Source of the DNA: Priestia megaterium NBRC 15308 = ATCC 14581
Lineage (GTDB): Bacteria > Bacillota > Bacilli > Bacillales > Bacillaceae_H
Length of the DNA: 64,000 nt
Direction: 5' to 3'
Assembly: GCF_000832985.1 (NCBI RefSeq)
Contig: NZ_CP009920.1
Coordinates: 124,001-188,000, forward strand
Made by a program: the position numbers and the translations under genes. Positions 1 through 64,000 of the stretch are shown here, in pieces; positions within the stretch are counted from its first letter, which is position 1, and every line of letters begins with the position of its first letter. The notes below the pieces were generated by a model. That model was not told the origin of the DNA. It was given only the letters and a program-made list of their open reading frames with translations, and made no database searches.

Positions 1-1
1 C

Positions 2-274
2 GGCCATGAAAAGCAAGGCATTGAAAACTGGAAGCTGTTTGTGAAAATGGTGTTTAAAGAAAATGCTGATATTAAGCATATGTTCGAAGGCTGGAAAGCA
101 GTTGAAGGTACAGATAAGTTTGAAACGCCTTGGGCAGTATGCGGAAAACGTGCGTCTGGCAGCGTCTTTACTCAAACGGGAAAAGATATTGCTAAGTTAG
201 ATAAAAACGGGAAGATCAGTTATTTAGAAAACGTACCTGATGACACAAACATGTTTGATACGTATAAAAATTAA
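2..274 (+). CDS. NTF2/SnoaL-like protein, 3' part only
   Basis: The reading frame is open from the window edge, so the 5' part is missing and the first Met seen is internal. The visible ~90 residues (GHEKQGIENWKLFVK... to FDTYKN) look like the C-terminal half of a small alpha+beta-cone NTF2-like protein, with an aromatic WAVCGKRASG strand and a GKDIAKLDKNGKI hairpin. This is a fold-level guess; no catalytic residues can be assigned and the substrate is unknown. A hairpin terminator follows directly. Confidence 0.5.
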   Translation, partial: GHEKQGIENWKLFVKMVFKENADIKHMFEGWKAVEGTDKFETPWAVCGKRASGSVFTQTGKDIAKLDKNGKISYLENVPDDTNMFDTYKN

Positions 275-281
275 TATGGAG

Positions 282-313
282 AAAAGAAGGGCTATATGGG
301 CCCTTCTTTTTTT
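282..313. terminator. Bidirectional terminator
   Basis: A/G-rich arm and GGGC, loop, GCCC and T-run. It lies between two convergent genes and can serve both. Confidence 0.8.
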
Positions 314-1136
314 ACGGAGCAAATCCCTCTTGAGAAAGATAAATCATCGAAGAAGGATAAAATTTTTCAAAATAACGAATGGCTTTGATATGAATGTCTT
401 TGTCATACCAGTCTAGGAAACCGTGCTGCTCAAATAGTTCCGGCATCCCTAGCCTTTTTGAGGTTTTCCCTAAGGAACCGTCTCCTAAGTACATGGTATC
501 AATACAAATCCGGTCCATCATTCCTTCTATTTTTTCAGGAAATTCAGGCGTGAAAGGAAGCATTGGAGCAATGGTTACTTGCGTTGAAATTCCGCTTTCT
601 TTTACTTTTTTTAACGCGTTCATACGAAGTTTCATCCCCGGAGCATAAGGAGAAAAAATTTGTTTTACATCTTCTCGGTCTGTTTCCACAGTCATCGATA
701 CACGAAGATCACATACGTTTTGAAGCTGTAAAAGCAAATCAATATCTCTCATCACAAGGGGCGACCTTGTTTGAATCAATAAAAAATCAGGCGGATGATT
801 GATCATCGTTTCTAAAAGGGCACGTGTGATGCCTGCTTTGCGCTCAGCAGGCTGATAGGGATCTGTCGCTGAAGACATAAAAATGCGCACCGGCTGTTCT
901 TTTTTTCGGAGCTTTTGTATTTCTTTTTGATAGACTTCGACTGCGTTGACTTTCAGCTCTAGCCATGTCCCCCACTCCATCTCTTTAAAACGCTGAATTG
1001 GCAGCTCTCGCACGTAGCAAAATTTGCAGGAAAATGCACATCCAGCATACGGATTTAAACTATGAGTATAACCTGATGCCAAAAAGCCGGTCGCTTTTGT
1101 TAAAATACTTCTCGAAATGACGTCTTTTTCGTTCAT
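312..1136 (-). CDS. Radical SAM protein (SPL/Rv2578c-like)
   Basis: 274-aa radical SAM enzyme. The cluster motif CAFSCKFCY (Cys33, Cys37, Cys40, spacing CX3CX2C) would bind a 4Fe-4S cluster that cleaves S-adenosylmethionine. The following IFMSSATDPYQPAE segment is typical of the spore-photoproduct-lyase-like branch, but the protein is shorter than SplB and its substrate is unknown. A TTG start at 1157 is possible, but the ATG at 1136 is preceded by AGAGGTGATAAAG, so I chose it. It is monocistronic and ends in the shared terminator. Confidence 0.85.
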   Translation of the reverse strand: MNEKDVISRSILTKATGFLASGYTHSLNPYAGCAFSCKFCYVRELPIQRFKEMEWGTWLELKVNAVEVYQKEIQKLRKKEQPVRIFMSSATDPYQPAERKAGITRALLETMINHPPDFLLIQTRSPLVMRDIDLLLQLQNVCDLRVSMTVETDREDVKQIFSPYAPGMKLRMNALKKVKESGISTQVTIAPMLPFTPEFPEKIEGMMDRICIDTMYLGDGSLGKTSKRLGMPELFEQHGFLDWYDKDIHIKAIRYFEKFYPSSMIYLSQEGFAP

Positions 1137-1180
1137 CTTTATCACCTCTTTGTTCAAAAATTATATCAAGCTTATAAATG

Positions 1181-1210
1181 AAAAAACTACTTTCCTGATG
1201 GAAAGTAGTC
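1181..1210 (-). terminator. Terminator of the 39-aa gene
   Basis: On the - strand GACTACTTTCC, loop ATCA, GGAAAGTAGT and a T-run: an 11-bp stem, typical Rho-independent signal directly downstream of the ORF at 1229-1348. Confidence 0.8.
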
Positions 1211-1228
1211 CTATATGTTTTCAACTCA

Positions 1229-1348
1229 TCAACTTTGGTTTTCTTTCTTTTCGCTTGTCGTTTCAAGTAAAGAGGTTAAATATGAATTTAACTCAAATTG
1301 GTCCTTTTCAATAAAATCAGATAATACCGGCTGCTCTTCTTTTCTCAT
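1229..1348 (-). CDS. Small hypothetical protein, 39 aa
   Basis: Reads MRKEEQPVLSDFIEKDQ... to ...KKENQS. It is charged, hydrophilic and without a membrane segment. It has a strong ribosome binding site (AAAAGGAGTGGAGAAAG before ATG) and its own perfect terminator, which together make it a convincing gene despite its size. It lies divergently about 220 bp from the second gas vesicle operon. No family is recognised and a link to gas vesicles is only positional. Confidence 0.65.
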   Translation of the reverse strand: MRKEEQPVLSDFIEKDQFELNSYLTSLLETTSEKKENQS

Positions 1349-1572
1349 CTTTCTCCACTCCTTTTGTTTTTTATGTATGTGTTTTCATTCATCAATGGAT
1401 AAAAGTAATGTACTTAACTCTACCCGTATTAAAACAAAAATAATCATGGTATTTTATACTATTTTTTAATTTATGCACGTTTTATTTGTATATTTTTTAC
1501 AATATCACGCACATTAATAGCAAGATTAGCAAACGTATATATTTTACTATGCAACATGAGAGGAATTTCATC

Positions 1573-1851
1573 ATGACGATTAACAAATCAAACGATTGTT
1601 CTAGTCTAGCTGAAGTAGTTGACCGCATCTTAGATAAAGGCGTGGTAATTGACGTATTCGCTCGTATTTCCGTTATTGGTATTGAATTAATTACCATCGA
1701 AGCTCGAATCGTTATTGCCAGTGTGGACACTTGGCTGAGGTATGCCGAGGCAGTTCGGCTGCTTCATAATGAAAGAGAAGATTTTCTTTCTTCGAATAAC
1801 GGCGGAAAAAAACTTGAACAGCTAAACCTTTTACAAGATTTAGATTTATAA
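1573..1851 (+). CDS. gvpA2: Gas vesicle structural protein GvpA paralogue (cluster 2)
   Basis: 92 aa. Residues ~10-65 ([14 protein letters not shown]...TWLRYAEAV) carry the full GvpA signature: helix 1, two beta strands around a turn, helix 2. It is about 80% identical by eye to the GvpA and GvpB of the main cluster, with changes in usually invariant spots (VIDVFAR for VIDAFAR; AVRLL for AVGLL) and an unrelated C-terminal tail ending LLQDLDL. ATG 1573 follows GAGAGGAATTTCATC; the longer upstream frame has no RBS and leaves the family alignment. First gene of the compact operon; it could be the shell protein of a second vesicle type or a minor shell component. The 220 bp upstream are AT-rich with no clear promoter match. 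Confidence 0.93.
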
Positions 1852-1874
1852 ACTCATAAAGGTGGATTAGAGAA

Positions 1875-2138
1875 GTGAAAGTAGCCGAAATCATGGAATC
1901 CGTGACTGATTTTTTTAAAGAACACGTTGCTCCTCCTCACCGAATTATTTCGTATGAATCGATTCAAAATGGAGGATGGAAAATAACACTTGAGGCATTT
2001 GAAGAACAGGAGTATATGAGGCGCTATGCAAAAGATGAACTGCTTGGTATCTATGAAGTGCTGGTCAATAAGCAGCATAACATCACGTCTTTTTCACGCA
2101 CCAGCCTGCGCTATCGAAGCTCTCCAGCAGAGAAGTAA
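1875..2138 (+). CDS. gvpR2: GvpO/GvpR-family gas vesicle protein (cluster 2)
   Basis: 87 aa, co-linear with GvpR of the main cluster: DFFKEHVAPPH, then a GGWKITLE strand, EEQEYMRRYAKDE and LRYRSS at the end. In haloarchaea the GvpO family is needed for vesicle formation; its biochemical role is unsettled. The start is a GTG at 1875 behind AAAGGTGGATTAGAGAA, 23 bp after gvpA2. Here it follows gvpA2 directly, whereas the main cluster has gvpP, gvpQ and gvpB between. Confidence 0.9.
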   Translation: MKVAEIMESVTDFFKEHVAPPHRIISYESIQNGGWKITLEAFEEQEYMRRYAKDELLGIYEVLVNKQHNITSFSRTSLRYRSSPAEK

Positions 2139-2161
2139 GCTGATTATTTTAATGGAAAGGA

Positions 2162-2932
2162 ATGAAACAGAAATCAATGAGTGAAGAAACGGGCATTTAT
2201 ATTTTTTGCAGTATTCCCGCCACCGAGGCGCATACGTTTGGCAGCGTCACGATTGATCAGCAAGAAAGAGCTACTTTTACCATTCATTACCGAGATGCAG
2301 CTATAGTGGCTGCTGCCTTTCCTCTTAAAATTTACCATCCTACAAAAGAGAACGTCACAGCGCACCAGCAGGTGATTTCCAAAGTAATGAATGAGCATGA
2401 TTCGGTCATTCCAATCAGCTTTGGCAACGTGTTTCATAGTCAGCAAGATGTTGAAATGCTGTTAGAAAACTTATATCCACAGTTCGCCTCTCTTTTCCCA
2501 CAGTTAAAAGGAAAAATAGAAGTCGGACTAAAAGTAATTGGGAAACCGGACTGGCTGAAACAAAAAGTGAATCAAGATTCTTCTTTGCAGCAAGTACGAA
2601 ACCAGCGTTCTGCTAGTGCTGATTTTTATAAACAAATTGCGCACGGAGAAACAGCTCAGAAATTCTTTTTAAAGCTTCAGCACGACTGTAAAAAAGAGCT
2701 GTATCAACATTTAGAACCGATAGCTGAAGCGTCGAGACTCAACCCTCCTATTGTCGAAACAATGCTTTTGAACGCTTCTTTTTTAATTGACCGAGAAAAA
2801 GAAGCAGCGTTTGATGAACGTGTAAATGACCTGTATGAAAAATGGAAGCACAAAGCAGATTTTAAATACTCAGGACCGTGGGCTGCTTATAACTTTATCA
2901 ATATTCAATTAAAAGTAGAAGAGAATGTATGA
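2162..2932 (+). CDS. gvpF2: GvpL/GvpF-family gas vesicle protein (cluster 2)
   Basis: Up to 256 aa, matching main-cluster GvpF along its length: TGIYIF start, IPISFGNVF, KGKIEVGLKVIGKPDWL, ...TMLLNASFLIDRE, and the C-terminal SGPWAAYNFINI. The two-domain GvpL/F family binds GvpA and is thought to act in early assembly. Start is uncertain: ATG 2162 lies almost against GGAAAGG, while the in-frame ATG 2177 fits the start of the paralogue (MSEETG / MSETNETG) but sits far from the RBS. The TGA overlaps the next ATG (ATGA), implying translational coupling. Confidence 0.92.
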   Translation: MKQKSMSEETGIYIFCSIPATEAHTFGSVTIDQQERATFTIHYRDAAIVAAAFPLKIYHPTKENVTAHQQVISKVMNEHDSVIPISFGNVFHSQQDVEMLLENLYPQFASLFPQLKGKIEVGLKVIGKPDWLKQKVNQDSSLQQVRNQRSASADFYKQIAHGETAQKFFLKLQHDCKKELYQHLEPIAEASRLNPPIVETMLLNASFLIDREKEAAFDERVNDLYEKWKHKADFKYSGPWAAYNFINIQLKVEENV

Positions 2933-3186
2933 TTCATAAACTGCTGCTGTCTCCTGTCACGCTCATTGTTAAAGTTGGGAAAAAAATCAAAGAAGAAGCG
3001 GATAAGGAACTGTATGATGTTTCTTTTATTCAGCAAAAAATCGTTCATCTTCAAATGATGTATGAGCTTGGAGAAATACCAGAAGATGCATATATGGAAA
3101 AAGAAAAAGAACTGCTGCTGAGATATGAAGCTGCAAAGGAATATGAATTGAAAAGATGGGAATCAATGACGAAGAAACAAAAGTGA
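2929..3186 (+). CDS. gvpG2: Gas vesicle protein GvpG (cluster 2)
   Basis: 85 aa, the length of the family. N-terminal hydrophobic stretch (LLLSPVTLIVKVGKKI), then a long alpha-helical charged region with LQMMYELGEIPEDAY, the family's best conserved block. Overlaps gvpF2 by 4 bp. GvpG is an accessory assembly protein that interacts with GvpF/L-type proteins in haloarchaeal studies. Confidence 0.92.
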   Translation: MIHKLLLSPVTLIVKVGKKIKEEADKELYDVSFIQQKIVHLQMMYELGEIPEDAYMEKEKELLLRYEAAKEYELKRWESMTKKQK

Positions 3187-3195
3187 GGTTAAAAG

Positions 3196-4020
3196 ATGGA
3201 AAAGCTCATTTATTTATATGGTCTAGTTCCAACCGAAGAAGCTAAGGAAATGCCCTTTCCTTCACTTGAAGGCATGGATCAGAACAATCCTATCTATGCT
3301 CTTTACTTTAATGACATTACCGCATTTGTATGCGACTTGCCAAGCGATGAGTATTCGGAAGAAATGCTGAAAGAAAAGATCGAGCACGATATGAAATGGC
3401 TGCAGGACAAAGCCATGCATCACCATGAGATTCTTCTTTTCTTACAAAGTCACTACACGCTTCTTCCCATGAAATTTTGTACGGTCTACAAAAGCAAGGA
3501 TAGCTGTCAAAAAAGTATTGCTGATAACAAACAAAAAACCCTCTCTTCTCTTCAGCTTTTAAAAAGATCTGAAGAATGGAATATAAAAGTATATGCCCAT
3601 ACGAATTCTTTAAAGAACTATCTGCTAACGAACAATGAAACGATCCAAAAGAAAAAAGAAGAAATAAATACGCTGCCTCCAGGCAGGCAGTTTTTTGAAC
3701 GTAAAAAGATAGAAAGGCTGATCGAAGAAGAAACAGAAAAAGAACAGCTGTCGCTTTGTGATCACTTGCACAGTGAGATAAGCCCCTACGCCGCTTACCA
3801 CACAATCAAAAATAACTGGAGTCAAAAAATAACCGGCGAGAGCTACAGCATGTGTTGGAACAGCATCTACCTTCTTTCAAAGAACAATGTAGAATCGTTT
3901 TTAAAAGCCATTAGCGACAAGCAAACGTTTTATAGTGAAATGGGACTGAACATCGAAGTAACGGGACCATGGCCTGCTTATCATATCGACACTCTGCGCT
4001 CGGAGAAAGATGCGGGATGA
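3196..4020 (+). CDS. gvpL2: Gas vesicle protein GvpL (cluster 2)
   Basis: 274 aa, second GvpL/F-family member of the operon. It begins LIYLYGLVPTEEA, has the MKFCTVYKSK block near residue 95, PGRQFFERKKIE near 160 and ends with VTGPWPAYH, all shared with main-cluster GvpL. GvpL is proposed to be a hub binding several accessory Gvp proteins. RBS AGTGAGGTTAAAAG precedes ATG. Its stop overlaps the gvpS2 start (ATGA). Confidence 0.93.
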   Translation: MEKLIYLYGLVPTEEAKEMPFPSLEGMDQNNPIYALYFNDITAFVCDLPSDEYSEEMLKEKIEHDMKWLQDKAMHHHEILLFLQSHYTLLPMKFCTVYKSKDSCQKSIADNKQKTLSSLQLLKRSEEWNIKVYAHTNSLKNYLLTNNETIQKKKEEINTLPPGRQFFERKKIERLIEEETEKEQLSLCDHLHSEISPYAAYHTIKNNWSQKITGESYSMCWNSIYLLSKNNVESFLKAISDKQTFYSEMGLNIEVTGPWPAYHIDTLRSEKDAG

Positions 4021-4268
4021 CATCGCTGCGAAAACAAACGCTGGAGCAAAAGGACATCGCCCTCATTGATATATTAGATGTGATCCTCGATAAAGGAATT
4101 GCCATTAAAGGTGATTTATTGATTTCAATTGCCGGAATTGATTTAGTCTATCTTGATTTGCGGGTATTGATTTCTTCTGTAGAAACGCTGATAGGCTCTC
4201 ATGATCGTCAAATCATTTCTTCTCAGCAGCTTGAACAGGAAACGGAGGCGTTGCGAAATGGAAAATAA
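4017..4268 (+). CDS. gvpS2: GvpS (GvpA/J/M-like minor protein, cluster 2)
   Basis: 83 aa. Core DIALIDILDVILDKGIAIKGDLLISIAGIDLVYLDLRVLISS is nearly identical to main-cluster GvpS and shows the GvpA fold. ATG 4017 is chosen because it overlaps the gvpL2 stop, follows CGGAGAAAG and aligns with the paralogue; the longer frame from 3969 lies within gvpL2. The C-terminus is about 12 residues shorter than the main copy, so the overlap with gvpK is 11 bp here against 47 bp there. Confidence 0.92.
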   Translation: MTSLRKQTLEQKDIALIDILDVILDKGIAIKGDLLISIAGIDLVYLDLRVLISSVETLIGSHDRQIISSQQLEQETEALRNGK

Positions 4269-4542
4269 CCTCAAACGAAACGGCCGCATTGAGCTGAGTG
4301 CGGAAAATGCTGAACAAGGCCTAGCGCAGCTTGTTTTAACCGTCATTGAATTACTGCGGCAGCTCATTGAAAAACATGCGATTCGCCGAGTGGACAGCGG
4401 AAACCTGACGGACGCTCAAATCGAAGATCTGGGCATGGCGTTGATGAAGTTAGAGAACAAAATGGAGGAGCTAAAATCAGTGTTTAACTTTACAAATGAA
4501 GATTTAAATATTGATCTAGGTCCCCTAGGAAAAGTGCTATAA
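4258..4542 (+). CDS. gvpK2: Gas vesicle protein GvpK (cluster 2)
   Basis: 94 aa, same length as the main-cluster copy. It contains AEQGLAQLVLTVIELLRQL, RRVDSGNLTDAQIEDLG and ends in DLNIDLGPLG. GvpK is essential for vesicle formation in several systems. ATG 4258 has GGAGG eight bases upstream and overlaps gvpS2. Confidence 0.93.
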   Translation: MENNLKRNGRIELSAENAEQGLAQLVLTVIELLRQLIEKHAIRRVDSGNLTDAQIEDLGMALMKLENKMEELKSVFNFTNEDLNIDLGPLGKVL

Positions 4543-4556
4543 CAAGGAGTGAAAAA

Positions 4557-4874
4557 ATGGCGGCGGAACATAACGGGCATCTGGGCACCATTGTAGAAGT
4601 ATTAGAAAAAGTATTAGATAAAGGTCTTGTTATTGCTGGAGATATTAAAGTGCAAATTGCTGATGTTGAACTCTTAACAATCAAAATCCGGCTGCTTGTC
4701 GCTTCTATTGATAAAGCAAGAGAAATTGGCATGGACTGGTGGGAAACAGACCCTTACCTATGTTCAAAAGCAAATCAGTCTTATCAAAAACTCCAGGCGG
4801 AAAATAACAGTTTAACCCAGCAAGTGGCATCTTTAACGCAGCGAATTCAAGATGATTTGCTTTCGCTTGATTAA
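4557..4874 (+). CDS. gvpJ2: Gas vesicle protein GvpJ (GvpA-like, cluster 2)
   Basis: 105 aa. GvpA-fold core (IVEVLEKVLDKGLVIAGDIKVQIADVELLTIKIRLLVAS) followed by the GvpJ-specific AREIGMDWWETDPYL and a leucine-heptad tail (LQAENNSLTQQVASL). GvpJ caps or nucleates shells in current models. RBS CAAGGAGTGAAAA before ATG. It is the last recognised gvp gene of the operon; the helical tail is longer than in the main copy. Confidence 0.93.
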   Translation: MAAEHNGHLGTIVEVLEKVLDKGLVIAGDIKVQIADVELLTIKIRLLVASIDKAREIGMDWWETDPYLCSKANQSYQKLQAENNSLTQQVASLTQRIQDDLLSLD

Positions 4875-4906
4875 CAGCTCACTTTATATAAGGAGGAATA
4901 ACAAAC

Positions 4907-5035
4907 ATGAATCCTGAACAAAAATCTACGCTGTCTCCTATTTCACAAGAGCAGCAAAGCCCCGATACTCAGCTAACGGAAAAAGAAGAGCGTATGCCGG
5001 AGTATACGCATACTTCGCTTAATCCAGATTCATAG
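4907..5035 (+). CDS. Small hydrophilic protein, 42 aa, last gene of gvp cluster 2
   Basis: Frame MNPEQKSTLSPISQEQQ... to ...TSLNPDS, rich in Gln, Ser, Pro and Glu, probably disordered. An ideal RBS (AAGGAGGAATAACAAAC) precedes it. It lies 32 bp after gvpJ2 and directly before the operon terminator, so it should be co-transcribed. It resembles neither GvpT nor GvpU, which hold the equivalent place in the main cluster. No family recognised. Confidence 0.7.
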   Translation: MNPEQKSTLSPISQEQQSPDTQLTEKEERMPEYTHTSLNPDS

Positions 5036-5039
5036 AACC

Positions 5040-5072
5040 AAAAGAGAAATGCTTCGGCATTTCTCTTTTTAA
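5040..5072 (+). terminator. Terminator of gvp cluster 2
   Basis: Perfect stem AAAGAGAAATGC with a TTCG tetraloop and T-run; ends the compact gas vesicle operon. Confidence 0.92.
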
Positions 5073-5180
5073 TGTTTCTATACTTTTCTTCATTACTCAT
5101 GACATTGAAACAAATGGAGGTAAATACAATGAACATAGCGAATGAGTACCATTATCTATCAATGACAAAGGAGAACGAGC

Positions 5181-5705
5181 ATGAAGGAAAAAGCATTTGG
5201 AGTAGTCTATGCTCTTTTAACGCTGTTCATTTTAGGTGCCTGCAGTACCGAAGACGTTGTGACAAATAATTCAGATCCAAAAGTTTCTGTTTCTACTACA
5301 GTTAAACCGCTGACGAAAAAAGAATTTAGTGAAGTTGGAACATCAGGGTTAACAAGCTCTTCAAAAAAAGATTTTCACACAGTACACATGATCCTTACTT
5401 TACGCGGCACGGATTACCTGTCGAATATTCAAGTTAAGCTACCTAACTATAAAGAAGCTTTTAATAACATCAAAGACGATCAGCAAATAAGATATTGGTT
5501 TGGCAGCGGTGCAGATAAAGAGCAAGAAAATAAAAACATCTATACAAGAGAATTTGTCCTTTATACGAAAGGCTTAACCGATAAGCAAATTAAAGAAATT
5601 TTATCAGCAGCTAAGGTAAAGACGTCCTGGGTGGTAAAGGATACACAAGCGAAGGATCAATCTGAATTTGCTGCTGGTAAAAACATAAAATTTGAAGCAA
5701 AATGA
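5181..5705 (+). CDS. Lipoprotein of unknown function
   Basis: 174 aa. Residues 1-21 form a lipoprotein signal peptide ending in the lipobox LGAC, so the mature protein should be lipid-anchored on the outer face of the membrane. The rest is soluble, with a basic SSKKDFHTVHMILTLRG segment and a YTREFVLYTKGLTDKQIKEI segment; no family is recognised. ATG 5181 follows AAAGGAGAACGAGC. Single gene with its own terminator. Confidence 0.85.
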   Translation: MKEKAFGVVYALLTLFILGACSTEDVVTNNSDPKVSVSTTVKPLTKKEFSEVGTSGLTSSSKKDFHTVHMILTLRGTDYLSNIQVKLPNYKEAFNNIKDDQQIRYWFGSGADKEQENKNIYTREFVLYTKGLTDKQIKEILSAAKVKTSWVVKDTQAKDQSEFAAGKNIKFEAK

Positions 5706-5723
5706 GAAATGCATCAATTAGCA

Positions 5724-5755
5724 AAAGCCCCCTTTATTAAAAGAGGGCTTTCTCT
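5724..5755 (+). terminator. Terminator after lipoprotein gene
   Basis: AAAGCCC ... GGGCTTT hairpin with a T-rich 3' flank. Confidence 0.7.
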
Positions 5756-5846
5756 TATTATATGAAGAACGACTACCTTGTCACCTGCAGCTAAAGGTTT
5801 GGATTTGAGGCCTGACTTTGAGAATGCAGCATATTTTCTAAGCTAT

Positions 5847-6287
5847 CTATCCGTTATAAACGCTAGCGCATGTTCCGGGCTTTGGCTCGTAGTAACAGTG
5901 ATTTTTGTATTGACCAGAAGCGGGTTGACCGTACCAGGTTGGAGGGCATGGAGCGGATGGATTAAAGTACCACAGTGCATATTTCCCCGGGTGTTCTCTC
6001 CAATAATCCAAATTCTTTTTGGCTAACCTTTTTTCAACACCTCTTGCTCTTTGATAAAATACGTTTCCTTTTTGAACAGCTTCGAACGAATAGTTGCCTC
6101 CCTGTACCTGATAAATAACTTGCGGAACGGATCTTAAATTCTTGAAATCTAAACAGTTTGCTTTAAGACGATTTACAATGACATTTCCAACATACAGCAT
6201 TCCTTGTTTTCCTTCGCCTTCAGCTTCTGCTCTCATCATCCTTGCCATTAAAGCAACGTCTGAATCTCGATAATTTACTCTTGGCAT
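5847..6287 (-). CDS. cwlJ: Spore cortex-lytic cell wall hydrolase CwlJ
   Basis: 146 aa, the length of B. subtilis CwlJ, consisting only of the Hydrolase_2 domain. It starts SDVALMARMMRAEAEGEGKQGMLYVGNVIVNR, the catalytic-Glu region of the SleB/CwlJ family, and ends with WYFNPSAPCPPTWYGQP and Cys-containing CYYEPKPGTC. CwlJ degrades cortex peptidoglycan during Ca-dipicolinate-triggered germination and is held in the coat with GerQ; gerQ is not seen nearby. RBS TTGGGGTGAAAAA before ATG. No signal peptide, as expected. Confidence 0.92.
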   Translation of the reverse strand: MPRVNYRDSDVALMARMMRAEAEGEGKQGMLYVGNVIVNRLKANCLDFKNLRSVPQVIYQVQGGNYSFEAVQKGNVFYQRARGVEKRLAKKNLDYWREHPGKYALWYFNPSAPCPPTWYGQPASGQYKNHCYYEPKPGTCASVYNG

Positions 6288-6418
6288 TTTTTCACCCCAA
6301 AAATATACTATGAAAAAAGGACGCTCTTGATGTCACTGTCCCTAAAATAACAATAGCTGGATGTTAAATACACGCTGAGCACACTGACACTGCAGAAAGA
6401 GTTTTTATTACGAAAAGC

Positions 6419-6937
6419 TTATTCTTTTTCATAATAAAGCTGAGCAATTTGCCCGTACTGTTTTATATCGGTAAGCTTCAAGTTCATTTCGGGAATTTCT
6501 CGTTTAAACAGCGGAATACCAGCCCCAAGCAAAACGGGAATGATCGATATAATAAATTCATCCACCCTCTTTTCTGTTAAGAAATCAGCGAGAATGTCAG
6601 CGCCTCCCACCAGCCATATTTTTTTAGTTTCTTGACTGAGGTTGTTGAGAAATGACGCCACGCTTTCGTTTATAAACTCGACATATTGATCTTTTCCTTG
6701 AGCTGAGCGGCTAAACACGTAGCACTTTTTATCGAGATACGGAAACTCAGGTGTGAGCTTCAGCACGTGGTCGTACGTAGCTTTTCCCATAACGACCGCA
6801 TCACACGTTTGATAAAAATCTTCGTAGCCGTTGTCTCCCTCTCCTTCTACGCTTTCCAGCCAGTCAATCTCTCCGTTTTCTCTTGCAATATATCCGTCTA
6901 AGCTTGCCGCAATATATACGACGATTTTTTTCTTCAT
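6419..6937 (-). CDS. Dihydrofolate reductase-like (RibD C-terminal domain) protein
   Basis: 172 aa. KIVVYIAASLDGYIAREN at the N-terminus, VVMGKATYDHVL near 50 and WLVGGADILADFL near 115 are the nucleotide-binding motifs of the RibD_C/DHFR-like family (YwjB, YyaP type). The physiological substrate is unknown. Start set at ATG 6937, with GGAG eight bases upstream, rather than the upstream TTG 6955. Divergent from the WYL regulator at 7028, about 90 bp apart; such pairs often regulate one another. Confidence 0.88.
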   Translation of the reverse strand: MKKKIVVYIAASLDGYIARENGEIDWLESVEGEGDNGYEDFYQTCDAVVMGKATYDHVLKLTPEFPYLDKKCYVFSRSAQGKDQYVEFINESVASFLNNLSQETKKIWLVGGADILADFLTEKRVDEFIISIIPVLLGAGIPLFKREIPEMNLKLTDIKQYGQIAQLYYEKE

Positions 6938-7027
6938 TCCCTTTTCTCCTTTCAACTTTACTGTTTCTGTATGATATCATCTTAATACGACACTTTTTGT
7001 CATATTAAAAGAAAAAGGTGAAAATAA

Positions 7028-7987
7028 ATGGCTAAGTCTAGACGGCTTGTTGATATGCTCATGTTTATTAATACAAAAAGAACGTTTACGGCAAAAGAAC
7101 TAGCGGAGGAATTTGGTCTTTCTGTGCGGACCGTCCAGCGCTATTTACTGGACTTAAGTGAATTAGGACTGCCTCTTTACAGTGAAAAAGGACGGAGCGG
7201 CGGCTATAGAGTGCTAAAAAATCGTATTCTCCCTCCTATTTTGTTTACAGAAGAAGAAGCTATTTCTATCTTTTTTGCTTATCAAGCTCTGCAGTATTAT
7301 CATGACCTTCCGTTTGATGCAGAAATTCATGCGGCTCTTCAAAAATTTTATGTTTACCTGTCTGAGGAAACAAAGAAAAAAGCAGATAAAATGAGTGCTC
7401 ATATTGCGTTTTGGAATCCTAAAAGAAACCTTGACACTCCTTATTTAAAAGCGCTTTTAGAAGCAAGCCTTGCAGGAAAATATATTGAATTTCTTTATGA
7501 TTCAAAGGAGGGTCAAACAAGAAAAGAAGTCAAACCCCTTGGAATTTATGCTCATAACGGTTTATGGTACTGTCCTGCTTATTCTTACAATAAGCAAAAA
7601 GTATTATTGTTTCGAGCGGATCGTATTCGCTCGTTAAAAGTTTTAGAAAAAGACAAAAATATGTCTCTTACGTTAAAGGAATGGCTTGAAACAGAACCGG
7701 TAAATTCACAGCCAATTTTGTTAAAAGTAACCTTGACACACGAAGGCGTTCGTCAGTGTAAAAGCGTTCCATGGCTTGAAAATCATGTGAAGGTGGCGCG
7801 TGATGGAAATGGGTACATCGATACAATAACTGATGGAAATGAATTAAACTACATGGCTTCTTTTTTCTATACCTTAGGGGCTCATGCTTTTATTGAAGAA
7901 CCTCAGGAGCTAATTAAAAAGATCTGCTGTCACGCAGAAGAAACGTTAAGGCGCTATAAAAATGAAGTGGGGACAAAAGACGAATAA
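7028..7987 (+). CDS. WYL-domain HTH transcriptional regulator
   Basis: 319 aa. N-terminal winged HTH (FTAKELAEEFGLSVRTVQRYLLDL, residues ~17-42), a linker, then a WYL domain from about 145 with YIEFLYDSKEGQ, KPLGIYAHNGLWYCPAYSY and ILFRADRIRS-type strands, and a C-terminal WCX segment. WYL domains bind ligands, often nucleic acid or small effectors. AAAAGGTGAAAATAA before ATG. Likely controls the divergent DHFR-like gene. Confidence 0.9.
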   Translation: MAKSRRLVDMLMFINTKRTFTAKELAEEFGLSVRTVQRYLLDLSELGLPLYSEKGRSGGYRVLKNRILPPILFTEEEAISIFFAYQALQYYHDLPFDAEIHAALQKFYVYLSEETKKKADKMSAHIAFWNPKRNLDTPYLKALLEASLAGKYIEFLYDSKEGQTRKEVKPLGIYAHNGLWYCPAYSYNKQKVLLFRADRIRSLKVLEKDKNMSLTLKEWLETEPVNSQPILLKVTLTHEGVRQCKSVPWLENHVKVARDGNGYIDTITDGNELNYMASFFYTLGAHAFIEEPQELIKKICCHAEETLRRYKNEVGTKDE

Positions 7988-8026
7988 ATGGGAGAAATGA
8001 ATTTCGTATGGCTTGCATGTGACACC

Positions 8027-8067
8027 GCGGTTGATTGGAGTCTTCACCTTGCCCTCCAATCAACCGC
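8027..8067. repeat. 14-bp inverted repeat (hairpin) between convergent genes
   Basis: Arms GCGGTTGATTGGAG (8027-8040) and its exact complement (8054-8067) around a 13-nt loop, with outer GTGAC/GTCAC that can extend the stem. No U-run follows, so it is not a standard terminator. Confidence 0.8.
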
Positions 8068-8106
8068 TACAAGTCACTAAATAGATGAAATCTACGTTTA
8101 CTCTAC

Positions 8107-8143
8107 CAATAAAAAGATCCGAACGATTCATCGTTCGGATCTT
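8107..8143 (-). terminator. Terminator of the P450 BM3 operon
   Basis: Perfect 14-bp inverted repeat AAGATCCGAACGAT with a T-rich stretch following on the - strand, 45 bp after the CYP102A1 stop codon. Confidence 0.9.
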
Positions 8144-8186
8144 CCTTCAACCAACTAAACTACTTTTATCCTAGCCTCTTTTTAAT

Positions 8187-11348
<3,162 letters not shown>

Positions 11349-11362
11349 TCACTTGTTAAGTT

Positions 11363-11941
11363 TCATGATTGTCTGCTAAGTGCTGCCCACAGACTCTCTT
11401 CTACACCGGTAAGAAGTTCATCAGTTAAAGATAAGTAGTCATTTTCAATCATTTCATATACTTCCATGAAACTTCCAAATAAAATAGCAATTAGCGCATT
11501 TTCAGGAAGATTTCTAATCACACCTTGCTTTTGTCCTTCTCTGAAGAACGTACAAACAAATTCCACCAGCTTTTGATATGCTAAGCGGCTCTCTTCTGTT
11601 AAAAAAGTTCCTTGGCTATGAGTTTTAATAAATCCAAGAGCACGAGGATGGTTTTTAGTAAATGTCACCATACCTTCAAAGATATGATGAAACCCATCTC
11701 GGTATCCATCTCTCTCGTTTGCCAGACCGCTTTCAATGCACTGTAAAAACTCGTTTACGTGCTGTTGGAATAATTCATTTACAAGGCTTTCTTTATTTTT
11801 AAAGTAGCGATAAATTGTTCCTGCTCCTACTTTGGCATTCTCTGCAATCATTGGCATCGTGGTTGCATCAAACCCTCTTTCTGCAAACAGCAGAAGCGAA
11901 GCAGAAAAAATCGCTTTTTGTTTTGTTGGAGTAGATTCCAC
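11363..11941 (-). CDS. bm3R1: TetR-family repressor Bm3R1
   Basis: 192 aa. N-terminal TetR HTH ([20 protein letters not shown], residues ~28-47) and an all-alpha ligand domain. It is the known repressor of CYP102A1, released by fatty acids, acyl derivatives and barbiturates. The start is GTG 11941 behind AGAGGTGATAAA. It lies 26 bp upstream of cyp102A1 on the same strand, so it represses its own bicistronic operon through the palindrome at 11963-11982. Confidence 0.97.
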
Positions 11942-11962
11942 TTTATCACCTCTTTTCAAAAA

Positions 11963-11982
11963 CGGAATGAACGTTCATTCCG
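11963..11982. promoter_or_regulatory. Bm3R1 operator palindrome
   Basis: Perfect 20-bp palindrome CGGAATGAACGTTCATTCCG starting 21 bp upstream of the bm3R1 start codon. This is the published Bm3R1 binding site type; a repressor bound here would block the operon promoter to its right. Confidence 0.92.
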
Positions 11983-12244
11983 CTACAATTACAAGTATAA
12001 AAAACTGCATCTTAATAGTAAAAAGATAACTAGAAAAGTGGAAAGAAAAGGTTCTTTCATTCTAATTTTATACCATTTAAAGGTAATTAACAGAGTATTT
12101 CAGAATATTTAGTGCTTACAGAAAATTAGTCCACTTATCCCCTCTATTAACATAATTTAGCACGAATTATTAATGAAAGAAGTTTAAAGGAAAAGCAACG
12201 TGGAAATAGAAAAGAGTTACACAAGGCGTAAAGGAGGATTAAAA

Positions 12245-12613
12245 ATGAATCAAGCAAGAGTTATAGAATACGAAGAAATGCTTCGCTCAGCCATGCTTTC
12301 TAATAACATAGAGCTATTAGAAGAATTACTTTCAGATGAGCTTATTTTTGTGAATCACCTTGGGCAATGGTTGTCAAAAGAAGAAGATATAAATGTTCAT
12401 CGTTCAAAAAGTCTTGATATAGCGGGCATGGAAGTGTTGGAACAAGAAGTTAAACTGTTTCAAGAACTTGCCGTTACCGTTACAAAAGTAGCGTTAAATG
12501 GGGCACTGGCAACCGGTGAATCTATTGGAGGTGAATACAGTTATACGCGAGTTTGGAAAGATGTTGAAGGGAAATTAAAGGTTGTTTCTTGTCACTGCAG
12601 TTCTAGCGCATAA
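12245..12613 (+). CDS. NTF2-like protein (DUF4440/SnoaL type)
   Basis: 122 aa. EYEEMLRSAMLSNNIELLEELLSDELIFVNHLGQ at the N-terminus is the typical helix-strand entry of DUF4440 NTF2-like proteins; YSYTRVWKDVEGKLKVVSCHCS forms the last strands. Function unknown. ATG 12245 is preceded by AAAGGAGGATTAAAA; the upstream frame start has no RBS. Divergent from bm3R1, about 300 bp away; the gap holds the Bm3R1 operator and otherwise AT-rich DNA. Confidence 0.85.
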   Translation: MNQARVIEYEEMLRSAMLSNNIELLEELLSDELIFVNHLGQWLSKEEDINVHRSKSLDIAGMEVLEQEVKLFQELAVTVTKVALNGALATGESIGGEYSYTRVWKDVEGKLKVVSCHCSSSA

Positions 12614-12629
12614 TCAACGCAGTCACAAC

Positions 12630-12678
12630 AAAAAACATCCCTCCTTTCGTTTGCATTCGCCAAGGGGGATGTTTTTTT
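12630..12678. terminator. Bidirectional terminator
   Basis: AAAAAACATCCC ... GGGATGTTTTTT between convergent genes; long loop. Confidence 0.85.
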
Positions 12679-12683
12679 ACTAG

Positions 12684-13253
12684 TTAAAAGATTTTCTTCC
12701 TGTCTCTGTCATCTTTTAAAATCTCCACGGCCTCGCGGAACCGCTGTGAGTGAACAATCTCTCTTTCTCGTAAAAATCGTAAGCTGTCGTTTAAATCGGG
12801 ATCATCTGATATATCAATTAACCATTGATATGTAGCTCTTGCTTTTTCTTCTGCAGCTATGTCTTCATAAAGATCTGCAATCGGATCTCCTTTTGCCTGT
12901 ATATAAGTAGCTGTAAACGGAACCCCAGCAGCATTATTGTAATAAAGTGCACTATCATGGTTCACATAGTGTTCTGCTAATCCCGCTGCCTTCAGCTGCT
13001 CTGGCGTTGCATCTTTTGTTAGCTTATAAATCATCGTAGCAATCATTTCAAGATGAGCAAACTCTTCTGTCCCGATATCGTTTAGCAGTCCAACCACTTT
13101 ATCGGGAATCGTATAGCGCTGATTCAAATACCGAAGTGCTGCCGCAAGCTCTCCGTCCGCTCCCCCGTATTGTTCCATTAAATATTTGGCAAGCGTTGGA
13201 TTACACGTGCTTACTTTCACTGGATACTGTAATTTCTTTTCATACACCCACAT
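12684..13253 (-). CDS. cotJC: Spore coat protein CotJC (manganese catalase-like)
   Basis: 189 aa. Ferritin-like four-helix protein of the manganese catalase family with Glu/His metal ligands in GTEEFAHLEMIA, DIAAEEKARATYQWLI and REIVHSQRF. CotJC is an inner coat/forespore-surface protein of Bacillus spores. Last gene of cotJABC; 21 bp after cotJB. Confidence 0.95.
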   Translation of the reverse strand: MWVYEKKLQYPVKVSTCNPTLAKYLMEQYGGADGELAAALRYLNQRYTIPDKVVGLLNDIGTEEFAHLEMIATMIYKLTKDATPEQLKAAGLAEHYVNHDSALYYNNAAGVPFTATYIQAKGDPIADLYEDIAAEEKARATYQWLIDISDDPDLNDSLRFLREREIVHSQRFREAVEILKDDRDRKKIF

Positions 13254-13274
13254 ATAGCTCCCGCCTTTATCTGC

Positions 13275-13535
13275 TTATATTTGCCATGGCCAAGGGCTTG
13301 TTCCCCAGCTCCACTTTCCGTCGGTATAGCTGTTTCCATATTGCTGGAGCGGCCCGTACTTTGTTTCAAAGTTTCTTTTTAACTGCATAGCCTGCTGCGC
13401 GTATTCGTTAAACTGCTGCATAGCCTGCTGGTCATTTGGATGGGTATCTAAATACAGCGTTAATTCTACTAGTGCAAAATCAATCGCCTGTATTTCTTCT
13501 AAATCCTGATAGTACTCCGGAGGTAGATTTTTCAT
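13275..13535 (-). CDS. cotJB: Spore coat protein CotJB
   Basis: 86 aa, LEEIQAIDFALVELTLYLDTHPNDQQAMQQF is the CotJB signature; the C-terminus is Gly/Trp-rich (WSWGTSPWPW). Overlaps cotJA by 4 bp, indicating coupling. In B. subtilis the operon is under sigma-E in the mother cell. Confidence 0.95.
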   Translation of the reverse strand: MKNLPPEYYQDLEEIQAIDFALVELTLYLDTHPNDQQAMQQFNEYAQQAMQLKRNFETKYGPLQQYGNSYTDGKWSWGTSPWPWQI

Positions 13536-13780
13536 TCTTCATCCCTCTTCTTATCTTTGTATGGATTTTCATAGTAGTCCCAAAAAGCCGGCCACAGCGT
13601 TCCTTTTTTTAGGGCTTCTTTCGGTGAAAACTGCTGCAGATTCGGCGGCTGAAATCCCATGTATAATTGAGGCGGCGTAGAATAATATTTAACTCCTATC
13701 GGCCGGCAAGGATCATAGATACTGTGGAAAGGTTGATAAGTCTTAACCGGTGTAAACATCTTTTTTGGATTGTTATCCAT
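13532..13780 (-). CDS. cotJA: Spore coat-associated protein CotJA
   Basis: 82 aa. Family hallmarks: FTPVKTYQPFHSIYDPCRPIGVKYYSTPPQLYMGFQPPNLQQFSP. ATG 13780 follows AGGAGGACTTCTC; the longer frame start lies upstream of this RBS. First gene of the operon. A sigma-E type promoter is expected upstream, but I could not place one confidently. Confidence 0.93.
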   Translation of the reverse strand: MDNNPKKMFTPVKTYQPFHSIYDPCRPIGVKYYSTPPQLYMGFQPPNLQQFSPKEALKKGTLWPAFWDYYENPYKDKKRDEE

Positions 13781-13982
13781 GAGAAGTCCTCCTCTAACAA
13801 ACACACTCTGTTTAATCCTATTCAGCTTTTATCGAGTTCATGAAGGAATTTACTTCCGACTTAGGAACTAAACTTTTCTTCGTAAAAAAGACCTATATAA
13901 AAAACGCTATAATTGCCCAATCCCTTTAGGCAGCTTTCTCATACTTTATAAAATAGTGATAAAAAATAGAGGTGATTAAAAA

Positions 13983-14345
13983 ATGGACATTAGCTACATG
14001 GATTTTTATTTGTACCCGACAAGATTTCCTGGACCTCAACTCCCGCCCGGTCCACCTAGACCACCAGGCGGTTTGCCTACACCTAACCCGCAGCAAGCTC
14101 CAACTTCCCCTCCGCCGGCATTTATTCCAGCTCAACAAACGGCAACTCCATTTGCTGTTGATCCAGGAGCTATTTCTCTATGTCTCTTCCGCAATACGTT
14201 CATATGGCTTAGAAACGGCTCTAGCTTCTGGTATTTTCCTATTTTTGTAGGACCGCGATCCGTTGCAGGATTTAGATGGAACGGACGTTTCTGGACCATT
14301 TTCGGTGTGGATACACGACAAATTGTTTCGTTTACGTGTTTTTAA
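13983..14345 (+). CDS. Proline-rich protein with Bacillus spore-type C-terminal domain
   Basis: 120 aa. Residues ~14-55 are Pro-rich and probably extended (PGPQLPPGPPRPPGG). The C-terminal ~60 residues (CLFRNTFIWLRNG, WYFPIFVGPRSVAGFRWNG, FGVDTRQIVSFTCF) form a compact aromatic domain seen in small Bacillus proteins often misnamed transporter; no membrane helices are convincing. RBS AGAGGTGATTAAAAA. Next to cotJABC, which hints at, but does not prove, a spore role. Confidence 0.75.
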   Translation: MDISYMDFYLYPTRFPGPQLPPGPPRPPGGLPTPNPQQAPTSPPPAFIPAQQTATPFAVDPGAISLCLFRNTFIWLRNGSSFWYFPIFVGPRSVAGFRWNGRFWTIFGVDTRQIVSFTCF

Positions 14346-14349
14346 ACGT

Positions 14350-14382
14350 AAAAAAAGCCTTATTTTTCAATAAGGCTTTTTT
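14350..14382. terminator. Bidirectional terminator
   Basis: Perfect AAAAAAGCCTTAT stem, loop TTTTCA, T-run; shared by the convergent genes on each side. Confidence 0.92.
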
Positions 14383-14397
14383 ACTTACTAACTGCGA

Positions 14398-15027
14398 TTA
14401 CACTATTGTTTTTATCCCAAAACCAATCAGCAGCACTCCGCTGCATCGTTGAAAGGCTTTTTGAAACACCGGTTTTTTAAGCCATTTTTTCATGTAATCT
14501 ATTACATACACCAAGATTAAAAACCATCCTACTGCTATAAGCGTCAGAATAAAACCGAGTATCAGCAGCTGTTGATTTGTGTGTGCATCCAAGTTAATAA
14601 ACTGGGGCATAAACGTAATATAAACTAATACCGTTTTAGGATTAAGAAAATTACTAAGAGCCCCTTGCATATATGATTCTCTATAGCAGCGATTAGATGA
14701 AGACTTTACAGTTTTTGTTTCTTCTGAAATGGCCTCTAATGAGAGCGTATTTTTGGTCAGAAATATTCTGATACCTACGTAAAATAAGTACGCTGCCCCT
14801 ATGTATTTAATCGTGTTAAACAGATACACCGACTGCGCAATAGCAACAGACAAGCCAAGCACAGCAATTAACGTCCAAAACGTGAGGCCTGTAGCCATGC
14901 CGAGTATGGTAAAACGTCCTGCTTTTGCTCCGTGATGAAGCGTATTTTTCATGATAAGAATTGTATCAGCACCAGGTATCATGGACATGACCAATGCCAT
15001 CAGCATATAAGCAGCTAAATGATCCAC
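14398..15027 (-). CDS. LysE/RhtB-family amino acid exporter
   Basis: 209 aa, six predicted membrane helices. MSMIPGADTILIMKNTL at residues ~14-30 is the LysE/RhtB N-terminal signature and NFLNPKTVLVYITFMPQF near 125 the second conserved block. It should export an amino acid or analogue. It starts 27 bp after the AraC-type gene on the same strand, so the two are probably one operon. Confidence 0.9.
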   Translation of the reverse strand: MDHLAAYMLMALVMSMIPGADTILIMKNTLHHGAKAGRFTILGMATGLTFWTLIAVLGLSVAIAQSVYLFNTIKYIGAAYLFYVGIRIFLTKNTLSLEAISEETKTVKSSSNRCYRESYMQGALSNFLNPKTVLVYITFMPQFINLDAHTNQQLLILGFILTLIAVGWFLILVYVIDYMKKWLKKPVFQKAFQRCSGVLLIGFGIKTIV

Positions 15028-15054
15028 AGCTCTTCTCTCCCTTCTAAGCTATTA

Positions 15055-15888
15055 CTAGCATCCTGTTTTCTTTTCACTTTCAAAGATTTTCATGTATTGT
15101 TTTGGTGTTAGCCCAACCTGACTTTTAAAAAATCGAGTCAAATGACTTTGATCACTGAATCCCGTTAAAAAAGATACGTCAATCGGTTTTTTCCCTTGCT
15201 CTAGCAGCTTTTTAGCCTGATTGATTCGAATTGTTTCCAAGTAGCTATATGGAGAAATTCCTTTTTGCTTTGTAAAAGAGCGCAGCAGCCGGTATTTGCT
15301 CCATCCAATTAGCTGACTTAACTCATCCAGCGTAATCTTGTTTGTATAGTTGTCTTCCAAATAGCTGCAGATTGTTGTGATTTCATGGGACGTGTCAACG
15401 GCTGACGAAAGAAAAGAAAGATTCGAATGATCCTGCATGAGTTCTTCTAGCAAATATAAAAATAACTCTTCTTTCTTAAACTCACGTTCACCATTTAAAA
15501 TTTGCAAATGAAGCTCTTTTAAACTAGAGACAGCATCACTTCTTTGCACCACGCTGCTGTTAAAACGCGGAAGACTTTCACTGCCGTTAATGTCAAAAAC
15601 AGCTTTTTTCATCACTTCTGGCGCCACATTAATACAGCGATAATCAAGCGTTTTGCCATCTATTTGTTCACAGCTATGGACATCATACGGATTAAACAGC
15701 AGCAAATCTCCTGGATTAATGATGTATTCTTTGCCTTGGCAAATTAAATGGCGCTGACCTTCTTCAATAAATCCAATCACATAATACTCGTGAAAATGAT
15801 CAGGAAATTTTTGCATAATCCCTTTAAAACGATAAGCTTCAATATGTAAATCAGCGTCAACGTGCGCCGTGCGAATTTCTTTTACCAT
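15055..15888 (-). CDS. AraC-family regulator of the LysE exporter
   Basis: 277 aa. N-terminal cupin sensor domain (FPDHFHEYYVIGFIEEGQRHLICQGKEYIINPGDLLLFNPYDVHSCE) and C-terminal double HTH (KITLDELSQLIGWSKYRLLRSF and PIDVSFLTGFSDQSHLTRFFKSQVGLTPKQY). ATG 15888 is preceded by AGGAGGAATTTATGG. By position it probably activates itself and the exporter in response to the exported amino acid. Confidence 0.9.
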   Translation of the reverse strand: MVKEIRTAHVDADLHIEAYRFKGIMQKFPDHFHEYYVIGFIEEGQRHLICQGKEYIINPGDLLLFNPYDVHSCEQIDGKTLDYRCINVAPEVMKKAVFDINGSESLPRFNSSVVQRSDAVSSLKELHLQILNGEREFKKEELFLYLLEELMQDHSNLSFLSSAVDTSHEITTICSYLEDNYTNKITLDELSQLIGWSKYRLLRSFTKQKGISPYSYLETIRINQAKKLLEQGKKPIDVSFLTGFSDQSHLTRFFKSQVGLTPKQYMKIFESEKKTGC

Positions 15889-16015
15889 CCATAAATTCCT
15901 CCTTGTCACATCCTAAGCTTTTTAACCATACCATTGACTAAAGAATTTTTCTTGTATGATATTGCAGATGAGACTTTTTTCCATTACTTTTATCCGTTCA
16001 GCTAGGGGTGGTACT

Positions 16016-16035
16016 AATCACTCTTAAGAGTGATT
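16016..16035. promoter_or_regulatory. 20-bp palindrome upstream of two-component operon
   Basis: Perfect palindrome AATCACTCTTAAGAGTGATT, ~75 bp before the histidine kinase start. A near copy stands at 18811-18830 in front of the PepSY gene. Candidate binding site of the NarL-type response regulator (inference). Confidence 0.65.
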
Positions 16036-16111
16036 TCTCTTCTTTCCTCTAGTAATTTTCCGCTCAAATGATAAAATATAGACACATTTTATGGACGAAA
16101 GAAGGGATACC

Positions 16112-16933
16112 GTGAAATATAGACAAATTAAATGGCTGATTTTGCTTCTTCCAACTCTGACCATCGCGCTTTGGGAGTATGTTCGTCATGCCTTTTTGCT
16201 CCCTTACATCTCAATGGATATGGGAAATGTGCTTTCTCCGCTCCTTGTCTTTTTTGTAACGCTTGTATTTGTCCGCTATTTATTTTCTATTTTAGAAAAA
16301 ATGCAAGAGGAACTAAGACAGGAAAAAGAAAAGAAAGCAGCACTTATTGAACGTGAAAAATTAGCTCGTGAACTGCATGACGGCATTGCACAGTCGCTGT
16401 TTCTCCTATCTGTTAAAATGAACAAGTTCGAAAGAAAAAATAAATTAGAACAGGATCCTGACTTTATCCGAATGAAACAAACCCTGCAGCATGTTCATGA
16501 CGATACGCGCCAAGCGATTACAAATTTAAAGCACTCTCCTTCAGACTCTTCAGAAAGCTGGACTGAAAGCATTCATCAATACGTCGATGATTTAACACAT
16601 ACTCATTTACTAGATGTAAATTTAGATTGGAGACTGTCAGAAACAACGCTGTCCAGAAAAGAAAAAAACGAGCTGTTTGCCTGTGTGAAAGAAGCGGCTA
16701 TGAATGTAATCAAACATGCAAAAACGAATAAAATCTGGATTACAGCCACTGAAACGGCCGGGGGATGGATTTGTGAAATTACAGATTTTGGTACAGGTTT
16801 TACGTCCGACTCTCTCAAGTCCGGTCTTGGTTTGCAAATTATGAAAGATCGTGCGAAGGACATGAACTGGGACTTTTCCATGGAGCGAAAACAGAACCAA
16901 ACCATTGTTAGCATTAAAAAGGGGGTTATGTAA
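16112..16933 (+). CDS. Sensor histidine kinase (HisKA_3, NarX/DesK type)
   Basis: 273 aa from GTG 16112, which has AAAGAAGGGATACC upstream; an in-frame ATG at 16091 lacks an RBS. Two membrane helices (~8-24 and ~40-60) with almost no extracellular loop, a coiled coil, then LARELHDGIAQSL with phosphoacceptor His89 and an HATPase_c domain (NVIKHAK, TDFGTGF, GLGLQIMKDRA). Such short-loop kinases usually sense at or within the membrane. Overlaps closely with its response regulator gene (adjacent, same frame of expression). Confidence 0.92.
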   Translation: MKYRQIKWLILLLPTLTIALWEYVRHAFLLPYISMDMGNVLSPLLVFFVTLVFVRYLFSILEKMQEELRQEKEKKAALIEREKLARELHDGIAQSLFLLSVKMNKFERKNKLEQDPDFIRMKQTLQHVHDDTRQAITNLKHSPSDSSESWTESIHQYVDDLTHTHLLDVNLDWRLSETTLSRKEKNELFACVKEAAMNVIKHAKTNKIWITATETAGGWICEITDFGTGFTSDSLKSGLGLQIMKDRAKDMNWDFSMERKQNQTIVSIKKGVM

Positions 16934-17575
16934 ATGCAGCCGTTTCGTATTTTGATTGTAGATGATCATGCTCATGCGAGAGAAGGCATTCGCGATATTT
17001 TAGAAGAATATGAAGATTTTATTATTGTTGGCGAAGGAACCAACGGGCAAGAAGCCATTGAACTGACTGAAAAGTTAATGCCTGATATCGTCCTAATGGA
17101 CATTGGAATGCCTGTGATGGACGGGTTAGAAGCGACAAAACAAATTAAGCTTCAGTTTCCGTACGTTAAAATTGTGGTTATCACGGTTTCAGACGATATT
17201 ACGGATTTATTTGATGCGCTGAAAAAAGGCGCACAGGGCTATTTGCTTAAAAACCTGCAGTCTGAAGTGTGGTACGACTATTTGCGTGCGTTCGCTTTAG
17301 ATGAAGTTCCTATGTCAAAAGAAATTGCGTTTCAAATTTTAAAAGAGTTTCCGCAAGAAACATCGATAAAAAAAACCGACACTCCCCTTTCTGCACGAGA
17401 GCTTGAAGTACTTCAATTAGTGGCTAAAGGACTGTCGAACCGCGATATCTCCGCGCAGTTATTTATTTCTGAACACACGGTAAAAAGCCATTTGAAAAAT
17501 ATTTTAAGCAAGCTTCATTTAGAAAACCGCGTGCAGCTGACAAGCTATGCGTTTCAAAACGGCTTAATGAACTAA
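16934..17575 (+). CDS. NarL/LuxR-family response regulator
   Basis: 213 aa. Receiver domain with acidic pair Asp10-Asp11, phospho-acceptor Asp56 (IVLMDIGMP) and a C-terminal LuxR HTH (LSARELEVLQLVAKGLSNRDISAQLFISEHTVKSHLKNIL, ~150-190). Starts directly after the kinase stop codon, RBS AAAAGGGGGTTATGTAA. Predicted to bind the palindromes at 16016 and 18811. Confidence 0.95.
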   Translation: MQPFRILIVDDHAHAREGIRDILEEYEDFIIVGEGTNGQEAIELTEKLMPDIVLMDIGMPVMDGLEATKQIKLQFPYVKIVVITVSDDITDLFDALKKGAQGYLLKNLQSEVWYDYLRAFALDEVPMSKEIAFQILKEFPQETSIKKTDTPLSARELEVLQLVAKGLSNRDISAQLFISEHTVKSHLKNILSKLHLENRVQLTSYAFQNGLMN

Positions 17576-17601
17576 CAGCTTTCACGAGCTGTTTTTTTTT
17601 G
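17572..17601 (+). terminator. Terminator of the two-component operon
   Basis: AACAGCT, loop, AGCTGTT and a run of T; begins at the stop codon. Confidence 0.85.
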
Positions 17602-17751
17602 TCTGGGTAGATGTGAAACATTCTATTTTTCTACAAATTATCTGAAAACTATAATGAAGTTATTAGCGACTGGATATTGAAAGTAAGAACGAATTCTTAT
17701 AGGATTTTTTAGAAGTAAGAATTAACATATAATAACTACCTGGGGGATGCT

Positions 17752-18738
17752 ATGACTTTTTTAAGAGCGCTTTTCAAACGAAAATCTGTATGGTTTATTT
17801 TGATAGGAATCGCTGTTTTTGTCTACATAAACAATAGCTCTTTGTTGACAAAAAGAAGCGGACAGCCTCTCCTTCTTGCTCATAGAGGCGTAGCTCAAAC
17901 GTTTAATATAAAAGGCCTTCAAAACGAAACGTGTACAGCGGAACGCATCTACAAACCTGAGCATTCTTTTTTAGAAAATACGATTCCTTCTATGAAACAA
18001 GCCTTTAAAGACGGAGCTGACATTGTCGAGCTAGACGTTCATATTACAAAAGACAATCAGTTTGCTGTGTTCCATGACTGGACTCTTGATTGCCGGACAA
18101 ACGGAACAGGCGTAACACGGGATTACACGATGGCCGAATTAAAAAAGCTTGATATTGGGTACGGCTACACGGCAGATGGAGGAAAAACGCATCCTTTTCG
18201 CGGCAAAGGAGTCAACCTTATGCCTTCTCTAGACGAAGTGATGAAATACTTTCCGCACCAATCCTTTCTTATTCACGTGAAAAGCAATGATCCTGAAGAA
18301 GGAAAAAAACTAGCAAAGTATTTGTCACAACTCTCTAGAGAACGCTTAAAAACCATTACTGTGTACGGAGGAGACGAACCAATTGATTCGTTAAAAAAAG
18401 CGATGCCCCATCTAAAAGTTATGTCAAAAGCAACGATGAAATCTTGTCTTATTCCGTATATAGCAACAGGGTGGACCGGATACGTGCCTAAAGCATGTGA
18501 AAACACTGAACTACATATACCTGAAAAAATCGGACCTTTTCTGTGGGGATGGCCAAACCGCTTTTTAAACCGAATGGATCGTATCAATACCCGAACTGTT
18601 ATTGTAGGCGGAAACGGAAGCGAATTTTCCACTGGATTTGATTCTGCCAAAGACATAAAACGCCTTCCGGATAACTATTCAGGTGGAATTTGGACAAATC
18701 GTATTGACCGTCTAGGCCCTTATTATAAAAAGAAATAA
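17752..18738 (+). CDS. Glycerophosphodiester phosphodiesterase, membrane-anchored
   Basis: 328 aa. An uncleaved N-terminal membrane helix (~12-27) places the catalytic domain outside. LLAHRG (His44-Arg45), the ENT motif, DGADIVELDVHITKD and AVFHD form the GDPD metal/active site. It hydrolyses glycerophosphodiesters to glycerol-3-phosphate and an alcohol; extracytoplasmic members also act on lipoteichoic-acid-type polymers. RBS CTGGGGGATGCT. Monocistronic. Confidence 0.92.
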   Translation: MTFLRALFKRKSVWFILIGIAVFVYINNSSLLTKRSGQPLLLAHRGVAQTFNIKGLQNETCTAERIYKPEHSFLENTIPSMKQAFKDGADIVELDVHITKDNQFAVFHDWTLDCRTNGTGVTRDYTMAELKKLDIGYGYTADGGKTHPFRGKGVNLMPSLDEVMKYFPHQSFLIHVKSNDPEEGKKLAKYLSQLSRERLKTITVYGGDEPIDSLKKAMPHLKVMSKATMKSCLIPYIATGWTGYVPKACENTELHIPEKIGPFLWGWPNRFLNRMDRINTRTVIVGGNGSEFSTGFDSAKDIKRLPDNYSGGIWTNRIDRLGPYYKKK

Positions 18739-18741
18739 ATG

Positions 18742-18781
18742 AAAAGCATCTGCCCTTTCTACGTGAAGCAGATGCTTTTTT
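18742..18781 (+). terminator. Terminator after GDPD gene
   Basis: AAAAGCATCTGC ... GCAGATGCTTTTTT. Confidence 0.9.
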
Positions 18782-18810
18782 ATCAATTCCCTCCTCTTAT
18801 AAGCCCCAAC

Positions 18811-18830
18811 AATCACTCTCAGGGGTGATG
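18811..18830. promoter_or_regulatory. Near-copy of the two-component palindrome
   Basis: AATCACTCTCAGGGGTGATG, matching the site at 16016 at 16 of 20 positions, ~60 bp before the PepSY gene. A TATAAT -10 follows about 20 bp downstream without a good -35, as expected of an activator-dependent promoter. Confidence 0.6.
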
Positions 18831-18889
18831 GCTAATTCTCCCTTTCCTTCTATAATAAAAGCACGTTAGTTAGTAAAAAGGAGGAAAAA

Positions 18890-19219
18890 ATGATGCAGGA
18901 AAAGCGCGAAGAATCAGCGAGTACAACTAAAAAAAGCACGGCGCGTTCTCAAGGTCTATACAAAGCCATATGGCGCTGGCATTTTTATGCAGGTTTAGTG
19001 TTTACTCCGTTTCTTCTTATATTAGCTGTTACTGGCGGGATGTATTTATTCAAGCCTCAAATTGAAGAAAGACTGTACCACGACTTGTATCATGTTCAAG
19101 CTCAATCACAGTCTACATCCCCTTCAGCGCAAGTGCAGGCTGTAAAGGAAAAGTATCCAGGCGCTGACGTATTGACGTATAAGCCCAGTGAGCGCTCCAC
19201 TCGTTCTTCAGAATATTAA
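18890..19219 (+). pseudogene. PepSY-associated membrane protein, truncated
   Basis: Only 109 aa of a family normally ~400-500 aa. It keeps the basic N-terminus, the first membrane helix (WRWHFYAGLVFTPFLLILAVTGGMYLF) and the start of the PepSY domain (AQVQAVKEKYPGADVLTYKP), then stops inside a 32-bp hairpin at 19213-19244. The remaining helices are absent downstream. RBS and promoter elements look intact (AAGGAGGAAAAA, TATAAT), so a fragment may still be made. Truncation by insertion/deletion linked to the satA-like gene is likely. Confidence 0.75.
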
Positions 19220-19244
19220 AACGACAACATTGTCGTTTTAATAT
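19213..19244. repeat. Perfect 32-bp hairpin at the PepSY break point
   Basis: 15-bp arms ATATTAAAACGACAA and complement around CA. It contains the premature stop codon of the PepSY fragment. A related hairpin lies at 19275-19302. Confidence 0.85.
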
Positions 19245-19274
19245 AATGTAACCTCCTGAAATTGATTCGTCAAT

Positions 19275-19302
19275 ATAAAAACGACAATTATGTCGTTTTT
19301 AT
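19275..19302. repeat. Second AAAACGACA/TGTCGTTTT hairpin
   Basis: 12-bp arms ATAAAAACGACA around ATTA, followed by T-rich DNA. Shares the AAAACGACA core with the hairpin 31 bp to its left; either paired operators or a mobile-element remnant. The rest of the ~275-bp gap before satA shows no gene. Confidence 0.8.
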
Positions 19303-19494
19303 TACTATCCTTTATTTCCCTAAGGCACTTTTTTAAGATTGCTGCTTTTAATTATAACAAGGGGAAATTTCCTTTTTATAGTATTGTATAAAGAAAGGCT
19401 TATTCAGCTAATGGGCAGTCATGTTGAATAAGACAGGATTTACTTATCCTTAAATAAAATATTTTCAAAACATCATAAAAGGAAGTGTGTACTA

Positions 19495-20040
19495 TTGGAT
19501 AGTGAAAGTAAACTCATTATTTCTCCATTAAATAATGACTTAATAGACGACATCAATATGACAAATGATTATTTTAAGTTATATGGCAGAGTTGTCCCCA
19601 GTTTGCAATCAGGAAAGTGGTCTTATAAAGAAGTTCTTTTTGATGAAACTAGAGAAACACGTTTTCCAGATGACAAACTTGATTGGAGCCAATATATAAA
19701 CCGAGAGGATAAAGCTTTGTTTTTAGCTTATATGAATACTACTTGCATAGGACAGATTAGAATAAGTAAGGATTGGAATCGCTTCTGTTATATTGAAAAC
19801 ATTGCTACTAAAAAAGATTATAGAGGCAGCGGAGTCGGAAAGTTGCTCTTAAATAAAGCAGAAGAGTGGGCAAGACAAAGAAAACTTATAGGAATGTCCT
19901 TGGAAGCACAAGATGATAACCTTGGTGCATGCAGATTTTATGTAAAACAAGGATTCATACTAGGTGGAGTTGACACGCTAAAGCAGTCATATAATCCTAC
20001 TATTAGAACCACTTTATACTGGTATAAGTTATTCAAGTAA
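19495..20040 (+). CDS. satA: GNAT acetyltransferase, streptothricin acetyltransferase SatA-like
   Basis: 181 aa. GNAT fold with the acetyl-CoA loop YRGSGVGKLLL (~115-125). The surrounding ISKDWNRFCYIENIA, LEAQDDNLGACRFYVKQGFILGGVDT and final TLYWYKLF closely follow B. subtilis SatA (YyaR), which acetylates streptothricin. The TTG start at 19495 has AAAGGAAGTGTGTACTA in front. The gene is more AT-rich than neighbours and follows a broken gene, suggesting acquisition. Substrate is inferred from resemblance only. Confidence 0.8.
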   Translation: MDSESKLIISPLNNDLIDDINMTNDYFKLYGRVVPSLQSGKWSYKEVLFDETRETRFPDDKLDWSQYINREDKALFLAYMNTTCIGQIRISKDWNRFCYIENIATKKDYRGSGVGKLLLNKAEEWARQRKLIGMSLEAQDDNLGACRFYVKQGFILGGVDTLKQSYNPTIRTTLYWYKLFK

Positions 20041-20107
20041 CGGGGGCTTTAGCGGAATAAGTAATAGAGTCGTTTTAACATAGGAATTTTAAAGAGTTAA
20101 ATAAATG

Positions 20108-20147
20108 AAAAAAAGATGCTTCGCGTTTTAAACGAAGCATCTTTTTT
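20108..20147 (+). terminator. Terminator after satA-like gene
   Basis: AAAAAAGATGCTTCG, loop, CGAAGCATCTTTTTT. Confidence 0.9.
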
Positions 20148-20182
20148 AAGTGCAGCTATGAATGCCTACCTACTTTTTTAAG

Positions 20183-20668
20183 TTAAACTGATCGTGAGGC
20201 AGCTAATTTCTCAATCGGGGCTTGTTCAATGTCTGCTGCTGAAATATTCAGCAACTTTTCTAAAACAGCCGTTATGCCCTCATTTGTTTCATTACTTTTT
20301 TTGCAATCATTAATATGCTGGTTTAATTGCTTTTTATAAGCCTCGGTATGAATGAGCCACTGACTTAAAAGCTCTTTTGTCGCCTTTCTTTCGTCTTCGC
20401 TTTTAGCTCCAAATAAGCTTTCCATATCAGGTTCTTGAATAATTAGCTTACTAAAATCGTCGCTTGCTGCAAGCCAAAAATAGTTCTTTTCGTATTCGTA
20501 ATATCTGTGTTCTTTTAATAAAAAGTAGCCAATTTCAAATTCGATGCGATAGAGCGGCTGGTTAACTTTCGGTGCATGAAGGCTTTTAAAGTTAATATGC
20601 TCTACATCATCTACATAAACCTCTAAACCGTATTGGGTTTTAATCATCTTAGCGTCTACTGTATTCAT
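20183..20668 (-). CDS. Hypothetical cytosolic protein at the end of the pentose phosphate operon
   Basis: 161 aa from ATG 20668 (AGAGGTAAACACC upstream). Hydrophilic, no membrane segment; contains EIGYFLLKEHRYYEYEKNYFWLAASDD and a C-terminal region EKLLNISAADIEQAPIEKLAAS. No family recognised. It follows tal by ~80 bp with a weak hairpin between, so it may be partly co-transcribed. Confidence 0.75.
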   Translation of the reverse strand: MNTVDAKMIKTQYGLEVYVDDVEHINFKSLHAPKVNQPLYRIEFEIGYFLLKEHRYYEYEKNYFWLAASDDFSKLIIQEPDMESLFGAKSEDERKATKELLSQWLIHTEAYKKQLNQHINDCKKSNETNEGITAVLEKLLNISAADIEQAPIEKLAASRSV

Positions 20669-20746
20669 GGTGTTTACCTCTTTAAGGATATTATGAGAGA
20701 ACGCGTGCATTCTTTTTTTAGAATGCGCACGTTCTTTATCTTTTAC

Positions 20747-21415
20747 TTAGTTTTGAACAGCATTTTTCCAATCAGCCGCAAATTTTTCAATTCCTTGTTC
20801 GGTTAAAGGATGTTTAACAAGCTGCTCGATTACTGAATATGGAATAGTTGCAATATGAGCTCCAGCAAGGGCTACGCGTGTAACGTGGTCCGGATGTCTT
20901 ACAGAAGCCGCAATGATTTGAGAGTCGATATTTTGAATGCGGAACAACTCAGCAATTTTAGCCACAAGCTGTACGCCGTCTTCTGAAATATCATCAAGGC
21001 GACCAAGGAATGGAGATACATATGTTGCACCTGCACGGGCTGCTAAAAGAGCTTGGTTCACAGTGAAAATCAGCGTTACGTTTGTTTTTACACCTTTTTT
21101 AGCAAGGTAGCGAGTCGCTTCTAGTCCAGCGAGTGTCATTGGAAGCTTGATCGTAATGTTTTGATCCCCGCCGTTAATTTTGATTAATTCTTCTGCTTGG
21201 GCAATCATGTCTTCTGCTGTTTCGGCATCCGGCGTCACTTCTGCTGAAACGGATTCTACTTCTGGAACGGTTTTTAAAATTTCTTCAATACGATCTTCAA
21301 ACTTTACGCCTTCTTTTGCAACAAGAGAAGGGTTTGTTGTAACACCAGATAAAACGCCCAATTTGTATGCTTTTTTAATATCGTCAAGGTTTGCAGTATC
21401 AATAAAAAATTTCAT
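20747..21415 (-). CDS. tal: Transaldolase (fructose-6-phosphate aldolase-like, short type)
   Basis: 222 aa, the short TalC/FSA-type TIM barrel. [16 protein letters not shown] start, GVTTNPSL, the Schiff-base Lys90 in ITIKLPMT, and [13 protein letters not shown] are all present. Transfers dihydroxyacetone from sedoheptulose-7-phosphate to glyceraldehyde-3-phosphate. RBS TGGAGGAATGAAAA. Downstream of gnd by ~50 bp in the same operon. Confidence 0.93.
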
Positions 21416-21464
21416 TTTTTCATTCCTCCATTAGTTTTTTTTACTATACCCAGTATTTCACTTG

Positions 21465-22358
21465 TTATTTCTTTTCCACAGCATGACCGCCAAACTCGTT
21501 TCGAAGCGCGGAAACTACCTTTCCTGTAAAGGTATCATCTTCAAGCGAGCGATAGCGCATTAGTAAAGACATCGCAATAACCGGCGTAGCTGTTTGAAGG
21601 TCTAAAGCCGTTTCTACCGTCCATTTTCCTTCACCAGAAGAGTTCATAACTCCTTTGATGTCGTCTAGCTTAGCATCTTTAGAGAATGCATTTTCGGTTA
21701 ATTCCATTAGCCATGAACGAATAACAGATCCATTGTTCCATACTCTCGCCACTTTTTCGTAATCATAGTCGAACTGGCTTTTTTCAAGAACTTCAAATCC
21801 TTCTCCGATTGCAGCCATCATGCCGTATTCAATGCCGTTATGAACCATTTTTAAAAAGTGGCCGCTCCCTGCTTCTCCAGCGTATAGGTATCCGTTTTCT
21901 ACAGCTGTATCGCGGAAGATAGGTTCAACAATTTCCCACGCTTCACGATCTCCGCCAATCATATAGCATGCTCCGTTACGAGCGCCTTCCATTCCGCCAG
22001 ATGTTCCAACGTCCATAAAGCGGATTTTGTTTTCTTTTAACTCGTTATAGCGTCGAATAGACTCTTTGTAATGAGAGTTTCCCGCTTCAATAACGATATC
22101 TCCTTCAGTTAAAAAAGGCGTCACTTCACTAATAACAGAATCAACAACCGTATGAGGAACCATCAGCCATACAACTCTTGGTGTTTCGAGTGACTGAACA
22201 AGCTCCTGTAAGCTTGATACTCCTGACGCACCGTACCCTTTCATTTGCTCCACTGCATTTGAATTTACGTCAAATGCTACAACGTCATGACGCTGATCCA
22301 ATAAGTTTTGTCCTAAGTTAATCCCCATTTTCCCTAAACCAACTAATCCTACTTTCAT
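21465..22358 (-). CDS. gnd: 6-phosphogluconate dehydrogenase, short NAD-type (YqeC-like)
   Basis: 297 aa, against ~470 for the long NADP-dependent GntZ/Gnd. NAD(P)-binding GLVGLGKMGINLG at residues 4-16, DVGTSGGMEGARNGACYMIGG substrate loop and the KMVHNGIEYGMMAA catalytic Lys/His-Asn motif. Oxidatively decarboxylates 6-phosphogluconate to ribulose-5-phosphate. The short family tends to prefer NAD; the cofactor cannot be proven here. 30 bp after tkt. Confidence 0.92.
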   Translation of the reverse strand: MKVGLVGLGKMGINLGQNLLDQRHDVVAFDVNSNAVEQMKGYGASGVSSLQELVQSLETPRVVWLMVPHTVVDSVISEVTPFLTEGDIVIEAGNSHYKESIRRYNELKENKIRFMDVGTSGGMEGARNGACYMIGGDREAWEIVEPIFRDTAVENGYLYAGEAGSGHFLKMVHNGIEYGMMAAIGEGFEVLEKSQFDYDYEKVARVWNNGSVIRSWLMELTENAFSKDAKLDDIKGVMNSSGEGKWTVETALDLQTATPVIAMSLLMRYRSLEDDTFTGKVVSALRNEFGGHAVEKK

Positions 22359-22388
22359 GTGAACAGCTCCTTCTATTTATCTTTTTAT

Positions 22389-24404
22389 TTAAGCCTTTAG
22401 CAATTCTTTTGCTTGTGCCACTACGTTTTCTTCTGTAAATCCAAACAGCTTCATCACATCAGCTCCGGTTCCTGAAGCACCAAATGTGTCAACAGCTAAC
22501 ACTTTTCCTTTTGGCCCTACAAAACGTTCCCAGCCAAGTGAAATTCCCATTTCTAGAGAAATTCGCTTTGAAATAGATTCAGGCAAGATACGCTCTTGAT
22601 ACTCTTTTGACTGTTTGTTAAACAGCTCCCAGCTAGGCATTGCTACAACACGTACAGATACATTTTCACGCTCTAGCTGAGCTTTTGCACCGACCGCTAG
22701 TGCTACTTCAGAACCTGTGGCGATGAAAATCATCTCCGGCTTATCGTTTGTTTCGGTTAATACGTAAGCTCCCTTAGCTAGGTGGTTGATATTTTGTTTT
22801 GTTTCTTCAAATACAGGCAAGTTTTGACGGCTAAGCACTAAGGCTACAGGGCCTTCCGCTTGCTGAAGCGCATAAGCCCAAGCGCTAGCTGTTTCGTTTG
22901 CATCAGACGGACGGATTACGGTAAGCCCTGGAATTGCACGAAGAGAAGCTAAATGTTCAACGGGCTCATGAGTTGGTCCATCTTCTCCTACTGCTATGGA
23001 ATCATGAGTAAATACATATGTGACCGGCAGCTTTTGCAGTGCAGCTAAACGAATCGCTGGACGCAAGTAATCATTAAAAACAAAGAATGTGCTGACAAAC
23101 GGCTTCACACCTCCGTGAAGGGCCATTCCATTACCGGCGGCTCCCATTGCATGTTCACGTACGCCGAAATAAATATTTCGATTACCGAAATAAATATTTC
23201 GATTACCGAAATATCCTGGTGCGTAAGGACCGTCTTCTTTAATGTCTGTCATCGTAGAATGCGATAAATCAGCGCTGCCTCCAAAAATAGATGGCACAGA
23301 TTTAGTGAAATAATTAATCGCTTCTCCGCTTGCAACACGAGTCGACATCGCTTTTTCTGATGGAAATGTTAAAATATCATTCACTTCAATTAACGCTTCG
23401 CCTGTGATGGCACGTTCTAATTCATCAGCGAGCATAGGGTATTCTTTTTGGTAAGAAGCAAACAGTTCGTTCCACTCTGCTTCTGCTTTCATCCCTTTTT
23501 CTTCTAGCTTTTCAAAATGAGCTTTTACTTCTTCTGGAACATAGAAGTTTTCTTCAGCTTCCCAGCCGTAGGCTTGTTTTGTTGCTTTTGCTTCTTCTTC
23601 TCCAAGCGGATTGCCGTGTGCTTTATTTGTTCCTGCTACTTTTGGACTTCCGTAGCCAATAATGGTTCTTACTTCGATAAGCGTTGGCTGTTCGGTGTTT
23701 TGCTTCGCTTTTTCGATGGCGCTTGTGACTTCATCTACGTCATTTCCATCTTCTACACGCAAATACTGCCAGTTTGCAGATTCCGCTCTTTTTTGGATAT
23801 TTTCACCAAACGAAAGATTTAATTCCCCGTCTAACGAAATATCGTTGGAGTCATATAAAGCGATAAGCTTGCCAAGCTTCATATGGCCAGCCATGGACAT
23901 CGCTTCATAAGAAATGCCTTCCATCAAGTCACCATCGCCTACTAATGTATACGTATAGTGATCAACGACAGGGAATTTTGACTGGTTAAACTTTGCCGCT
24001 AAATGAGCTTCTGCCATTGCCATTCCGACTGCATTTGCAATTCCTTGACCTAAAGGACCTGTTGTTGCTTCCACGCCGTCCGTATGGCCAAATTCAGGAT
24101 GACCCGGTGTTTTACTGTTTAATTTGCGGAAGCTCTTTAAATCTTCTACCGATACATTGTATCCACTTAGATGAAGCATGCTATACAGCAAGCTTGAGCC
24201 ATGACCGGCTGATAAGATAAAACGATCTCGGTTAAACCAGCTTGAATTTGCCGGATTATGCTGTAAGTGATTTGCCCACAGCGCATAGGTCATCGGAGCC
24301 GCTCCCATCGGAAGCCCAGGGTGGCCTGAATTAGCTGCGTTTACCGCATCAATTGACAGGGTGCGAATCGTATTAACTGCAAGTATGTCTATGTTGGTAC
24401 TCAT
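22389..24404 (-). CDS. tkt: Transketolase with a 7-residue tandem duplication
   Basis: 671 aa. Thiamine diphosphate site GDGDLMEG (156-163) with downstream Asn, central pyrimidine domain with [14 protein letters not shown] (catalytic Glu417) and [15 protein letters not shown], and the C-terminal domain. Residues ~400-413 read GNRNIYF twice, caused by a 21-bp tandem duplication at 23164-23205, right before the Glu417 motif; known transketolases have one copy. The reading frame is intact, but activity could be altered. Part of zwf-tkt-gnd-tal; RBS AGAAGGATGAAAC. Confidence 0.95.
23164..23205. repeat. 21-bp in-frame tandem duplication inside tkt
   Basis: Unit CCGAAATAAATATTTCGATT plus A occurs twice head to tail. 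The unit contains the palindrome CGAAATAAATATTTCG region, a hairpin likely to promote slippage during replication. Confidence 0.9.
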
Positions 24405-24432
24405 GTTTCATCCTTCTTTCGCTTTGTTTGTA

Positions 24433-25935
24433 TTAAACTAGCTGCACTTCGCGTGATTGACTTGCTGTTTCTTCATCCAACCACCACTTAAAACCGTCTT
24501 TTTCTAAAAGTGCATATGATGCGTCAGGGCCGTATGAACCAGCTGCATATTTATAAAGCGGCACTGTATTTTCCTCAAACGCTTCAAGAAGCGGCTGAAC
24601 CCATTCCCAAGCTAGCTCTACTTCTTTCCAATGAGCAAAAAATGTAGAATCTCCGGCACATGCATCTGCAATAAGACGCTCATATGCTTCCGGCGCTCCT
24701 TCTTGCTGACCTGAGAAATTAATTTGTACAGGCTCAATATGACCATGATTAAATGGATTTTTGCTGTTTAACTGCAGCGTAATATTTTCGTGCGGGTTGA
24801 TTTCAATGATCAACAGATTTGGAGATGTTGTTTCTCCTTTGTCTAAGTACAACTCTTTTAGCGAGTCTTTGAATTCAATAACAATTCGCGTCACTTTTTC
24901 CGCCATTCTTTTCCCTGTACGAATGTAGAAAGGAACGCCTTTCCAAAGCGAATTATCGATATATAGTCTGGCTGCTAAAAACGTATCTGTCTGTGAAGAT
25001 GGTGAGACACCGGGCTCATTTATGTAGCTCGGCACTGAAGCCCCGTTTATTTTTCCAGCCTCATATTGACCGCGAACAACGTCTAGATCCATCTCTTCTT
25101 TTACAAGCGGACGAAGTGCTTTTAACACATTTATTTTTTCGTTTCGAATGTCATCAGCGCTAATGCGAGCCGGTAAGTGCATAGCCGTCATCATCAGCAT
25201 TTGCAGCATATGATTTTGAACCATATCTCGAATCGCTCCTGAATGGTCATAATAGCTTGCTCTTTCCTCTACGCCGACCGTTTCACTTGCTGTAATTTGT
25301 ATATTCGCAATATGTTCGTTATTCCATAATGATTGAAGAATAGGATTAGCGAATTCCAGCGCTTCTAAATTTTGTACCATCGACTTGCCAAGATAGTGGT
25401 CAATGCGGTAAATCTCTTCTTCTTTAAACGCTTTGCTTAAGTTTTCGTTTAATTGACGAGCTGACTGTAGATCATGGCCAAATGGTTTTTCAATAATTAA
25501 CCGTTTCCAACCTTTTGTAGCACCTAAGCCACTGTCTTTAATATGCTCGGCAATCGTACCGAAAAATTCTGGTGCAACGGAGAGATAAAACATTCGGTTG
25601 CTTGGAATATTTAATTCTGCTTCTCGTGCTTCTACTAGATTTAACACACTTTTATAGTCTTCAGCATTGGTTGCATCCAATTGGCTGTAGCGAAAAGCTG
25701 ACAGAAAATGCTGCATAAGAGATGAATCTTTTTCGACGCGACGTGAAAAAGTGTGAATAGATTCTTCTACTTTTTTCTGAAAATCTGCATCGGACATCTC
25801 CCTTCTGCCTAGTCCTACAACAGAAATTGATTTAGGGATTTTCCCGTCTACAAATAAATTATAGAGTGCAGGATAAATTTTGCGTTTCGCTAAATCACCT
25901 GTTGAACCGAATAAAACAAAAGTCATCGCTTCCAT
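24433..25935 (-). CDS. zwf: Glucose-6-phosphate 1-dehydrogenase
   Basis: 500 aa. NADP-binding LFGSTGDLAKRK (8-19), EKPFGHDL near 150 and the RIDHYLGK active-site motif near 178, with the C-terminal alpha+beta domain complete. First step of the oxidative pentose phosphate pathway, making NADPH and 6-phosphogluconolactone. First gene of the operon; ATG follows AGGAGGAAGAGAT. The ~320 bp upstream are AT-rich, with no clear repressor site seen. Confidence 0.96.
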   Translation of the reverse strand: MEAMTFVLFGSTGDLAKRKIYPALYNLFVDGKIPKSISVVGLGRREMSDADFQKKVEESIHTFSRRVEKDSSLMQHFLSAFRYSQLDATNAEDYKSVLNLVEAREAELNIPSNRMFYLSVAPEFFGTIAEHIKDSGLGATKGWKRLIIEKPFGHDLQSARQLNENLSKAFKEEEIYRIDHYLGKSMVQNLEALEFANPILQSLWNNEHIANIQITASETVGVEERASYYDHSGAIRDMVQNHMLQMLMMTAMHLPARISADDIRNEKINVLKALRPLVKEEMDLDVVRGQYEAGKINGASVPSYINEPGVSPSSQTDTFLAARLYIDNSLWKGVPFYIRTGKRMAEKVTRIVIEFKDSLKELYLDKGETTSPNLLIIEINPHENITLQLNSKNPFNHGHIEPVQINFSGQQEGAPEAYERLIADACAGDSTFFAHWKEVELAWEWVQPLLEAFEENTVPLYKYAAGSYGPDASYALLEKDGFKWWLDEETASQSREVQLV

Positions 25936-26255
25936 ATCTCTTCCTCCTGTTAGGAAAAATATAATCTTTTAAAAGTAACTTTTCTTTCACTCGTTACTTT
26001 ATGTAACCTATCTTATTCCTGAAATATTTTTTCGTCAAGATATTAATCTCGTAAAAAATCATTTCAATTTTCTTTTTTTCTTTAAACCTTATAGCGGCTT
26101 ATCTCGGTTAGTTTATGGAAAAATAATGAAAATTCTTTTTAGGTGAATTTAGAAAATAAAACTGCTTTAATGGATTTGATAGAATTGTATGAAAGTAAAA
26201 ACATACATAATGTTTGCATATGTGCCGGGGAAAAATATCAAAAGGTGGAAGTGCT

Positions 26256-26360
26256 ATGAAAGCTCAACGAATGAAGATGGTTGAAGGCCTATCTATTTTT
26301 CGCGTAAAAAAATCGCAGAACACTTTAAAGGAGAAAGAAAGTTTGACCTCTTTCTTTTAA
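26256..26360 (+). CDS. Possible small protein, 34 aa
   Basis: Basic peptide MKAQRMKMVEGLSIFRVKK... ending LTSFF, with a good RBS (AAAAGGTGGAAGTGCT). Its 3' end carries an AAAGAAAG...CTTTCTTT inverted repeat that may end transcription. Lies in the gap between the divergent zwf operon and the gene at 26376. No family recognised. Confidence 0.4.
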   Translation: MKAQRMKMVEGLSIFRVKKSQNTLKEKESLTSFF

Positions 26361-26375
26361 GCTGCACGCACGCCT

Positions 26376-26735
26376 TTAATGCGTAGCTACAGCGAGAAGC
26401 ATAAGCATCATATAGAGGTTAAAAACAGCTAGTAAAACAAGAGCGATATAGACTAGTTTTTTACCTGTTTTCCCTAAAAAATAGACGTTTATTAAACTAA
26501 AATACACGCTTGCTGTGCATAAAACGAACGCAAGAAATTCCTTGCACTCACTGGGTTTCATTTGAAAATCTGGATTATAGTAAATTTGAAGATCGTTACT
26601 AACAGCGAAGGGAACAGTCCACCACCTGATTAAAACCCCTATAAACATAAATATTCCGATTACATTTAATGTAAACTGCAGCGTTCTCTCCTTTTTCACG
26701 CTTCTTTTTGTAGATTCTTTAAAGTTTGCCCGCAT
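26376..26735 (-). CDS. Small membrane protein of unknown function
   Basis: 119 aa from ATG 26735, with AGGGGGGAAATGC upstream. Basic N-terminus, then three hydrophobic helices (~22-42, ~66-85, ~92-115); an extracellular loop contains NDLQIYYNPDFQMKPSECKE. No family recognised. Confidence 0.7.
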   Translation of the reverse strand: MRANFKESTKRSVKKERTLQFTLNVIGIFMFIGVLIRWWTVPFAVSNDLQIYYNPDFQMKPSECKEFLAFVLCTASVYFSLINVYFLGKTGKKLVYIALVLLAVFNLYMMLMLLAVATH

Positions 26736-26851
26736 GCATTTCCCCCCTGATGTTTTTAACACAGTAACTGATTTAAGCAGACCTATATAAACGTTCCTTC
26801 TTTTAATTTTATACACGCTAGGTCTTACAGATGACATGATTGACATAAGAA

Positions 26852-26886
26852 AAGCTTCTTCCATTCATAAAGGAAGAAGCCTTAAA
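26852..26886 (-). terminator. Terminator of the GNAT gene
   Basis: GGCTTCTTCC / GGAAGAAGC hairpin with T-rich flank on the - strand. Confidence 0.8.
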
Positions 26887-26903
26887 TAATGAGACTATAT
26901 TGA

Positions 26904-27503
26904 TCAATGCTTTAGTTCACCTCTGTATTCTTTTCTATTACAGCTCTTACTACGATGACTTTCCCATTCCCTTCGCAGCATTCCCATTTTGATGCTGTCA
27001 AAATATTCACCGTTTACGATACGTGCTTCTCTGATTCTCGCCTCTTCTTTCATGCCTATTTTTGCAGCTGTTTTTATCATTCTGATGTTGCCTGACCACG
27101 TGGACATACCGAGTCTATGTAAATGTGTAGACTCAAATAAAAAATCAATCCACATGCGGTAAGCTTCCGTTCCGTATCCTCCGCTCCAATAATCTGAGTC
27201 GTAAATGACAATTCCGGTTTCCAGCCAGTTTGTATGCTTGTCCATCCAGTAACAGCTTACGATTCCCACCGCTTTTTTGTTAATGAGGACCGCAAGGAGT
27301 GGAGGAACCCCTGGAAAAAGCTCATACTCTTGGTTCCATAAGTTCATATATTCTTCTTTCGTAAGCTGTTTTTCTGGTAAGTAAGGAGCATTCCACTTTT
27401 TTGCTTCTTGGTTTTTTTCTTCGTACTTCCAGTAATAAAGTTCATTAACGTCTTCCTGTGTCGCTTCTCTTAATGACACTTTTTCTCCTATTAGTTTTAT
27501 CAT
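26904..27503 (-). CDS. GNAT acetyltransferase (RimJ/RimL type)
   Basis: 199 aa from ATG 27503 (AAGGAG 11 bases upstream; ATG 27512 is an alternative but too close to the RBS). VSLREATQEDVNELYYWK start, SDYWSGGYGTEAYRMWIDFLFE acetyl-CoA loop and HRLGMSTWSGNIRMIKTAAKIGMKEEARIREA typical of N-terminal/ribosomal-protein-like acetyltransferases. Substrate unknown. Confidence 0.88.
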   Translation of the reverse strand: MIKLIGEKVSLREATQEDVNELYYWKYEEKNQEAKKWNAPYLPEKQLTKEEYMNLWNQEYELFPGVPPLLAVLINKKAVGIVSCYWMDKHTNWLETGIVIYDSDYWSGGYGTEAYRMWIDFLFESTHLHRLGMSTWSGNIRMIKTAAKIGMKEEARIREARIVNGEYFDSIKMGMLRREWESHRSKSCNRKEYRGELKH

Positions 27504-27564
27504 GAGAGGCATCACTCCTTGATTTATAATAACCATGCAGAGTAACTCATCCTGCCCTACATGT

Positions 27565-27597
27565 AAAACACCGAGAATGAATCCTCCCGGTGTTTTT
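27565..27597 (-). terminator. Terminator of the VOC/kinase/lipoprotein operon
   Basis: AAAACACCG ... CGGTGTTTT stem with T-run on the - strand side. Confidence 0.8.
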
Positions 27598-27606
27598 CTT
27601 TTTCCT

Positions 27607-27996
27607 TTATTTATGATTCACGTTTTCCATAACCGCAAAATAGTTATCTTCACTATCTGAAAAGTTAAAGACTCGCCCTGAAGGCATAGATACGATTTCT
27701 CCCACCGTTACGCCTTTAGCTGTTAAATCACTATATAATTCATCCACATTTTCTGTAAAAAACAGCAGTGAAGGAGTCCCGACATTTAATTCTGGCTGCA
27801 TTTTTGCTATTCGCTGTTTGTTATGAAGGATAATGGTTGTTTCGGCCCCCGCCACCGGCGCTAGCTCAATCCACTTCATGCCTTGTTCATTATTTTGTTC
27901 AGACATAACCTGAAATCCCATTTTTTCTGTCCAAAACTTTACCGCTTGATCTTGATCGTTTACATATACCATAATTTGACCGACTTTTTTAATCAT
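27607..27996 (-). CDS. VOC superfamily (glyoxalase/bleomycin resistance-like) protein
   Basis: 129 aa from ATG 27996 with AAGGAG eight bases upstream; a GTG nine bases earlier is less likely. One vicinal-oxygen-chelate module: IMVYVNDQDQAVKFWTEKMGFQ, EQGMKWIELAP, TPSLLFFTENVDELYSDLTAKGV and DSEDNYFAVME. Substrate not predictable. Last gene of a three-gene run. Confidence 0.88.
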   Translation of the reverse strand: MIKKVGQIMVYVNDQDQAVKFWTEKMGFQVMSEQNNEQGMKWIELAPVAGAETTIILHNKQRIAKMQPELNVGTPSLLFFTENVDELYSDLTAKGVTVGEIVSMPSGRVFNFSDSEDNYFAVMENVNHK

Positions 27997-28010
27997 TACT
28001 TTCACTCCTT

Positions 28011-28562
28011 TTATATAGATAAAATAATTTCTTCCGCTATGGTATCTGCCGACTTTCCCTTTGTGTAGATCGTTTGCTTTGCCAATGTGCGATTGGATGG
28101 ATGTTTTACAAAATGTTTGTTAAGTTCAAAAATATCGTTGTCATCCGTTATTTGTTGCAATCTTTGATGCAATATCTGTATGGACTCTTCTCTGTCAGCA
28201 CTCGGAAGCAATAAAAACAGGGAGTCGTAAGGTTTTAACGTTTTTTCTACTAGTTGAAACAGCTTTATGTCTTCATAGACCGAGTGGCCGGCGCCAAAAT
28301 CAATGACCGCATGCTTGTACTCTTCTAGTATTCTTTTAACGGCATAGGCTTCAAACGGCTTCCAATAGGCGTACATGCCTTGAAATCCTTGTTTTTCTCC
28401 AATTTGTTGCTGTGTTTCTTTGCTGAATCCTATTTCCCGGTAGTAGGAAAATCGCACTTCATCCATTGAGCACTGAGGAATATTTAGTTTGGTTGCCACT
28501 TTTTCACCAACCGTCGTTTTTCCAGCGCACATAGGTCCAATGAGAATAATAGGGATTTGCAT
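28011..28562 (-). CDS. P-loop kinase, shikimate kinase-like
   Basis: 183 aa. Walker A GPMCAGKTT at residues ~9-17, SMDEVRFSYYREIGFSKE near 32 and a regular Rossmann-like kinase pattern. Shorter and divergent from AroK; probably an AAA/adenylate-kinase-like small-molecule kinase. 11 bp after the lipoprotein gene. Confidence 0.8.
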   Translation of the reverse strand: MQIPIILIGPMCAGKTTVGEKVATKLNIPQCSMDEVRFSYYREIGFSKETQQQIGEKQGFQGMYAYWKPFEAYAVKRILEEYKHAVIDFGAGHSVYEDIKLFQLVEKTLKPYDSLFLLLPSADREESIQILHQRLQQITDDNDIFELNKHFVKHPSNRTLAKQTIYTKGKSADTIAEEIILSI

Positions 28563-28573
28563 AGGCTCTCTCC

Positions 28574-29029
28574 TTATTTCACTTCCAGCACAAACGCGTA
28601 CAACGCATCTCCATTAGATACATTTTTTTGATTTTCATCCATCCACCATACCGAATATGAGTAGTAGTAAGTGCCTGTTTTTGAAGGTGCTTTCAGCTTA
28701 CTTTTCTTTAGTGGTACGTCTACTTCATTTTTGTTTTGTATTTGTACTATATGCCTCTCGTTAGGCTGCCGCTTATGTTTGATAGTAAGCGCTAGCGATT
28801 CATTTGCTTTAACTTCAATAGGCTTTTCTGTTTTTAATAATTCCAAAGGTCCTGCTTTATCCACACACGTGTTTTTCCAGCAGTAAGTGCCAGTTTTTAT
28901 TTCGTAAAGGTGGTCGTTTATTTCGAGATACACTTTTGGCGGGGATTCTTCAAGAAATCCACTGCTTGAACATCCCGTAATGCTTGCCATGATAAGTCCA
29001 AACGCGGTTATTTTCCATATTCTCATCAT
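28574..29029 (-). CDS. Lipoprotein of unknown function
   Basis: 151 aa with signal peptide ending in lipobox ITGC (Cys ~20). The mature part is beta-rich and contains a Cys pair in GTYCWKNTCVDKAG, possibly a disulphide outside the cell; C-terminal SVWWMDENQKNVSNGDALYAF. AAAGGTGATGAA before ATG. Probably co-transcribed with the two following genes. Confidence 0.82.
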   Translation of the reverse strand: MMRIWKITAFGLIMASITGCSSSGFLEESPPKVYLEINDHLYEIKTGTYCWKNTCVDKAGPLELLKTEKPIEVKANESLALTIKHKRQPNERHIVQIQNKNEVDVPLKKSKLKAPSKTGTYYYSYSVWWMDENQKNVSNGDALYAFVLEVK

Positions 29030-29241
29030 TTCATCACCTTTTTATTATTTCTTCATAGCTCTTTCATTTCCTGTTTCTTATTTTCTTCCTTCTTAAATTA
29101 CGAGACATATGTTAATCGTTTTATTTCGCTACACGTTTTTTAAAGAAATGGAATATGAATAACTAACTTATTTGCTAATAAGATAGTGAACGTATGGAGG
29201 CGCCAAACCGATACGACAAATGTATGTACAATGAAGAACGC

Positions 29242-29278
29242 AAAAAAGTGCTGCTCTTGACAAGAGCAGCACTTTTTT
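29242..29278 (-). terminator. Terminator of the ABC transporter/two-component locus
   Basis: AAAAAAGTGCTGCTCTTG and complement with a minimal loop; perfect 18-bp inverted repeat, T-rich on both strands. Confidence 0.9.
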
Positions 29279-29972
29279 AAACTTGCACGTTATTTGATTC
29301 TGCTAATTTTCCATCTTCCATCCACACAACGCGATCACACAAATCTAGCATTCTTTGGTCATGCGTAACCATTACAGCTGACTTGCCCCTTAGCTTCACT
29401 TCATCTGCAAGCATTTGCACGACCGCTCTTCCTCGCTCTGAATCCAAGCTTGCCGTCGGCTCGTCTGCAAAGATAATTTCAGGGTTATTCATCCACGCTC
29501 TTGCAATCGCTACCCGCTGGCGTTCTCCTCCCGATAAACTTTCAGGATAGTGATGCTTTCGATGAGCAAGCCCTAGTTTTTCAAGCAAATCATCCGCTCT
29601 TTTTTTGGCTTCTTTGTCTCGATTTCCTTCTAGTTCCGTGACAAGAAGCAGCTGATCGCGAACCGTTAAATACGGAATTAAATTAGCTGATTGAAAGATA
29701 AAGCCGATTTTTTTCAAACGGATGCTGTTCATTTGCGCTGAAGACATGTTATTAATCTCGTCTCCATCAATCATCACACGTCCGCCAGACGGTGAAAGCA
29801 GCGCGCCTGCAATGGATAAAAAGGTACTTTTCCCAGAACCGGAAGGACCGACAATAGCCACAAGCTCTCCCGCTTTTACACGCAGCGATAGATTATTTAA
29901 CACGACTACAGCGTTTTCTCCGTCTCCAAACGACTTGCTAACACTCTCTAAAACTAGTTTTTCTTCACTCAT
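29277..29972 (-). CDS. ABC transporter ATP-binding protein (MacB/LolD type)
   Basis: 231 aa. Walker A GPSGSGKST (~41-49), Q-loop, signature LSGGERQ, Walker B IIFADEPTASLD and switch His in TVMVTHD-like MVTHDQRML. Pairs with the permease whose stop codon overlaps its start by 1 bp. Confidence 0.94.
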   Translation of the reverse strand: MSEEKLVLESVSKSFGDGENAVVVLNNLSLRVKAGELVAIVGPSGSGKSTFLSIAGALLSPSGGRVMIDGDEINNMSSAQMNSIRLKKIGFIFQSANLIPYLTVRDQLLLVTELEGNRDKEAKKRADDLLEKLGLAHRKHHYPESLSGGERQRVAIARAWMNNPEIIFADEPTASLDSERGRAVVQMLADEVKLRGKSAVMVTHDQRMLDLCDRVVWMEDGKLAESNNVQV

Positions 29973-31057
29973 TACACAGCCCTCCCAATCGCTTCAACCG
30001 CATCTACTTTTGCTACGCGATACAGCGATAATAATGAACTCAGTACAGAAACAGCTACAAACAGCGCCGAACACCCTGCGATCAGCGACACGTCCAAGTG
30101 GAACGGCATGGAATCCGGTAAAATAGCAGCTACTCCGTATGTCAATCCAATACTGATAGCAAGACTGCATAATGTTAACACAACCACTTGAGATAAAATC
30201 GTGCGCGCTAAATAGCTTGTTTTTGCTCCTATCGCTTTTAACACGCCAAACTGATTCATTTTTTGAAGCGTCATCACGTAGAAAAAAACGGCTAATACAA
30301 AAGCTCCAATGATAAAAAGAAACGCGACCATCATTAAAAGAGAGCCTTGTTCTTCTTGATAGCCAGGAATTCCTTTTAACGCTTCATCTTTACTAATTAC
30401 ATTCACGTCAGCTTCTTTTTTGTGAAGATCCTGTGCCTGCTGGCTGTTCATATTTAATACAACCGCATTAAAAGCACCTGTGCTTTCAAGCGTAGTCCAT
30501 TCTTTCAAGTTAATATGAATGACGGGCGCGTGACTAAACGACTGATTTTTTGTAAAACCAACAATCCTAAAGCTTTTTCCTGAAGCCGTGTCTTTTATCA
30601 TATCACCTAGCTTTACTCCTTCTTCTTTTAGCGAAGAGTCCGCCACAGCTTCATGTTTCGCATCGTCCGTAATCATCTTCCCTTCTGTTACGTTCGGAGC
30701 TAAAAAGCCGCTTGTGCTTATGGCAAAAAACGAGGCGTCGATTTTTTTCTGTTTTCCTTCATTTATAATGGCTGTCATCGTGACACCAAGCGGCTCAGCA
30801 TTTTTCTTGCCGCTTAGTTGTTGAATATCCTCTGTTTTGTTTGTGGATAAAACAGAGCGCGTCAGGCGCTGATCCGCTTCTTTTTGAAGCACAAAGTAAT
30901 TTCCTTTCATTTCTTGAACAGCTGAAGCATTGTCAGAGGAAAGCCCCTTTGCTAAGCCTGATACAAAAAGCACAAGCCATACAATTAACACCATAATCAC
31001 GCCAATGAGTAAGTAGCGTAACTTCGCATGTTTCAATTCACGTAAAGCCAAAAACAT
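29972..31057 (-). CDS. ABC transporter permease (FtsX/MacB type)
   Basis: 361 aa. Helix ~15-35, a ~210-residue extracellular MacB-type domain, then three helices near the C-terminus (~238-262, ~285-310, ~325-345). It matches MacB-like exporters or lipid/lipoprotein or peptide mechanotransmission systems, driven by the adjacent ATPase. RBS AAAGGAGATGAAAGAAAC. ~70 bp downstream of the histidine kinase gene. Confidence 0.9.
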   Translation of the reverse strand: MFLALRELKHAKLRYLLIGVIMVLIVWLVLFVSGLAKGLSSDNASAVQEMKGNYFVLQKEADQRLTRSVLSTNKTEDIQQLSGKKNAEPLGVTMTAIINEGKQKKIDASFFAISTSGFLAPNVTEGKMITDDAKHEAVADSSLKEEGVKLGDMIKDTASGKSFRIVGFTKNQSFSHAPVIHINLKEWTTLESTGAFNAVVLNMNSQQAQDLHKKEADVNVISKDEALKGIPGYQEEQGSLLMMVAFLFIIGAFVLAVFFYVMTLQKMNQFGVLKAIGAKTSYLARTILSQVVVLTLCSLAISIGLTYGVAAILPDSMPFHLDVSLIAGCSALFVAVSVLSSLLSLYRVAKVDAVEAIGRAV

Positions 31058-31129
31058 GTTTCTTTCATCTCCTTTTTTAATTCTATTTAAAGTATAAAAA
31101 TAGAAAATGAATGGAAGATGAACGGCTCA

Positions 31130-32512
31130 TTACATTTTCGGAAGATAAACGTGAAAGGTGCTGCCTTTTCCTTTTTCGCTTTCAACGTGAATGGAACCTC
31201 CGTGCATTTTGACAATTTGCTTTACAATCGCTAAGCCAAGACCGCTGCTTCCTTCCGTCCGGCTTCTTGCTTTATCTTCTTTATAAAAACGATTAAAAAT
31301 ATGCGGGAGGCTTTCTTTTGACATGCCGATTCCCGTATCTTGAAATTCCACGTGGCAATGCGTGTCTTCCATACCAACGCGAAGAGACAGCGTTCCTCCT
31401 TCTTCCGTAAACTTTACGCTGTTTGTAATCAAATTTGTCCACACTTGATGAAGCAGTTTTTGATCGCCTGAAATCATCGTTGAAGGAAGATCCATTTCAA
31501 TGGCCAGCTCTTTTTCACGCCAGCTCCACTCCGTCATAAACAGCACTTGCTTGATTTGAGCTGCAACGTCAAACGTGCTTTTGTCGATATGCTCACTTTC
31601 TTTATCAAGTGAAGCAAGCGTAAGCAGCTGTTTGCTGAGTGACGACATGCGCCGGCTTTCTTCTTCAATAATAGACAGATACTCATTTCTCTGTTTATCT
31701 GAAAGATGAGCAGAACGGAGCGTTTTCGAAAACCCTTGAATGGACGCCAGCGGAGACTGAATTTCATGTGACACGTTGGATACAAATTCTTGGCGCATCT
31801 CTTCAAGCTGCTCTAAACTTTTAGCCATCTCGGAAAAATGTGAAGCAAGCGCGCCGATTTCGTCTCGGCGCTTTACGTACAGCTCGACGTTGTATTTTCC
31901 TTTTGCCACTTGTTTTGTCGCTTCGGTTAGCTTGACAATTGGTTTTACTAAATAACGCGTGCTAATAAGTACAAATAAAATACTTAATACAATCATCAGC
32001 AGTAAAATAATTGAGAAAAAAATGCGCATTTCCCCGAACTGCAGCTGAATATCAGGGCGGATAAACAGCGCTTGCTGCTTGTTACTTTCTCCTTTTAACG
32101 GCACGCCGATGGTATTGGCTAACACATTATCAAAAAACCCCGTCACAAACACCTGTGAAGGAAAGTTTGCAATTCCGTGATACATTTTGCCATCTAACAC
32201 TTGTTTGACGGCACTCTTTTCTAATCGCTGATTTCTAAACTCCCGTCCGTAAAACGTCTCATGTCGGGTGCTGTCCACTACATATATTTGATAGCCCAAT
32301 TTACTAATATGCTGTAAATAAGCTTGTTGATCCACGCCTCTATTGCTTTCGTAAAAGCTCGCAATGTCTTTTGCCATACGGGTAAGCTTTTGATCGTTAT
32401 AAGGTTTTAAGCTGTACTGATAATAAACGTTTGCTAGAATAAACGCGAGGAGACTGCTAAATACCATTACAGCAATGGTTGTCAGGACAATCCGCAAATA
32501 GAGCGTCTTCAT
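31130..32512 (-). CDS. Sensor histidine kinase (HisKA, OmpR partner)
   Basis: 460 aa. Membrane helices ~7-30 and ~164-185 enclose a ~130-residue extracellular sensor; HAMP 186-237; phosphoacceptor His249 in EFVSNVSHEIQSPL; HATPase_c with NSVKFTEEGG, DTGIGMSKE and GLGLAI. Overlaps the response regulator gene by 4 bp. Probably senses cell-envelope stress, by analogy with adjacent ABC systems. Confidence 0.94.
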   Translation of the reverse strand: MKTLYLRIVLTTIAVMVFSSLLAFILANVYYQYSLKPYNDQKLTRMAKDIASFYESNRGVDQQAYLQHISKLGYQIYVVDSTRHETFYGREFRNQRLEKSAVKQVLDGKMYHGIANFPSQVFVTGFFDNVLANTIGVPLKGESNKQQALFIRPDIQLQFGEMRIFFSIILLLMIVLSILFVLISTRYLVKPIVKLTEATKQVAKGKYNVELYVKRRDEIGALASHFSEMAKSLEQLEEMRQEFVSNVSHEIQSPLASIQGFSKTLRSAHLSDKQRNEYLSIIEEESRRMSSLSKQLLTLASLDKESEHIDKSTFDVAAQIKQVLFMTEWSWREKELAIEMDLPSTMISGDQKLLHQVWTNLITNSVKFTEEGGTLSLRVGMEDTHCHVEFQDTGIGMSKESLPHIFNRFYKEDKARSRTEGSSGLGLAIVKQIVKMHGGSIHVESEKGKGSTFHVYLPKM

Positions 32513-33183
32513 TTTGCGGTCACCTCAAGCTTATAGCCGACTCCTCGAACCGTCGTAATGACAAAATCATCGGTATGTTCAAACCTTTCGCGCAGCCTTT
32601 TCACGTGTACATCGATTGTGCGGTTATCTCCGTTAAAATCCGCTCCCCATATCAGATGAATTAATTCTTCTCTTGTGAAAATTCTTCCTGGATAGCTCGC
32701 AAGCTGAGCTAATAATTCAAATTCTTTCATTGGAAGAATTAACAGTCGCCCGCTGCAGTGCACTTCATAGCTTTTTCGGTCGATAGAGGTGTTGTTCAGC
32801 ACGATCATTTTTTCATTTACCACTTCGTACCGGCGAAGCAGTGCTTTGATTCGGAAAATCAATTCTTTTGGTTCAAACGGCTTTGTCACATAGTCATCTG
32901 TTCCTGCTAAAAAGCCTTTTTCTTTGTCTTCCAGCTGATCTTTTGCTGTTAATAAAATAATGGGAAAATCATAATAGCTGCGTATTTCTTCGCAAACTTC
33001 ATATCCGTCTTTATGAGGCATCATAATATCGACAACCGCTAAATGAATGTGCTGCTTAGCAAGCAGACCCGAAGCTTCCTCTCCGTCTTTTGCTTCATGA
33101 ACCACATAGCCTTCAAGCTGCAAATAGTGACGAACTAATTGCCGCATATGCTCATCGTCATCCGCCAGTAAAATGTGAATCAT
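32509..33183 (-). CDS. OmpR-family response regulator
   Basis: 224 aa from ATG 33183 with GGAG 11 bases upstream. Receiver with Asp8-9 acidic pocket, phospho-Asp52 (VVDIMMPHKDG), Lys in LLTAKDQ, and C-terminal winged helix (LIWGADFNGDNRTIDVHVKRLRERFE). First gene of the RR-HK-permease-ATPase operon. Confidence 0.94.
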   Translation of the reverse strand: MIHILLADDDEHMRQLVRHYLQLEGYVVHEAKDGEEASGLLAKQHIHLAVVDIMMPHKDGYEVCEEIRSYYDFPIILLTAKDQLEDKEKGFLAGTDDYVTKPFEPKELIFRIKALLRRYEVVNEKMIVLNNTSIDRKSYEVHCSGRLLILPMKEFELLAQLASYPGRIFTREELIHLIWGADFNGDNRTIDVHVKRLRERFEHTDDFVITTVRGVGYKLEVTAK

Positions 33184-33210
33184 TTCTTCTGCCACTCCTT
33201 TTATCAACCA

Positions 33211-33238
33211 TTTAAAATGGCGGCCTTTTGGCCGCCAT
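33211..33238 (-). terminator. Terminator of the PhzF/YunG genes
   Basis: ATGGCGGCC, TTTT loop, GGCCGCCAT followed on the - strand by TTTT. Confidence 0.85.
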
Positions 33239-33346
33239 CACTTATTCTTTCAGTATCTATCTGTTTACTAGTGTAACCAAACGCCGTGGTCCTATTGCGT
33301 TTTTATTAGGATAAGGACTTATTATGAACAGGAGATGAACGGCTTG

Positions 33347-34225
33347 TTACAAAATCCATTCACCGCGCGCAATCATCTCTACTTTTCCGCCTACTTGAAT
33401 GTGAAAAGCTTCTCCATCATAACTAGCTTTTACATACAGCAGTGAAGGTCTTCCTATTTCGTACCCTTGTTCTACACATATGTCAATAGCTTGCTGATTA
33501 AAATAACGGTATTTAACTAAATATGCTGCTAAACAGCCGTTGGCGCTGCCGGTTGCTGCATCTTCTGGCACGCCGTAGTAGTCGGCAAAATCTCGTACGT
33601 TTAAGTGGTGATCTTGGTGAAAAGTTTCCGGCGAAAAGACCATAATCGCTTTCGCTTCTGTATTTTCTATCAGTTTGAAATATTTTTCTTTGTCTACATT
33701 TATTTCTTTAGCTGCTTCTAATGATGTTAACGGGACAAGGATGACCGGCAGACCGGTGGATACTTCTTGAACGGGAAAACGCGTGTCGATATAAACTTCA
33801 TCAAGGTTTAACACGTCCGCCACTTGCTTTTTATCTAACACTTTCCCAAACGTCGGCTGACCTTGTGTCATCCATAGTACATCTATTTGTTCGTCATATG
33901 TAACGGGCGTAGGACCTGCTTTATAATGAAGAATAAGCTCCTCTGTATCTTTTTCTTTTAATTCTTCTCGGATAACATAAGCGGTACCGAGCGTCGGATG
34001 GCCTGCAAATGGCACTTCTTCATTAGGTGTAAAAATCCGCACGTTATATTCTCCTTTTGCAGAAGCAGACGTGATAAACGTCGTTTCAGAAAAATTAATT
34101 TCTTTAGCCATTTGCTGCATCTCTTTGTCTGAAAGTCTTCCTGCGTCTTTAAAAACAGCGAGCTGATTTCCCGTATATTTTCTCTGTGCAAATACATCAA
34201 CAATGGAATACTGAATACTTTTCAT
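33347..34225 (-). CDS. PhzF-family isomerase
   Basis: 292 aa. YSIVDVFAQRKYTGNQLAVF start, catalytic Glu in EINFSETTFI (~46), AGHPTLGTAYV and GSANGCLAAYLV of the two symmetric diaminopimelate-epimerase-like halves. Substrate unknown; PhzF proper acts in phenazine synthesis, which is not encoded here. AAGGAACACATAA before ATG; follows the YunG-like gene. Confidence 0.92.
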   Translation of the reverse strand: MKSIQYSIVDVFAQRKYTGNQLAVFKDAGRLSDKEMQQMAKEINFSETTFITSASAKGEYNVRIFTPNEEVPFAGHPTLGTAYVIREELKEKDTEELILHYKAGPTPVTYDEQIDVLWMTQGQPTFGKVLDKKQVADVLNLDEVYIDTRFPVQEVSTGLPVILVPLTSLEAAKEINVDKEKYFKLIENTEAKAIMVFSPETFHQDHHLNVRDFADYYGVPEDAATGSANGCLAAYLVKYRYFNQQAIDICVEQGYEIGRPSLLYVKASYDGEAFHIQVGGKVEMIARGEWIL

Positions 34226-34239
34226 TTATGTGTTCCTTT

Positions 34240-34584
34240 CTAAAGCAAATTTTCATGTATAAAATAGGTCATTACGTTTTTCTTTAAAGCCTCATATTGC
34301 TCTTTATTCGTATCCATAAACGCTTCTTCCCGACTGGATAAAATGTCTGCATAATGGAGAGGCTCGCGAAATTGTTCTTGTGTAAAATCATAGCGCTTTT
34401 CATCAAGCTGATTATAGAAATGCCATCCTTCTTTACACGGAGTTTTTAAAATATATCCTCCTTTGATATCTTGAACGACAAGAGCTGTCACGCCGCACTG
34501 TCCCTTAGAAGGATTGTCAGCCGTCCACTTCGTGCTTGAATGAATTGACCACGATTGGTGTAGGGCTTTCTTTAAATGATTCAC
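34240..34584 (-). CDS. YunG-like protein
   Basis: 114 aa. SWSIHSSTKWTADNPSKGQCGVTALVVQD is the hallmark of the YunG family, a small Bacillus family with no assigned function. The Ser-Lys-Gly-Gln-Cys-Gly stretch looks active-site-like (Cys31), and a His follows in EGWHFYNQL, but this is an inference. RBS AGGAGGTGCTTAAACGTG. Probably an operon with phzF. Confidence 0.82.
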   Translation of the reverse strand: MNHLKKALHQSWSIHSSTKWTADNPSKGQCGVTALVVQDIKGGYILKTPCKEGWHFYNQLDEKRYDFTQEQFREPLHYADILSSREEAFMDTNKEQYEALKKNVMTYFIHENLL

Positions 34585-34774
34585 GTTTAAGCACCTCCTT
34601 TTTCTTCAAATCTACCATATTCTTCTTTTTTATGAAACTTCTTGTTGAAAAACCCATAGCACAAATATTCTTACTTTAAAAATAATTTAAGGAAGAATAG
34701 AAAAATACTAGAAATAATGTATAATAATAGAGTCATTTTAGATGATAGATTATAACCAATGAAAGGTGTTTTAA

Positions 34775-35548
34775 ATGGAAGAACAAGCAGTAAATGAACT
34801 CATGCCTTTTGAAGAAGAGCATAAAGTAGTTCGAACAAATACGTCCTATTATGATTTGAAGTGGGGAAAAACAGCTAATCCAGCTAAAAACAACACGTGG
34901 AACTGGGCAGCCTTTTTTCTGACAAGCGCTTGGTTTGCATATCGAAAAATGTATAAGCACTTTTTTATTTTAACGCTTATTGAGGTAATTTGGTTTTCCC
35001 TTTTATGCTTTGTAGACATACCAGAGTGGTCCGATGCAATTGTGTTCGGCGGTGCTTCACTTATTACAGGGCTATGTGCCAATCGCTGGTATTATAAGCA
35101 CGTTAAAAACGTGTTAGCTCAAGCCGAAGCTCAGCGGGAGCAGCGGAAAGAAGCTTATCTGCAAATAAAAGGCGGCACTCACATCGGAATTGCTATTGGT
35201 TTAAGCAGCTTAGCGCTTGTGATTACTTTTGGAGTCGGAGCGGGATTATCACTTTTACCAACAAAAACGAATATTAAAGATGTAGTTCGCTACGGCGACG
35301 AAGCAATTACGCTTGAAACGTACAACGATCATCCAAAATGGACCTATATTAAAAAAGATGGCCGTCATCACGTTGTACAATTTACCGGCTACGATTATAC
35401 AGAAAAAGAACATGTACGCATTGTGTTTAACGTTTATTTGGATAAACAAATTTACGAGTGGGACAAAATTTACATCAACGGCAAAAAGTTAAATAAAAAA
35501 GATGCGGAAGACTATGAATACTGGATTGAAGACAGTTCAGCATATTAA
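34775..35548 (+). CDS. DUF2628-type membrane protein
   Basis: 257 aa. WNWAAFFLTSAWFAYRKMYKHF is the DUF2628 signature, followed by helices ~68-85 and ~90-105; a further helix ~137-160 leads to a C-terminal extracellular beta-rich domain (YGDEAITLETYNDHPKWTYIKKDGRHHVVQFTGYD). Function unknown. RBS AAAGGTGTTTTAA. Confidence 0.82.
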   Translation: MEEQAVNELMPFEEEHKVVRTNTSYYDLKWGKTANPAKNNTWNWAAFFLTSAWFAYRKMYKHFFILTLIEVIWFSLLCFVDIPEWSDAIVFGGASLITGLCANRWYYKHVKNVLAQAEAQREQRKEAYLQIKGGTHIGIAIGLSSLALVITFGVGAGLSLLPTKTNIKDVVRYGDEAITLETYNDHPKWTYIKKDGRHHVVQFTGYDYTEKEHVRIVFNVYLDKQIYEWDKIYINGKKLNKKDAEDYEYWIEDSSAY

Positions 35549-35559
35549 AAAGGTCAGCA

Positions 35560-35602
35560 AAAAAGAAAGGATGAGTGCTTGCTCTCCTTTCTTTTTTGTT
35601 TT
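35560..35602. terminator. Bidirectional terminator
   Basis: AAAAAAGAAAGGA ... TCCTTTCTTTTTT between convergent genes. Confidence 0.9.
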
Positions 35603-35605
35603 ATC

Positions 35606-36742
35606 TTAAATCGTCAAAGGCAGCTTCACCGTCACTACTGTCCCGTTCTCATCACTTTCAATCGCAAGCTTACCGTTATGCTCGTTGATGATCGTTTTAC
35701 AAATAGAAAGCCCTAACCCCATGCCTGTTCCATCTTTTGTTGAGAAAAATGGATTTCCTACTTTATTAATAATGGATAGCGGAATGCCAGAGCCGGTATC
35801 TTGAATGTCAATAATAGCCCAACCTTCCCATTCTTTAATAATAAGATTTACTTCCCCGCGTTTCTTTTTCTCCATTGCTTCAATGGCGTTTTTCAAAAGA
35901 TTCATAAACACTTGTCTCATTTGAGCAGGATCGATTGAGACAAGCGGAATGGCTCCTTCTATTCTTACGTTCATTTCGACATTATACAGCGCAGCTTCAC
36001 TTTTCAAGAAAGCAACGGTATCATGAATAACTTCTACAATCGATACGATTTCTTTTTTGGGCGCTGTTGGCTGCGTGACAAGCAAGAAGTTGTTAATAAG
36101 TTCATTCATACGATCCAGTTCATCAAGAACAATTTTTTGAAAAGGCTCCGCCTGTTCATTTTCATTAAATAGAAATTGAATAAAGCCGCGCACCGACTGC
36201 ATCGGGTTTCGAATCTCATGCGCTAACCCTGCTGCTAGCTGCCCTACGAGCGCCAGTTTATCAAGCTGCAGAATTTTCTCTTCAATTTTCGGCAAAACAG
36301 CCGCTTGATTTTTATAAATAATATGAGACAAAATACCAGCCAGCCGGTTTAACCCTTGAATTTCACTTTCGCTAAACTGATAAGGATCCGGATCGACCGC
36401 ACATAGGGTACCAAACATTCTCCCGTCTTCTAGCACAATAGGTGTTCCTAAATAAGAACCTACCCGGGCACCATCAATGATGGCTAAATTAGACGTTCTA
36501 ACATCGCGTTTTGTATTGGGAATAACAAGGGGTTCATCACATGTGACTAAGTTGCATACCGCAAGTTCTAACGGCAGCGTCAGTCCATCCTCTACAAGGC
36601 TTCCCCCTTCTTTATTAAAGGCTTTCATAACTGAAAATTGTTCGTCGAAAATCCCTACAAACAGCGTCCTGCTTCCGACTACTTCGCTAGCCATCTGCAA
36701 TACATCCCAAACGGCTTTTTCATTGATGTTCCTCTCTTCCAT
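35606..36742 (-). CDS. Cytosolic GAF-domain sensor histidine kinase
   Basis: 378 aa from ATG 36742 (AGGTGACTAAGGTA upstream). GAF domain ~10-145 (LELAVCNLVTCDEPLVIPN, SYLGTPIVLEDGRMFGTLCAVD), phosphoacceptor His175 in GLAHEIRNPMQSVRGF, HATPase_c with NAIEAMEKK, DTGSGIP and GMGLGLSI. No membrane segment. Its architecture resembles orphan sporulation-type kinases; no response regulator is adjacent. Confidence 0.92.
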   Translation of the reverse strand: MEERNINEKAVWDVLQMASEVVGSRTLFVGIFDEQFSVMKAFNKEGGSLVEDGLTLPLELAVCNLVTCDEPLVIPNTKRDVRTSNLAIIDGARVGSYLGTPIVLEDGRMFGTLCAVDPDPYQFSESEIQGLNRLAGILSHIIYKNQAAVLPKIEEKILQLDKLALVGQLAAGLAHEIRNPMQSVRGFIQFLFNENEQAEPFQKIVLDELDRMNELINNFLLVTQPTAPKKEIVSIVEVIHDTVAFLKSEAALYNVEMNVRIEGAIPLVSIDPAQMRQVFMNLLKNAIEAMEKKKRGEVNLIIKEWEGWAIIDIQDTGSGIPLSIINKVGNPFFSTKDGTGMGLGLSICKTIINEHNGKLAIESDENGTVVTVKLPLTI

Positions 36743-36822
36743 TACCTTAGTCACCTACTATTTAAATATAGACTGTTCTATTCTCTTATTCTCATTATAA
36801 ATTTTAAATCCGAAAACGTATA

Positions 36823-37395
36823 TCAAAATTTTAAGAACTCGTTTATTTCTTCTATTTCATCGTTAGGGTTAAGGGTAGCCAAGACTTGATGGTCCTCCCA
36901 TATGCCGTTAATATTTACATTTTTTCTAGCTATTCCTTCCCTATGAAACCCTGCTTTTTCAAGTACTCGCTGAGAAGGCATATTACGAGGCATGACACCG
37001 GCTTCAATGCGGTGAAGATTCAGCTCTTCGAACGCATAGCCAACAAGTGCTTTTACGGCTTCTGTTGCGTACCCTTTTCCATTATGATGCTGATCTAGAA
37101 AATAGCCGATAAACGCGCTTTGTAAAGATTCGCGCATCACTTGAAAAAGACTAATGGTGCCAATTAACTTATTATTCTCTTTTTGAAAAAGACCAAAATA
37201 GTATTCTTCATCGTTTTTCCTCTTCTCTTCGTGACGCTGAATTTTTTCTACTTGGCTCTCTAACGTATAAAAAGAGTCCTCTCGAACCATAGAAAACTGT
37301 TCAAAAAAGCCGCGATTGTCCTTTTGCAACTGAAGGCTGTCGTGCGCATCGCTGACAGTTAACGGGCGTAAATAAATAGCGTGACCCTCTATCAT
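36823..37395 (-). CDS. GNAT acetyltransferase (YjcK/RimJ type)
   Basis: 190 aa. YLRPLTVSDAHDSLQLQKDNRGFFEQFS start, DQHHNGKGYATEAVKALVGYAFEELNLHRIEAGVMPRN acetyl-CoA site and SQRVLEKAGFHREGIARKNVNINGIWEDH. Probably a ribosomal-protein-alanine acetyltransferase relative. ATG 37395 follows GGAGAGACATAGT; the longer frame runs through the terminator of the next gene. Confidence 0.9.
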   Translation of the reverse strand: MIEGHAIYLRPLTVSDAHDSLQLQKDNRGFFEQFSMVREDSFYTLESQVEKIQRHEEKRKNDEEYYFGLFQKENNKLIGTISLFQVMRESLQSAFIGYFLDQHHNGKGYATEAVKALVGYAFEELNLHRIEAGVMPRNMPSQRVLEKAGFHREGIARKNVNINGIWEDHQVLATLNPNDEIEEINEFLKF

Positions 37396-37430
37396 ACTAT
37401 GTCTCTCCTCTACTTCAAGAAATGTATGTA

Positions 37431-37461
37431 AAAAAAAGAAGGCTTTTTTAAAAACCTTCCA
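37431..37461 (-). terminator. Terminator of the FAD oxidoreductase gene
   Basis: GAAGG TTTTT/AAAAA CCTTC hairpin with an eight-T run on the - strand. Confidence 0.75.
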
Positions 37462-37473
37462 TTTTCTCACATA

Positions 37474-38682
37474 TTAAACTTTTCTTGTTTGAATGTAAAG
37501 TTCTAAATCACTGCTTTTCTTCGTTGTGATATGTTCTGCTATGATTTTAGCTAGCACCATATTATACACCGTTCCGTTATCTCCATATCCGCTTAGAAAG
37601 TAACAGTTAGGCATTTCGTCATATATTCCGATGAGGGGAAGGCCGTCATGAGTGCCTCCGTAATAAGCGCTTATGTAATAATCAGCTTCGACTTGAAGAT
37701 GAGGAAAAAGCTTATTGAACTCTTTTAAAAGTTTGTCTCTTTTATGAACGAGTTTAGCATCACGTTCTTGCGGCACAATCGTGTTTTCATCAAGACCGCC
37801 TATAATGACTCGATTATCGGAAGTTGTTCTCATGTAAATATACGGTCGAGCTGTTTCCCAAATTAAATTTCGATTTTTCCATCCTGTAAAATCCTTTACA
37901 GGAGTCGTAACGATAGCATAGGAACTTGTGAGTACAGCTTTTTTCTCCCTCTTAAATTCTTGATTTTCATAGCCTCCTGCCATAATGACATGTTTAGCTT
38001 TGATTTGTGATTTATTTTTAGTAAAAAATACAGCTTCATCTTTTTCTAACTTTTGACCGACAATTTCTGTTTCTTCAAACATCCGAACCCCATGCTGTTT
38101 TCCATACTCTAACAGACCGAGTGTGAAGCTGTAAGGATTCAGCTCTGCATCATTTTTAATAAGCATTGCCATTCGTTTTTTAAATCCATAGTCTTTTTCA
38201 ATTTGTTCTTCTGATAAGATTTCAGCTTCAAATCCATGCTTTTGCATATAAAAGTAGTCTTTATTTATCTTCGTGATATCTTCTTCATAACTTGCATAAT
38301 ACAAGCTGTCTCTTCTTATAAATTCTGCATTAATCGGAAGTTTTTTAGCTGCTTCCTCAATATCTGTAATAGCCTGTTCACACAGCTTATAATGACGGAC
38401 TGTTTTTTCTTCTCCAAACGTGTTGACTAATTCGTAAAACAATTTATCTCCTAAATATTGAATAAGAGAGGTATTTACAATTGTACTTCCATGCCCTGCT
38501 TTACGTTTATCAACAACCACAACATCAAGCCCCTGCTCACATAAATAGTAAGCACATTGTGCACCTGAACTTCCTCCTCCAATAATAAGAACATCACACT
38601 CAATATCTTCCTCTAGAGATGGGTATACAGGCGGCTTCGCTACAGTTGTTTGCCAATAAGGGTTTCCAGATAACAAATCCAT
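37474..38682 (-). CDS. FAD-dependent oxidoreductase (DAO family)
   Basis: 402 aa. FAD-binding CDVLIIGGGSSGAQCAYYLCEQGLDVVVVDKR (~28-60), GHGSTIVNTSLIQY loop, and C-terminal YGGTHDGLPLIGIYDEMPNCYFLSGYGDNGTVYNM. Related to glycine/amine oxidases; the substrate is unknown. ATG 38682 follows AAAGGAGACGTTTGC. Confidence 0.9.
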   Translation of the reverse strand: MDLLSGNPYWQTTVAKPPVYPSLEEDIECDVLIIGGGSSGAQCAYYLCEQGLDVVVVDKRKAGHGSTIVNTSLIQYLGDKLFYELVNTFGEEKTVRHYKLCEQAITDIEEAAKKLPINAEFIRRDSLYYASYEEDITKINKDYFYMQKHGFEAEILSEEQIEKDYGFKKRMAMLIKNDAELNPYSFTLGLLEYGKQHGVRMFEETEIVGQKLEKDEAVFFTKNKSQIKAKHVIMAGGYENQEFKREKKAVLTSSYAIVTTPVKDFTGWKNRNLIWETARPYIYMRTTSDNRVIIGGLDENTIVPQERDAKLVHKRDKLLKEFNKLFPHLQVEADYYISAYYGGTHDGLPLIGIYDEMPNCYFLSGYGDNGTVYNMVLAKIIAEHITTKKSSDLELYIQTRKV

Positions 38683-39138
38683 GCAAACGTCTCCTTTCTT
38701 CTCTGTATTATGCCCAATATAAGCTAATTTTTGCATGCAGCAGTGTGAAAGTATGTGGGTTAAGCTTTTTGAGGATAGTAAGCAGGTGATTAAAGAAGCC
38801 ATTCATTAAAACTAATCTTCTATACAATAGAAGTAATCATGACTCTTAATACCATGAGCATATAAAGTCCGTGACTAAAGTATTGATAAACATCATGTCG
38901 TGATCTTCTGCTTTAGACACAGACCCCCAGTAAGTGCGTAAATATATAACTTCTTCACTACATAAAAAATTCCACGCAAAAACCACCTGGAAACTCACCA
39001 GATGGTTTTTTATATTAAGTGGGGTGCACGCTCTGATTAACTGTGGATGGATATAAAGCCTTACGTTCCAAAACAGACTTCTTTATAGAAAAGAATGATG
39101 TGAAAATATTTCTTCTGGGATTTTCCTTTTACTTGCGT
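38683..39138. other. Gene-free stretch with a terminator
   Basis: No ORF with an RBS was found. It holds the upstream region of the oxidoreductase gene and, at 38977-39013, an AAAACCA-CTGG/CCAG-TGGTTTT hairpin that can end the Gly-rich gene at 39139. Confidence 0.6.
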
Positions 39139-39450
39139 TTAACAGCCGCAGCCAAAGCCATAGCCGCCGTATCCGCCGTAGCCTCCATACGGGTAACCAC
39201 CGTAACCGTAACCGTAGCCGCCATAGCCATATGGTGATAACAGTGAGCCTGCTACTAGCCCTCCTGCTAATCCTCCTAAAAATGGACCTCCAAAGCCAAA
39301 GCCGAACGGTCTGCCAAAGCCAAACGGGCGTCCGAAACCAAACGGTCTGCCAAAGCCAAACGGTCTGCCAATAAACCTTTCATCTGCTTGTTGAAGTTGA
39401 TGATGATCTTGAGAATACATAGTAGGTAAAAAATGCATTTCTGAATTCAT
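39139..39450 (-). CDS. Repetitive Gly/Phe/Tyr-rich protein
   Basis: 103 aa from ATG 39450 (ACGGAGGTTTCTCTT upstream). N-terminal ~25 residues are hydrophilic; RPFGFG then occurs four times in tandem, followed by GGLAGGLVAGSLLSP (a short hydrophobic stretch) and a GYGGYG-rich, Cys-ending tail. Such proteins occur in Bacillus coats and exosporia; no function is assigned. The codons repeat nearly exactly, so copy number may vary between strains. Confidence 0.8.
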   Translation of the reverse strand: MNSEMHFLPTMYSQDHHQLQQADERFIGRPFGFGRPFGFGRPFGFGRPFGFGFGGPFLGGLAGGLVAGSLLSPYGYGGYGYGYGGYPYGGYGGYGGYGFGCGC

Positions 39451-39700
39451 AAGAGAAACCTCCGTTTTTTTGTTTTTGCTTTCACCCATGAATATGCATT
39501 TACCTATTCGCTGTCTTGGGCAAATATCTTGGTTATGCTGAAAATAAGGGAAAAGAATTACGAAAAAAAGAAAATTACTAGGTTTATATGAAAATGAGCT
39601 TGATTTCTCTTTAGTACCTAATACATACAAAAAGAAGCGGATCCTGACTTAGAATGGTATAGGGAAAGTACTAACGTGTTTATTTCATAGTAAAAAATAA

Positions 39701-39728
39701 GAAGCCGAAGAAAAAATTCTTCGGCTTC
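39701..39728. terminator. Isolated hairpin, terminator-like
   Basis: GAAGCCGAAGAA/TTCTTCGGCTTC with A/T-rich flanks. No gene clearly needs it. Confidence 0.5.
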
Positions 39729-39743
39729 TCCTTCATTATGTAC

Positions 39744-39774
39744 GCAGGCTAAGGAGGAAGTGGTGTTAGCCTGC
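39744..39774 (+). promoter_or_regulatory. Hairpin holding a Shine-Dalgarno in its loop
   Basis: Arms GCAGGCTAA and complement; the 13-nt loop is GGAGGAAGTGGTG-like and would start a 17-codon GTG frame (39763-39816). Speculative leader peptide or RNA element before the YjcZ-type gene. Confidence 0.25.
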
Positions 39775-39966
39775 TTCGTTATAACATGGGGGCTCATATA
39801 TGAGATCTTGGGATGATTCATCCTATGTAGAAAGTGAAAAAAAGTACCGTGTCCATCTTATTTTCTTATCTTTTTTTATTTTCATTAAAATCATTGGATA
39901 TTTTTGGAGCACTTTTGCATTTCAGGCATATGTTAAAAATGTACTCAGAACTTGGAGGTGAAATAT

Positions 39967-40113
39967 ATGGGCTTCTATGGTGGCTGTGGTTATGGCGGTT
40001 ACGGTTACGGCGGCGGCTGCGGGTTTGGCAGTGGCTTTGCTTTAATCATCGTATTATTCATTTTATTAATCATCATCGGCTGTGCTTGCTGGGGAGGATT
40101 TGGCGGTTGCTAA
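39967..40113 (+). CDS. YjcZ-family sporulation peptide, 48 aa
   Basis: Gly/Tyr-rich N-terminus ([17 protein letters not shown]) followed by a single membrane helix [19 protein letters not shown]. This is the YjcZ/YrdF-like family of tiny Bacillus spore proteins. The strong RBS GGAGGTGAAATAT fixes the start. It is in a different frame from the longer open frame around it. A CATANNNTA-like element (CATATGTTA) ~40 bp upstream is compatible with a late mother-cell sigma factor. Confidence 0.85.
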
Positions 40114-40185
40114 TCATTAGAAATAGTGATGAACAGCTTCATTTCCGCTAATTTTTTCACCAAAAGCTAGCTTTCCGCTTTATTA

Positions 40186-40224
40186 TGAAAAAGCAGTGTC
40201 CACATAATGGGCACTGTTTTCAAA
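40186..40224 (+). terminator. Terminator after YjcZ-type gene
   Basis: AAAA-GCAGTG ... CACTG-TTTT hairpin with one mismatch. Confidence 0.65.
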
Positions 40225-40377
40225 TGTGCTTATGAACCAGGTCATAATAAGACTAGCCATTATAAAAAAATAGACTTTTTTAATCTGCCGTTTCTTGTCT
40301 ATTTCTTCCCATCACCTTATTTTTCTTGTTCATACTTCCTTTTCTTCTACATATTAATAGATAAAAAGATTAATTAA

Positions 40378-40404
40378 AAAGAGAGTCACTCTGCAACTCT
40401 CTTC
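40378..40404 (-). terminator. Terminator of the GNAT/MerR pair
   Basis: AGAGAGT/ACTCTCT hairpin with T-run on the - strand. Confidence 0.8.
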
Positions 40405-40427
40405 CTGCTCTATGTAGATACTAAACA

Positions 40428-40874
40428 TTAAACAAACGTTTTTTTCAAGACAACGCGCTGATCATTGACAGTATAGCCGTTTCTTTCATAAAAAGCCTGT
40501 GCAGCTCCTCCAGTCGCCGTCAAGAGATACAAGCTGTTGATATCGTGTCTTTGAAGTTCGTTCTCAAACCGGCTTAAGATAGCTGAACCGTACCCTTTTC
40601 CCTGCGCGCTTGCACTGACGCAAAGCTCGGCCACGTAAAAGGTCATACCGCTGTATGATTTTTTTGCGTGACCTGCAATCATTCCAATCAACTCTCCTTG
40701 GTCATAAAATAAATAGCCCATAAATTTAGGTGTGTTCAGTAAATCAGTCAGCCTTTCTCTAGCTGATTTCTCTGTCCACGGCTCATTCCAAGGTTTTTTT
40801 GTAAATACATTCATATACAAGTTAATGCACTGCTGCATATTCTCTGCAGTGAGAGGTACTACTTTTCCGATCAT
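40428..40874 (-). CDS. GNAT acetyltransferase
   Basis: 148 aa. LYMNVFTKKPWNEPWTEKSARERL start (characteristic of a Bacillus GNAT group), CVSASAQGKGYGSAILSRFE acetyl-CoA loop and AQAFYERNGYTVNDQRVVLKK end. Substrate unknown. 20 bp after the merR-type gene, so co-transcribed. Confidence 0.9.
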   Translation of the reverse strand: MIGKVVPLTAENMQQCINLYMNVFTKKPWNEPWTEKSARERLTDLLNTPKFMGYLFYDQGELIGMIAGHAKKSYSGMTFYVAELCVSASAQGKGYGSAILSRFENELQRHDINSLYLLTATGGAAQAFYERNGYTVNDQRVVLKKTFV

Positions 40875-40894
40875 TTTTACGCTTCCTTTTTTGT

Positions 40895-41278
40895 TTAGTT
40901 TGAAGGCTTGTTAACAATTCGCTCGTACATTTCCGGCAGGTGCTTAATTTTATAATCAATCGTCTCAAGCTTATGATGGATTTCTTCGATTTCTTTTTGC
41001 ACTGCTTTTTTATGATCCACCAGCATTTGCAGACTTTTATCAAGCACGGCATTTTCAAGCGTACAGTTTTCAATAAGCGTCCGAATGTCCTTGATTTGCA
41101 TACCTGTGCTTTTTAAACAGCAGATTAAATCAATCCATTCAATATCTTGTTCTTTAAAAATACGATTCCCTGACGCTGTACGATCTAAAAATGGAAAAAG
41201 CCCTTCTTTATCATAATAGCGAATGGTATAAATTGTCACGTTCAATTTTTTTGCCACTTGTGAAATGGTATACGTCAT
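40895..41278 (-). CDS. MerR-family regulator
   Basis: 127 aa. N-terminal MerR HTH (YTISQVAKKLNVTIYTIRYYDKEGLFPFLDR, with the RYYD motif), then a dimerising coiled coil (LQMLVDHKKAVQKEIEEIHHKLETIDYKIKHLPEMYER). No Cys metal-binding loop, so it resembles aldehyde/redox-responding members such as AdhR. Candidate operators stand at 41336-41354 and 42618-42636. Confidence 0.9.
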   Translation of the reverse strand: MTYTISQVAKKLNVTIYTIRYYDKEGLFPFLDRTASGNRIFKEQDIEWIDLICCLKSTGMQIKDIRTLIENCTLENAVLDKSLQMLVDHKKAVQKEIEEIHHKLETIDYKIKHLPEMYERIVNKPSN

Positions 41279-41329
41279 ACTGCTTCCTCCTACACCTTAA
41301 ACTTTTCAGAAAAACATGATGAGTTTGTC

Positions 41330-41360
41330 TTGACCTCTAGTTATCTCGAGGATTTATTGT
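41330..41360 (+). promoter_or_regulatory. MerR-type promoter for the 37-aa peptide
   Basis: TTGACC, a 19-bp spacer TCTAGTTATCTCGAGGATT with dyad symmetry, and TATTGT. The over-long 19-bp spacer is the hallmark of MerR activation. Directed away from merR. Confidence 0.65.
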
Positions 41361-41446
41361 TTTATAGTCTTCTTCATTACGCTCTTTATGCTGCAGGTTT
41401 TTTGTACAAGCAGCAACATATATTTAAACCCGAAAGGATGAATACG

Positions 41447-41560
41447 ATGAATACTGCTCACATGATGCTTACCATTGTAATTGGCGGTTTTATTGCCTTT
41501 TTGTTAGGTCTTGGCGTTACAAAAATAATTGAGCTGCTGCTAAATTATTTTCTAGCTTAA
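41447..41560 (+). CDS. Single-helix membrane peptide, 37 aa
   Basis: Nearly all residues form one hydrophobic helix (MLTIVIGGFIAFLLGLGV, then TKIIELLLNYFL). ATG 41447 has AAAGG nine bases upstream; ATG 41438 is too close to it. Preceded by the MerR-type promoter at 41330 and followed by a perfect terminator, so it is a distinct transcription unit. Could be a stress-induced membrane peptide; no family recognised. Confidence 0.6.
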   Translation: MNTAHMMLTIVIGGFIAFLLGLGVTKIIELLLNYFLA

Positions 41561-41583
41561 CCAGTAGTTACTTATCGTAAAAC

Positions 41584-41622
41584 GCAGGTAACTCCGTTCC
41601 ATATCCGAACGGAGTTACCTGC
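41584..41622. terminator. Bidirectional terminator
   Basis: Perfect 16-bp stem GCAGGTAACTCCGTTC, 7-nt loop; between convergent units. Confidence 0.9.
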
Positions 41623-41644
41623 TTTATTTTAAGAACTGCAGCTC

Positions 41645-42580
41645 TTAAGGCACCATGTTGCCAGCGGCTTTATAAATATCGTACCACTCTTCGCGCGTTA
41701 ACTTGATTTCTGAACCTTTACTTGCATCTTTCATACGCTGAATATTTGTAGTACCAAGCACCACTTGAATATTTGCAGGATGAGTTGTGATCCACGCAAC
41801 GGCGATCGCTGTATTCGTCACGCTATACTTACTTGCGATGCGATCAATCACTTCGTTTAGCTTTCCAAATTTCTCTTTGTCGCCTAGGAAAGGTCCTTCG
41901 AAAAATCCGTTTTGGAATGGCGACCACGCTTGAAGCGTTATATCATTTAAACGGCAATATTCAAGCACGCTGCTGTCGCGGTTCACAGCTTGGTCGATGC
42001 CCATATTTAAAGAAATACCAGAGTCTATAATTGGCGTATGTGCAATGCTGAACTGCACTTGGTTTACGACAAGCTTTTGGTTGATATATTTTTCAAGCAG
42101 CTGAATTTGCGCTGGGTTGTGGTTCGACACACCGAAGTGACGTACCTTTCCGCTGCTTTGAAGTTCATTAAACGCTTCTGCTACTTCTTCAGGATCCATT
42201 AATGGATCTGGGCGATGAAGTAATAAAAGATCTAAGTAATCTGTTTTTAAACGCTCTAAGCTGCCGTTAACAGAGTCTATGATATGCTTCTTTGAAAAGT
42301 CATAGTAATTTTTCGCTGCGTTAATGCCGCATTTACTTTGAATCACCATTTTCTCACGAAGACTTGAATTCATTTGTATAGCGTTTGCAAAATACTCTTC
42401 GCATTGTCCCACATAATCAGGACCGTAAATATCAGCATGGTCAAAAAAGTTAATTTCTTCTTCCATCGCTGTGCGGATTAGCTTCTCTGCTTCTTGTAAA
42501 GAAAGCTCTGTTAAACGCATATTTCCCATAATCAAATTTGATACGTGTAAGTCAGTATTAGCAATTGTATGATACTTCAT
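41645..42580 (-). CDS. Aldo/keto reductase (YdhF/YcsN-like)
   Basis: 311 aa. (beta/alpha)8 NADP-dependent reductase: catalytic Asp-Tyr in NFFDHADIYG, Lys in VIQSKCGI, His in LLLLHRPDP, and GVSNHNPAQ. RBS AAGGAGGGGCTTTAT. A MerR-type promoter stands in front (42612-42642), so it is probably induced by an electrophile through the MerR regulator at 40895. Confidence 0.93.
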   Translation of the reverse strand: MKYHTIANTDLHVSNLIMGNMRLTELSLQEAEKLIRTAMEEEINFFDHADIYGPDYVGQCEEYFANAIQMNSSLREKMVIQSKCGINAAKNYYDFSKKHIIDSVNGSLERLKTDYLDLLLLHRPDPLMDPEEVAEAFNELQSSGKVRHFGVSNHNPAQIQLLEKYINQKLVVNQVQFSIAHTPIIDSGISLNMGIDQAVNRDSSVLEYCRLNDITLQAWSPFQNGFFEGPFLGDKEKFGKLNEVIDRIASKYSVTNTAIAVAWITTHPANIQVVLGTTNIQRMKDASKGSEIKLTREEWYDIYKAAGNMVP

Positions 42581-42611
42581 ATAAAGCCCCTCCTTGAAAT
42601 GATACTACTAC

Positions 42612-42642
42612 AAGATAAACCATAGAGTTAACTCTAGGTCAA
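42612..42642 (-). promoter_or_regulatory. MerR-type promoter of the aldo/keto reductase
   Basis: On the - strand TTGACC, 19-bp spacer TAGAGTTAACTCTATGGTT with the dyad AGAGTTAACTCT, then TATCTT. Confidence 0.75.
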
Positions 42643-42853
42643 GCAGAAAGAATAAAAGATTTTATAAGCAGCGACGGTAAAACACCCTATCTTTTTTGGT
42701 AAAAAGATGAAATACTAGGTTGTGGTGTGATAAAAGTCACTGCCGCTCTGCATTTCATTTAGTAGTATATGTTACGTTCTTTTCTTCCTTTTTATCGAAG
42801 CTTATTTCATAGTAATACATCAATTTATCAGGCAAAGGAGCTTATCAAACACT

Positions 42854-43069
42854 ATGCAGAAAACGAAAGCAAAACGATTTGAAATACAGTATTCCGTTCT
42901 AAAAGATGAAGCCAAAATCAAAGGAACTTTTGTGATAGAATCTGCTAAAAACCGAGATGACGCATCAAGACTTGCTAAATTAAATGTCTCTACAAAAGAA
43001 AGAGTGTTTATTCAATATGTAAAGATTTTGAAAGTCAAACGAGTTTCTACAGATTCGGCGGCAAAGTGA
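42854..43069 (+). CDS. Small basic hypothetical protein
   Basis: 71 aa, Lys-rich, alternating strand/helix pattern (RFEIQYSVLKDEAKIKGTFVIES, ...FIQYVKILKVKRV). AAAGGAG lies 13 bases upstream, a weak spacing. No family recognised. Confidence 0.6.
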   Translation: MQKTKAKRFEIQYSVLKDEAKIKGTFVIESAKNRDDASRLAKLNVSTKERVFIQYVKILKVKRVSTDSAAK

Positions 43070-43103
43070 CATTGGTTTGCTTCTTTTTTTAGCAAGCCCC
43101 TAT

Positions 43104-44024
43104 TTATGCTGAAAGTGTCGTCTTAGATGATGCTTGTTTCGTTCGTGTGAGTAATAGAACTAATCCAATAATACAAGCTGTGCCTATCCATTGATAGAAA
43201 CCAAAAGGTTCTTTCAGCCAAACAACGGTTGTAATAACCGCGGCTAAAGGCTCTAAACTTCCAAGCAAACTCGTTTCTTTAGGTAAAAGACTTTGCAGGC
43301 TTTCTACATAAAACCAAAAAGCAAGCATCGTGCCAAAAATAATGACAAATAAAATATATCCGCAGGTTATTGGTGATAAGCTTGACGCTTCCCAAGGAGG
43401 ATGAATAAAGCTCATTACGCTTCCCCCAATTACCATTGACCAGCCAACGATGACAAGCGAACTGTACTTTTTGATCAGCGGCACGGCATACAGCGTATAA
43501 AATGCTGCTGCTCCACCTGACAGCACTCCCCAAACAACGGCAGATACAGGAACAGACAGCTGAGAAATAGAGCCGTTTGTTAATAAAAAAAAGCAGCCCC
43601 CCAGCGCCAGCAAAACAGTGATGACGTCTTGTCGCGTAAATATAGACTGCTTGCGCAAAAGCAAATAAATGATAATCATCACCGGTGATAAATACTGCAG
43701 CAGCGTAGCTACTGCTGCATTTCCATGCTCAATAGAAGCCATATACGTATACTGAACGGCGAGCATACCAACTATGGAAAAAACGACGAGCTGAAAAGCT
43801 GATTTTCTGTTTTTCCATACTCCAAATACGTGAGAACGATTACTTTTTATACATGAAATCATTAGCAGCAAAAAACCCGCAATGAGCAGCCGGACTGAAA
43901 CAAGCCAGTCTACACTGATTTCAAATTCTTGAAAAAGCTTTTGAGCAACCGTCCCTCCCATCCCCCAACATATAGCTCCAGTTGTGGCAAAGAAGAACCC
44001 TTTTTTTCGGCTGAGATTGTTCAT
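43104..44024 (-). CDS. EamA/DMT-family transporter
   Basis: 306 aa with ten membrane helices in two EamA repeats ([38 protein letters not shown]). Probably a metabolite exporter (YdcZ/RhaT-like). Divergent from an AraC-type regulator ~110 bp away that likely controls it. Confidence 0.9.
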
Positions 44025-44132
44025 CTTCCATCCCTCACTTTCAGTATAAGAATAGTGTTATAATAAGTGAAAAACGGGGCAAAAAATACGCATATTGCAT
44101 TAAAAAATATAAATATATTGAGGTGACCATGT

Positions 44133-45032
44133 ATGCCAGCAGCCCATTTTAAAATTGATGAAAACTTAAAAGAGCTAACGACCCATCGCACCGTTGAGCT
44201 GCCAGTAGCATGTTATCAAACGACGATCAGTGATCATATAAACGGCTACATCCCTCTTCACTGGCATGATGAGCTTCAATTTGTATTAGTTATAAAAGGA
44301 GATGCGTCTTTTCAAATAAATGAAAAAACAGTGACTGTAAAACAAGGCTACGGACTGTTTATTAACAGCGGATGTCTTCATATGACTGAAGATATAAACA
44401 AATCCGGCTGCGTGTACATTTGTTTAAATGTTTCTCCTCATTTTCTTGTGCCGCAAGAGCTTTTTACAAATTACGTTTATCCCTACATTCATGCAACGAA
44501 TCTATCACATTTATTCATCAGTCCAAAGCAATCCTGGGGAAATAACGTGTTAGAGTCTATACATAAGATACACACATGGATTCATAAGCAGCCGCACCAC
44601 TATGAAATAGAGATTGCCTCTGAACTCAGCATACTGTGGAAAAATTTAATTCTTAACGGGTTGCAGCTGAAATACAATGAAAAAGAAATGATCAAAAATC
44701 AGCGGATGAAGCAAATGCTCAATTGGATTCATTTGCACTTTGCTGAAAAGATTACACTTGATGATATTGCCAAAGCCGGACAATTGAGCCGTTCTGAATG
44801 CTGTCGATATTTTAAGAAAATGTTAAAAAAATCGCCTTTGACCTATGTATTAAACTATCGAATTCAGCAAAGCCTAGTTATGCTGCAGCAAGCAGAAGCA
44901 AATGTGACGGACGTCGCTTATCAAGTAGGGTTTAATAGTACAAGCTATTTTATTAATCAGTTTCGAAAAGAAATGAAGATGACTCCGCTCATGTATCGAA
45001 AAAAGAAGCTGCACATTTCATCACATCACTAA
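44133..45032 (+). CDS. AraC-family regulator
   Basis: 299 aa. Cupin sensor (HWHDELQFVLVIKGDASFQINEKTVTVKQGYGLFINSGCLH), linker, then double HTH (KITLDDIAKAGQLSRSECCRYFKKMLKKSPLTYVLNYR; NVTDVAYQVGFNSTSYFINQFRKEMKMTPLMYR). RBS GAGGTGACCATGT. Likely acts on the divergent DMT transporter. Confidence 0.92.
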   Translation: MPAAHFKIDENLKELTTHRTVELPVACYQTTISDHINGYIPLHWHDELQFVLVIKGDASFQINEKTVTVKQGYGLFINSGCLHMTEDINKSGCVYICLNVSPHFLVPQELFTNYVYPYIHATNLSHLFISPKQSWGNNVLESIHKIHTWIHKQPHHYEIEIASELSILWKNLILNGLQLKYNEKEMIKNQRMKQMLNWIHLHFAEKITLDDIAKAGQLSRSECCRYFKKMLKKSPLTYVLNYRIQQSLVMLQQAEANVTDVAYQVGFNSTSYFINQFRKEMKMTPLMYRKKKLHISSHH

Positions 45033-45033
45033 A

Positions 45034-45064
45034 AAACGGCGGAGCAATCACCCCGCCGTTTTTT
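45034..45064. terminator. Bidirectional terminator at the end of the main gvp cluster
   Basis: AAACGGCGG ... CCGCCGTTT, T-run on both strands. Confidence 0.92.
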
Positions 45065-45479
45065 ATGAACTCTTTTTACTCGTTGATTTTGCATCAGAAA
45101 TCTTTCCTAAGAAAAACCCGTCTACTTCTGCTATTTTCCCTCTCCAAAAGATCTTTCCTTTAGAAGGAGTAGATTTACTGTCTCCACAGTAAATCTTTGT
45201 ATTTTTCAAATGAATAAAATGGGCTTCTGCTTCTCCGTTTGATTCGCTCGCTTCGCTTGCTAAAGAGAATTGTTCGCTTAGCGCCTGAGCCACTTCGCTG
45301 CCTTCTTCAAACGTTTCGCTTAAGTAATCAAAGTATTCTTTTGCTGAAATCATGGTACCGGAAATCACAGCGCCGTTTACATTTAATGAAATATCAAGTG
45401 AAAAGCCATGTTTATTAGAAGCTTTCACAAAGTATTCAAGCGTATTGTCTTTAGTTGAAAAAGAAGGGCCTGTACTCAT
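45063..45479 (-). CDS. gvpU: Gas vesicle protein GvpU
   Basis: 138 aa, last gene of the 14-gene cluster. TLEYFVKASNKHGFSLDISLNVNGAVISGTMISAKEYFDYL followed by an acidic helix and a basic Ser/Lys-rich tail (SDAKSTSKKSS). GvpU of B. megaterium is reported to control clustering of vesicles in the cell. Not present in the compact cluster. Confidence 0.93.
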   Translation of the reverse strand: MSTGPSFSTKDNTLEYFVKASNKHGFSLDISLNVNGAVISGTMISAKEYFDYLSETFEEGSEVAQALSEQFSLASEASESNGEAEAHFIHLKNTKIYCGDSKSTPSKGKIFWRGKIAEVDGFFLGKISDAKSTSKKSS

Positions 45480-45502
45480 GTCTTTCTTTCCTCCTTTACG
45501 CC

Positions 45503-46375
45503 TTAGGCTGTTGTGTCGTCTTCACTAGAAAGAGATGTTGCGTCATCATCTTCTTCATCCGTGTTTTTCTTTGCTTTTGTATTTTTTGATTTTTTAGCTG
45601 TTGACTTTTTTGGCTTCGCTTCCTTTTTTTCTTCTTCGTTTTCATCTTCGTCGTCTTCTTCTGTTTTTACTTTTTTATTTTTTTTGTTTGAGCGAGAATC
45701 TTCCTCTTCTTCCTCGCTGTCTTCGTCACTTTCTTCTTCCTCTTCTTGCTCAGCTTCTTTTTTATCCTTTTTACGAGGCTTAGATGTTTCTTCTTCGTTT
45801 TCATCGTCCTGCTCGTTTTCTTCGTTTTCTTCGTTCTCTTCTTCGTCGGAATCTGTATCTTCCGTTTCTTGGTCTTGATTTTTATTGAGGCTAAGCTCAA
45901 CAAGCATGTTCATTTTTTCTTCAAGCTGTGATAAGCGATCTTGAAGAGTTTGATTTTCTTCTTTTAACTCGTCGTACTCTTGAACGTTATCGTCTTCTGT
46001 TTCGCTACTAGAAGAATTTACGTTTTCTTCATCATCTTTTGATTTATCTTTATCTTTTTTAAACAAGCTTCCCGCAGATGTTTTCAGGCTGGCCACACTG
46101 CTTTTTGATTTTTCTTTTACCTTTGTTCCTAAATCAGATGCTTTGCTTTTTAATTCGTCTGTATCAATGCGGTCAAGGAGACTTTTTCGATTTTCAGGAG
46201 TCGATACATATCCAATCGTTGCACCGATGATGCCTCCTGCTACCGCTCGTTTGATTGGCCCGCTGCTTGTTGTTTTGCTTGCTTTTGAACCGTTCTTTTC
46301 TTTTGAACCGTTTTCCGTATTTTTATTTTCCTTGTTTTCTGCCTGTGTGTTATCTAATTTTGTTTCAGTTGCCAT
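45503..46375 (-). CDS. gvpT: Gas vesicle protein GvpT, long polyampholytic tail
   Basis: 290 aa from ATG 46375 (GGAGGGATTTACA upstream). N-terminal YtxH-like glycine segment GGIIGATIGYVSTPENRKSLLDR (~47-70), a Ser/Asp/Lys region, a coiled coil YDELKEENQTLQDRLSQLEEKMNMLVEL, and ~125 residues of Glu/Asp blocks alternating with Lys blocks. The tail should be disordered and highly charged. Function uncertain; dispensable in reduced constructs. Confidence 0.92.
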   Translation of the reverse strand: MATETKLDNTQAENKENKNTENGSKEKNGSKASKTTSSGPIKRAVAGGIIGATIGYVSTPENRKSLLDRIDTDELKSKASDLGTKVKEKSKSSVASLKTSAGSLFKKDKDKSKDDEENVNSSSSETEDDNVQEYDELKEENQTLQDRLSQLEEKMNMLVELSLNKNQDQETEDTDSDEEENEENEENEQDDENEEETSKPRKKDKKEAEQEEEEESDEDSEEEEEDSRSNKKNKKVKTEEDDEDENEEEKKEAKPKKSTAKKSKNTKAKKNTDEEDDDATSLSSEDDTTA

Positions 46376-46411
46376 TGTAAATCCCTCCATTTTTTAAGTA
46401 GCATACAGTTT

Positions 46412-46714
46412 TTAACGTTTCGTTTCCATTTTTTCTTCAAGCGTTTTTAACCGCTCATGCAGCATTTTATTTTCTTCTTCGAGCGCTTTGTTATTGGCTC
46501 CTTTTGAACTGAGATAGGGATCATTTTCCCACCAGTCCATGCCGATTTCTTTTGCTTTATCAACCGAAGCCACAATCAAGCGGATCTTTATCGTTAATAG
46601 CTCGACATCTGCAATTCCTACGGTGATGTCCCCCGCTATGACGACTCCTTTATCCAAAATCTTTTCGAGCACATCTACAATCGTACTTGACTGCATATTA
46701 TGTTCGACTGCCAT
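46412..46714 (-). CDS. gvpJ: Gas vesicle protein GvpJ
   Basis: 100 aa. GvpA-like core [59 protein letters not shown] and a heptad tail LEEENKMLHERLKTLEEKM. Minor shell protein or nucleator. RBS TAGGAGGAACAGT; 21 bp after gvpK. Confidence 0.96.
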   Translation of the reverse strand: MAVEHNMQSSTIVDVLEKILDKGVVIAGDITVGIADVELLTIKIRLIVASVDKAKEIGMDWWENDPYLSSKGANNKALEEENKMLHERLKTLEEKMETKR

Positions 46715-46735
46715 ACTGTTCCTCCTAATGACCGC

Positions 46736-47020
46736 TTAAAGCAGGCTGCCTAGCGGTCCAAGATCAATATTTAAATCTTCTGCGTCCAGACCGAACACCT
46801 CTTTCAACTCGTCCATTTTTTCTTCTAAGTTCATTAGTGCAATTCCTAAGTTTTCAATTTGTTCGTCCGTCAACGTTCCACCCTCCACCCGCCTCATGGC
46901 ATGACGTTCAACGATTTGCCTCAATAGCTCAATAACTGTCATCACAAGCTGCGCTAAGCCTTGTTCAGCTTGATCAGGATCCAAGTGGATTCGTCCATTT
47001 GCTTGGCTGACCGGTTGCAT
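46736..47020 (-). CDS. gvpK: Gas vesicle protein GvpK
   Basis: 94 aa, AEQGLAQLVMTVIELLRQIVERHAMRRV, DEQIENLGIALMNLEEKM, ending DLNIDLGPLG. AAGGAGGAATTAATGG before ATG lies within gvpS, which it overlaps by 47 bp. Confidence 0.96.
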   Translation of the reverse strand: MQPVSQANGRIHLDPDQAEQGLAQLVMTVIELLRQIVERHAMRRVEGGTLTDEQIENLGIALMNLEEKMDELKEVFGLDAEDLNIDLGPLGSLL

Positions 47021-47261
47021 CCATTAATTCCTCCTTTTGTTTATCAAATTGTTCAGAAGTGATTGGTTTGCGATTTCCTTCTTTTGCTTGCACCAGCGTT
47101 TCAACCGAAGAAATAAGCACCCGCAAATCCAAATACACTAAATCGATGCCGGCTATGGAAATGATTAAGTCTCCTTTAATGGCGACTCCTTTATCTAAAA
47201 TGACATCTAAAATATCAATGAGAGCAATATCTTTATTCTCCATGGATTCTTTAAGAGACAT
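46974..47261 (-). CDS. gvpS: Gas vesicle protein GvpS
   Basis: 95 aa, GvpA-fold minor protein: DIALIDILDVILDKGVAIKGDLIISIAGIDLVYLDLRVLISSVETL. Longer C-terminus than the cluster-2 copy. Confidence 0.95.
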   Translation of the reverse strand: MSLKESMENKDIALIDILDVILDKGVAIKGDLIISIAGIDLVYLDLRVLISSVETLVQAKEGNRKPITSEQFDKQKEELMDATGQPSKWTNPLGS

Positions 47262-47278
47262 AATGTTAATTCCTCACT

Positions 47279-48088
47279 TTACGCAAAGCTCGAGAAATGA
47301 TAGGGCGGCCATGGTCCCGTCACTTCAAATTTCCAGCCTTTATTTTCAAGCTTTTGCTGAAGCTCTTCTATTTCGGTTACAAACTTAGTGATCTGCAAAG
47401 ACGGGAGAAGAAACACGCTGTTCCACGCCATCTGTCCAGCTGCGCCCGTTACGTCCTTGCTCCAATTCTTTTTAACAGAGTCATAAAGCGATAATTCTTT
47501 AAGCTTGTCATGTATCTCTTCACACACTTTATTTTTGTGAAGTTCTAATTCTCTTTCAATCAGCTGATCTATTTTTTTCTTTTCAAAAAACTGTCTTCCT
47601 GGTGATAAGTGACTAATTTCTTCTTTTTTCGCTTTCACGCTTTCATTCGTTTCGCTGATTCCTTTTTTAAGCTCCGTATCATCACAGTAAATCTTCACGT
47701 TCCACTCTTCATTTCCTTGAAGCAGCGTCAGTGAATTCTCTATCTTTTCTTTGTTAATCTCAATAGCTGCCTGCAGACTTTCTTCACCTTTATAAATGGT
47801 ACAAAATTTTAATGGAATGATCGTAAATTCTTCGTACAAAGCGGCTACCGTCTCGTGATGATGAAATGCTTTTTCCTGCAGCCAGCTCATATCCTGCTCC
47901 ATTTTTTCTTGAATCACTTTTTCTGAATAGGTGTCAGCATCCAGTTTAGAAACGACAGCCGTCACCTGATCAAATGCAATTGGGTACAGTGAATGTTCTC
48001 CGTCAAACCCTTTATAAGATGGAAACGGCTCTATGGCTGCTGCTTCTTTTGTTGGAATTAAACCGTATAAATACAGTAATTCTCCCAT
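47279..48088 (-). CDS. gvpL: Gas vesicle protein GvpL
   Basis: 269 aa GvpL/F family: LLYLYGLIPTKEA start, IPLKFCTIYKGEE, PGRQFFEKKKIDQLI, and FEVTGPWPPYHF at the end. Starts immediately after the gvpG stop codon. Confidence 0.96.
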   Translation of the reverse strand: MGELLYLYGLIPTKEAAAIEPFPSYKGFDGEHSLYPIAFDQVTAVVSKLDADTYSEKVIQEKMEQDMSWLQEKAFHHHETVAALYEEFTIIPLKFCTIYKGEESLQAAIEINKEKIENSLTLLQGNEEWNVKIYCDDTELKKGISETNESVKAKKEEISHLSPGRQFFEKKKIDQLIERELELHKNKVCEEIHDKLKELSLYDSVKKNWSKDVTGAAGQMAWNSVFLLPSLQITKFVTEIEELQQKLENKGWKFEVTGPWPPYHFSSFA

Positions 48089-48355
48089 CTAGGATTCCTC
48101 ATTTCTTTTTTTTGTTAGCTCTTCCCATTGTTCAATTTCTCTGCGCTTCGCAATTTCGTACCTCATTAACAGTTCATCTTCTTTTTCTTGAAACGCTTCT
48201 TCCGGAATTTCACCAAGCTCAAACATCATTTGAAGCTGAATGAGTTTTTGCTGAATCGTCGGAAGGTCATATAACTGTTTATCAGCTTCTTCCTGTACTT
48301 TCTCGCCGATTTTCACTACAAGGTTAATAGGTGCGGTTACTAATTTGTGAAGCAC
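48089..48355 (-). CDS. gvpG: Gas vesicle protein GvpG
   Basis: 88 aa: hydrophobic start LVTAPINLVVKIGEKVQEEADKQLY, then LQMMFELGEIPEEAFQEKE and a charged helix. One base after the gvpF stop. Confidence 0.95.
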   Translation of the reverse strand: MLHKLVTAPINLVVKIGEKVQEEADKQLYDLPTIQQKLIQLQMMFELGEIPEEAFQEKEDELLMRYEIAKRREIEQWEELTKKRNEES

Positions 48356-48356
48356 G

Positions 48357-49124
48357 TTATTTCTCTTCTACTTTTAGGCGAATGTTCACAAAATTATAAG
48401 CAGGCCAAGGACCGCTGTAATGAAAATCGGCTTTGTCTTTCCAGTTTTCATGCGCTTCATTCACTTTTTCATCAAACTTCGCTTCATCTTCTCGGTTAAT
48501 TAAGAAAGACGCGTTCAAAAGCATCGTTTCGCCCGTTGGCTCATTTGCTTTTGCTGCTTCCGCTGCTTCTTCAAGCGGTGAAAACACATCTGTTTTGACT
48601 TCTTTTTGCAGGGAAGTAAACATCTTTTGAGCCATTCCTCCAAGCTGAATACGCTCATAATAACCGGCTGCTTCTGATTTTCCTTTTACGGATGCTGATA
48701 CTTTTTCAAGTTCAGGATTTTCGTTTACTTTTTTCTCAAGCCATTCTTTTTTCCCAATTACTTTTAAACCGACTTCAATTTTTCCTTTGATTGCTGGAAA
48801 CAGCTTTTCAAACTGCGGATAAAGGTTTTCCAAAAGAACTTTTACGTCTTCTTTTGATTTGAATACATTCCCAAAGCTGATTGGAATAACCGTATCGTTC
48901 TTGTCCATAATCGCTGCTACTGCGTTTTGATGCATTAATAAATTTTGGCGATTGGGATGATAAATTTTCATCGGTACTTCAGCTGCTACCATAGCTGCGT
49001 CTTTGTAGCGAATCAAAAATGTTTCAGCTTTTGTTCCTTCTACTTCTACCGATCCAAATTCTTCGTCTTTATCCGTTTGAATGGCGCTAAAAATATAAAT
49101 ACCTGTTTCGTTTGTTTCACTCAT
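48357..49124 (-). CDS. gvpF: Gas vesicle protein GvpF
   Basis: 255 aa GvpL/F family: TGIYIFSAIQ start, VIPISFGNVFKSKEDVKVLLENLYPQ, KGKIEVGLKVIGKKEWLE, TMLLNASFLINRED and SGPWPAYNFVNI. RBS AAAGGAGCTTGAAAAC. Confidence 0.96.
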   Translation of the reverse strand: MSETNETGIYIFSAIQTDKDEEFGSVEVEGTKAETFLIRYKDAAMVAAEVPMKIYHPNRQNLLMHQNAVAAIMDKNDTVIPISFGNVFKSKEDVKVLLENLYPQFEKLFPAIKGKIEVGLKVIGKKEWLEKKVNENPELEKVSASVKGKSEAAGYYERIQLGGMAQKMFTSLQKEVKTDVFSPLEEAAEAAKANEPTGETMLLNASFLINREDEAKFDEKVNEAHENWKDKADFHYSGPWPAYNFVNIRLKVEEK

Positions 49125-49138
49125 GTTTTCAAGCTCCT

Positions 49139-50065
49139 TTACTTTTCTTCCGTGTCTATATTCTTACACTCTTCTAAAATGATTTTTTCGGCTTTGCTTT
49201 TTGCATTTTCTTCATCCAAACATTTGGTAAGCGGATGATGCAAAATATCCATACATAACGTTTGAAAATCTTCGTCATTTCCATCGATAGCAATGTCTTG
49301 CTGCGTGGCGAGAGTAGCGATCATAAGCGAAGCCCGAAGGCTAAGTCCGCTGCTGTTTTCGTCTCCAGAGCGGTTTCGCACGTTTGCTACGAGCGTTACA
49401 ATTGTGCGCGCTTCGTCTTCTTCTACGTCCGTTTTCTCCGTTAAAATCGCTGTCTCTCTGTCGATGTCTTTATAATCAATAAACATGGTAATTAACCTAT
49501 CAAGAAGCGCATCTTGCGTATCGTATACGCCGGCATACTCAGCTGGATTGCTTGTGAAGATGACGCGAAAATCAGGGTGCACGCGCACAAAAGGATCGGT
49601 CATTTTCACTCCATACAGCGGAAGCACGCCTTCTTCTAATATTGATAGAAAGATATTATTCGTTGCAGGCTTAGACCGAGTAAATTCGTCGTAAATCAGC
49701 GTATAGCCATTTTTTACAGCTTCAAGCAATCGGCCATCCTGCCAGTTTTCACTCACTTGTTCATCTTTTTTATAGACAGAACGAACATACTGATCGATTA
49801 CTTTTTTGCTCGTGTATCCCGTAAAATCGCCAATTAAATCTTTATTGTTGAGCTCGTGATTCCCGTGCATCAGCATTACAGGACGCTTTCTCTTTTTAGC
49901 AAGCGCTCGCGCTAAAGAGGTTTTGCCTCCGCCGGCAGGACCTGTAAAATGAATGGAATAGCCGGACTTCAAATAGCTCAGCGCTCTTGAAAGAACCTCT
50001 TTTGTCTCGTCATCTTGTATAAAAGCTCCACTGCCTTTTTTCCTTTTGTCTGTTAAGACGGTCAT
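49139..50065 (-). CDS. gvpN: Gas vesicle AAA+ ATPase GvpN
   Basis: 308 aa MoxR-like AAA+ ATPase. Walker A GPAGGGKTSLA (~41-51), Walker B TLIYDEF (~125), sensor-1 VIFTSNPAEYAG, and arginine finger region DALLDRLITMFIDY. It promotes growth of vesicles to full width and length. The compact cluster has no counterpart. RBS AGGAGGAACGTAAAA. Confidence 0.97.
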   Translation of the reverse strand: MTVLTDKRKKGSGAFIQDDETKEVLSRALSYLKSGYSIHFTGPAGGGKTSLARALAKKRKRPVMLMHGNHELNNKDLIGDFTGYTSKKVIDQYVRSVYKKDEQVSENWQDGRLLEAVKNGYTLIYDEFTRSKPATNNIFLSILEEGVLPLYGVKMTDPFVRVHPDFRVIFTSNPAEYAGVYDTQDALLDRLITMFIDYKDIDRETAILTEKTDVEEDEARTIVTLVANVRNRSGDENSSGLSLRASLMIATLATQQDIAIDGNDEDFQTLCMDILHHPLTKCLDEENAKSKAEKIILEECKNIDTEEK

Positions 50066-50093
50066 TTTTACGTTCCTCCTGCCATCTTATCGT

Positions 50094-50360
50094 TTATGCT
50101 TCAATGCCAATGGCGCTTCTATATCTGACGTCGAGTCGTTTGAATGAAATGACTTCTTTTTCTTTATTTAAAAAGCACTCGTACGTTCCGAGCATTTCAT
50201 CTTTGGCGTATTTTTTCATATATTCTCGTTCTTCAATGACTTCAACAATAACTCTCCAGCCTTCATCTTCAGTAGCTTCCACCGAGGTAATTTTATGAGG
50301 AGGAGCTACGTGTTCACCGAAAAAGTCGTTCACGGCTTGCATAATTTTTTTAATTTCCAT
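50094..50360 (-). CDS. gvpR: GvpO-family gas vesicle protein GvpR
   Basis: 88 aa from ATG 50360 (TTGGAGGCTACTAAAA); the longer frame start is upstream of this RBS. DFFGEHVAPPHKITSVE, EEREYMKKYAKDEMLGTYE, DVRYRS. Confidence 0.92.
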   Translation of the reverse strand: MEIKKIMQAVNDFFGEHVAPPHKITSVEATEDEGWRVIVEVIEEREYMKKYAKDEMLGTYECFLNKEKEVISFKRLDVRYRSAIGIEA

Positions 50361-50435
50361 TTTTAGTAGCCTCCAATAGTTAGATCTAAAAGCTGGAACC
50401 ACCCTCAAAAAAGGAAGGTTCCATATCACTTCATA

Positions 50436-50702
50436 TTAAATACTAAAACGCGGCTGTCCTTCACTTGAATTTGAACGTTCAGGAAGACCGTTTTCTTCTA
50501 CGTCGTCACGCAGAAGCCCTACTGCTTCTGCGTAGCGTAACCATGTATCAACACTGGCAATAACCACTCGTGCTTCAATCGTTAAAATCTCAATTCCTAC
50601 AACAGAAACTCTTGCAAAAGCATCAATAACAATTCCTTTATCTAAAATACGGTCAATGACTTCTGCTAAACTTGAACTATTAGTACTTTTTTGAATAGAC
50701 AT
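50436..50702 (-). CDS. gvpB: Gas vesicle structural protein GvpB
   Basis: 88 aa major shell protein type; almost identical to GvpA here up to AVGLL, then tail [14 protein letters not shown]... The family forms the rib-like shell wall. RBS CGAAAGGAGAAATGAGAT. Confidence 0.97.
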
Positions 50703-50721
50703 ATCTCATTTCTCCTTTCGC

Positions 50722-51195
50722 TTATGAGCCCATTGTTTTTAAATCTGTAGATGATTTAATATCATTGGAACTTTTAATCTTAGTAGAGCTTTTAATATCC
50801 GTTGCTTTTTTAATCTGATTTGCGCCTTTTATTTTCCGCTTATTTTTTGACTTCTCTTTATCGTCTGAAGAAGAAACTTTTTCTTGAAAGTTTTCTCCAG
50901 CTTCTTTCACATCGCTAAGCTTCTCTTTTACTGATAGTAAGACGTCTTGGAGCTTTTCTTTTGCGTCTTCCCCTTTGCCGTGTACCTTTTGGGCATTTTT
51001 CTCTTTTGTTTCCTGCAGTTTTTCTGATGCTTCATTTGCTTTTTCCTGCAGTTTTCCTTCAGTTTTTTCGACAAATTTTTCTTTCGCTTTTTCTTTAACC
51101 TTTTCTTCTACCTTTTCCTTAACAGGTTCAGGTGTATGATCGATGATCTTTTTTCCTGCTTTTAAGGCTGCTTTCTCCACATCTTTTTTATCCAT
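50722..51195 (-). CDS. gvpQ: Gas vesicle protein GvpQ
   Basis: 157 aa, no signal or membrane segment. Residues ~20-110 are a Lys/Glu amphipathic helical region of LEA/apolipoprotein character (EKVKEKAKEKFVEKTEGKL). The C-terminus holds about five six-residue repeats of the type IKSSTD. Function unknown; not needed in reduced clusters. Confidence 0.92.
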   Translation of the reverse strand: MDKKDVEKAALKAGKKIIDHTPEPVKEKVEEKVKEKAKEKFVEKTEGKLQEKANEASEKLQETKEKNAQKVHGKGEDAKEKLQDVLLSVKEKLSDVKEAGENFQEKVSSSDDKEKSKNKRKIKGANQIKKATDIKSSTKIKSSNDIKSSTDLKTMGS

Positions 51196-51220
51196 GAAAT
51201 TCCCCTTAAGGACGGATATC

Positions 51221-51697
51221 CTACTTCTTCGCGTCCATGAGTTTGTTTAGCATCTCTTCAATGCGCTGCAGCTGGTCGTTCATATTTTTATTTTCTTCTT
51301 TTAGCTCTTCGTACTGAGACGTTTCCATTTCTGCGCTTTGGCTGACTTCTTCCTGCGCATTTCCCTGTTCATTTGATGCATCTTCTTTTTTCTTTTTAGG
51401 TGCCAGCAGCTTGCTTAAATTGTCTTTTTCAAGATAGCCTGTAGCCGTCTGTCTTAATGCTCCCATCGCTTGCTGCGTTAGAATATCCTGTGCGTTTCTT
51501 CTTAACTCTTGTCCTGTCGCACGTACAATTTCTGATTGTCCTAAGCGGCTGAGTACTTTTTTACTCGTTTGAGGACTTGAAAGAAGTCCAATTCCCGCTC
51601 CTACTACGCCTCCTAAAATAGCAAGATTTAAAGAGTTTTGCGTTTTTTCTTCCTGTTGCTGATTTTCTTGTTTTTCATTTTGATCAGTTGTTGTCAT
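51221..51697 (-). CDS. gvpP: Gas vesicle protein GvpP (YtxH-like)
   Basis: 158 aa. Glycine-rich segment LAILGGVVGAGIGLLSSPQTSKKVLSRLG (~27-55), helical region, and C-terminal coiled coil YEELKEENKNMNDQLQRIEEMLNKLM. Domain order matches the first two thirds of GvpT. Role unknown. Confidence 0.93.
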   Translation of the reverse strand: MTTTDQNEKQENQQQEEKTQNSLNLAILGGVVGAGIGLLSSPQTSKKVLSRLGQSEIVRATGQELRRNAQDILTQQAMGALRQTATGYLEKDNLSKLLAPKKKKEDASNEQGNAQEEVSQSAEMETSQYEELKEENKNMNDQLQRIEEMLNKLMDAKK

Positions 51698-51757
51698 GTT
51701 CCATCCTCTTTTCTCTTATTATTATTTATTTAATGAATCTTCTAATGATTAAAAGAC

Positions 51758-52018
51758 TTAAAAGCTAAGCCCTGCTCCTCGCTCCTCTGTTCGGCCAGGC
51801 AGCCCTTCTTCCTCTACTTTGTCGGTTAATAACCCGACGGCTTCTGCATAGCGAAGCCACGTATCAACACTTGCAATAACGACTCGTGCTTCAATCGTTA
51901 AAATTTCAATTCCTACGAGTGATACTCGGGCAAAAGCATCGATGACAATCCCTTTGTCGAGAATTCGATCAATCACTTCTGCTAAACTAGAACTATCTGT
52001 ACTTTTTTGAATACTCAT
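51758..52018 (-). CDS. gvpA: Gas vesicle structural protein GvpA
   Basis: 86 aa. [55 protein letters not shown] is the canonical shell protein core, then tail [19 protein letters not shown]. First gene of the cluster; RBS GAAAGGAGCTGCTAAA. Confidence 0.97.
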
Positions 52019-52412
52019 TTTAGCAGCTCCTTTCGAAATTTAGCTAAATGAATGATGCTACTAATCAACCTTCTTAACTTTTTAAGTAAACATACTTTTG
52101 AAATATACTTTTTAGCTCTCTTTCAAACATGAATAATTTGCTAAAAAGTAATTCCTGAAAATAAATTAGAAAATTATTCTACTACGTATAATAATTAACA
52201 GTTAATTATTGGATGAAATTTGCGCTTAAATCCTTCTGTTAAAGCATTCATCAAGATTTCAATCCCAAAATAAAACAATAAATACATTATTGTTACAATA
52301 ATATTACATTATAATTTAAGGCATATTATTATTCGATACACCATGACGTATTTTGATATTTTTAACTATTATGGAATATTATTGTTAGATTAGTGTATTT
52401 AAATCAGTGCAT
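52019..52412 (-). promoter_or_regulatory. Upstream region of the main gvp operon with repeats
   Basis: Very AT-rich, no ORF. Inverted repeat ACTTTTTAGC at 52107-52116 with its complement at 52140-52149, and on the - strand three AAAAGT-type direct repeats (AAAAAGTATATTTC, AAAAGTATGTTTAC, AAAAAGTTAAG) between there and the gvpA RBS. A further TATTGTTACAATA palindrome lies near 52286. No convincing -35/-10 pair assigned. Confidence 0.45.
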
Positions 52413-52444
52413 AAAAAAATCTGCCGCACTGCGACAGATTTCTC
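52413..52444 (-). terminator. Terminator of the stress protein gene
   Basis: AAATCTG ... CAGATTT hairpin with T-run on the - strand. Confidence 0.75.
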
Positions 52445-52460
52445 CTCCATATCATACGTT

Positions 52461-52946
52461 CTATAAAATCATTCCGGTTAAAGGAGCTTTCGGGTTTCCA
52501 TCATGATCTGAGTCTTCTTTGTCTACTAAAACAAGCAAGCTGCCTTCTTTGACTGAATCATTATATTGTTCGGCCTGCTGTTTTGGAATTCCCATACTTA
52601 CTAAAATACCAGACAGACCTCCTACGCTCGCACCAGCTGCCGCACCTGTTAATGTAGCTACAATCGGACCAGCCGCCACAAATGGACCTATTCCTGGTAT
52701 GGCAAGAGCCCCGGCACCTGCTAATATTCCGGTCAAGCTCCCTAGCGTACCTCCGGTAAGTGCTCCAGTTGCTGCCCCTTCTGCTTTTGTATTCGTTTCT
52801 TTCTGAACTTTTTTGGTCTTTTTATGTTTGCCGATGATAGATATTTCTTCTGATGCGTATCCTTCTTTTTTCAAACTCTCTACAGCTTGAATTGCTTCTT
52901 GTTCCGTTTCGTATACCCCCACAACATTCTTTGCTTTTGCTTCCAT
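52461..52946 (-). CDS. General stress protein (YflT/GSP17M-like)
   Basis: 161 aa. VVGVYETEQEAIQAVESLKKEGYASEEISIIGK is the N-terminal ferredoxin-like fold of general stress protein 17M; a Gly/Ala-rich glycine-zipper segment (GALTGGTLGSLTGILAGAG...) follows; C-terminus acidic. Sigma-B-like promoter at 52974-52998. RBS AATGAGGAGGAGATA. Confidence 0.85.
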   Translation of the reverse strand: MEAKAKNVVGVYETEQEAIQAVESLKKEGYASEEISIIGKHKKTKKVQKETNTKAEGAATGALTGGTLGSLTGILAGAGALAIPGIGPFVAAGPIVATLTGAAAGASVGGLSGILVSMGIPKQQAEQYNDSVKEGSLLVLVDKEDSDHDGNPKAPLTGMIL

Positions 52947-52973
52947 ACTATCTCCTCCTCATTAATGTTGTGT

Positions 52974-52998
52974 GTACCCGGGAGTATGGCTTTGAAAC
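52974..52998 (-). promoter_or_regulatory. Sigma-B-type promoter
   Basis: On the - strand GTTTCA, 13 bp, GGGTAC, ~27 bp before the start codon; close to the sigma-B pattern GTTTAA-N12-15-GGGTAT. Confidence 0.65.
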
Positions 52999-53074
52999 GT
53001 TTTAGAGGATAAGAGGTCTTCTCTATTCTTAAATAAATAGCCCTAAATCACTTTTTATTTAGTGACGTTTTTAT

Positions 53075-54274
53075 TTAAAAATGAATAAACTCGCTCTTTT
53101 TTAACCATATTCCTCCACAAGCAATGAAGCATGCAACCGTACTAAAAGCCAACGCGTAGCTCCGGAGCCAATCTACAAGGAGCCCGAACCAAATTGGTGC
53201 GAGCACGATGGCAAATTGATTGAGCGTTAACGCAATGCTTACCGTTAAACCAATAAAACGATCATCCGCTTTTTCTGCTATTAGCACGATAAACAAACTA
53301 AACCAGCCAATTGCAAAAAAACCGAGGCTAAAACAAACTGCAGTTAGTAGCCAAAAAGGCAAAGTAAATCCAATATAAGAAATAGCTATTATTAGTCCTG
53401 CAGCTATCCAAACCGTCACTTGCAAAGGAGTTCTTCGATTTCCGTTATACACATAATCACTTACCCAAGCTAAAACAATTCTCCCCACCATTCCGCCTAA
53501 CAGTGTGATGCTCAGCATGATGCCAGCTGAAGCAAAATCCATCTTTATGGCTTTCGTTAAATAGCTCATAAAGTGCGCAACGAGAATCATTTGAAGAGAA
53601 ATCATTGAAACACCTACAAAAAACAGCGGATAGAGCGTTTTATCTTGAGAAATGCCCTTGATTTTTTGACGAAGTGTAAATGTTTCCTTTTTTTCTGACG
53701 ATGATGATTGCTCTCGGTAGAATACAAAAAAAAGAAGGCCTCCTCCGATAGCTGCCGCTGCCTGTACGAGAACAGCCCCATGCCATCCGTATTGATAAAA
53801 CAGCAGCGGTAATGCTGCTAAAGCGACAGCGCCTCCAATGGGTATTCCCGTTTGCCGAATCCCCATGGCAAGGCCTCTATGATGAGAAGGAAACCACTTC
53901 ACCACTGCTTTGCTTCCTCCTGGCTGTGCTGTTCCATACCACACGCCTGCTGCGAGAAGTACGCCTGTTAGATACAAATAATGATCAGCGCTATAGGCAA
54001 AAAGCATGCTTATCCCCAGCAAAATAGATCCTCCTCCTACAAGCCACCTTTCTCCATATTGATCCATCCAGTTCCCAAAAAGCAGCATGGAAAAAATCGG
54101 GCCAATTTGAACAGATGATACGAGCAGTCCTGTTTGAAACTGCGATAAATCATATAGTCTTTGCCAAAACGCTGCCAACGGTCCTACCCCGTACGTGACA
54201 AATGTTGCACATGCCTGAGAAAGAGTGGCAACAAATAAAATCATCCACTTATAAGAAGCTTTTTGTCTGCTCAT
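53075..54274 (-). CDS. MFS transporter
   Basis: 399 aa, 12 membrane helices. ATLSQACATFVTYGVGPLAAFWQRLYDLSQFQTG start and the loop 2-3 motif GNWMDQYGERWLVGGGSILLG; AQPGGSKAVVKWFPSHHRGLAMGIRQTGIPIGG in helices 4-5. Substrate unknown, perhaps an organic acid. ATG 54274 follows GTGGAGGAGAGAAA; divergent from a LysR gene. Confidence 0.9.
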   Translation of the reverse strand: MSRQKASYKWMILFVATLSQACATFVTYGVGPLAAFWQRLYDLSQFQTGLLVSSVQIGPIFSMLLFGNWMDQYGERWLVGGGSILLGISMLFAYSADHYLYLTGVLLAAGVWYGTAQPGGSKAVVKWFPSHHRGLAMGIRQTGIPIGGAVALAALPLLFYQYGWHGAVLVQAAAAIGGGLLFFVFYREQSSSSEKKETFTLRQKIKGISQDKTLYPLFFVGVSMISLQMILVAHFMSYLTKAIKMDFASAGIMLSITLLGGMVGRIVLAWVSDYVYNGNRRTPLQVTVWIAAGLIIAISYIGFTLPFWLLTAVCFSLGFFAIGWFSLFIVLIAEKADDRFIGLTVSIALTLNQFAIVLAPIWFGLLVDWLRSYALAFSTVACFIACGGIWLKKSEFIHF

Positions 54275-54383
54275 TTTCTCTCCTCCACTTCTACTTTCAG
54301 TGTAGAGAAGGAATAGTATCATGTAAAATAAGTAATAAAGATAAAAGTCATCAATAAAAATGATAGCTGAAGGAGGAGATTTT

Positions 54384-55253
54384 ATGGATATAAAAGATTT
54401 ACTTGTTTTTACAACGGTAGCAGAAGAAAAAAATATTTCAAAGGCAGCCAAAATCTTAAGCTACGTGCAGTCGAATGTGACGATGCGAATTCAGCAATTA
54501 GAAGCGGAACTGGGTACACAGCTCTTCCAACGAAGCGGTAAAGGGGTAACGTTAACTTCCAGCGGAGAGCTGTTGCATCGTTATGCTGAACAAATTCTTC
54601 GTTTAACCAATGAAGCCACGGCAACTGTGCAAAGCAGCTCGCACACGCCGATAGGACCTTTAAAAATAGGTGCAACTGAATCCACCGCGGCTCTTCGGCT
54701 ACCGCCTTTGCTTTCTACTTATTGCACTGCCTATCCGGATGTAGACTTCATTTTAGAAACACATACAACCGATGTTCTTATTCACCTGGTTTTAACCCGA
54801 AAACTTGAAGGCGCATTTGTTGCAGGCAGCTGTGCACATCCTGATCTAAACTCTTTATTTACTCGAGATGAAGAGCTTGTACTTGTGAGCCGGCATCCTC
54901 TTCCTTCTCTTTACAGCCTAAACGATATGAACCTATTAGCTTTCAGCAGCGGATGCGCATATCGACATACGTTAGAAATGCTGTTGACAAAAGAAGGCGT
55001 ATTTCCAAAACGCATATTAGAATTTGGTACGATTGAAGCCATTATTGGGTGTGTAAAAGCAGGTATGGGCTTAGCTGTAATGATGAAATCTATTGTATCT
55101 AACTATAATCATTCATTAACGTTAACTCCGCTGCCGCAGCCATATAGAAAGGTTCCTACTTTTTTTATTACGCGAAAAGATGCCTTTATATCGGCGGCTT
55201 TACGTGAATTTTCTTCTATTCTGACTGAACAGCTTTGCACAACAAAACCCTAA
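54384..55253 (+). CDS. LysR-family regulator
   Basis: 289 aa. HTH DLLVFTTVAEEKNISKAAKILSYVQSNVTMRIQQLEAELGTQLFQR and a periplasmic-binding-like effector domain (GPLKIGATESTAALRLPPLL). ATG 54384 has GAAGGAGGAGATTTT upstream. Likely controls the divergent MFS transporter. Confidence 0.93.
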   Translation: MDIKDLLVFTTVAEEKNISKAAKILSYVQSNVTMRIQQLEAELGTQLFQRSGKGVTLTSSGELLHRYAEQILRLTNEATATVQSSSHTPIGPLKIGATESTAALRLPPLLSTYCTAYPDVDFILETHTTDVLIHLVLTRKLEGAFVAGSCAHPDLNSLFTRDEELVLVSRHPLPSLYSLNDMNLLAFSSGCAYRHTLEMLLTKEGVFPKRILEFGTIEAIIGCVKAGMGLAVMMKSIVSNYNHSLTLTPLPQPYRKVPTFFITRKDAFISAALREFSSILTEQLCTTKP

Positions 55254-55276
55254 GAAAATAGGCGTTCTTAGGGTTT
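55244..55276. terminator. Bidirectional terminator
   Basis: AAAACCCTAAGAA ... TTCTTAGGGTTTT; overlaps the LysR stop codon. Confidence 0.9.
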
Positions 55277-55280
55277 TGAC

Positions 55281-55778
55281 TTAAGCAGCGGCGGGATTCT
55301 TCTTAACAAATTTCATAAACAATCCGCGAACTAAAGGTCCCATAATGAGAAGCTGAAGCGGATAGGCTACGATAAAGTTTTTCATAACGATCAACGCATA
55401 GCTTGAAAGAAGCGGCTCTCCGTCTAAACCTTTCGTAAGTGACATCGTAATTAATCCGTATACAGACATGAAAAGCACCATTCCAATCACCATACATGAT
55501 GATAAAATCAACACGACTTTTAACTGTTTAGACTTATCAAACGGCAGTGAAAATGCTACTTTTTTTGCCACGGGACCTACTACGAAAGTTTCGATAATCA
55601 TGGCAACTACAAATGTGATAACCAAATTCAAAATACCTTCTGCAAGTGTGATATGCCCGATGACATCATTTATGAACATGTTATACATCGTCATCACAAG
55701 CACCATCCCTCCGCACATCATCATTCCAAAATACATACTTTCTTTTTTAGTTGTGGGCACATTCCTCATCCTTTTCAT
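55281..55778 (-). CDS. DUF2798 membrane protein
   Basis: 165 aa, four membrane helices in two similar halves (GMMMCGGMVLVMTMYNMFIND; SSCMVIGMVLFMSVYGLI), typical of DUF2798. Function unknown. Start uncertain (ATG 55778 or two codons later); no clear RBS. Confidence 0.8.
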   Translation of the reverse strand: MKRMRNVPTTKKESMYFGMMMCGGMVLVMTMYNMFINDVIGHITLAEGILNLVITFVVAMIIETFVVGPVAKKVAFSLPFDKSKQLKVVLILSSCMVIGMVLFMSVYGLITMSLTKGLDGEPLLSSYALIVMKNFIVAYPLQLLIMGPLVRGLFMKFVKKNPAAA

Positions 55779-55852
55779 GTTTTTTACTTGGCTTAGTATA
55801 GCTTTTTATCTTCCTTCTTCGTAAGTGAACATTTTGTGAACATTCATCTAAA

Positions 55853-55895
55853 AAAATGCCCTGTGATCAAAAAACAGTCACAGGGCATTTTTTTA
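55853..55895. terminator. Terminator-like hairpin without an adjacent gene end
   Basis: AAATGCCCTGTGA ... TCACAGGGCATTT, T-rich on both sides. Lies between DUF2798 and the symporter terminator; may end a small RNA. Confidence 0.75.
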
Positions 55896-55986
55896 GACTT
55901 AAGCGGCGCGTGCTCTTTTTTTGAGTAGGGCTGAGTATGGCAAATTACTCTAGTCTACATCGTTAATAAATGTTTGGAGATTTAAC

Positions 55987-56022
55987 AAAAAACCCCCGCT
56001 TTATGAGCTAAAGCGGGGGTTG
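55987..56022 (-). terminator. Terminator of the glutamate symporter gene
   Basis: AACCCCCGCTTT, loop, AAAGCGGGGGTT, T-run on the - strand. Confidence 0.92.
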
Positions 56023-56025
56023 GTT

Positions 56026-57270
56026 TTATAGAGATTCCGTGTGAGATGCAGGCGGAATTGGTGTTTGGGCTCGAAATACTTTTTCCCATTTCGAGACGAC
56101 GATACAGGCAATGGCGTGACCCGGAACGTTAACTCCTGTTCTGGCCATATCCATGATGCGGTCTACTCCAGCAATAATTGCGACTCCTTCAGCTGGCAGA
56201 CCTACTGCGTTGGCTGTGGCTAAAAGCACAACAAGTGAACCTGACGGGACAGCCGCAATTCCTTTACTTGTCATTACTAGTATAAGCATCATAAATAATT
56301 GCTGAGTTAGGGGCATGTCAATATTAAAAGCCTGTGCTAAAAAGACGCACGAAACGGATAAATACAGCGTGGAGCCATCACAGTTTAACGAAAGGCCGGA
56401 CGGAATAACAAACGACACCACTCGTTTAGGACATCCGTACTTTTCCATCCGCTCCATCAGCTGTGGCAGCACCGTTTCCGTACTTGTTGTTGAAAAGGCA
56501 ATAAGAAACAAGTCCCAAATCATTTTGAATACTTCAAAGTAGTTGAATTTGAACAAAAACCCAACAAGCGGAAATAAAACAAATAAAATAATAAAAAGAC
56601 CTAAAAAGACGGTTCCAATTAGCTTTAGCATTGGAAGCAGAAGTGCAATGCCGTATTGCCCTACAGATGCAGCCATTAGCGCTAGTACACCAAGAGGCGC
56701 TGTGACCATAACAATTTGCGTTAATTTAAACATAATTTTAGCCGTAGATTCAAAAAATTTCATTGCAGGTTCGGATGCTTTACCGACTCCTGCAGCGGCA
56801 ACACCGAATAAAATAGCAAAGAAAATCACGGCCAGCAAATCATTTTTTGCCATTACATCTACGATATTCGTTGGAATGATGTTCAAAATCATTTGTTTAA
56901 AGTCTACGACTTTGTCGGTGTACTGAGACAATTCACCGATATCTTTTTTAACAAGATGAGAAAGATCGAGGCCTACTCCGGGCTTTAGCAAATTCACTAA
57001 CAGCAGACCGATTCCTAATACGAGGGTAGTAATGATTTCAAACCAAATAATCGTCTTTAACCCTAGACTCCCCATTTGTTTCATACTGCCGCTTCCCGCA
57101 GCACCTATGACGATGGTTGAAAAGACAATCGGCACCACAATCATTTTAATGAGCCGGATAAACCCGTCTCCTACCGGTCTTAAAGCCATCCCAAAGTCCG
57201 GGAAAAAGTGCCCGATAACAGCTCCGATTACTAATGCAATTAAAATTTGAAACGCTAAAAACTTTTTCAC
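56026..57270 (-). CDS. gltP: Dicarboxylate/amino acid:cation symporter (glutamate, GltP type)
   Basis: 414 aa, DAACS family. Serine-rich hairpin [13 protein letters not shown] (HP1), the [13 protein letters not shown] block, and HP2/helix 8 [19 protein letters not shown]...[18 protein letters not shown] with the Asp/Arg substrate residues. Imports glutamate/aspartate with H+ or Na+. RBS GAAAGGGAGGTAGAA. Symbol inferred by resemblance. Confidence 0.9.
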
Positions 57271-57425
57271 ATTTCTACCTCCCTTTCGCCTTCATGAAAC
57301 GGACATCCATTCCATTAATATCCAAATTCTCAGACACTTTAAGTAAGTTCGGGACATTTAGCTAGATTCCTTCTAAAATAGACAAATTGGTCTATATATT
57401 TCGTTTTATCAGTTAAAATGCATAG

Positions 57426-57469
57426 AAAAAAGCCAGAGTGAAGTTGTTCTTGATCCTGGCTTTTTTAAT
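57426..57469 (-). terminator. Terminator of phnA-like gene
   Basis: AAAAAAGCCAG ... CTGGCTTTTTT. Confidence 0.85.
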
Positions 57470-57471
57470 TC

Positions 57472-57810
57472 TTATGCTTTTTTAACAAACTGAGATTTTA
57501 AGCTCATCGCTCCAAATCCGTCAATTTTGCAGTCGATGTTATGATCGCCTTCTACTAAACGAATGCTTTTTACTTTCGTTCCGATTTTCACAACCGATGA
57601 GCTTCCTTTTACTTTTAAGTCTTTGATGACAGTAACTGAATCTCCGTCTTTTAAAAGGTTCCCGTTTGCATCTTTTACAGTCAGCTGTTCTTCCGTGTTT
57701 TCTGTTTTTTCATCTTGTCCCCATTCATGCCCACACTCCGGGCAGACGAACAGGTTTCCATCTTCATATGTATACTGTGATTGACAGCTTGGACAATTAG
57801 GTACATTCAT
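57472..57810 (-). CDS. PhnA/YjdM family zinc-ribbon protein
   Basis: 112 aa. N-terminal zinc ribbon CPSCQSQY...[10 protein letters not shown] (Cys pairs at ~6/9 and ~18-24), then the PhnA SH3-like domain ([35 protein letters not shown]) ending [16 protein letters not shown]. Despite the name the family is not needed for phosphonate breakdown; function unclear. Confidence 0.92.
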
Positions 57811-57900
57811 TTTCTTTTCCTCCAGCAGCAGCTCGTAACCAATGGTACGATCACGAGATTACATTTTTTATCTGTTTTATACTGTCACAATTTCATGAGA

Positions 57901-58101
57901 TTAACAAGCTTTTCTATTTCCTTGCTGCTGATGTTTTCTTTTCCAAATAAGTGAGCCGATAAACAGAACAAAACCCGCTCCAAAGACAAGAAGCTGATCT
58001 AAATAAAAGTCACTTGTTTTTACATACCGTATAATAAATAATCCTCCAAACATGAGCATCAGCATACATGAAAACCGAATGAGGTATGAATTGATGTCCA
58101 T
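57901..58101 (-). CDS. Small membrane protein, 66 aa
   Basis: Two hydrophobic helices (FSCMLMLMFGGLFII; LLVFGAGFVLFIGSLIW) and a basic tail. Ideal RBS AAAAAGGAGGAATGAAAG. Its first 92 bp overlap the end of the upstream ORF in another frame. Confidence 0.7.
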   Translation of the reverse strand: MDINSYLIRFSCMLMLMFGGLFIIRYVKTSDFYLDQLLVFGAGFVLFIGSLIWKRKHQQQGNRKAC

Positions 58102-58315
58102 CTTTCATTCCTCCTTTTTGTAAGACTTTTTTGTTATGAAAAAACGCGAACCATATGCCGAATGTAACCGCATATAACGGTAAAATGACGGCTAGTTTTT
58201 GCTTCCACCCTTTAAAAAAAGAAGAATTACGAAGCGCAAACCAAAGCTCTAACGTGCCGTATAATAAAAGTGCTCCCGCTGCTAGTATCGCAATCACAGT
58301 CTCTCCTAAGTCCAT
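58010..58315 (-). CDS. Small membrane protein, 101 aa, overlapping the next gene
   Basis: Two helices (VIAILAAGALLLYGTLELWFAL; LAVILPLYAVTFGIWFAFF), then a hydrophilic tail of ~30 residues read from DNA that also encodes the 66-aa protein. GAGGAGTATGT precedes ATG. Such a long overlap suggests the native stop may have been lost by a frameshift, so the tail may be non-native. Confidence 0.6.
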   Translation of the reverse strand: MDLGETVIAILAAGALLLYGTLELWFALRNSSFFKGWKQKLAVILPLYAVTFGIWFAFFHNKKVLQKGGMKDGHQFIPHSVFMYADAHVWRIIYYTVCKNK

Positions 58316-58541
58316 ACATACTCCTCACTTTCATTCTACGCACCTGAAGCTAAGCGCAGCGTATATAGTAAGTTTCATCATTATAAAAGAGCTTATAATC
58401 GTGATGCATACGAACTTTGAATACTTTTTCCTATATACATTTATTACCATTATATCATAATAAAAGCATTTTTGAGACTTTTTATATATGTAAATTATTG
58501 TATAATCAAAAGTAGACACAGAGAAAAAAGGGGAGAATTTT

Positions 58542-58880
58542 TTGAAGAGAACTCAGCTTATTTTTGTTATTACACTGCTTATTGAAACTGGATTAACCTA
58601 TGCGTGCTCATCATTTTTGTCTATCCGCTTTATTGAGCTTATGTTTTTTAGCGGACTTTTGTTTTCAGTTTTGACTTTTTGGTTTTCAAGTAGCGGAAGC
58701 AACAGCGCTTCTTCTCACTATAAAACTCATTCCATGAGGTTAATGTCTGGGGCCAATATTGAACACAATCCGTTTCGTCTGCGCTGGACGGCTTATTTTT
58801 TTGCTTCTTTAAGCTTTACGGGAGCGGGCCTGATTTTTTTCGTTCTGCTGCTGACGGACGTTATTCCTCCAGTAAGCTAA
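58542..58880 (+). CDS. Membrane protein of unknown function
   Basis: 112 aa with three helices (LIFVITLLIETGLTYACSSFL; LMFFSGLLFSVLTFWF; FFASLSFTGAGLIFFVLLLT) and a cytosolic linker with HYKTHSMRLMSGANIEHNPFRLRW. TTG start after AAAGGGGAGAATTTT. Related to small Bacillus proteins of unknown role. Confidence 0.75.
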   Translation: MKRTQLIFVITLLIETGLTYACSSFLSIRFIELMFFSGLLFSVLTFWFSSSGSNSASSHYKTHSMRLMSGANIEHNPFRLRWTAYFFASLSFTGAGLIFFVLLLTDVIPPVS

Positions 58881-58908
58881 AAAACCTGCTCTTCACAGAG
58901 AGCAGGAA
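58879..58908. terminator. Bidirectional terminator
   Basis: CCTGCTCT, TCACAG loop, AGAGCAGG. Confidence 0.75.
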
Positions 58909-58909
58909 C

Positions 58910-59521
58910 TTACGAGAACAGCTTGAGAGGCAGGCATTTTCGCTTTACTTTATTCGCAACAGCTTGAGTCACATGATCTTTTAAAGGCCTAGTCAATATT
59001 CGTTTCAGCGGATGTTTTAGCATCCGTTTGCTCACGGGAACTTTAAAGATAACGCTGAGAATTACTGTTGCTAAAACCGAGAGCAGCAATACCGCAAAAG
59101 GCTTTTTTTGAAACCATCTCGAGAAGATAAGCATCATTACGTAAATAAGTGCTGACCACCCCAAATGCCAGCCGTGCCTAAATGTAATTCCCTTACACCT
59201 GAGCCCAACCCATTCTACAAACGAAGCTGTACATACCCATTTTGTAATATATTTCACCTGCTTAGCGAGTGTAGACGGATAAGTAGCTAAGAACGACAAA
59301 ATCATGAGAGGCGTAATGAACATAAGGTGTAAAATACGCAGTAGTTTTAATGAAAGATGAGAAGATTTAAAATCCCAAAGCAATTTATCATTACATAAAA
59401 AATAGTAGAGAATATTAAAAAAGCTCACGTATAAAACCCCAGCATACAGCTCGCGTATTTTGTTCCACGTTTTCTTATGGATATTTTGAAAAACCAGCCA
59501 TAGAAGGACAGAAATATGCAC
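58910..59521 (-). CDS. CBO0543-type membrane protein, copy 1
   Basis: 203 aa, about five hydrophobic helices. FVEWVGLRCKGITFRHGWHLGWSALIYVMMLIF is the diagnostic end of the family; a long basic C-terminal tail follows (KRMLKHPLKRILTRPLKD). Function unknown. The gene pair at 58910 and 59563 looks like a tandem duplication with divergence. Confidence 0.7.
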   Translation of the reverse strand: MHISVLLWLVFQNIHKKTWNKIRELYAGVLYVSFFNILYYFLCNDKLLWDFKSSHLSLKLLRILHLMFITPLMILSFLATYPSTLAKQVKYITKWVCTASFVEWVGLRCKGITFRHGWHLGWSALIYVMMLIFSRWFQKKPFAVLLLSVLATVILSVIFKVPVSKRMLKHPLKRILTRPLKDHVTQAVANKVKRKCLPLKLFS

Positions 59522-59562
59522 CTTTGTTCACCTCTCTAACGTCGTTTTTAGAATCTCTGTTA

Positions 59563-60063
59563 TTATATTTTCGTTTCTTTCTGCTTCTTTTCAATTTGTC
59601 GAATCCATCCAATCAGCATCCGGTTAAGATACGATTTTAACGTTACGCTAGTAAAAGTGTGATACCACATCCAGCCGGTTTTCCATTCGATAAGATTCGT
59701 CCGTTTTTCAGCCCATAATTCAATAAAAAACATAGGAATCGTAAAGAGCACAATTTTATATAAAACTTTTAGCCCTTTATCGTAATACGTAGCCTGATTA
59801 ATCATGACGGATATCATAGGATACAGCAAAAAATCGAACAACACGTTAATTCTAAACTGTTTTTTCAATAAGCGAGTTGGATATCGAAGAAGGCCGTGAG
59901 TAATAATAAATTTATCAATAATACCATTTGTTAAGGCGTTAAATACATAGGCCAGCAGCCAGTCTTTAATCGGTGGTTTTCTAAATAAAAAAGGGAGAAT
60001 TCCTAGGGCGATAATCAGCATTACACGTAAAAATTTCACTTCAAACTTTTTATTTCTCATCAC
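59563..60063 (-). CDS. CBO0543-type membrane protein, copy 2
   Basis: 166 aa. Helices include VMLIIALGILPFLF and YKIVLFTIPMFFIELWAEKRTNLIEWKTGWMWYHTFTSVTLKSYLNRMLIGW; the ELWAEKRT-IEWKTGWMWYHT block parallels the EWVGLRCKGITFRHGWHLGWS block of the neighbour. Function unknown. RBS GAAAGGAGCGAAAAGGTG. Confidence 0.75.
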   Translation of the reverse strand: MMRNKKFEVKFLRVMLIIALGILPFLFRKPPIKDWLLAYVFNALTNGIIDKFIITHGLLRYPTRLLKKQFRINVLFDFLLYPMISVMINQATYYDKGLKVLYKIVLFTIPMFFIELWAEKRTNLIEWKTGWMWYHTFTSVTLKSYLNRMLIGWIRQIEKKQKETKI

Positions 60064-60297
60064 CTTTTCGCTCCTTTCACCAAGTGTTGTTAGCCTACCT
60101 TCATGTCAATTGGCAGCTTGAGACGGCTGTTCTCACCACGCTCAATTATTGCTTATATTAATTTATAAAGATACGTAGCAGCGTCTAATGTAAATTCCCC
60201 GTACATAACCCCTAAGTTCACGTTATCCATACATACGTAAATGTTTGTTTTAGTTTTAAGTTCTTTGAAGAGATTTATACATGTGGTTGAGACATGA

Positions 60298-60334
60298 AAA
60301 AAGCCCAACTCTAATCAGTACGGGCTTCTTCCTC
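60298..60334 (-). terminator. Terminator of the gamma-glutamyltransferase-like gene
   Basis: AAGCCC ... GGGCTT hairpin with T-run on the - strand. The rest of 60064-60358 shows no gene. Confidence 0.7.
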
Positions 60335-60358
60335 CACCTATTTTGTTTACTTTGAGCG

Positions 60359-61969
60359 CTACCATCCAGCTACAAATCCATCCGTTCGTGATTCACTTCC
60401 TCCGCATAGCACGCCGCTTTCAGGATCTCTCCAAATAATCTGTCCGCGCCCAAATGCCATTGAATCAACAGCTACTTCAATTTTATGTCCTTTTCGTTCA
60501 AGCGCTTGTGCTACGTGTGAGGGAAAAGCTGGCTCCACAAACACCGTTTTATCTTTTTTCCACTGCCATCTTGGCGCGTCTAAAGCGGCTTGAGGATGAA
60601 GCTGAAAGTCAATCGTATTCATGACAACTTGCATATGTCCCTGCGGCTGCATAAAACCTCCCATCACGCCAAACGGTCCTACGGGCTCATTATTTTTAGT
60701 GAGAAAGCCTGGAATAATGGTATGAAACGTTTTTTTATTAGGAGCAAGGCAGTTATCGTGATCAGGGTCCATTGAAAAATTATGGCCGCGGTTTTGCAAG
60801 GCAATTCCCGTTTCTGGCACAACGATTCCAGAACCAAAGCCCATATAATTACTTTGAATAAATGAAACCATGTTTCCCGCTTCATCAGCCGTTGCTAAAT
60901 ACACCGTTCCGCTTCCGACAGGTTCTCCCGCTTCAGGCCGAAGAGCATGTTCTTTTATAAGACTGCGGCGATAGCTTGCATATGTATCAGACAGCAGCTC
61001 ACTAACAGACACGCTCATTTTTGCTTCTTCCGTAATGTATTTTTCCCCGTCCGCAAACGCAAGCTTTATCGCTTCTATTTGTTTATGATACGTATCCACA
61101 GCGTCTTTTTCTTGAAGCTCAAAGCCTTTGACAATATTTAATGCCATTAACGCAACAAGCCCCTGACCGTTCGGAGGAATTTCCCATACATCATATCCAC
61201 GGTAGTGAGCGGAAATCGGGTTCACCCACTCGGGCTCATAAGCAGCCAAATCTTCCTTGGATAAAAAGCCGCTATATTTTTTGCTGAATGCATCAATACG
61301 ATCCGCAAGCTCGCCTTTATAAAACGCTTCTGCATCTGTTTCACCAATGAGCTGAAGCGTACGGGCATGATGGATGGATGACCACATTTCTCCTGCTTTT
61401 GGTGCTCGTCCATTTGGGGCAAACGTTTGAAACCATGACTCAAATTCTTCGCTTGTATGTACTCGTTTGAACGTATCGTACGCTTGTTTCCATTGTTTCG
61501 CGAGAGTAGGCGCTAGCGGAAATCCTTCTTTGGCGTACTGAATGGCAGGCTGCAGTACTTGAGAAAGAGGCAGTTTGCCAAATCGCTTCGATAAAGCAGC
61601 CCAAGCAGCCGGAGCCCCGGGAACCGTAACGGGAATCATTCCGTCCTTAGGAATATCTCTGTATCCTTTTTCCTTTAGCGCATCAATGGAAATAGACTGC
61701 GGAGAAGGTCCACTAGCATTTAGTCCGTACAGCTGATCATTTGTCCAAACAAGCGCAAACGCGTCTCCTCCGATTCCATTAGATGCGGGCTCTAATACAG
61801 TAAGGCTCGCTGCTGTCGCGATTGCTGCATCAATGGCATTGCCGCCTTTTTTTAAAATATCAAGGCCTGCCTGCGCTGCGAGCGGCTGAGATGTAGATAC
61901 CATTCCTTTTTTTGCATAAACGGGAACTCGGTAAGATGGATATGGATGATAATGCGGATCATAGGTCAT
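60359..61969 (-). CDS. ywrD: Gamma-glutamyltransferase-like Ntn hydrolase (YwrD type)
   Basis: 536 aa. GGT fold: AAQAGLDILKKGGNAIDAAIATAASLTVLEPASNGIGGD start, nucleophile Thr355 in GSGTVYLATAD that is exposed by self-cleavage, and GGFMQPQGHMQVVMN near the end. No signal peptide, unlike secreted Ggt, so a cytosolic YwrD-like enzyme. Substrate uncertain (gamma-glutamyl amides or cephalosporin-type acyl groups). Confidence 0.9.
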   Translation of the reverse strand: MTYDPHYHPYPSYRVPVYAKKGMVSTSQPLAAQAGLDILKKGGNAIDAAIATAASLTVLEPASNGIGGDAFALVWTNDQLYGLNASGPSPQSISIDALKEKGYRDIPKDGMIPVTVPGAPAAWAALSKRFGKLPLSQVLQPAIQYAKEGFPLAPTLAKQWKQAYDTFKRVHTSEEFESWFQTFAPNGRAPKAGEMWSSIHHARTLQLIGETDAEAFYKGELADRIDAFSKKYSGFLSKEDLAAYEPEWVNPISAHYRGYDVWEIPPNGQGLVALMALNIVKGFELQEKDAVDTYHKQIEAIKLAFADGEKYITEEAKMSVSVSELLSDTYASYRRSLIKEHALRPEAGEPVGSGTVYLATADEAGNMVSFIQSNYMGFGSGIVVPETGIALQNRGHNFSMDPDHDNCLAPNKKTFHTIIPGFLTKNNEPVGPFGVMGGFMQPQGHMQVVMNTIDFQLHPQAALDAPRWQWKKDKTVFVEPAFPSHVAQALERKGHKIEVAVDSMAFGRGQIIWRDPESGVLCGGSESRTDGFVAGW

Positions 61970-62131
61970 AAAAGCGCCCCTTTTTAGATATTTAAATTTT
62001 CTAAAAAATATAACTTCTTTATTTTATCATATTCATAACGCATCGGCTTTTTTTATCTTAGAATGACATGACGTCTCTTACCTAAAATTGGTATACTGAT
62101 AGAGTACAAGAATCGCCAAGGAGGATGATGT

Positions 62132-63520
62132 ATGAAAAAAGTAAAAGCTGCCCTTCCACTCGCTGTTTCTTTAGCACTCGGACTTCAAGTACTCCCTATG
62201 TCCACTTCACCTGTTCAAGCTGAAGCAGCGGCAAATGCTGCTCATCATTCAGCAAAAGTTGAAGTCAAACGAGCAAACGCATTTTTAACGAATGTCGCCA
62301 ACGGCAAAACAAAAGAAGCTAAGCGCTACTTTTCCCGCAGCCTGCAGTCCAAAATGAGTGAAGACAACCTAAAAATATGGTGGTCAGCTCTAACGGCTCA
62401 GTTTGGTTCTGTAAAAAAGATTGGTACATCTGTACAAGGTGAAGTCAATACCGTTCATCGAAATATAGAAATCCCAATTGAATTTGAACACGTATCAGCT
62501 ACTTTAACCGTTCGATTTAGTCAAAATCGTCAAATTGATGATTGGCGAATCGTACCGGAGGAGCGCCAGTTTTCGTTTTCCACACCGTCTTATGACACCC
62601 CTAAGAACTACAGTGAAAAACAGCTTTCAATCGGCAAAGCACCTTACGAACTTCCAGCAACGCTTACTCTTCCAACACGTTCAAAACATCAAAATGTACC
62701 CGTTGTCATATTAGTTCACGGATCAGGACCTTCTGATCAAGATGAAACGTTTATGAGCTTAAAGCCGTTTCGAGATCTGGCTTCTGGACTGGCTTCTCGA
62801 GGAATCGCCGTTTTACGCTACAACAAGCGTACATACGAACATACAGCTAAAATGTCCGGTGAAAGTAAAATAAACGTTGACGATGAAACAACGGATGATG
62901 CCGTACTCGCAGTCAAAGCAATGGCGAAACAAAAAGGTATCGACAGCCGCAATATTTTTATACTGGGACACAGTCAAGGCGGCATGATGATGCCCAGAAT
63001 TTTAAAGCAAACGCAGGACAAAAGCGTGCGCGGCTCTATTTTACTTGCTGCACCGAGCCGCACACTTCCAGAGTTAATGCTTGAACAATTTGCCTATCTT
63101 GTATCGCTGAATCAGCTTCCAAAAGAGCAGCTTACTTTTTTTCAGCAGCAGTTTGCCATTTTACAAGACCCAAGCTTTTCGCCAGCTCAGCCGCCAAAAG
63201 AGTTCCTGCTTGGCACGCCTTATTTTTGGTATGACTTAGCTCACTGGCACCCTGCAGAAGTCGCAAAATCTCAGGACACGCCTCTGCTTTTTTTACAAGG
63301 AGCGCGTGATTATCAAGTAACGACGGAAGATTTTGAAGGCTGGAAACAAAGCTTATCTCAGCGTTCCAACACTTCTTTTAAGCTTTATCCAAAGCTCAAC
63401 CACTTTTTCACAGAAGGAACTGGTGAAAAAAGCACGCCCGATGAATATGCTGTTTCAGCCAACATTCCTTCTTATGTCATTGATGATATTGTGAAATGGG
63501 TTCGTGAAACGAAAAAGTAA
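62132..63520 (+). CDS. Secreted alpha/beta hydrolase with DUF3887 domain
   Basis: 462 aa. Sec signal peptide (~1-32, cut after PVQA), DUF3887-type domain ~40-150 (KRANAFLTNVANGKTKEAKRYFS, WWSALTAQFGS), then an esterase domain: oxyanion VILVHGSGPSDQDE, nucleophile elbow GHSQGG, acid in LQGARDYQVT and His in KLNHFFTEG. Substrate unknown; likely an esterase outside the cell. RBS AAGGAGGATGATGT. Confidence 0.92.
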   Translation: MKKVKAALPLAVSLALGLQVLPMSTSPVQAEAAANAAHHSAKVEVKRANAFLTNVANGKTKEAKRYFSRSLQSKMSEDNLKIWWSALTAQFGSVKKIGTSVQGEVNTVHRNIEIPIEFEHVSATLTVRFSQNRQIDDWRIVPEERQFSFSTPSYDTPKNYSEKQLSIGKAPYELPATLTLPTRSKHQNVPVVILVHGSGPSDQDETFMSLKPFRDLASGLASRGIAVLRYNKRTYEHTAKMSGESKINVDDETTDDAVLAVKAMAKQKGIDSRNIFILGHSQGGMMMPRILKQTQDKSVRGSILLAAPSRTLPELMLEQFAYLVSLNQLPKEQLTFFQQQFAILQDPSFSPAQPPKEFLLGTPYFWYDLAHWHPAEVAKSQDTPLLFLQGARDYQVTTEDFEGWKQSLSQRSNTSFKLYPKLNHFFTEGTGEKSTPDEYAVSANIPSYVIDDIVKWVRETKK

Positions 63521-63558
63521 AGAAAAAAGAGCGGCTGTTTCCGCTCTTTTTTCTTTAC
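63520..63558. terminator. Bidirectional terminator
   Basis: AAAGAAAAAAGAGCGG, CTGTTT loop, and complement. Confidence 0.92.
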
Positions 63559-63884
63559 TTTTTATTTAAGATGATATGCGACTGATCGGAAGAAGCGGTG
63601 GATTTTCTTCCTTTTCCCCAGCCTACAGCTTCCCGGTAACTTCCGAGCAAGTGCTGATTTATTACATGCTGTTCATTTACTTCTACAGTTTGTTCAGCTA
63701 AAGGCGTCACATATAAAGCATCTACCGGACAGTACAGTTCACACATAAAGCAAGTTTGACAATCGGATTGACGAGCTATGGAAGGAGCACCTCCCATTCG
63801 AGAGCGGTCAAAGACATTTGTTGGACAAACGGATACACAAAGATTGCAGTTAATACATCGGTCTTCACTAAGAAGCTCGATCAT
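63555..63884 (-). CDS. Two-cluster 4Fe-4S ferredoxin
   Basis: 109 aa. Two CxxCxxCxxxCP motifs (CINCNLCVSVCP and CQTCFMCELYCP) for two 4Fe-4S clusters, then a ~35-residue tail. Its ATG overlaps the TAA of the upstream partial gene (TAATG), so it is probably an electron-transfer subunit for that product. Confidence 0.93.
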   Translation of the reverse strand: MIELLSEDRCINCNLCVSVCPTNVFDRSRMGGAPSIARQSDCQTCFMCELYCPVDALYVTPLAEQTVEVNEQHVINQHLLGSYREAVGWGKGRKSTASSDQSHIILNKK

Positions 63885-64000
63885 TAAATAACCCCCTTTA
63901 CGCGATCAGAAGATTTTGTACCTAAGGGTCTCGCCCAGACTTCCTGCACCCCTCCGCTTAGAATGCGGTAGTGTTGCTTGGAATCCATAAACGGAAAATC
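63884..64000 (-). CDS. C-terminal end of an unidentified protein, partner of the ferredoxin
   Basis: Open to the window edge; 38 residues, DFPFMDSKQHYRILSG... to ...SSDRVKGVI. Too short to identify. Coupling to a ferredoxin suggests a flavoprotein reductase/dehydrogenase subunit; this is inference only. Confidence 0.55.
   Translation of the reverse strand, partial: DFPFMDSKQHYRILSGGVQEVWARPLGTKSSDRVKGVI

Follow-up and report, generated by a model that had tools for sequence, protein, structure and literature searches.

The eight gas vesicle genes near the start of the analysed DNA (a stretch of 64,000 nucleotides of Priestia megaterium, hereafter the window) are best explained as a functional second gas vesicle operon of its own lineage, which is present at this site in some members of the P. 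megaterium group, where selection would maintain it. A probability of roughly 0.6 is given to this reading, which was drawn from sequence comparison. The compact operon encodes a shell protein A with a conserved core, two A-like proteins (S and J), two GvpF/L-type proteins, G, K and R, and carries neither the elongation motor (N) nor the bundling factors (T and U). A selected operon without a motor, next to a complete cluster in an experimentally tractable soil bacterium, would provide a natural test of the need for the motor and, together with the GvpN-free genomes of Bacillales described below (12 of 110), would bring the role of the motor and the growth of shells without it within reach of direct experiment. 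If the operon works, this natural set of eight genes in 3.3 kb would make a useful compact kit for acoustic reporters.

Gene content and protein families

The genes are arranged on the + strand in the order gvpA-R-F-G-L-S-K-J and form a tight operon (positions 1573-4874; Table 1), in which three of the seven junctions overlap and the remaining gaps measure 9-23 bases. The open reading frames and the Pfam matches bear out this arrangement as given in the preliminary description, except for the end of the operon, placed there at 5035: the operon ends at 4874 and does not include the ORF at 4907-5035. The Pfam cut-offs are passed by A, S and J (PF00741), F and L (PF06386), G (PF05120) and K (PF05121); the shell protein GvpA, the assembly proteins F, G, K and L and the A-like proteins J and S/M are all present at the locus. 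An alternative start of gvpF is possible at 2177. As had been noted, gvpN, gvpP, gvpQ, gvpT, gvpU and a second shell gene are missing, and they are also missing from the counterparts in two other genomes (L008 and L010); the only GvpN over the family cut-off belongs to the main cluster.

Table 1. Positions of the gas vesicle genes and neighboring features in the window
Feature	Position	Strand	Remarks
gvpA, shell protein	1573..1851	+	92 aa; PF00741 55.5 bits (cut-off 25); NCBIfam GvpA 114 bits, cut-off 100 exceeded
gvpR, GvpO-like	1875..2138	+	87 aa; GTG start; 49% identity to main GvpR
gvpF	2162..2932	+	256 aa; PF06386 181 bits; 56% identity to main GvpF
gvpG	2929..3186	+	85 aa; PF05120 72 bits; 60% identity to main GvpG
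gvpL	3196..4020	+	274 aa; PF06386 171 bits; 44% identity to main GvpL
gvpS, A/J/M family	4017..4268	+	83 aa; PF00741 49.6 bits
gvpK	4258..4542	+	94 aa; PF05121 118 bits; 66% identity to main GvpK
gvpJ, A/J/M family	4557..4874	+	105 aa; PF00741 57.7 bits
Segment found in three species but not in two sister species	1540..4865	+	occupied versus empty site
Resident 42-aa ORF	4907..5035	+	own RBS (by inspection); outside the gvp operon
Terminator-like hairpin 3' of the 42-aa ORF	5040..5069	+	also seen in the aligned species with an empty site
Main gvp cluster, A P Q B R N F G L S K J T U	45063..52018	-	14 genes
gvpN of the main cluster	49139-50065		sole GvpN in the genome over the family cut-off

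The minimal set of haloarchaea (A, F, G, J, K, L, M and O) was defined by transformants (Offner 2000, via PMC11223475), in contrast to the compact operon, which is known here from its genes. All eight families of this set are represented at the compact locus, O by R, M by S and J by J, and the family-for-family match claimed earlier is supported by profile scores, weakly in the case of R. The best NCBIfam model for compact S is haloarchaeal GvpM (37.5 bits), with the GvpA model close to it (36.7 bits), and for compact J it is haloarchaeal GvpJ (49 bits). Compact R gives a weak match to the GvpO model PF05800 (18.9 bits, E 0.0015, under the cut-off of 25); its place in the GvpO family gains support from the main-cluster R, to which it is 49% identical and which scores 33 bits. 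The haloarchaeal rule is not simply transferable, since in the B. megaterium system GvpR is dispensable and GvpN is needed for elongation (PMC11223475).

Compact GvpA matches 39 of the 43 columns with a conservation of 95% or more across 87 other GvpA/B rows, and carries N-terminal and hairpin residues found in none of these rows. Its tail is devoid of a C-terminal motif that is common in GvpU-bearing clusters (40 of 47 with GvpU versus 0 of 15 without), a motif chosen after the tails had been seen and for which a tree-corrected test comprises only three independent pairs (p 0.5). Since this GvpU-associated tail is missing, as are GvpU and GvpT, the vesicles of the compact operon would probably be unbundled.

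A scan for -10/-35 promoter-like sites gave 4 against a shuffle mean of 11, and no promoter was identified by it. A perfect palindrome (1486-1502) is kept in all five aligned species; with one mismatch allowed its pattern has 6 matches in the window versus 3.4 expected, an excess which is unremarkable in shuffles (13 of 100 reach 6), and the palindrome is not claimed as a promoter or regulatory element.

Descent, site and selection

The main cluster, known as the pNL29 system, lies 40.2 kb from the compact operon in the opposite orientation, as the preliminary description had stated (40 kb). Both share genes of the same families in the same order, with 44-68% identity between their proteins, and differ in that the compact operon is without P, Q, B, N, T and U, has another GvpA tail and belongs to a separate lineage. 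In a concatenated tree the compact operon lies outside the clade made up of the Priestia main clusters and related ones, on a long stem (0.84) for which long-branch error is not fully excludable. The AU test rejects a single group of the compact operon and the Priestia main cluster (p 0.00056), also when the sister genus is added to the latter (p 0.0024), and none of the seven gene trees joins the compact genes directly to those of the Priestia main cluster, many of the branches concerned being weak. A recent duplication from the main cluster is rejected by these trees and tests. That the operon is a duplicate of the Priestia main cluster after gene loss, as its gene order (that of the main cluster minus P, Q, B, N, T and U) might suggest, is the least probable of the explanations weighed here. 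The genes, previously called paralogues, deserve the term only in a loose sense, as they branch apart from the Priestia main lineage, and the assembly is not a simplified, slimmed-down copy of the main one: it represents its own lineage, located where two sister species have an empty site.

A donor lineage was not found among the sequences searched. For compact GvpF, 12 of 398 class genomes gave a match, none above 57% once the window's own copy is set aside, and 16 plasmid records gave matches that all stay below 60%. A contig scan limited to close relatives, from which entries close to the window's genome may be missing, yielded P. aryabhattai and a contig that is likely contaminated. GC content (compact operon 39.6%, main cluster 39.2%, window 39.6%) is uninformative on transfer. 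Kinship with a motor-less second cluster of another genome (L054 of G328) was rejected by a one-clade test (p 0.0189); F and G of that cluster are very divergent and its S and K share 80-85% identity with those of the main cluster, and it looks like an independent case.

The empty site has the same junction in both species without the operon (L062 in G009 and L063 in G003). The resident 42-aa ORF, detected in 5 of 16 family genomes, which are the five carrying this locus, is kept in both of them and is not considered an operon member because it persists where the gvp genes are absent. In the flank trees G009 groups with the carrier G001 (right flank) and G003 with the carrier G007. Given that these conflicting trees coexist with one shared empty junction, either an old empty/occupied polymorphism was exchanged among the species or the operon was lost repeatedly. 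No direct repeat explaining a deletion was seen at the junction on reading the alignment.

All eight frames are open in the three carriers found (the window, L008 and L010). Whole-operon dN/dS for three species pairs was 0.097, 0.096 and 0.157 for the compact operon versus 0.061, 0.096 and 0.108 for the main cluster (the broken main gvpL of L009 excluded); the compact values (0.10-0.16, against 0.06-0.11 for the main cluster) and the open frames agree with the earlier statement that the locus is not in random decay. As to other Priestia genomes, which had been proposed for a survey, the operon was found intact in three species, that of the window included, and absent in two sister species. For the same pairs dS was 0.12-0.20 in the compact operon, uneven by gene (0.51 for gvpA and 0.38 for gvpG in one pair), and 0.12-0.15 in the main cluster; being close to each other, these values indicate that the operon diverged roughly along with its carriers. 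A relic, left by a once larger cluster in the course of gene loss and on its way to disappearing, would be consistent with the empty site in G003 and G009 and with GvpL, whose dN is the highest of the eight compact genes in each pair (0.021-0.054; main GvpL, 0.014-0.041 over six pairs where it is intact). This view, already disfavoured by the eight open frames and the dN/dS of 0.10-0.16 in three species, is regarded as highly improbable.

Possible functions of the operon

Most likely, the locus is a functional gas vesicle operon whose shells either need no GvpN or borrow it. Compact F and G, with L, would hold the hydrophobic proteins A, S and J in solution, a bicone would be initiated by S, J, L and K, and A would then be added to it to give gas-filled shells. 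Without a GvpN of its own, assembly would be arrested at small bicone-like or narrow vesicles, or the GvpN of the main cluster would be used. The absence of N, T and U together with the changes in the shell protein makes smaller or different structures a fair prediction. Self-sufficiency, in turn, is not implied, since each of the three carriers also holds a main cluster with gvpN and published gvpN deletions yield no more than bicones, tiny vesicles or no vesicles (PMC11223475, PMC4982088, PMC9372576). A recent review places GvpN in all gas vesicle clusters and regards it as essential. By electron microscopy, pNL29 without gvpN showed no vesicles, and a figure legend of the same paper describes GvpN as non-essential for formation and needed for elongation (PMC11223475); Serratia gvpN mutants formed small bicones only and did not float (PMC4982088), and haloarchaea without GvpN formed only tiny vesicles (PMC9372576).

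The operon may instead have been turned to a purpose unrelated to buoyancy, for example in salt or nitrogen stress, which has been proposed for Streptomyces clusters of the same families, perhaps without ever forming gas-filled vesicles. The gvp clusters of Streptomyces coelicolor, two in one genome, are described as salt-induced, their disruption leaving buoyancy unaffected (PMC5839063). The cluster listed for this organism as gvpOAFG-JLSK (PMC9501494) comprises these eight families, provided that R and O are treated as one, and has no gvpN, and no gas vesicles were found in any condition according to the available text of PMC4982088. This likeness was taken from gene listings, and the S. coelicolor cluster differs in gene order and in belonging to a distant phylum, whereas the other cluster of the window's genome is complete. 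Among the five clusters named with detectable vesicles in an E. coli screen (accessible part of PMC10344784), that of S. coelicolor does not appear; neither does the full B. megaterium cluster, and the same paper states that vesicle production by B. megaterium itself had not been reported. A review counts B. megaterium and Streptomyces among the soil bacteria that produce vesicles (PMC9501494). The megaterium strain NCT-2 figures in a nitrate/salt study, the gvp cluster being unspecified in the part available (PMC12756439). On the other hand, the gas-lining core of compact GvpA is conserved, which is not obviously required without gas, and a role of this kind is considered rather unlikely. Equally to be weighed is a helper function, by which compact proteins would enter main-cluster vesicles, giving mixed shells of altered diameter or amount, and would use the main GvpN. 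The presence of the main cluster in all three genomes and the closeness of the rib core of compact GvpA to main GvpA/B accord with it, and in P. aryabhattai B8W22, where main gvpL is broken and compact gvpL is open, a shared supply of GvpL is conceivable. A full set of F, G, L, S, K, J and R nevertheless exceeds the need of a helper, and the residues peculiar to compact A (0 of 87 other rows) point to rib contacts of its own; this function is judged unlikely.

Clusters without gvpN in Bacillales

Among 397 genomes of the order, 113 had a GvpF/L match and 110 at least two; in 12 of these 110 a GvpN over the family cut-off is absent from the whole genome. Since S. coelicolor lacks gvpN as well (PMC4982088), GvpN is a poor defining feature of such clusters. 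A literature search, at the level of titles and displayed abstracts, returned no description of the second operon or of GvpN-free clusters in Bacillales. In two of the 12 genomes (G120 and G221) the sole cluster (L069 and L071) has A R F G L S K J as its complete gene order; in contrast to this likeness, its proteins are distant from those of the window (28-70%) and the GvpA tail is long and repetitive.

All 17 clusters without gvpN placed on the tree keep R, F, G, L, S, K and J, the gvpF of G297 being broken, and their distribution implies at least 10 state changes, 7 of them forced by well-supported branches. In three genomes of one genus GvpN-free clusters had dN/dS of 0.031-0.042, as low as in five N-bearing pairs (0.031-0.057). 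A more specific proposal, put forward only tentatively, is that gas-filled shells arise from the compact operon with no GvpN involved, either elongating or remaining as short, unbundled bicones without the AAA+ motor, beside the motor-driven system of the same cell, and that it would exemplify a loss of the motor which occurred several times independently in Bacillales. In G222, another of the 12 genomes, a MoxR-like ORF with 30% identity to GvpN lies directly after the cluster, and in this case another ATPase may stand in for GvpN.

Organization and limits of the compact gvp operon

The compact gvp operon of Priestia megaterium consists of eight close-packed open frames, with overlaps at three of the seven junctions and gaps of 9-23 bases at the others, and lies on the strand opposite to that of the full 14-gene main cluster. 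Seven of the frames pass Pfam cut-offs (GvpA, F, G, L, S, K and J families). The eighth, compact GvpR, is 49% identical to its main counterpart and matches GvpO weakly, which together identify it. Identities between compact and main proteins are 60.5% (A), 49.4% (R), 56.0% (F), 60.0% (G), 44.4% (L), 67.9% (S), 66.0% (K) and 61.0% (J). In agreement with the preliminary description, the compact locus has nothing resembling N, P, Q, T, U or a second shell gene.

Coordinates of the features discussed (each in its own sequence)
Sequence	Positions	Strand	Feature
Window	1486-1502		Perfect palindrome TTGTATATTTTTTACAA
Window	~1540-4865		Segment absent from empty sites
Window	1573-4874	+	Compact operon, gvpA-R-F-G-L-S-K-J
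Window	8187-11336		Long ORF resembling the P450 BM3 fusion
Window	45063-52018	-	Main cluster, A P Q B R N F G L S K J T U
L032 (G222)	10900-11868		MoxR-like ORF after gvp cluster
L054 (G328:C15)	6105-9752		Second gvp cluster, R F G L S K J U A
L069	5157-5915		Tailed GvpA ORF
L071	8014-8910		Tailed GvpA ORF
L074 (G185:C3)	6185-7578		gvpN beside gvpP-like gene

Among 10 genomes of the genus, both clusters occur in three (G000, G001, G007) and the main cluster alone in two (G003, G009), while five gave no GvpF/L match. G003 and G009 keep the flanks of the compact operon on both sides and lack, with an identical junction, the segment that spans from the gvpA leader to the final codons of gvpJ. These empty sites retain a 42-aa ORF with its ribosome-binding site and a terminator-like hairpin; the ORF is present in five of 16 family genomes, exactly the five with this locus, and we take it as a resident gene outside the gvp operon. 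The operon end, previously placed at 5035, was moved to 4874 because this ORF remains where the gvp genes are absent. In trees of the flanks the two empty-site species do not come together, and either state, empty or occupied, may be the older. The palindrome upstream of the operon belongs to a conserved intergenic stretch common to the empty-site species. A contig of P. aryabhattai B8W22 is a close match to the window, in keeping with a place in the Priestia megaterium group. L020, a contig of 3129 bp under the title Sphingomonas sp. PsM26, encodes compact A to K proteins with 99-100% identity, and is probably Priestia contamination of that assembly.

Selection and lineage

The compact operon is under purifying selection and holds the families that nucleation and shell growth are believed to require, the motor GvpN excepted. 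Whole-operon dN/dS (Nei-Gojobori counts) for pairs among the three carriers is 0.097, 0.096 and 0.157, compared with 0.061, 0.096 and 0.108 for the main clusters of these pairs. The compact values are not near 1 and the frames are open throughout in all three carriers, in agreement with the earlier proposal that the operon is not decaying. The greatest dN of the eight genes is that of gvpL. In P. aryabhattai B8W22 the compact gvpL is open while two single-base gaps, in comparison with the window, interrupt the main copy; this break may be real or a draft-genome error.

The ancestry of the operon was addressed with 52 loci: both clusters of the window, another six from the genus, four from the family and 40 hand-picked from the order listing. 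In a tree built from seven concatenated proteins, the compact clusters of the three carriers make up a single clade on a long stem (0.84). This clade falls outside the one containing the Priestia main clusters, and the GvpF tree agrees with the placement. Constraining compact and Priestia main clusters together cost 41 log-likelihood units (p-AU 0.00056), and 34 units (p 0.0024) when the sister genus was included. In the six other gene trees, several relevant branches of which are weak, the two are never paired directly. The trees and both constraint tests speak against an origin as a trimmed copy of the main cluster. A search of 398 class genomes with compact GvpF found no relative above 57% identity, itself excepted, and no donor lineage. 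Together these results point to a lineage that is old or was transferred, subject to the caveat that trees are open to error from a long branch.

GvpN-free clusters in Bacillales

A GvpF/L match was present in 113 of 397 Bacillales genomes, 98 of which had GvpN over the cut-off. The other 15 comprise three with a single GvpF/L-like gene and 12 with at least two; when all 15 were searched again for GvpN at E 0.001 the best match reached 46.3 bits (cut-off 266.8). Thus, 12 of 110 genomes with at least two GvpF/L genes have gas-vesicle genes but no GvpN. Gene order in each of the 12 includes a shell gene and R, F, G, L, S, K and J; GvpU is kept in eight, Q without T and U in G222 and G374, and exactly A R F G L S K J in G120 and G221, while gvpF is broken in G297. 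The MoxR-like ORF of G222, 30% identical to GvpN over the match, might be a substitute ATPase. In two lone GvpF/L loci (L018 of G012, L019 of G013) no further gvp match was seen in the 16-kb stretches read.

In a 62-row tree the 17 gvpN-less rows (the 12 genomes, three compact clusters, the second cluster of G328 and the G185 cluster) require at least 10 changes, seven on well-supported branches. G185 has a detached motor gene, on a contig other than that of its gvp cluster. G328, of another Bacillales genus, holds a full cluster (L053) besides the motor-less one, whose F and G are very divergent and whose S and K share 80-85% identity with those of the window's main cluster. GvpR is retained in all 17 despite its proposed role as an aid to GvpN (PMC11445434). 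For three GvpN-free genomes of one genus dN/dS is 0.031-0.042, similar to the 0.031-0.057 of five pairs of N-bearing clusters, some synonymous distances being large; G120 and G221 gave no ratio, as synonymous sites are saturated.

Shell protein and proposed function

Of 43 columns with 95% or higher conservation across 87 other rows, compact GvpA keeps 39. Residues found in no or hardly any other row occur at the N-terminal positions 2, 4 and 9, at 35 next to the hairpin turn, and at 62, 65 and 66 where helix 2 ends (GvpB numbering). The N-terminus and turn have been linked to vesicle shape in a review (PMC10903477), and we infer that these changes may alter the shape. The tail of compact GvpA is wholly different. 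Among the 62 clusters examined, a C-terminal motif such as FSI is carried by 40 of the 47 that have GvpU and by none of the 15 that lack it; since the motif was picked after the data were seen and the test corrected for the tree drew on too few pairs, this association is a lead only. The same review reports the C-terminus of GvpA as the site of action of GvpU and GvpT, and the joint lack of bundling factors and docking tail suggests coherent remodelling. The GvpA ORFs of L069 and L071, in sole eight-gene clusters without GvpN, have long, repetitive T/Q/A/E-rich tails extending 185 and 210 residues past the core.

Studies of the main system (PMC11445434) are the basis of the proposed steps: F and G would chaperone A; S, J, K and L would work together early; and GvpN would serve elongation. 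From these roles, the compact operon should at minimum nucleate shells, and elongation would need either main-cluster GvpN or a motor-free mode, as hinted by the N-less genomes. Deletion of gvpN is described as giving tiny vesicles in haloarchaea (PMC9372576) and non-floating bicones in Serratia (PMC4982088). In the B. megaterium system electron microscopy showed no vesicles after this deletion, and the authors still consider GvpN necessary for elongation and not for formation (PMC11223475). One review places GvpN in all clusters (PMC10903477); S. coelicolor without gvpN is already on record (PMC4982088). In the accessible literature no cluster of these eight families was found to have yielded vesicles, which counts against a functional or motor-free reading. 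That the compact operon, previously proposed as a self-sufficient, simplified assembly, is a functional gas-vesicle operon is given a probability of roughly 0.6; motor-free assembly is considered less likely than not.

Among described architectures the S. coelicolor cluster gvpOAFG-JLSK (PMC9501494) comes nearest, with the same families in a different order. No vesicles are reported for this organism (PMC4982088), although a review states that Streptomyces forms them (PMC9501494); its cluster, like the full B. megaterium cluster, is outside the five giving vesicles in E. coli (PMC10344784), and it has been proposed to serve in stress or storage (PMC5839063). The compact operon is a variant of this reduced kind that occurs in Bacillota and beside a complete cluster.
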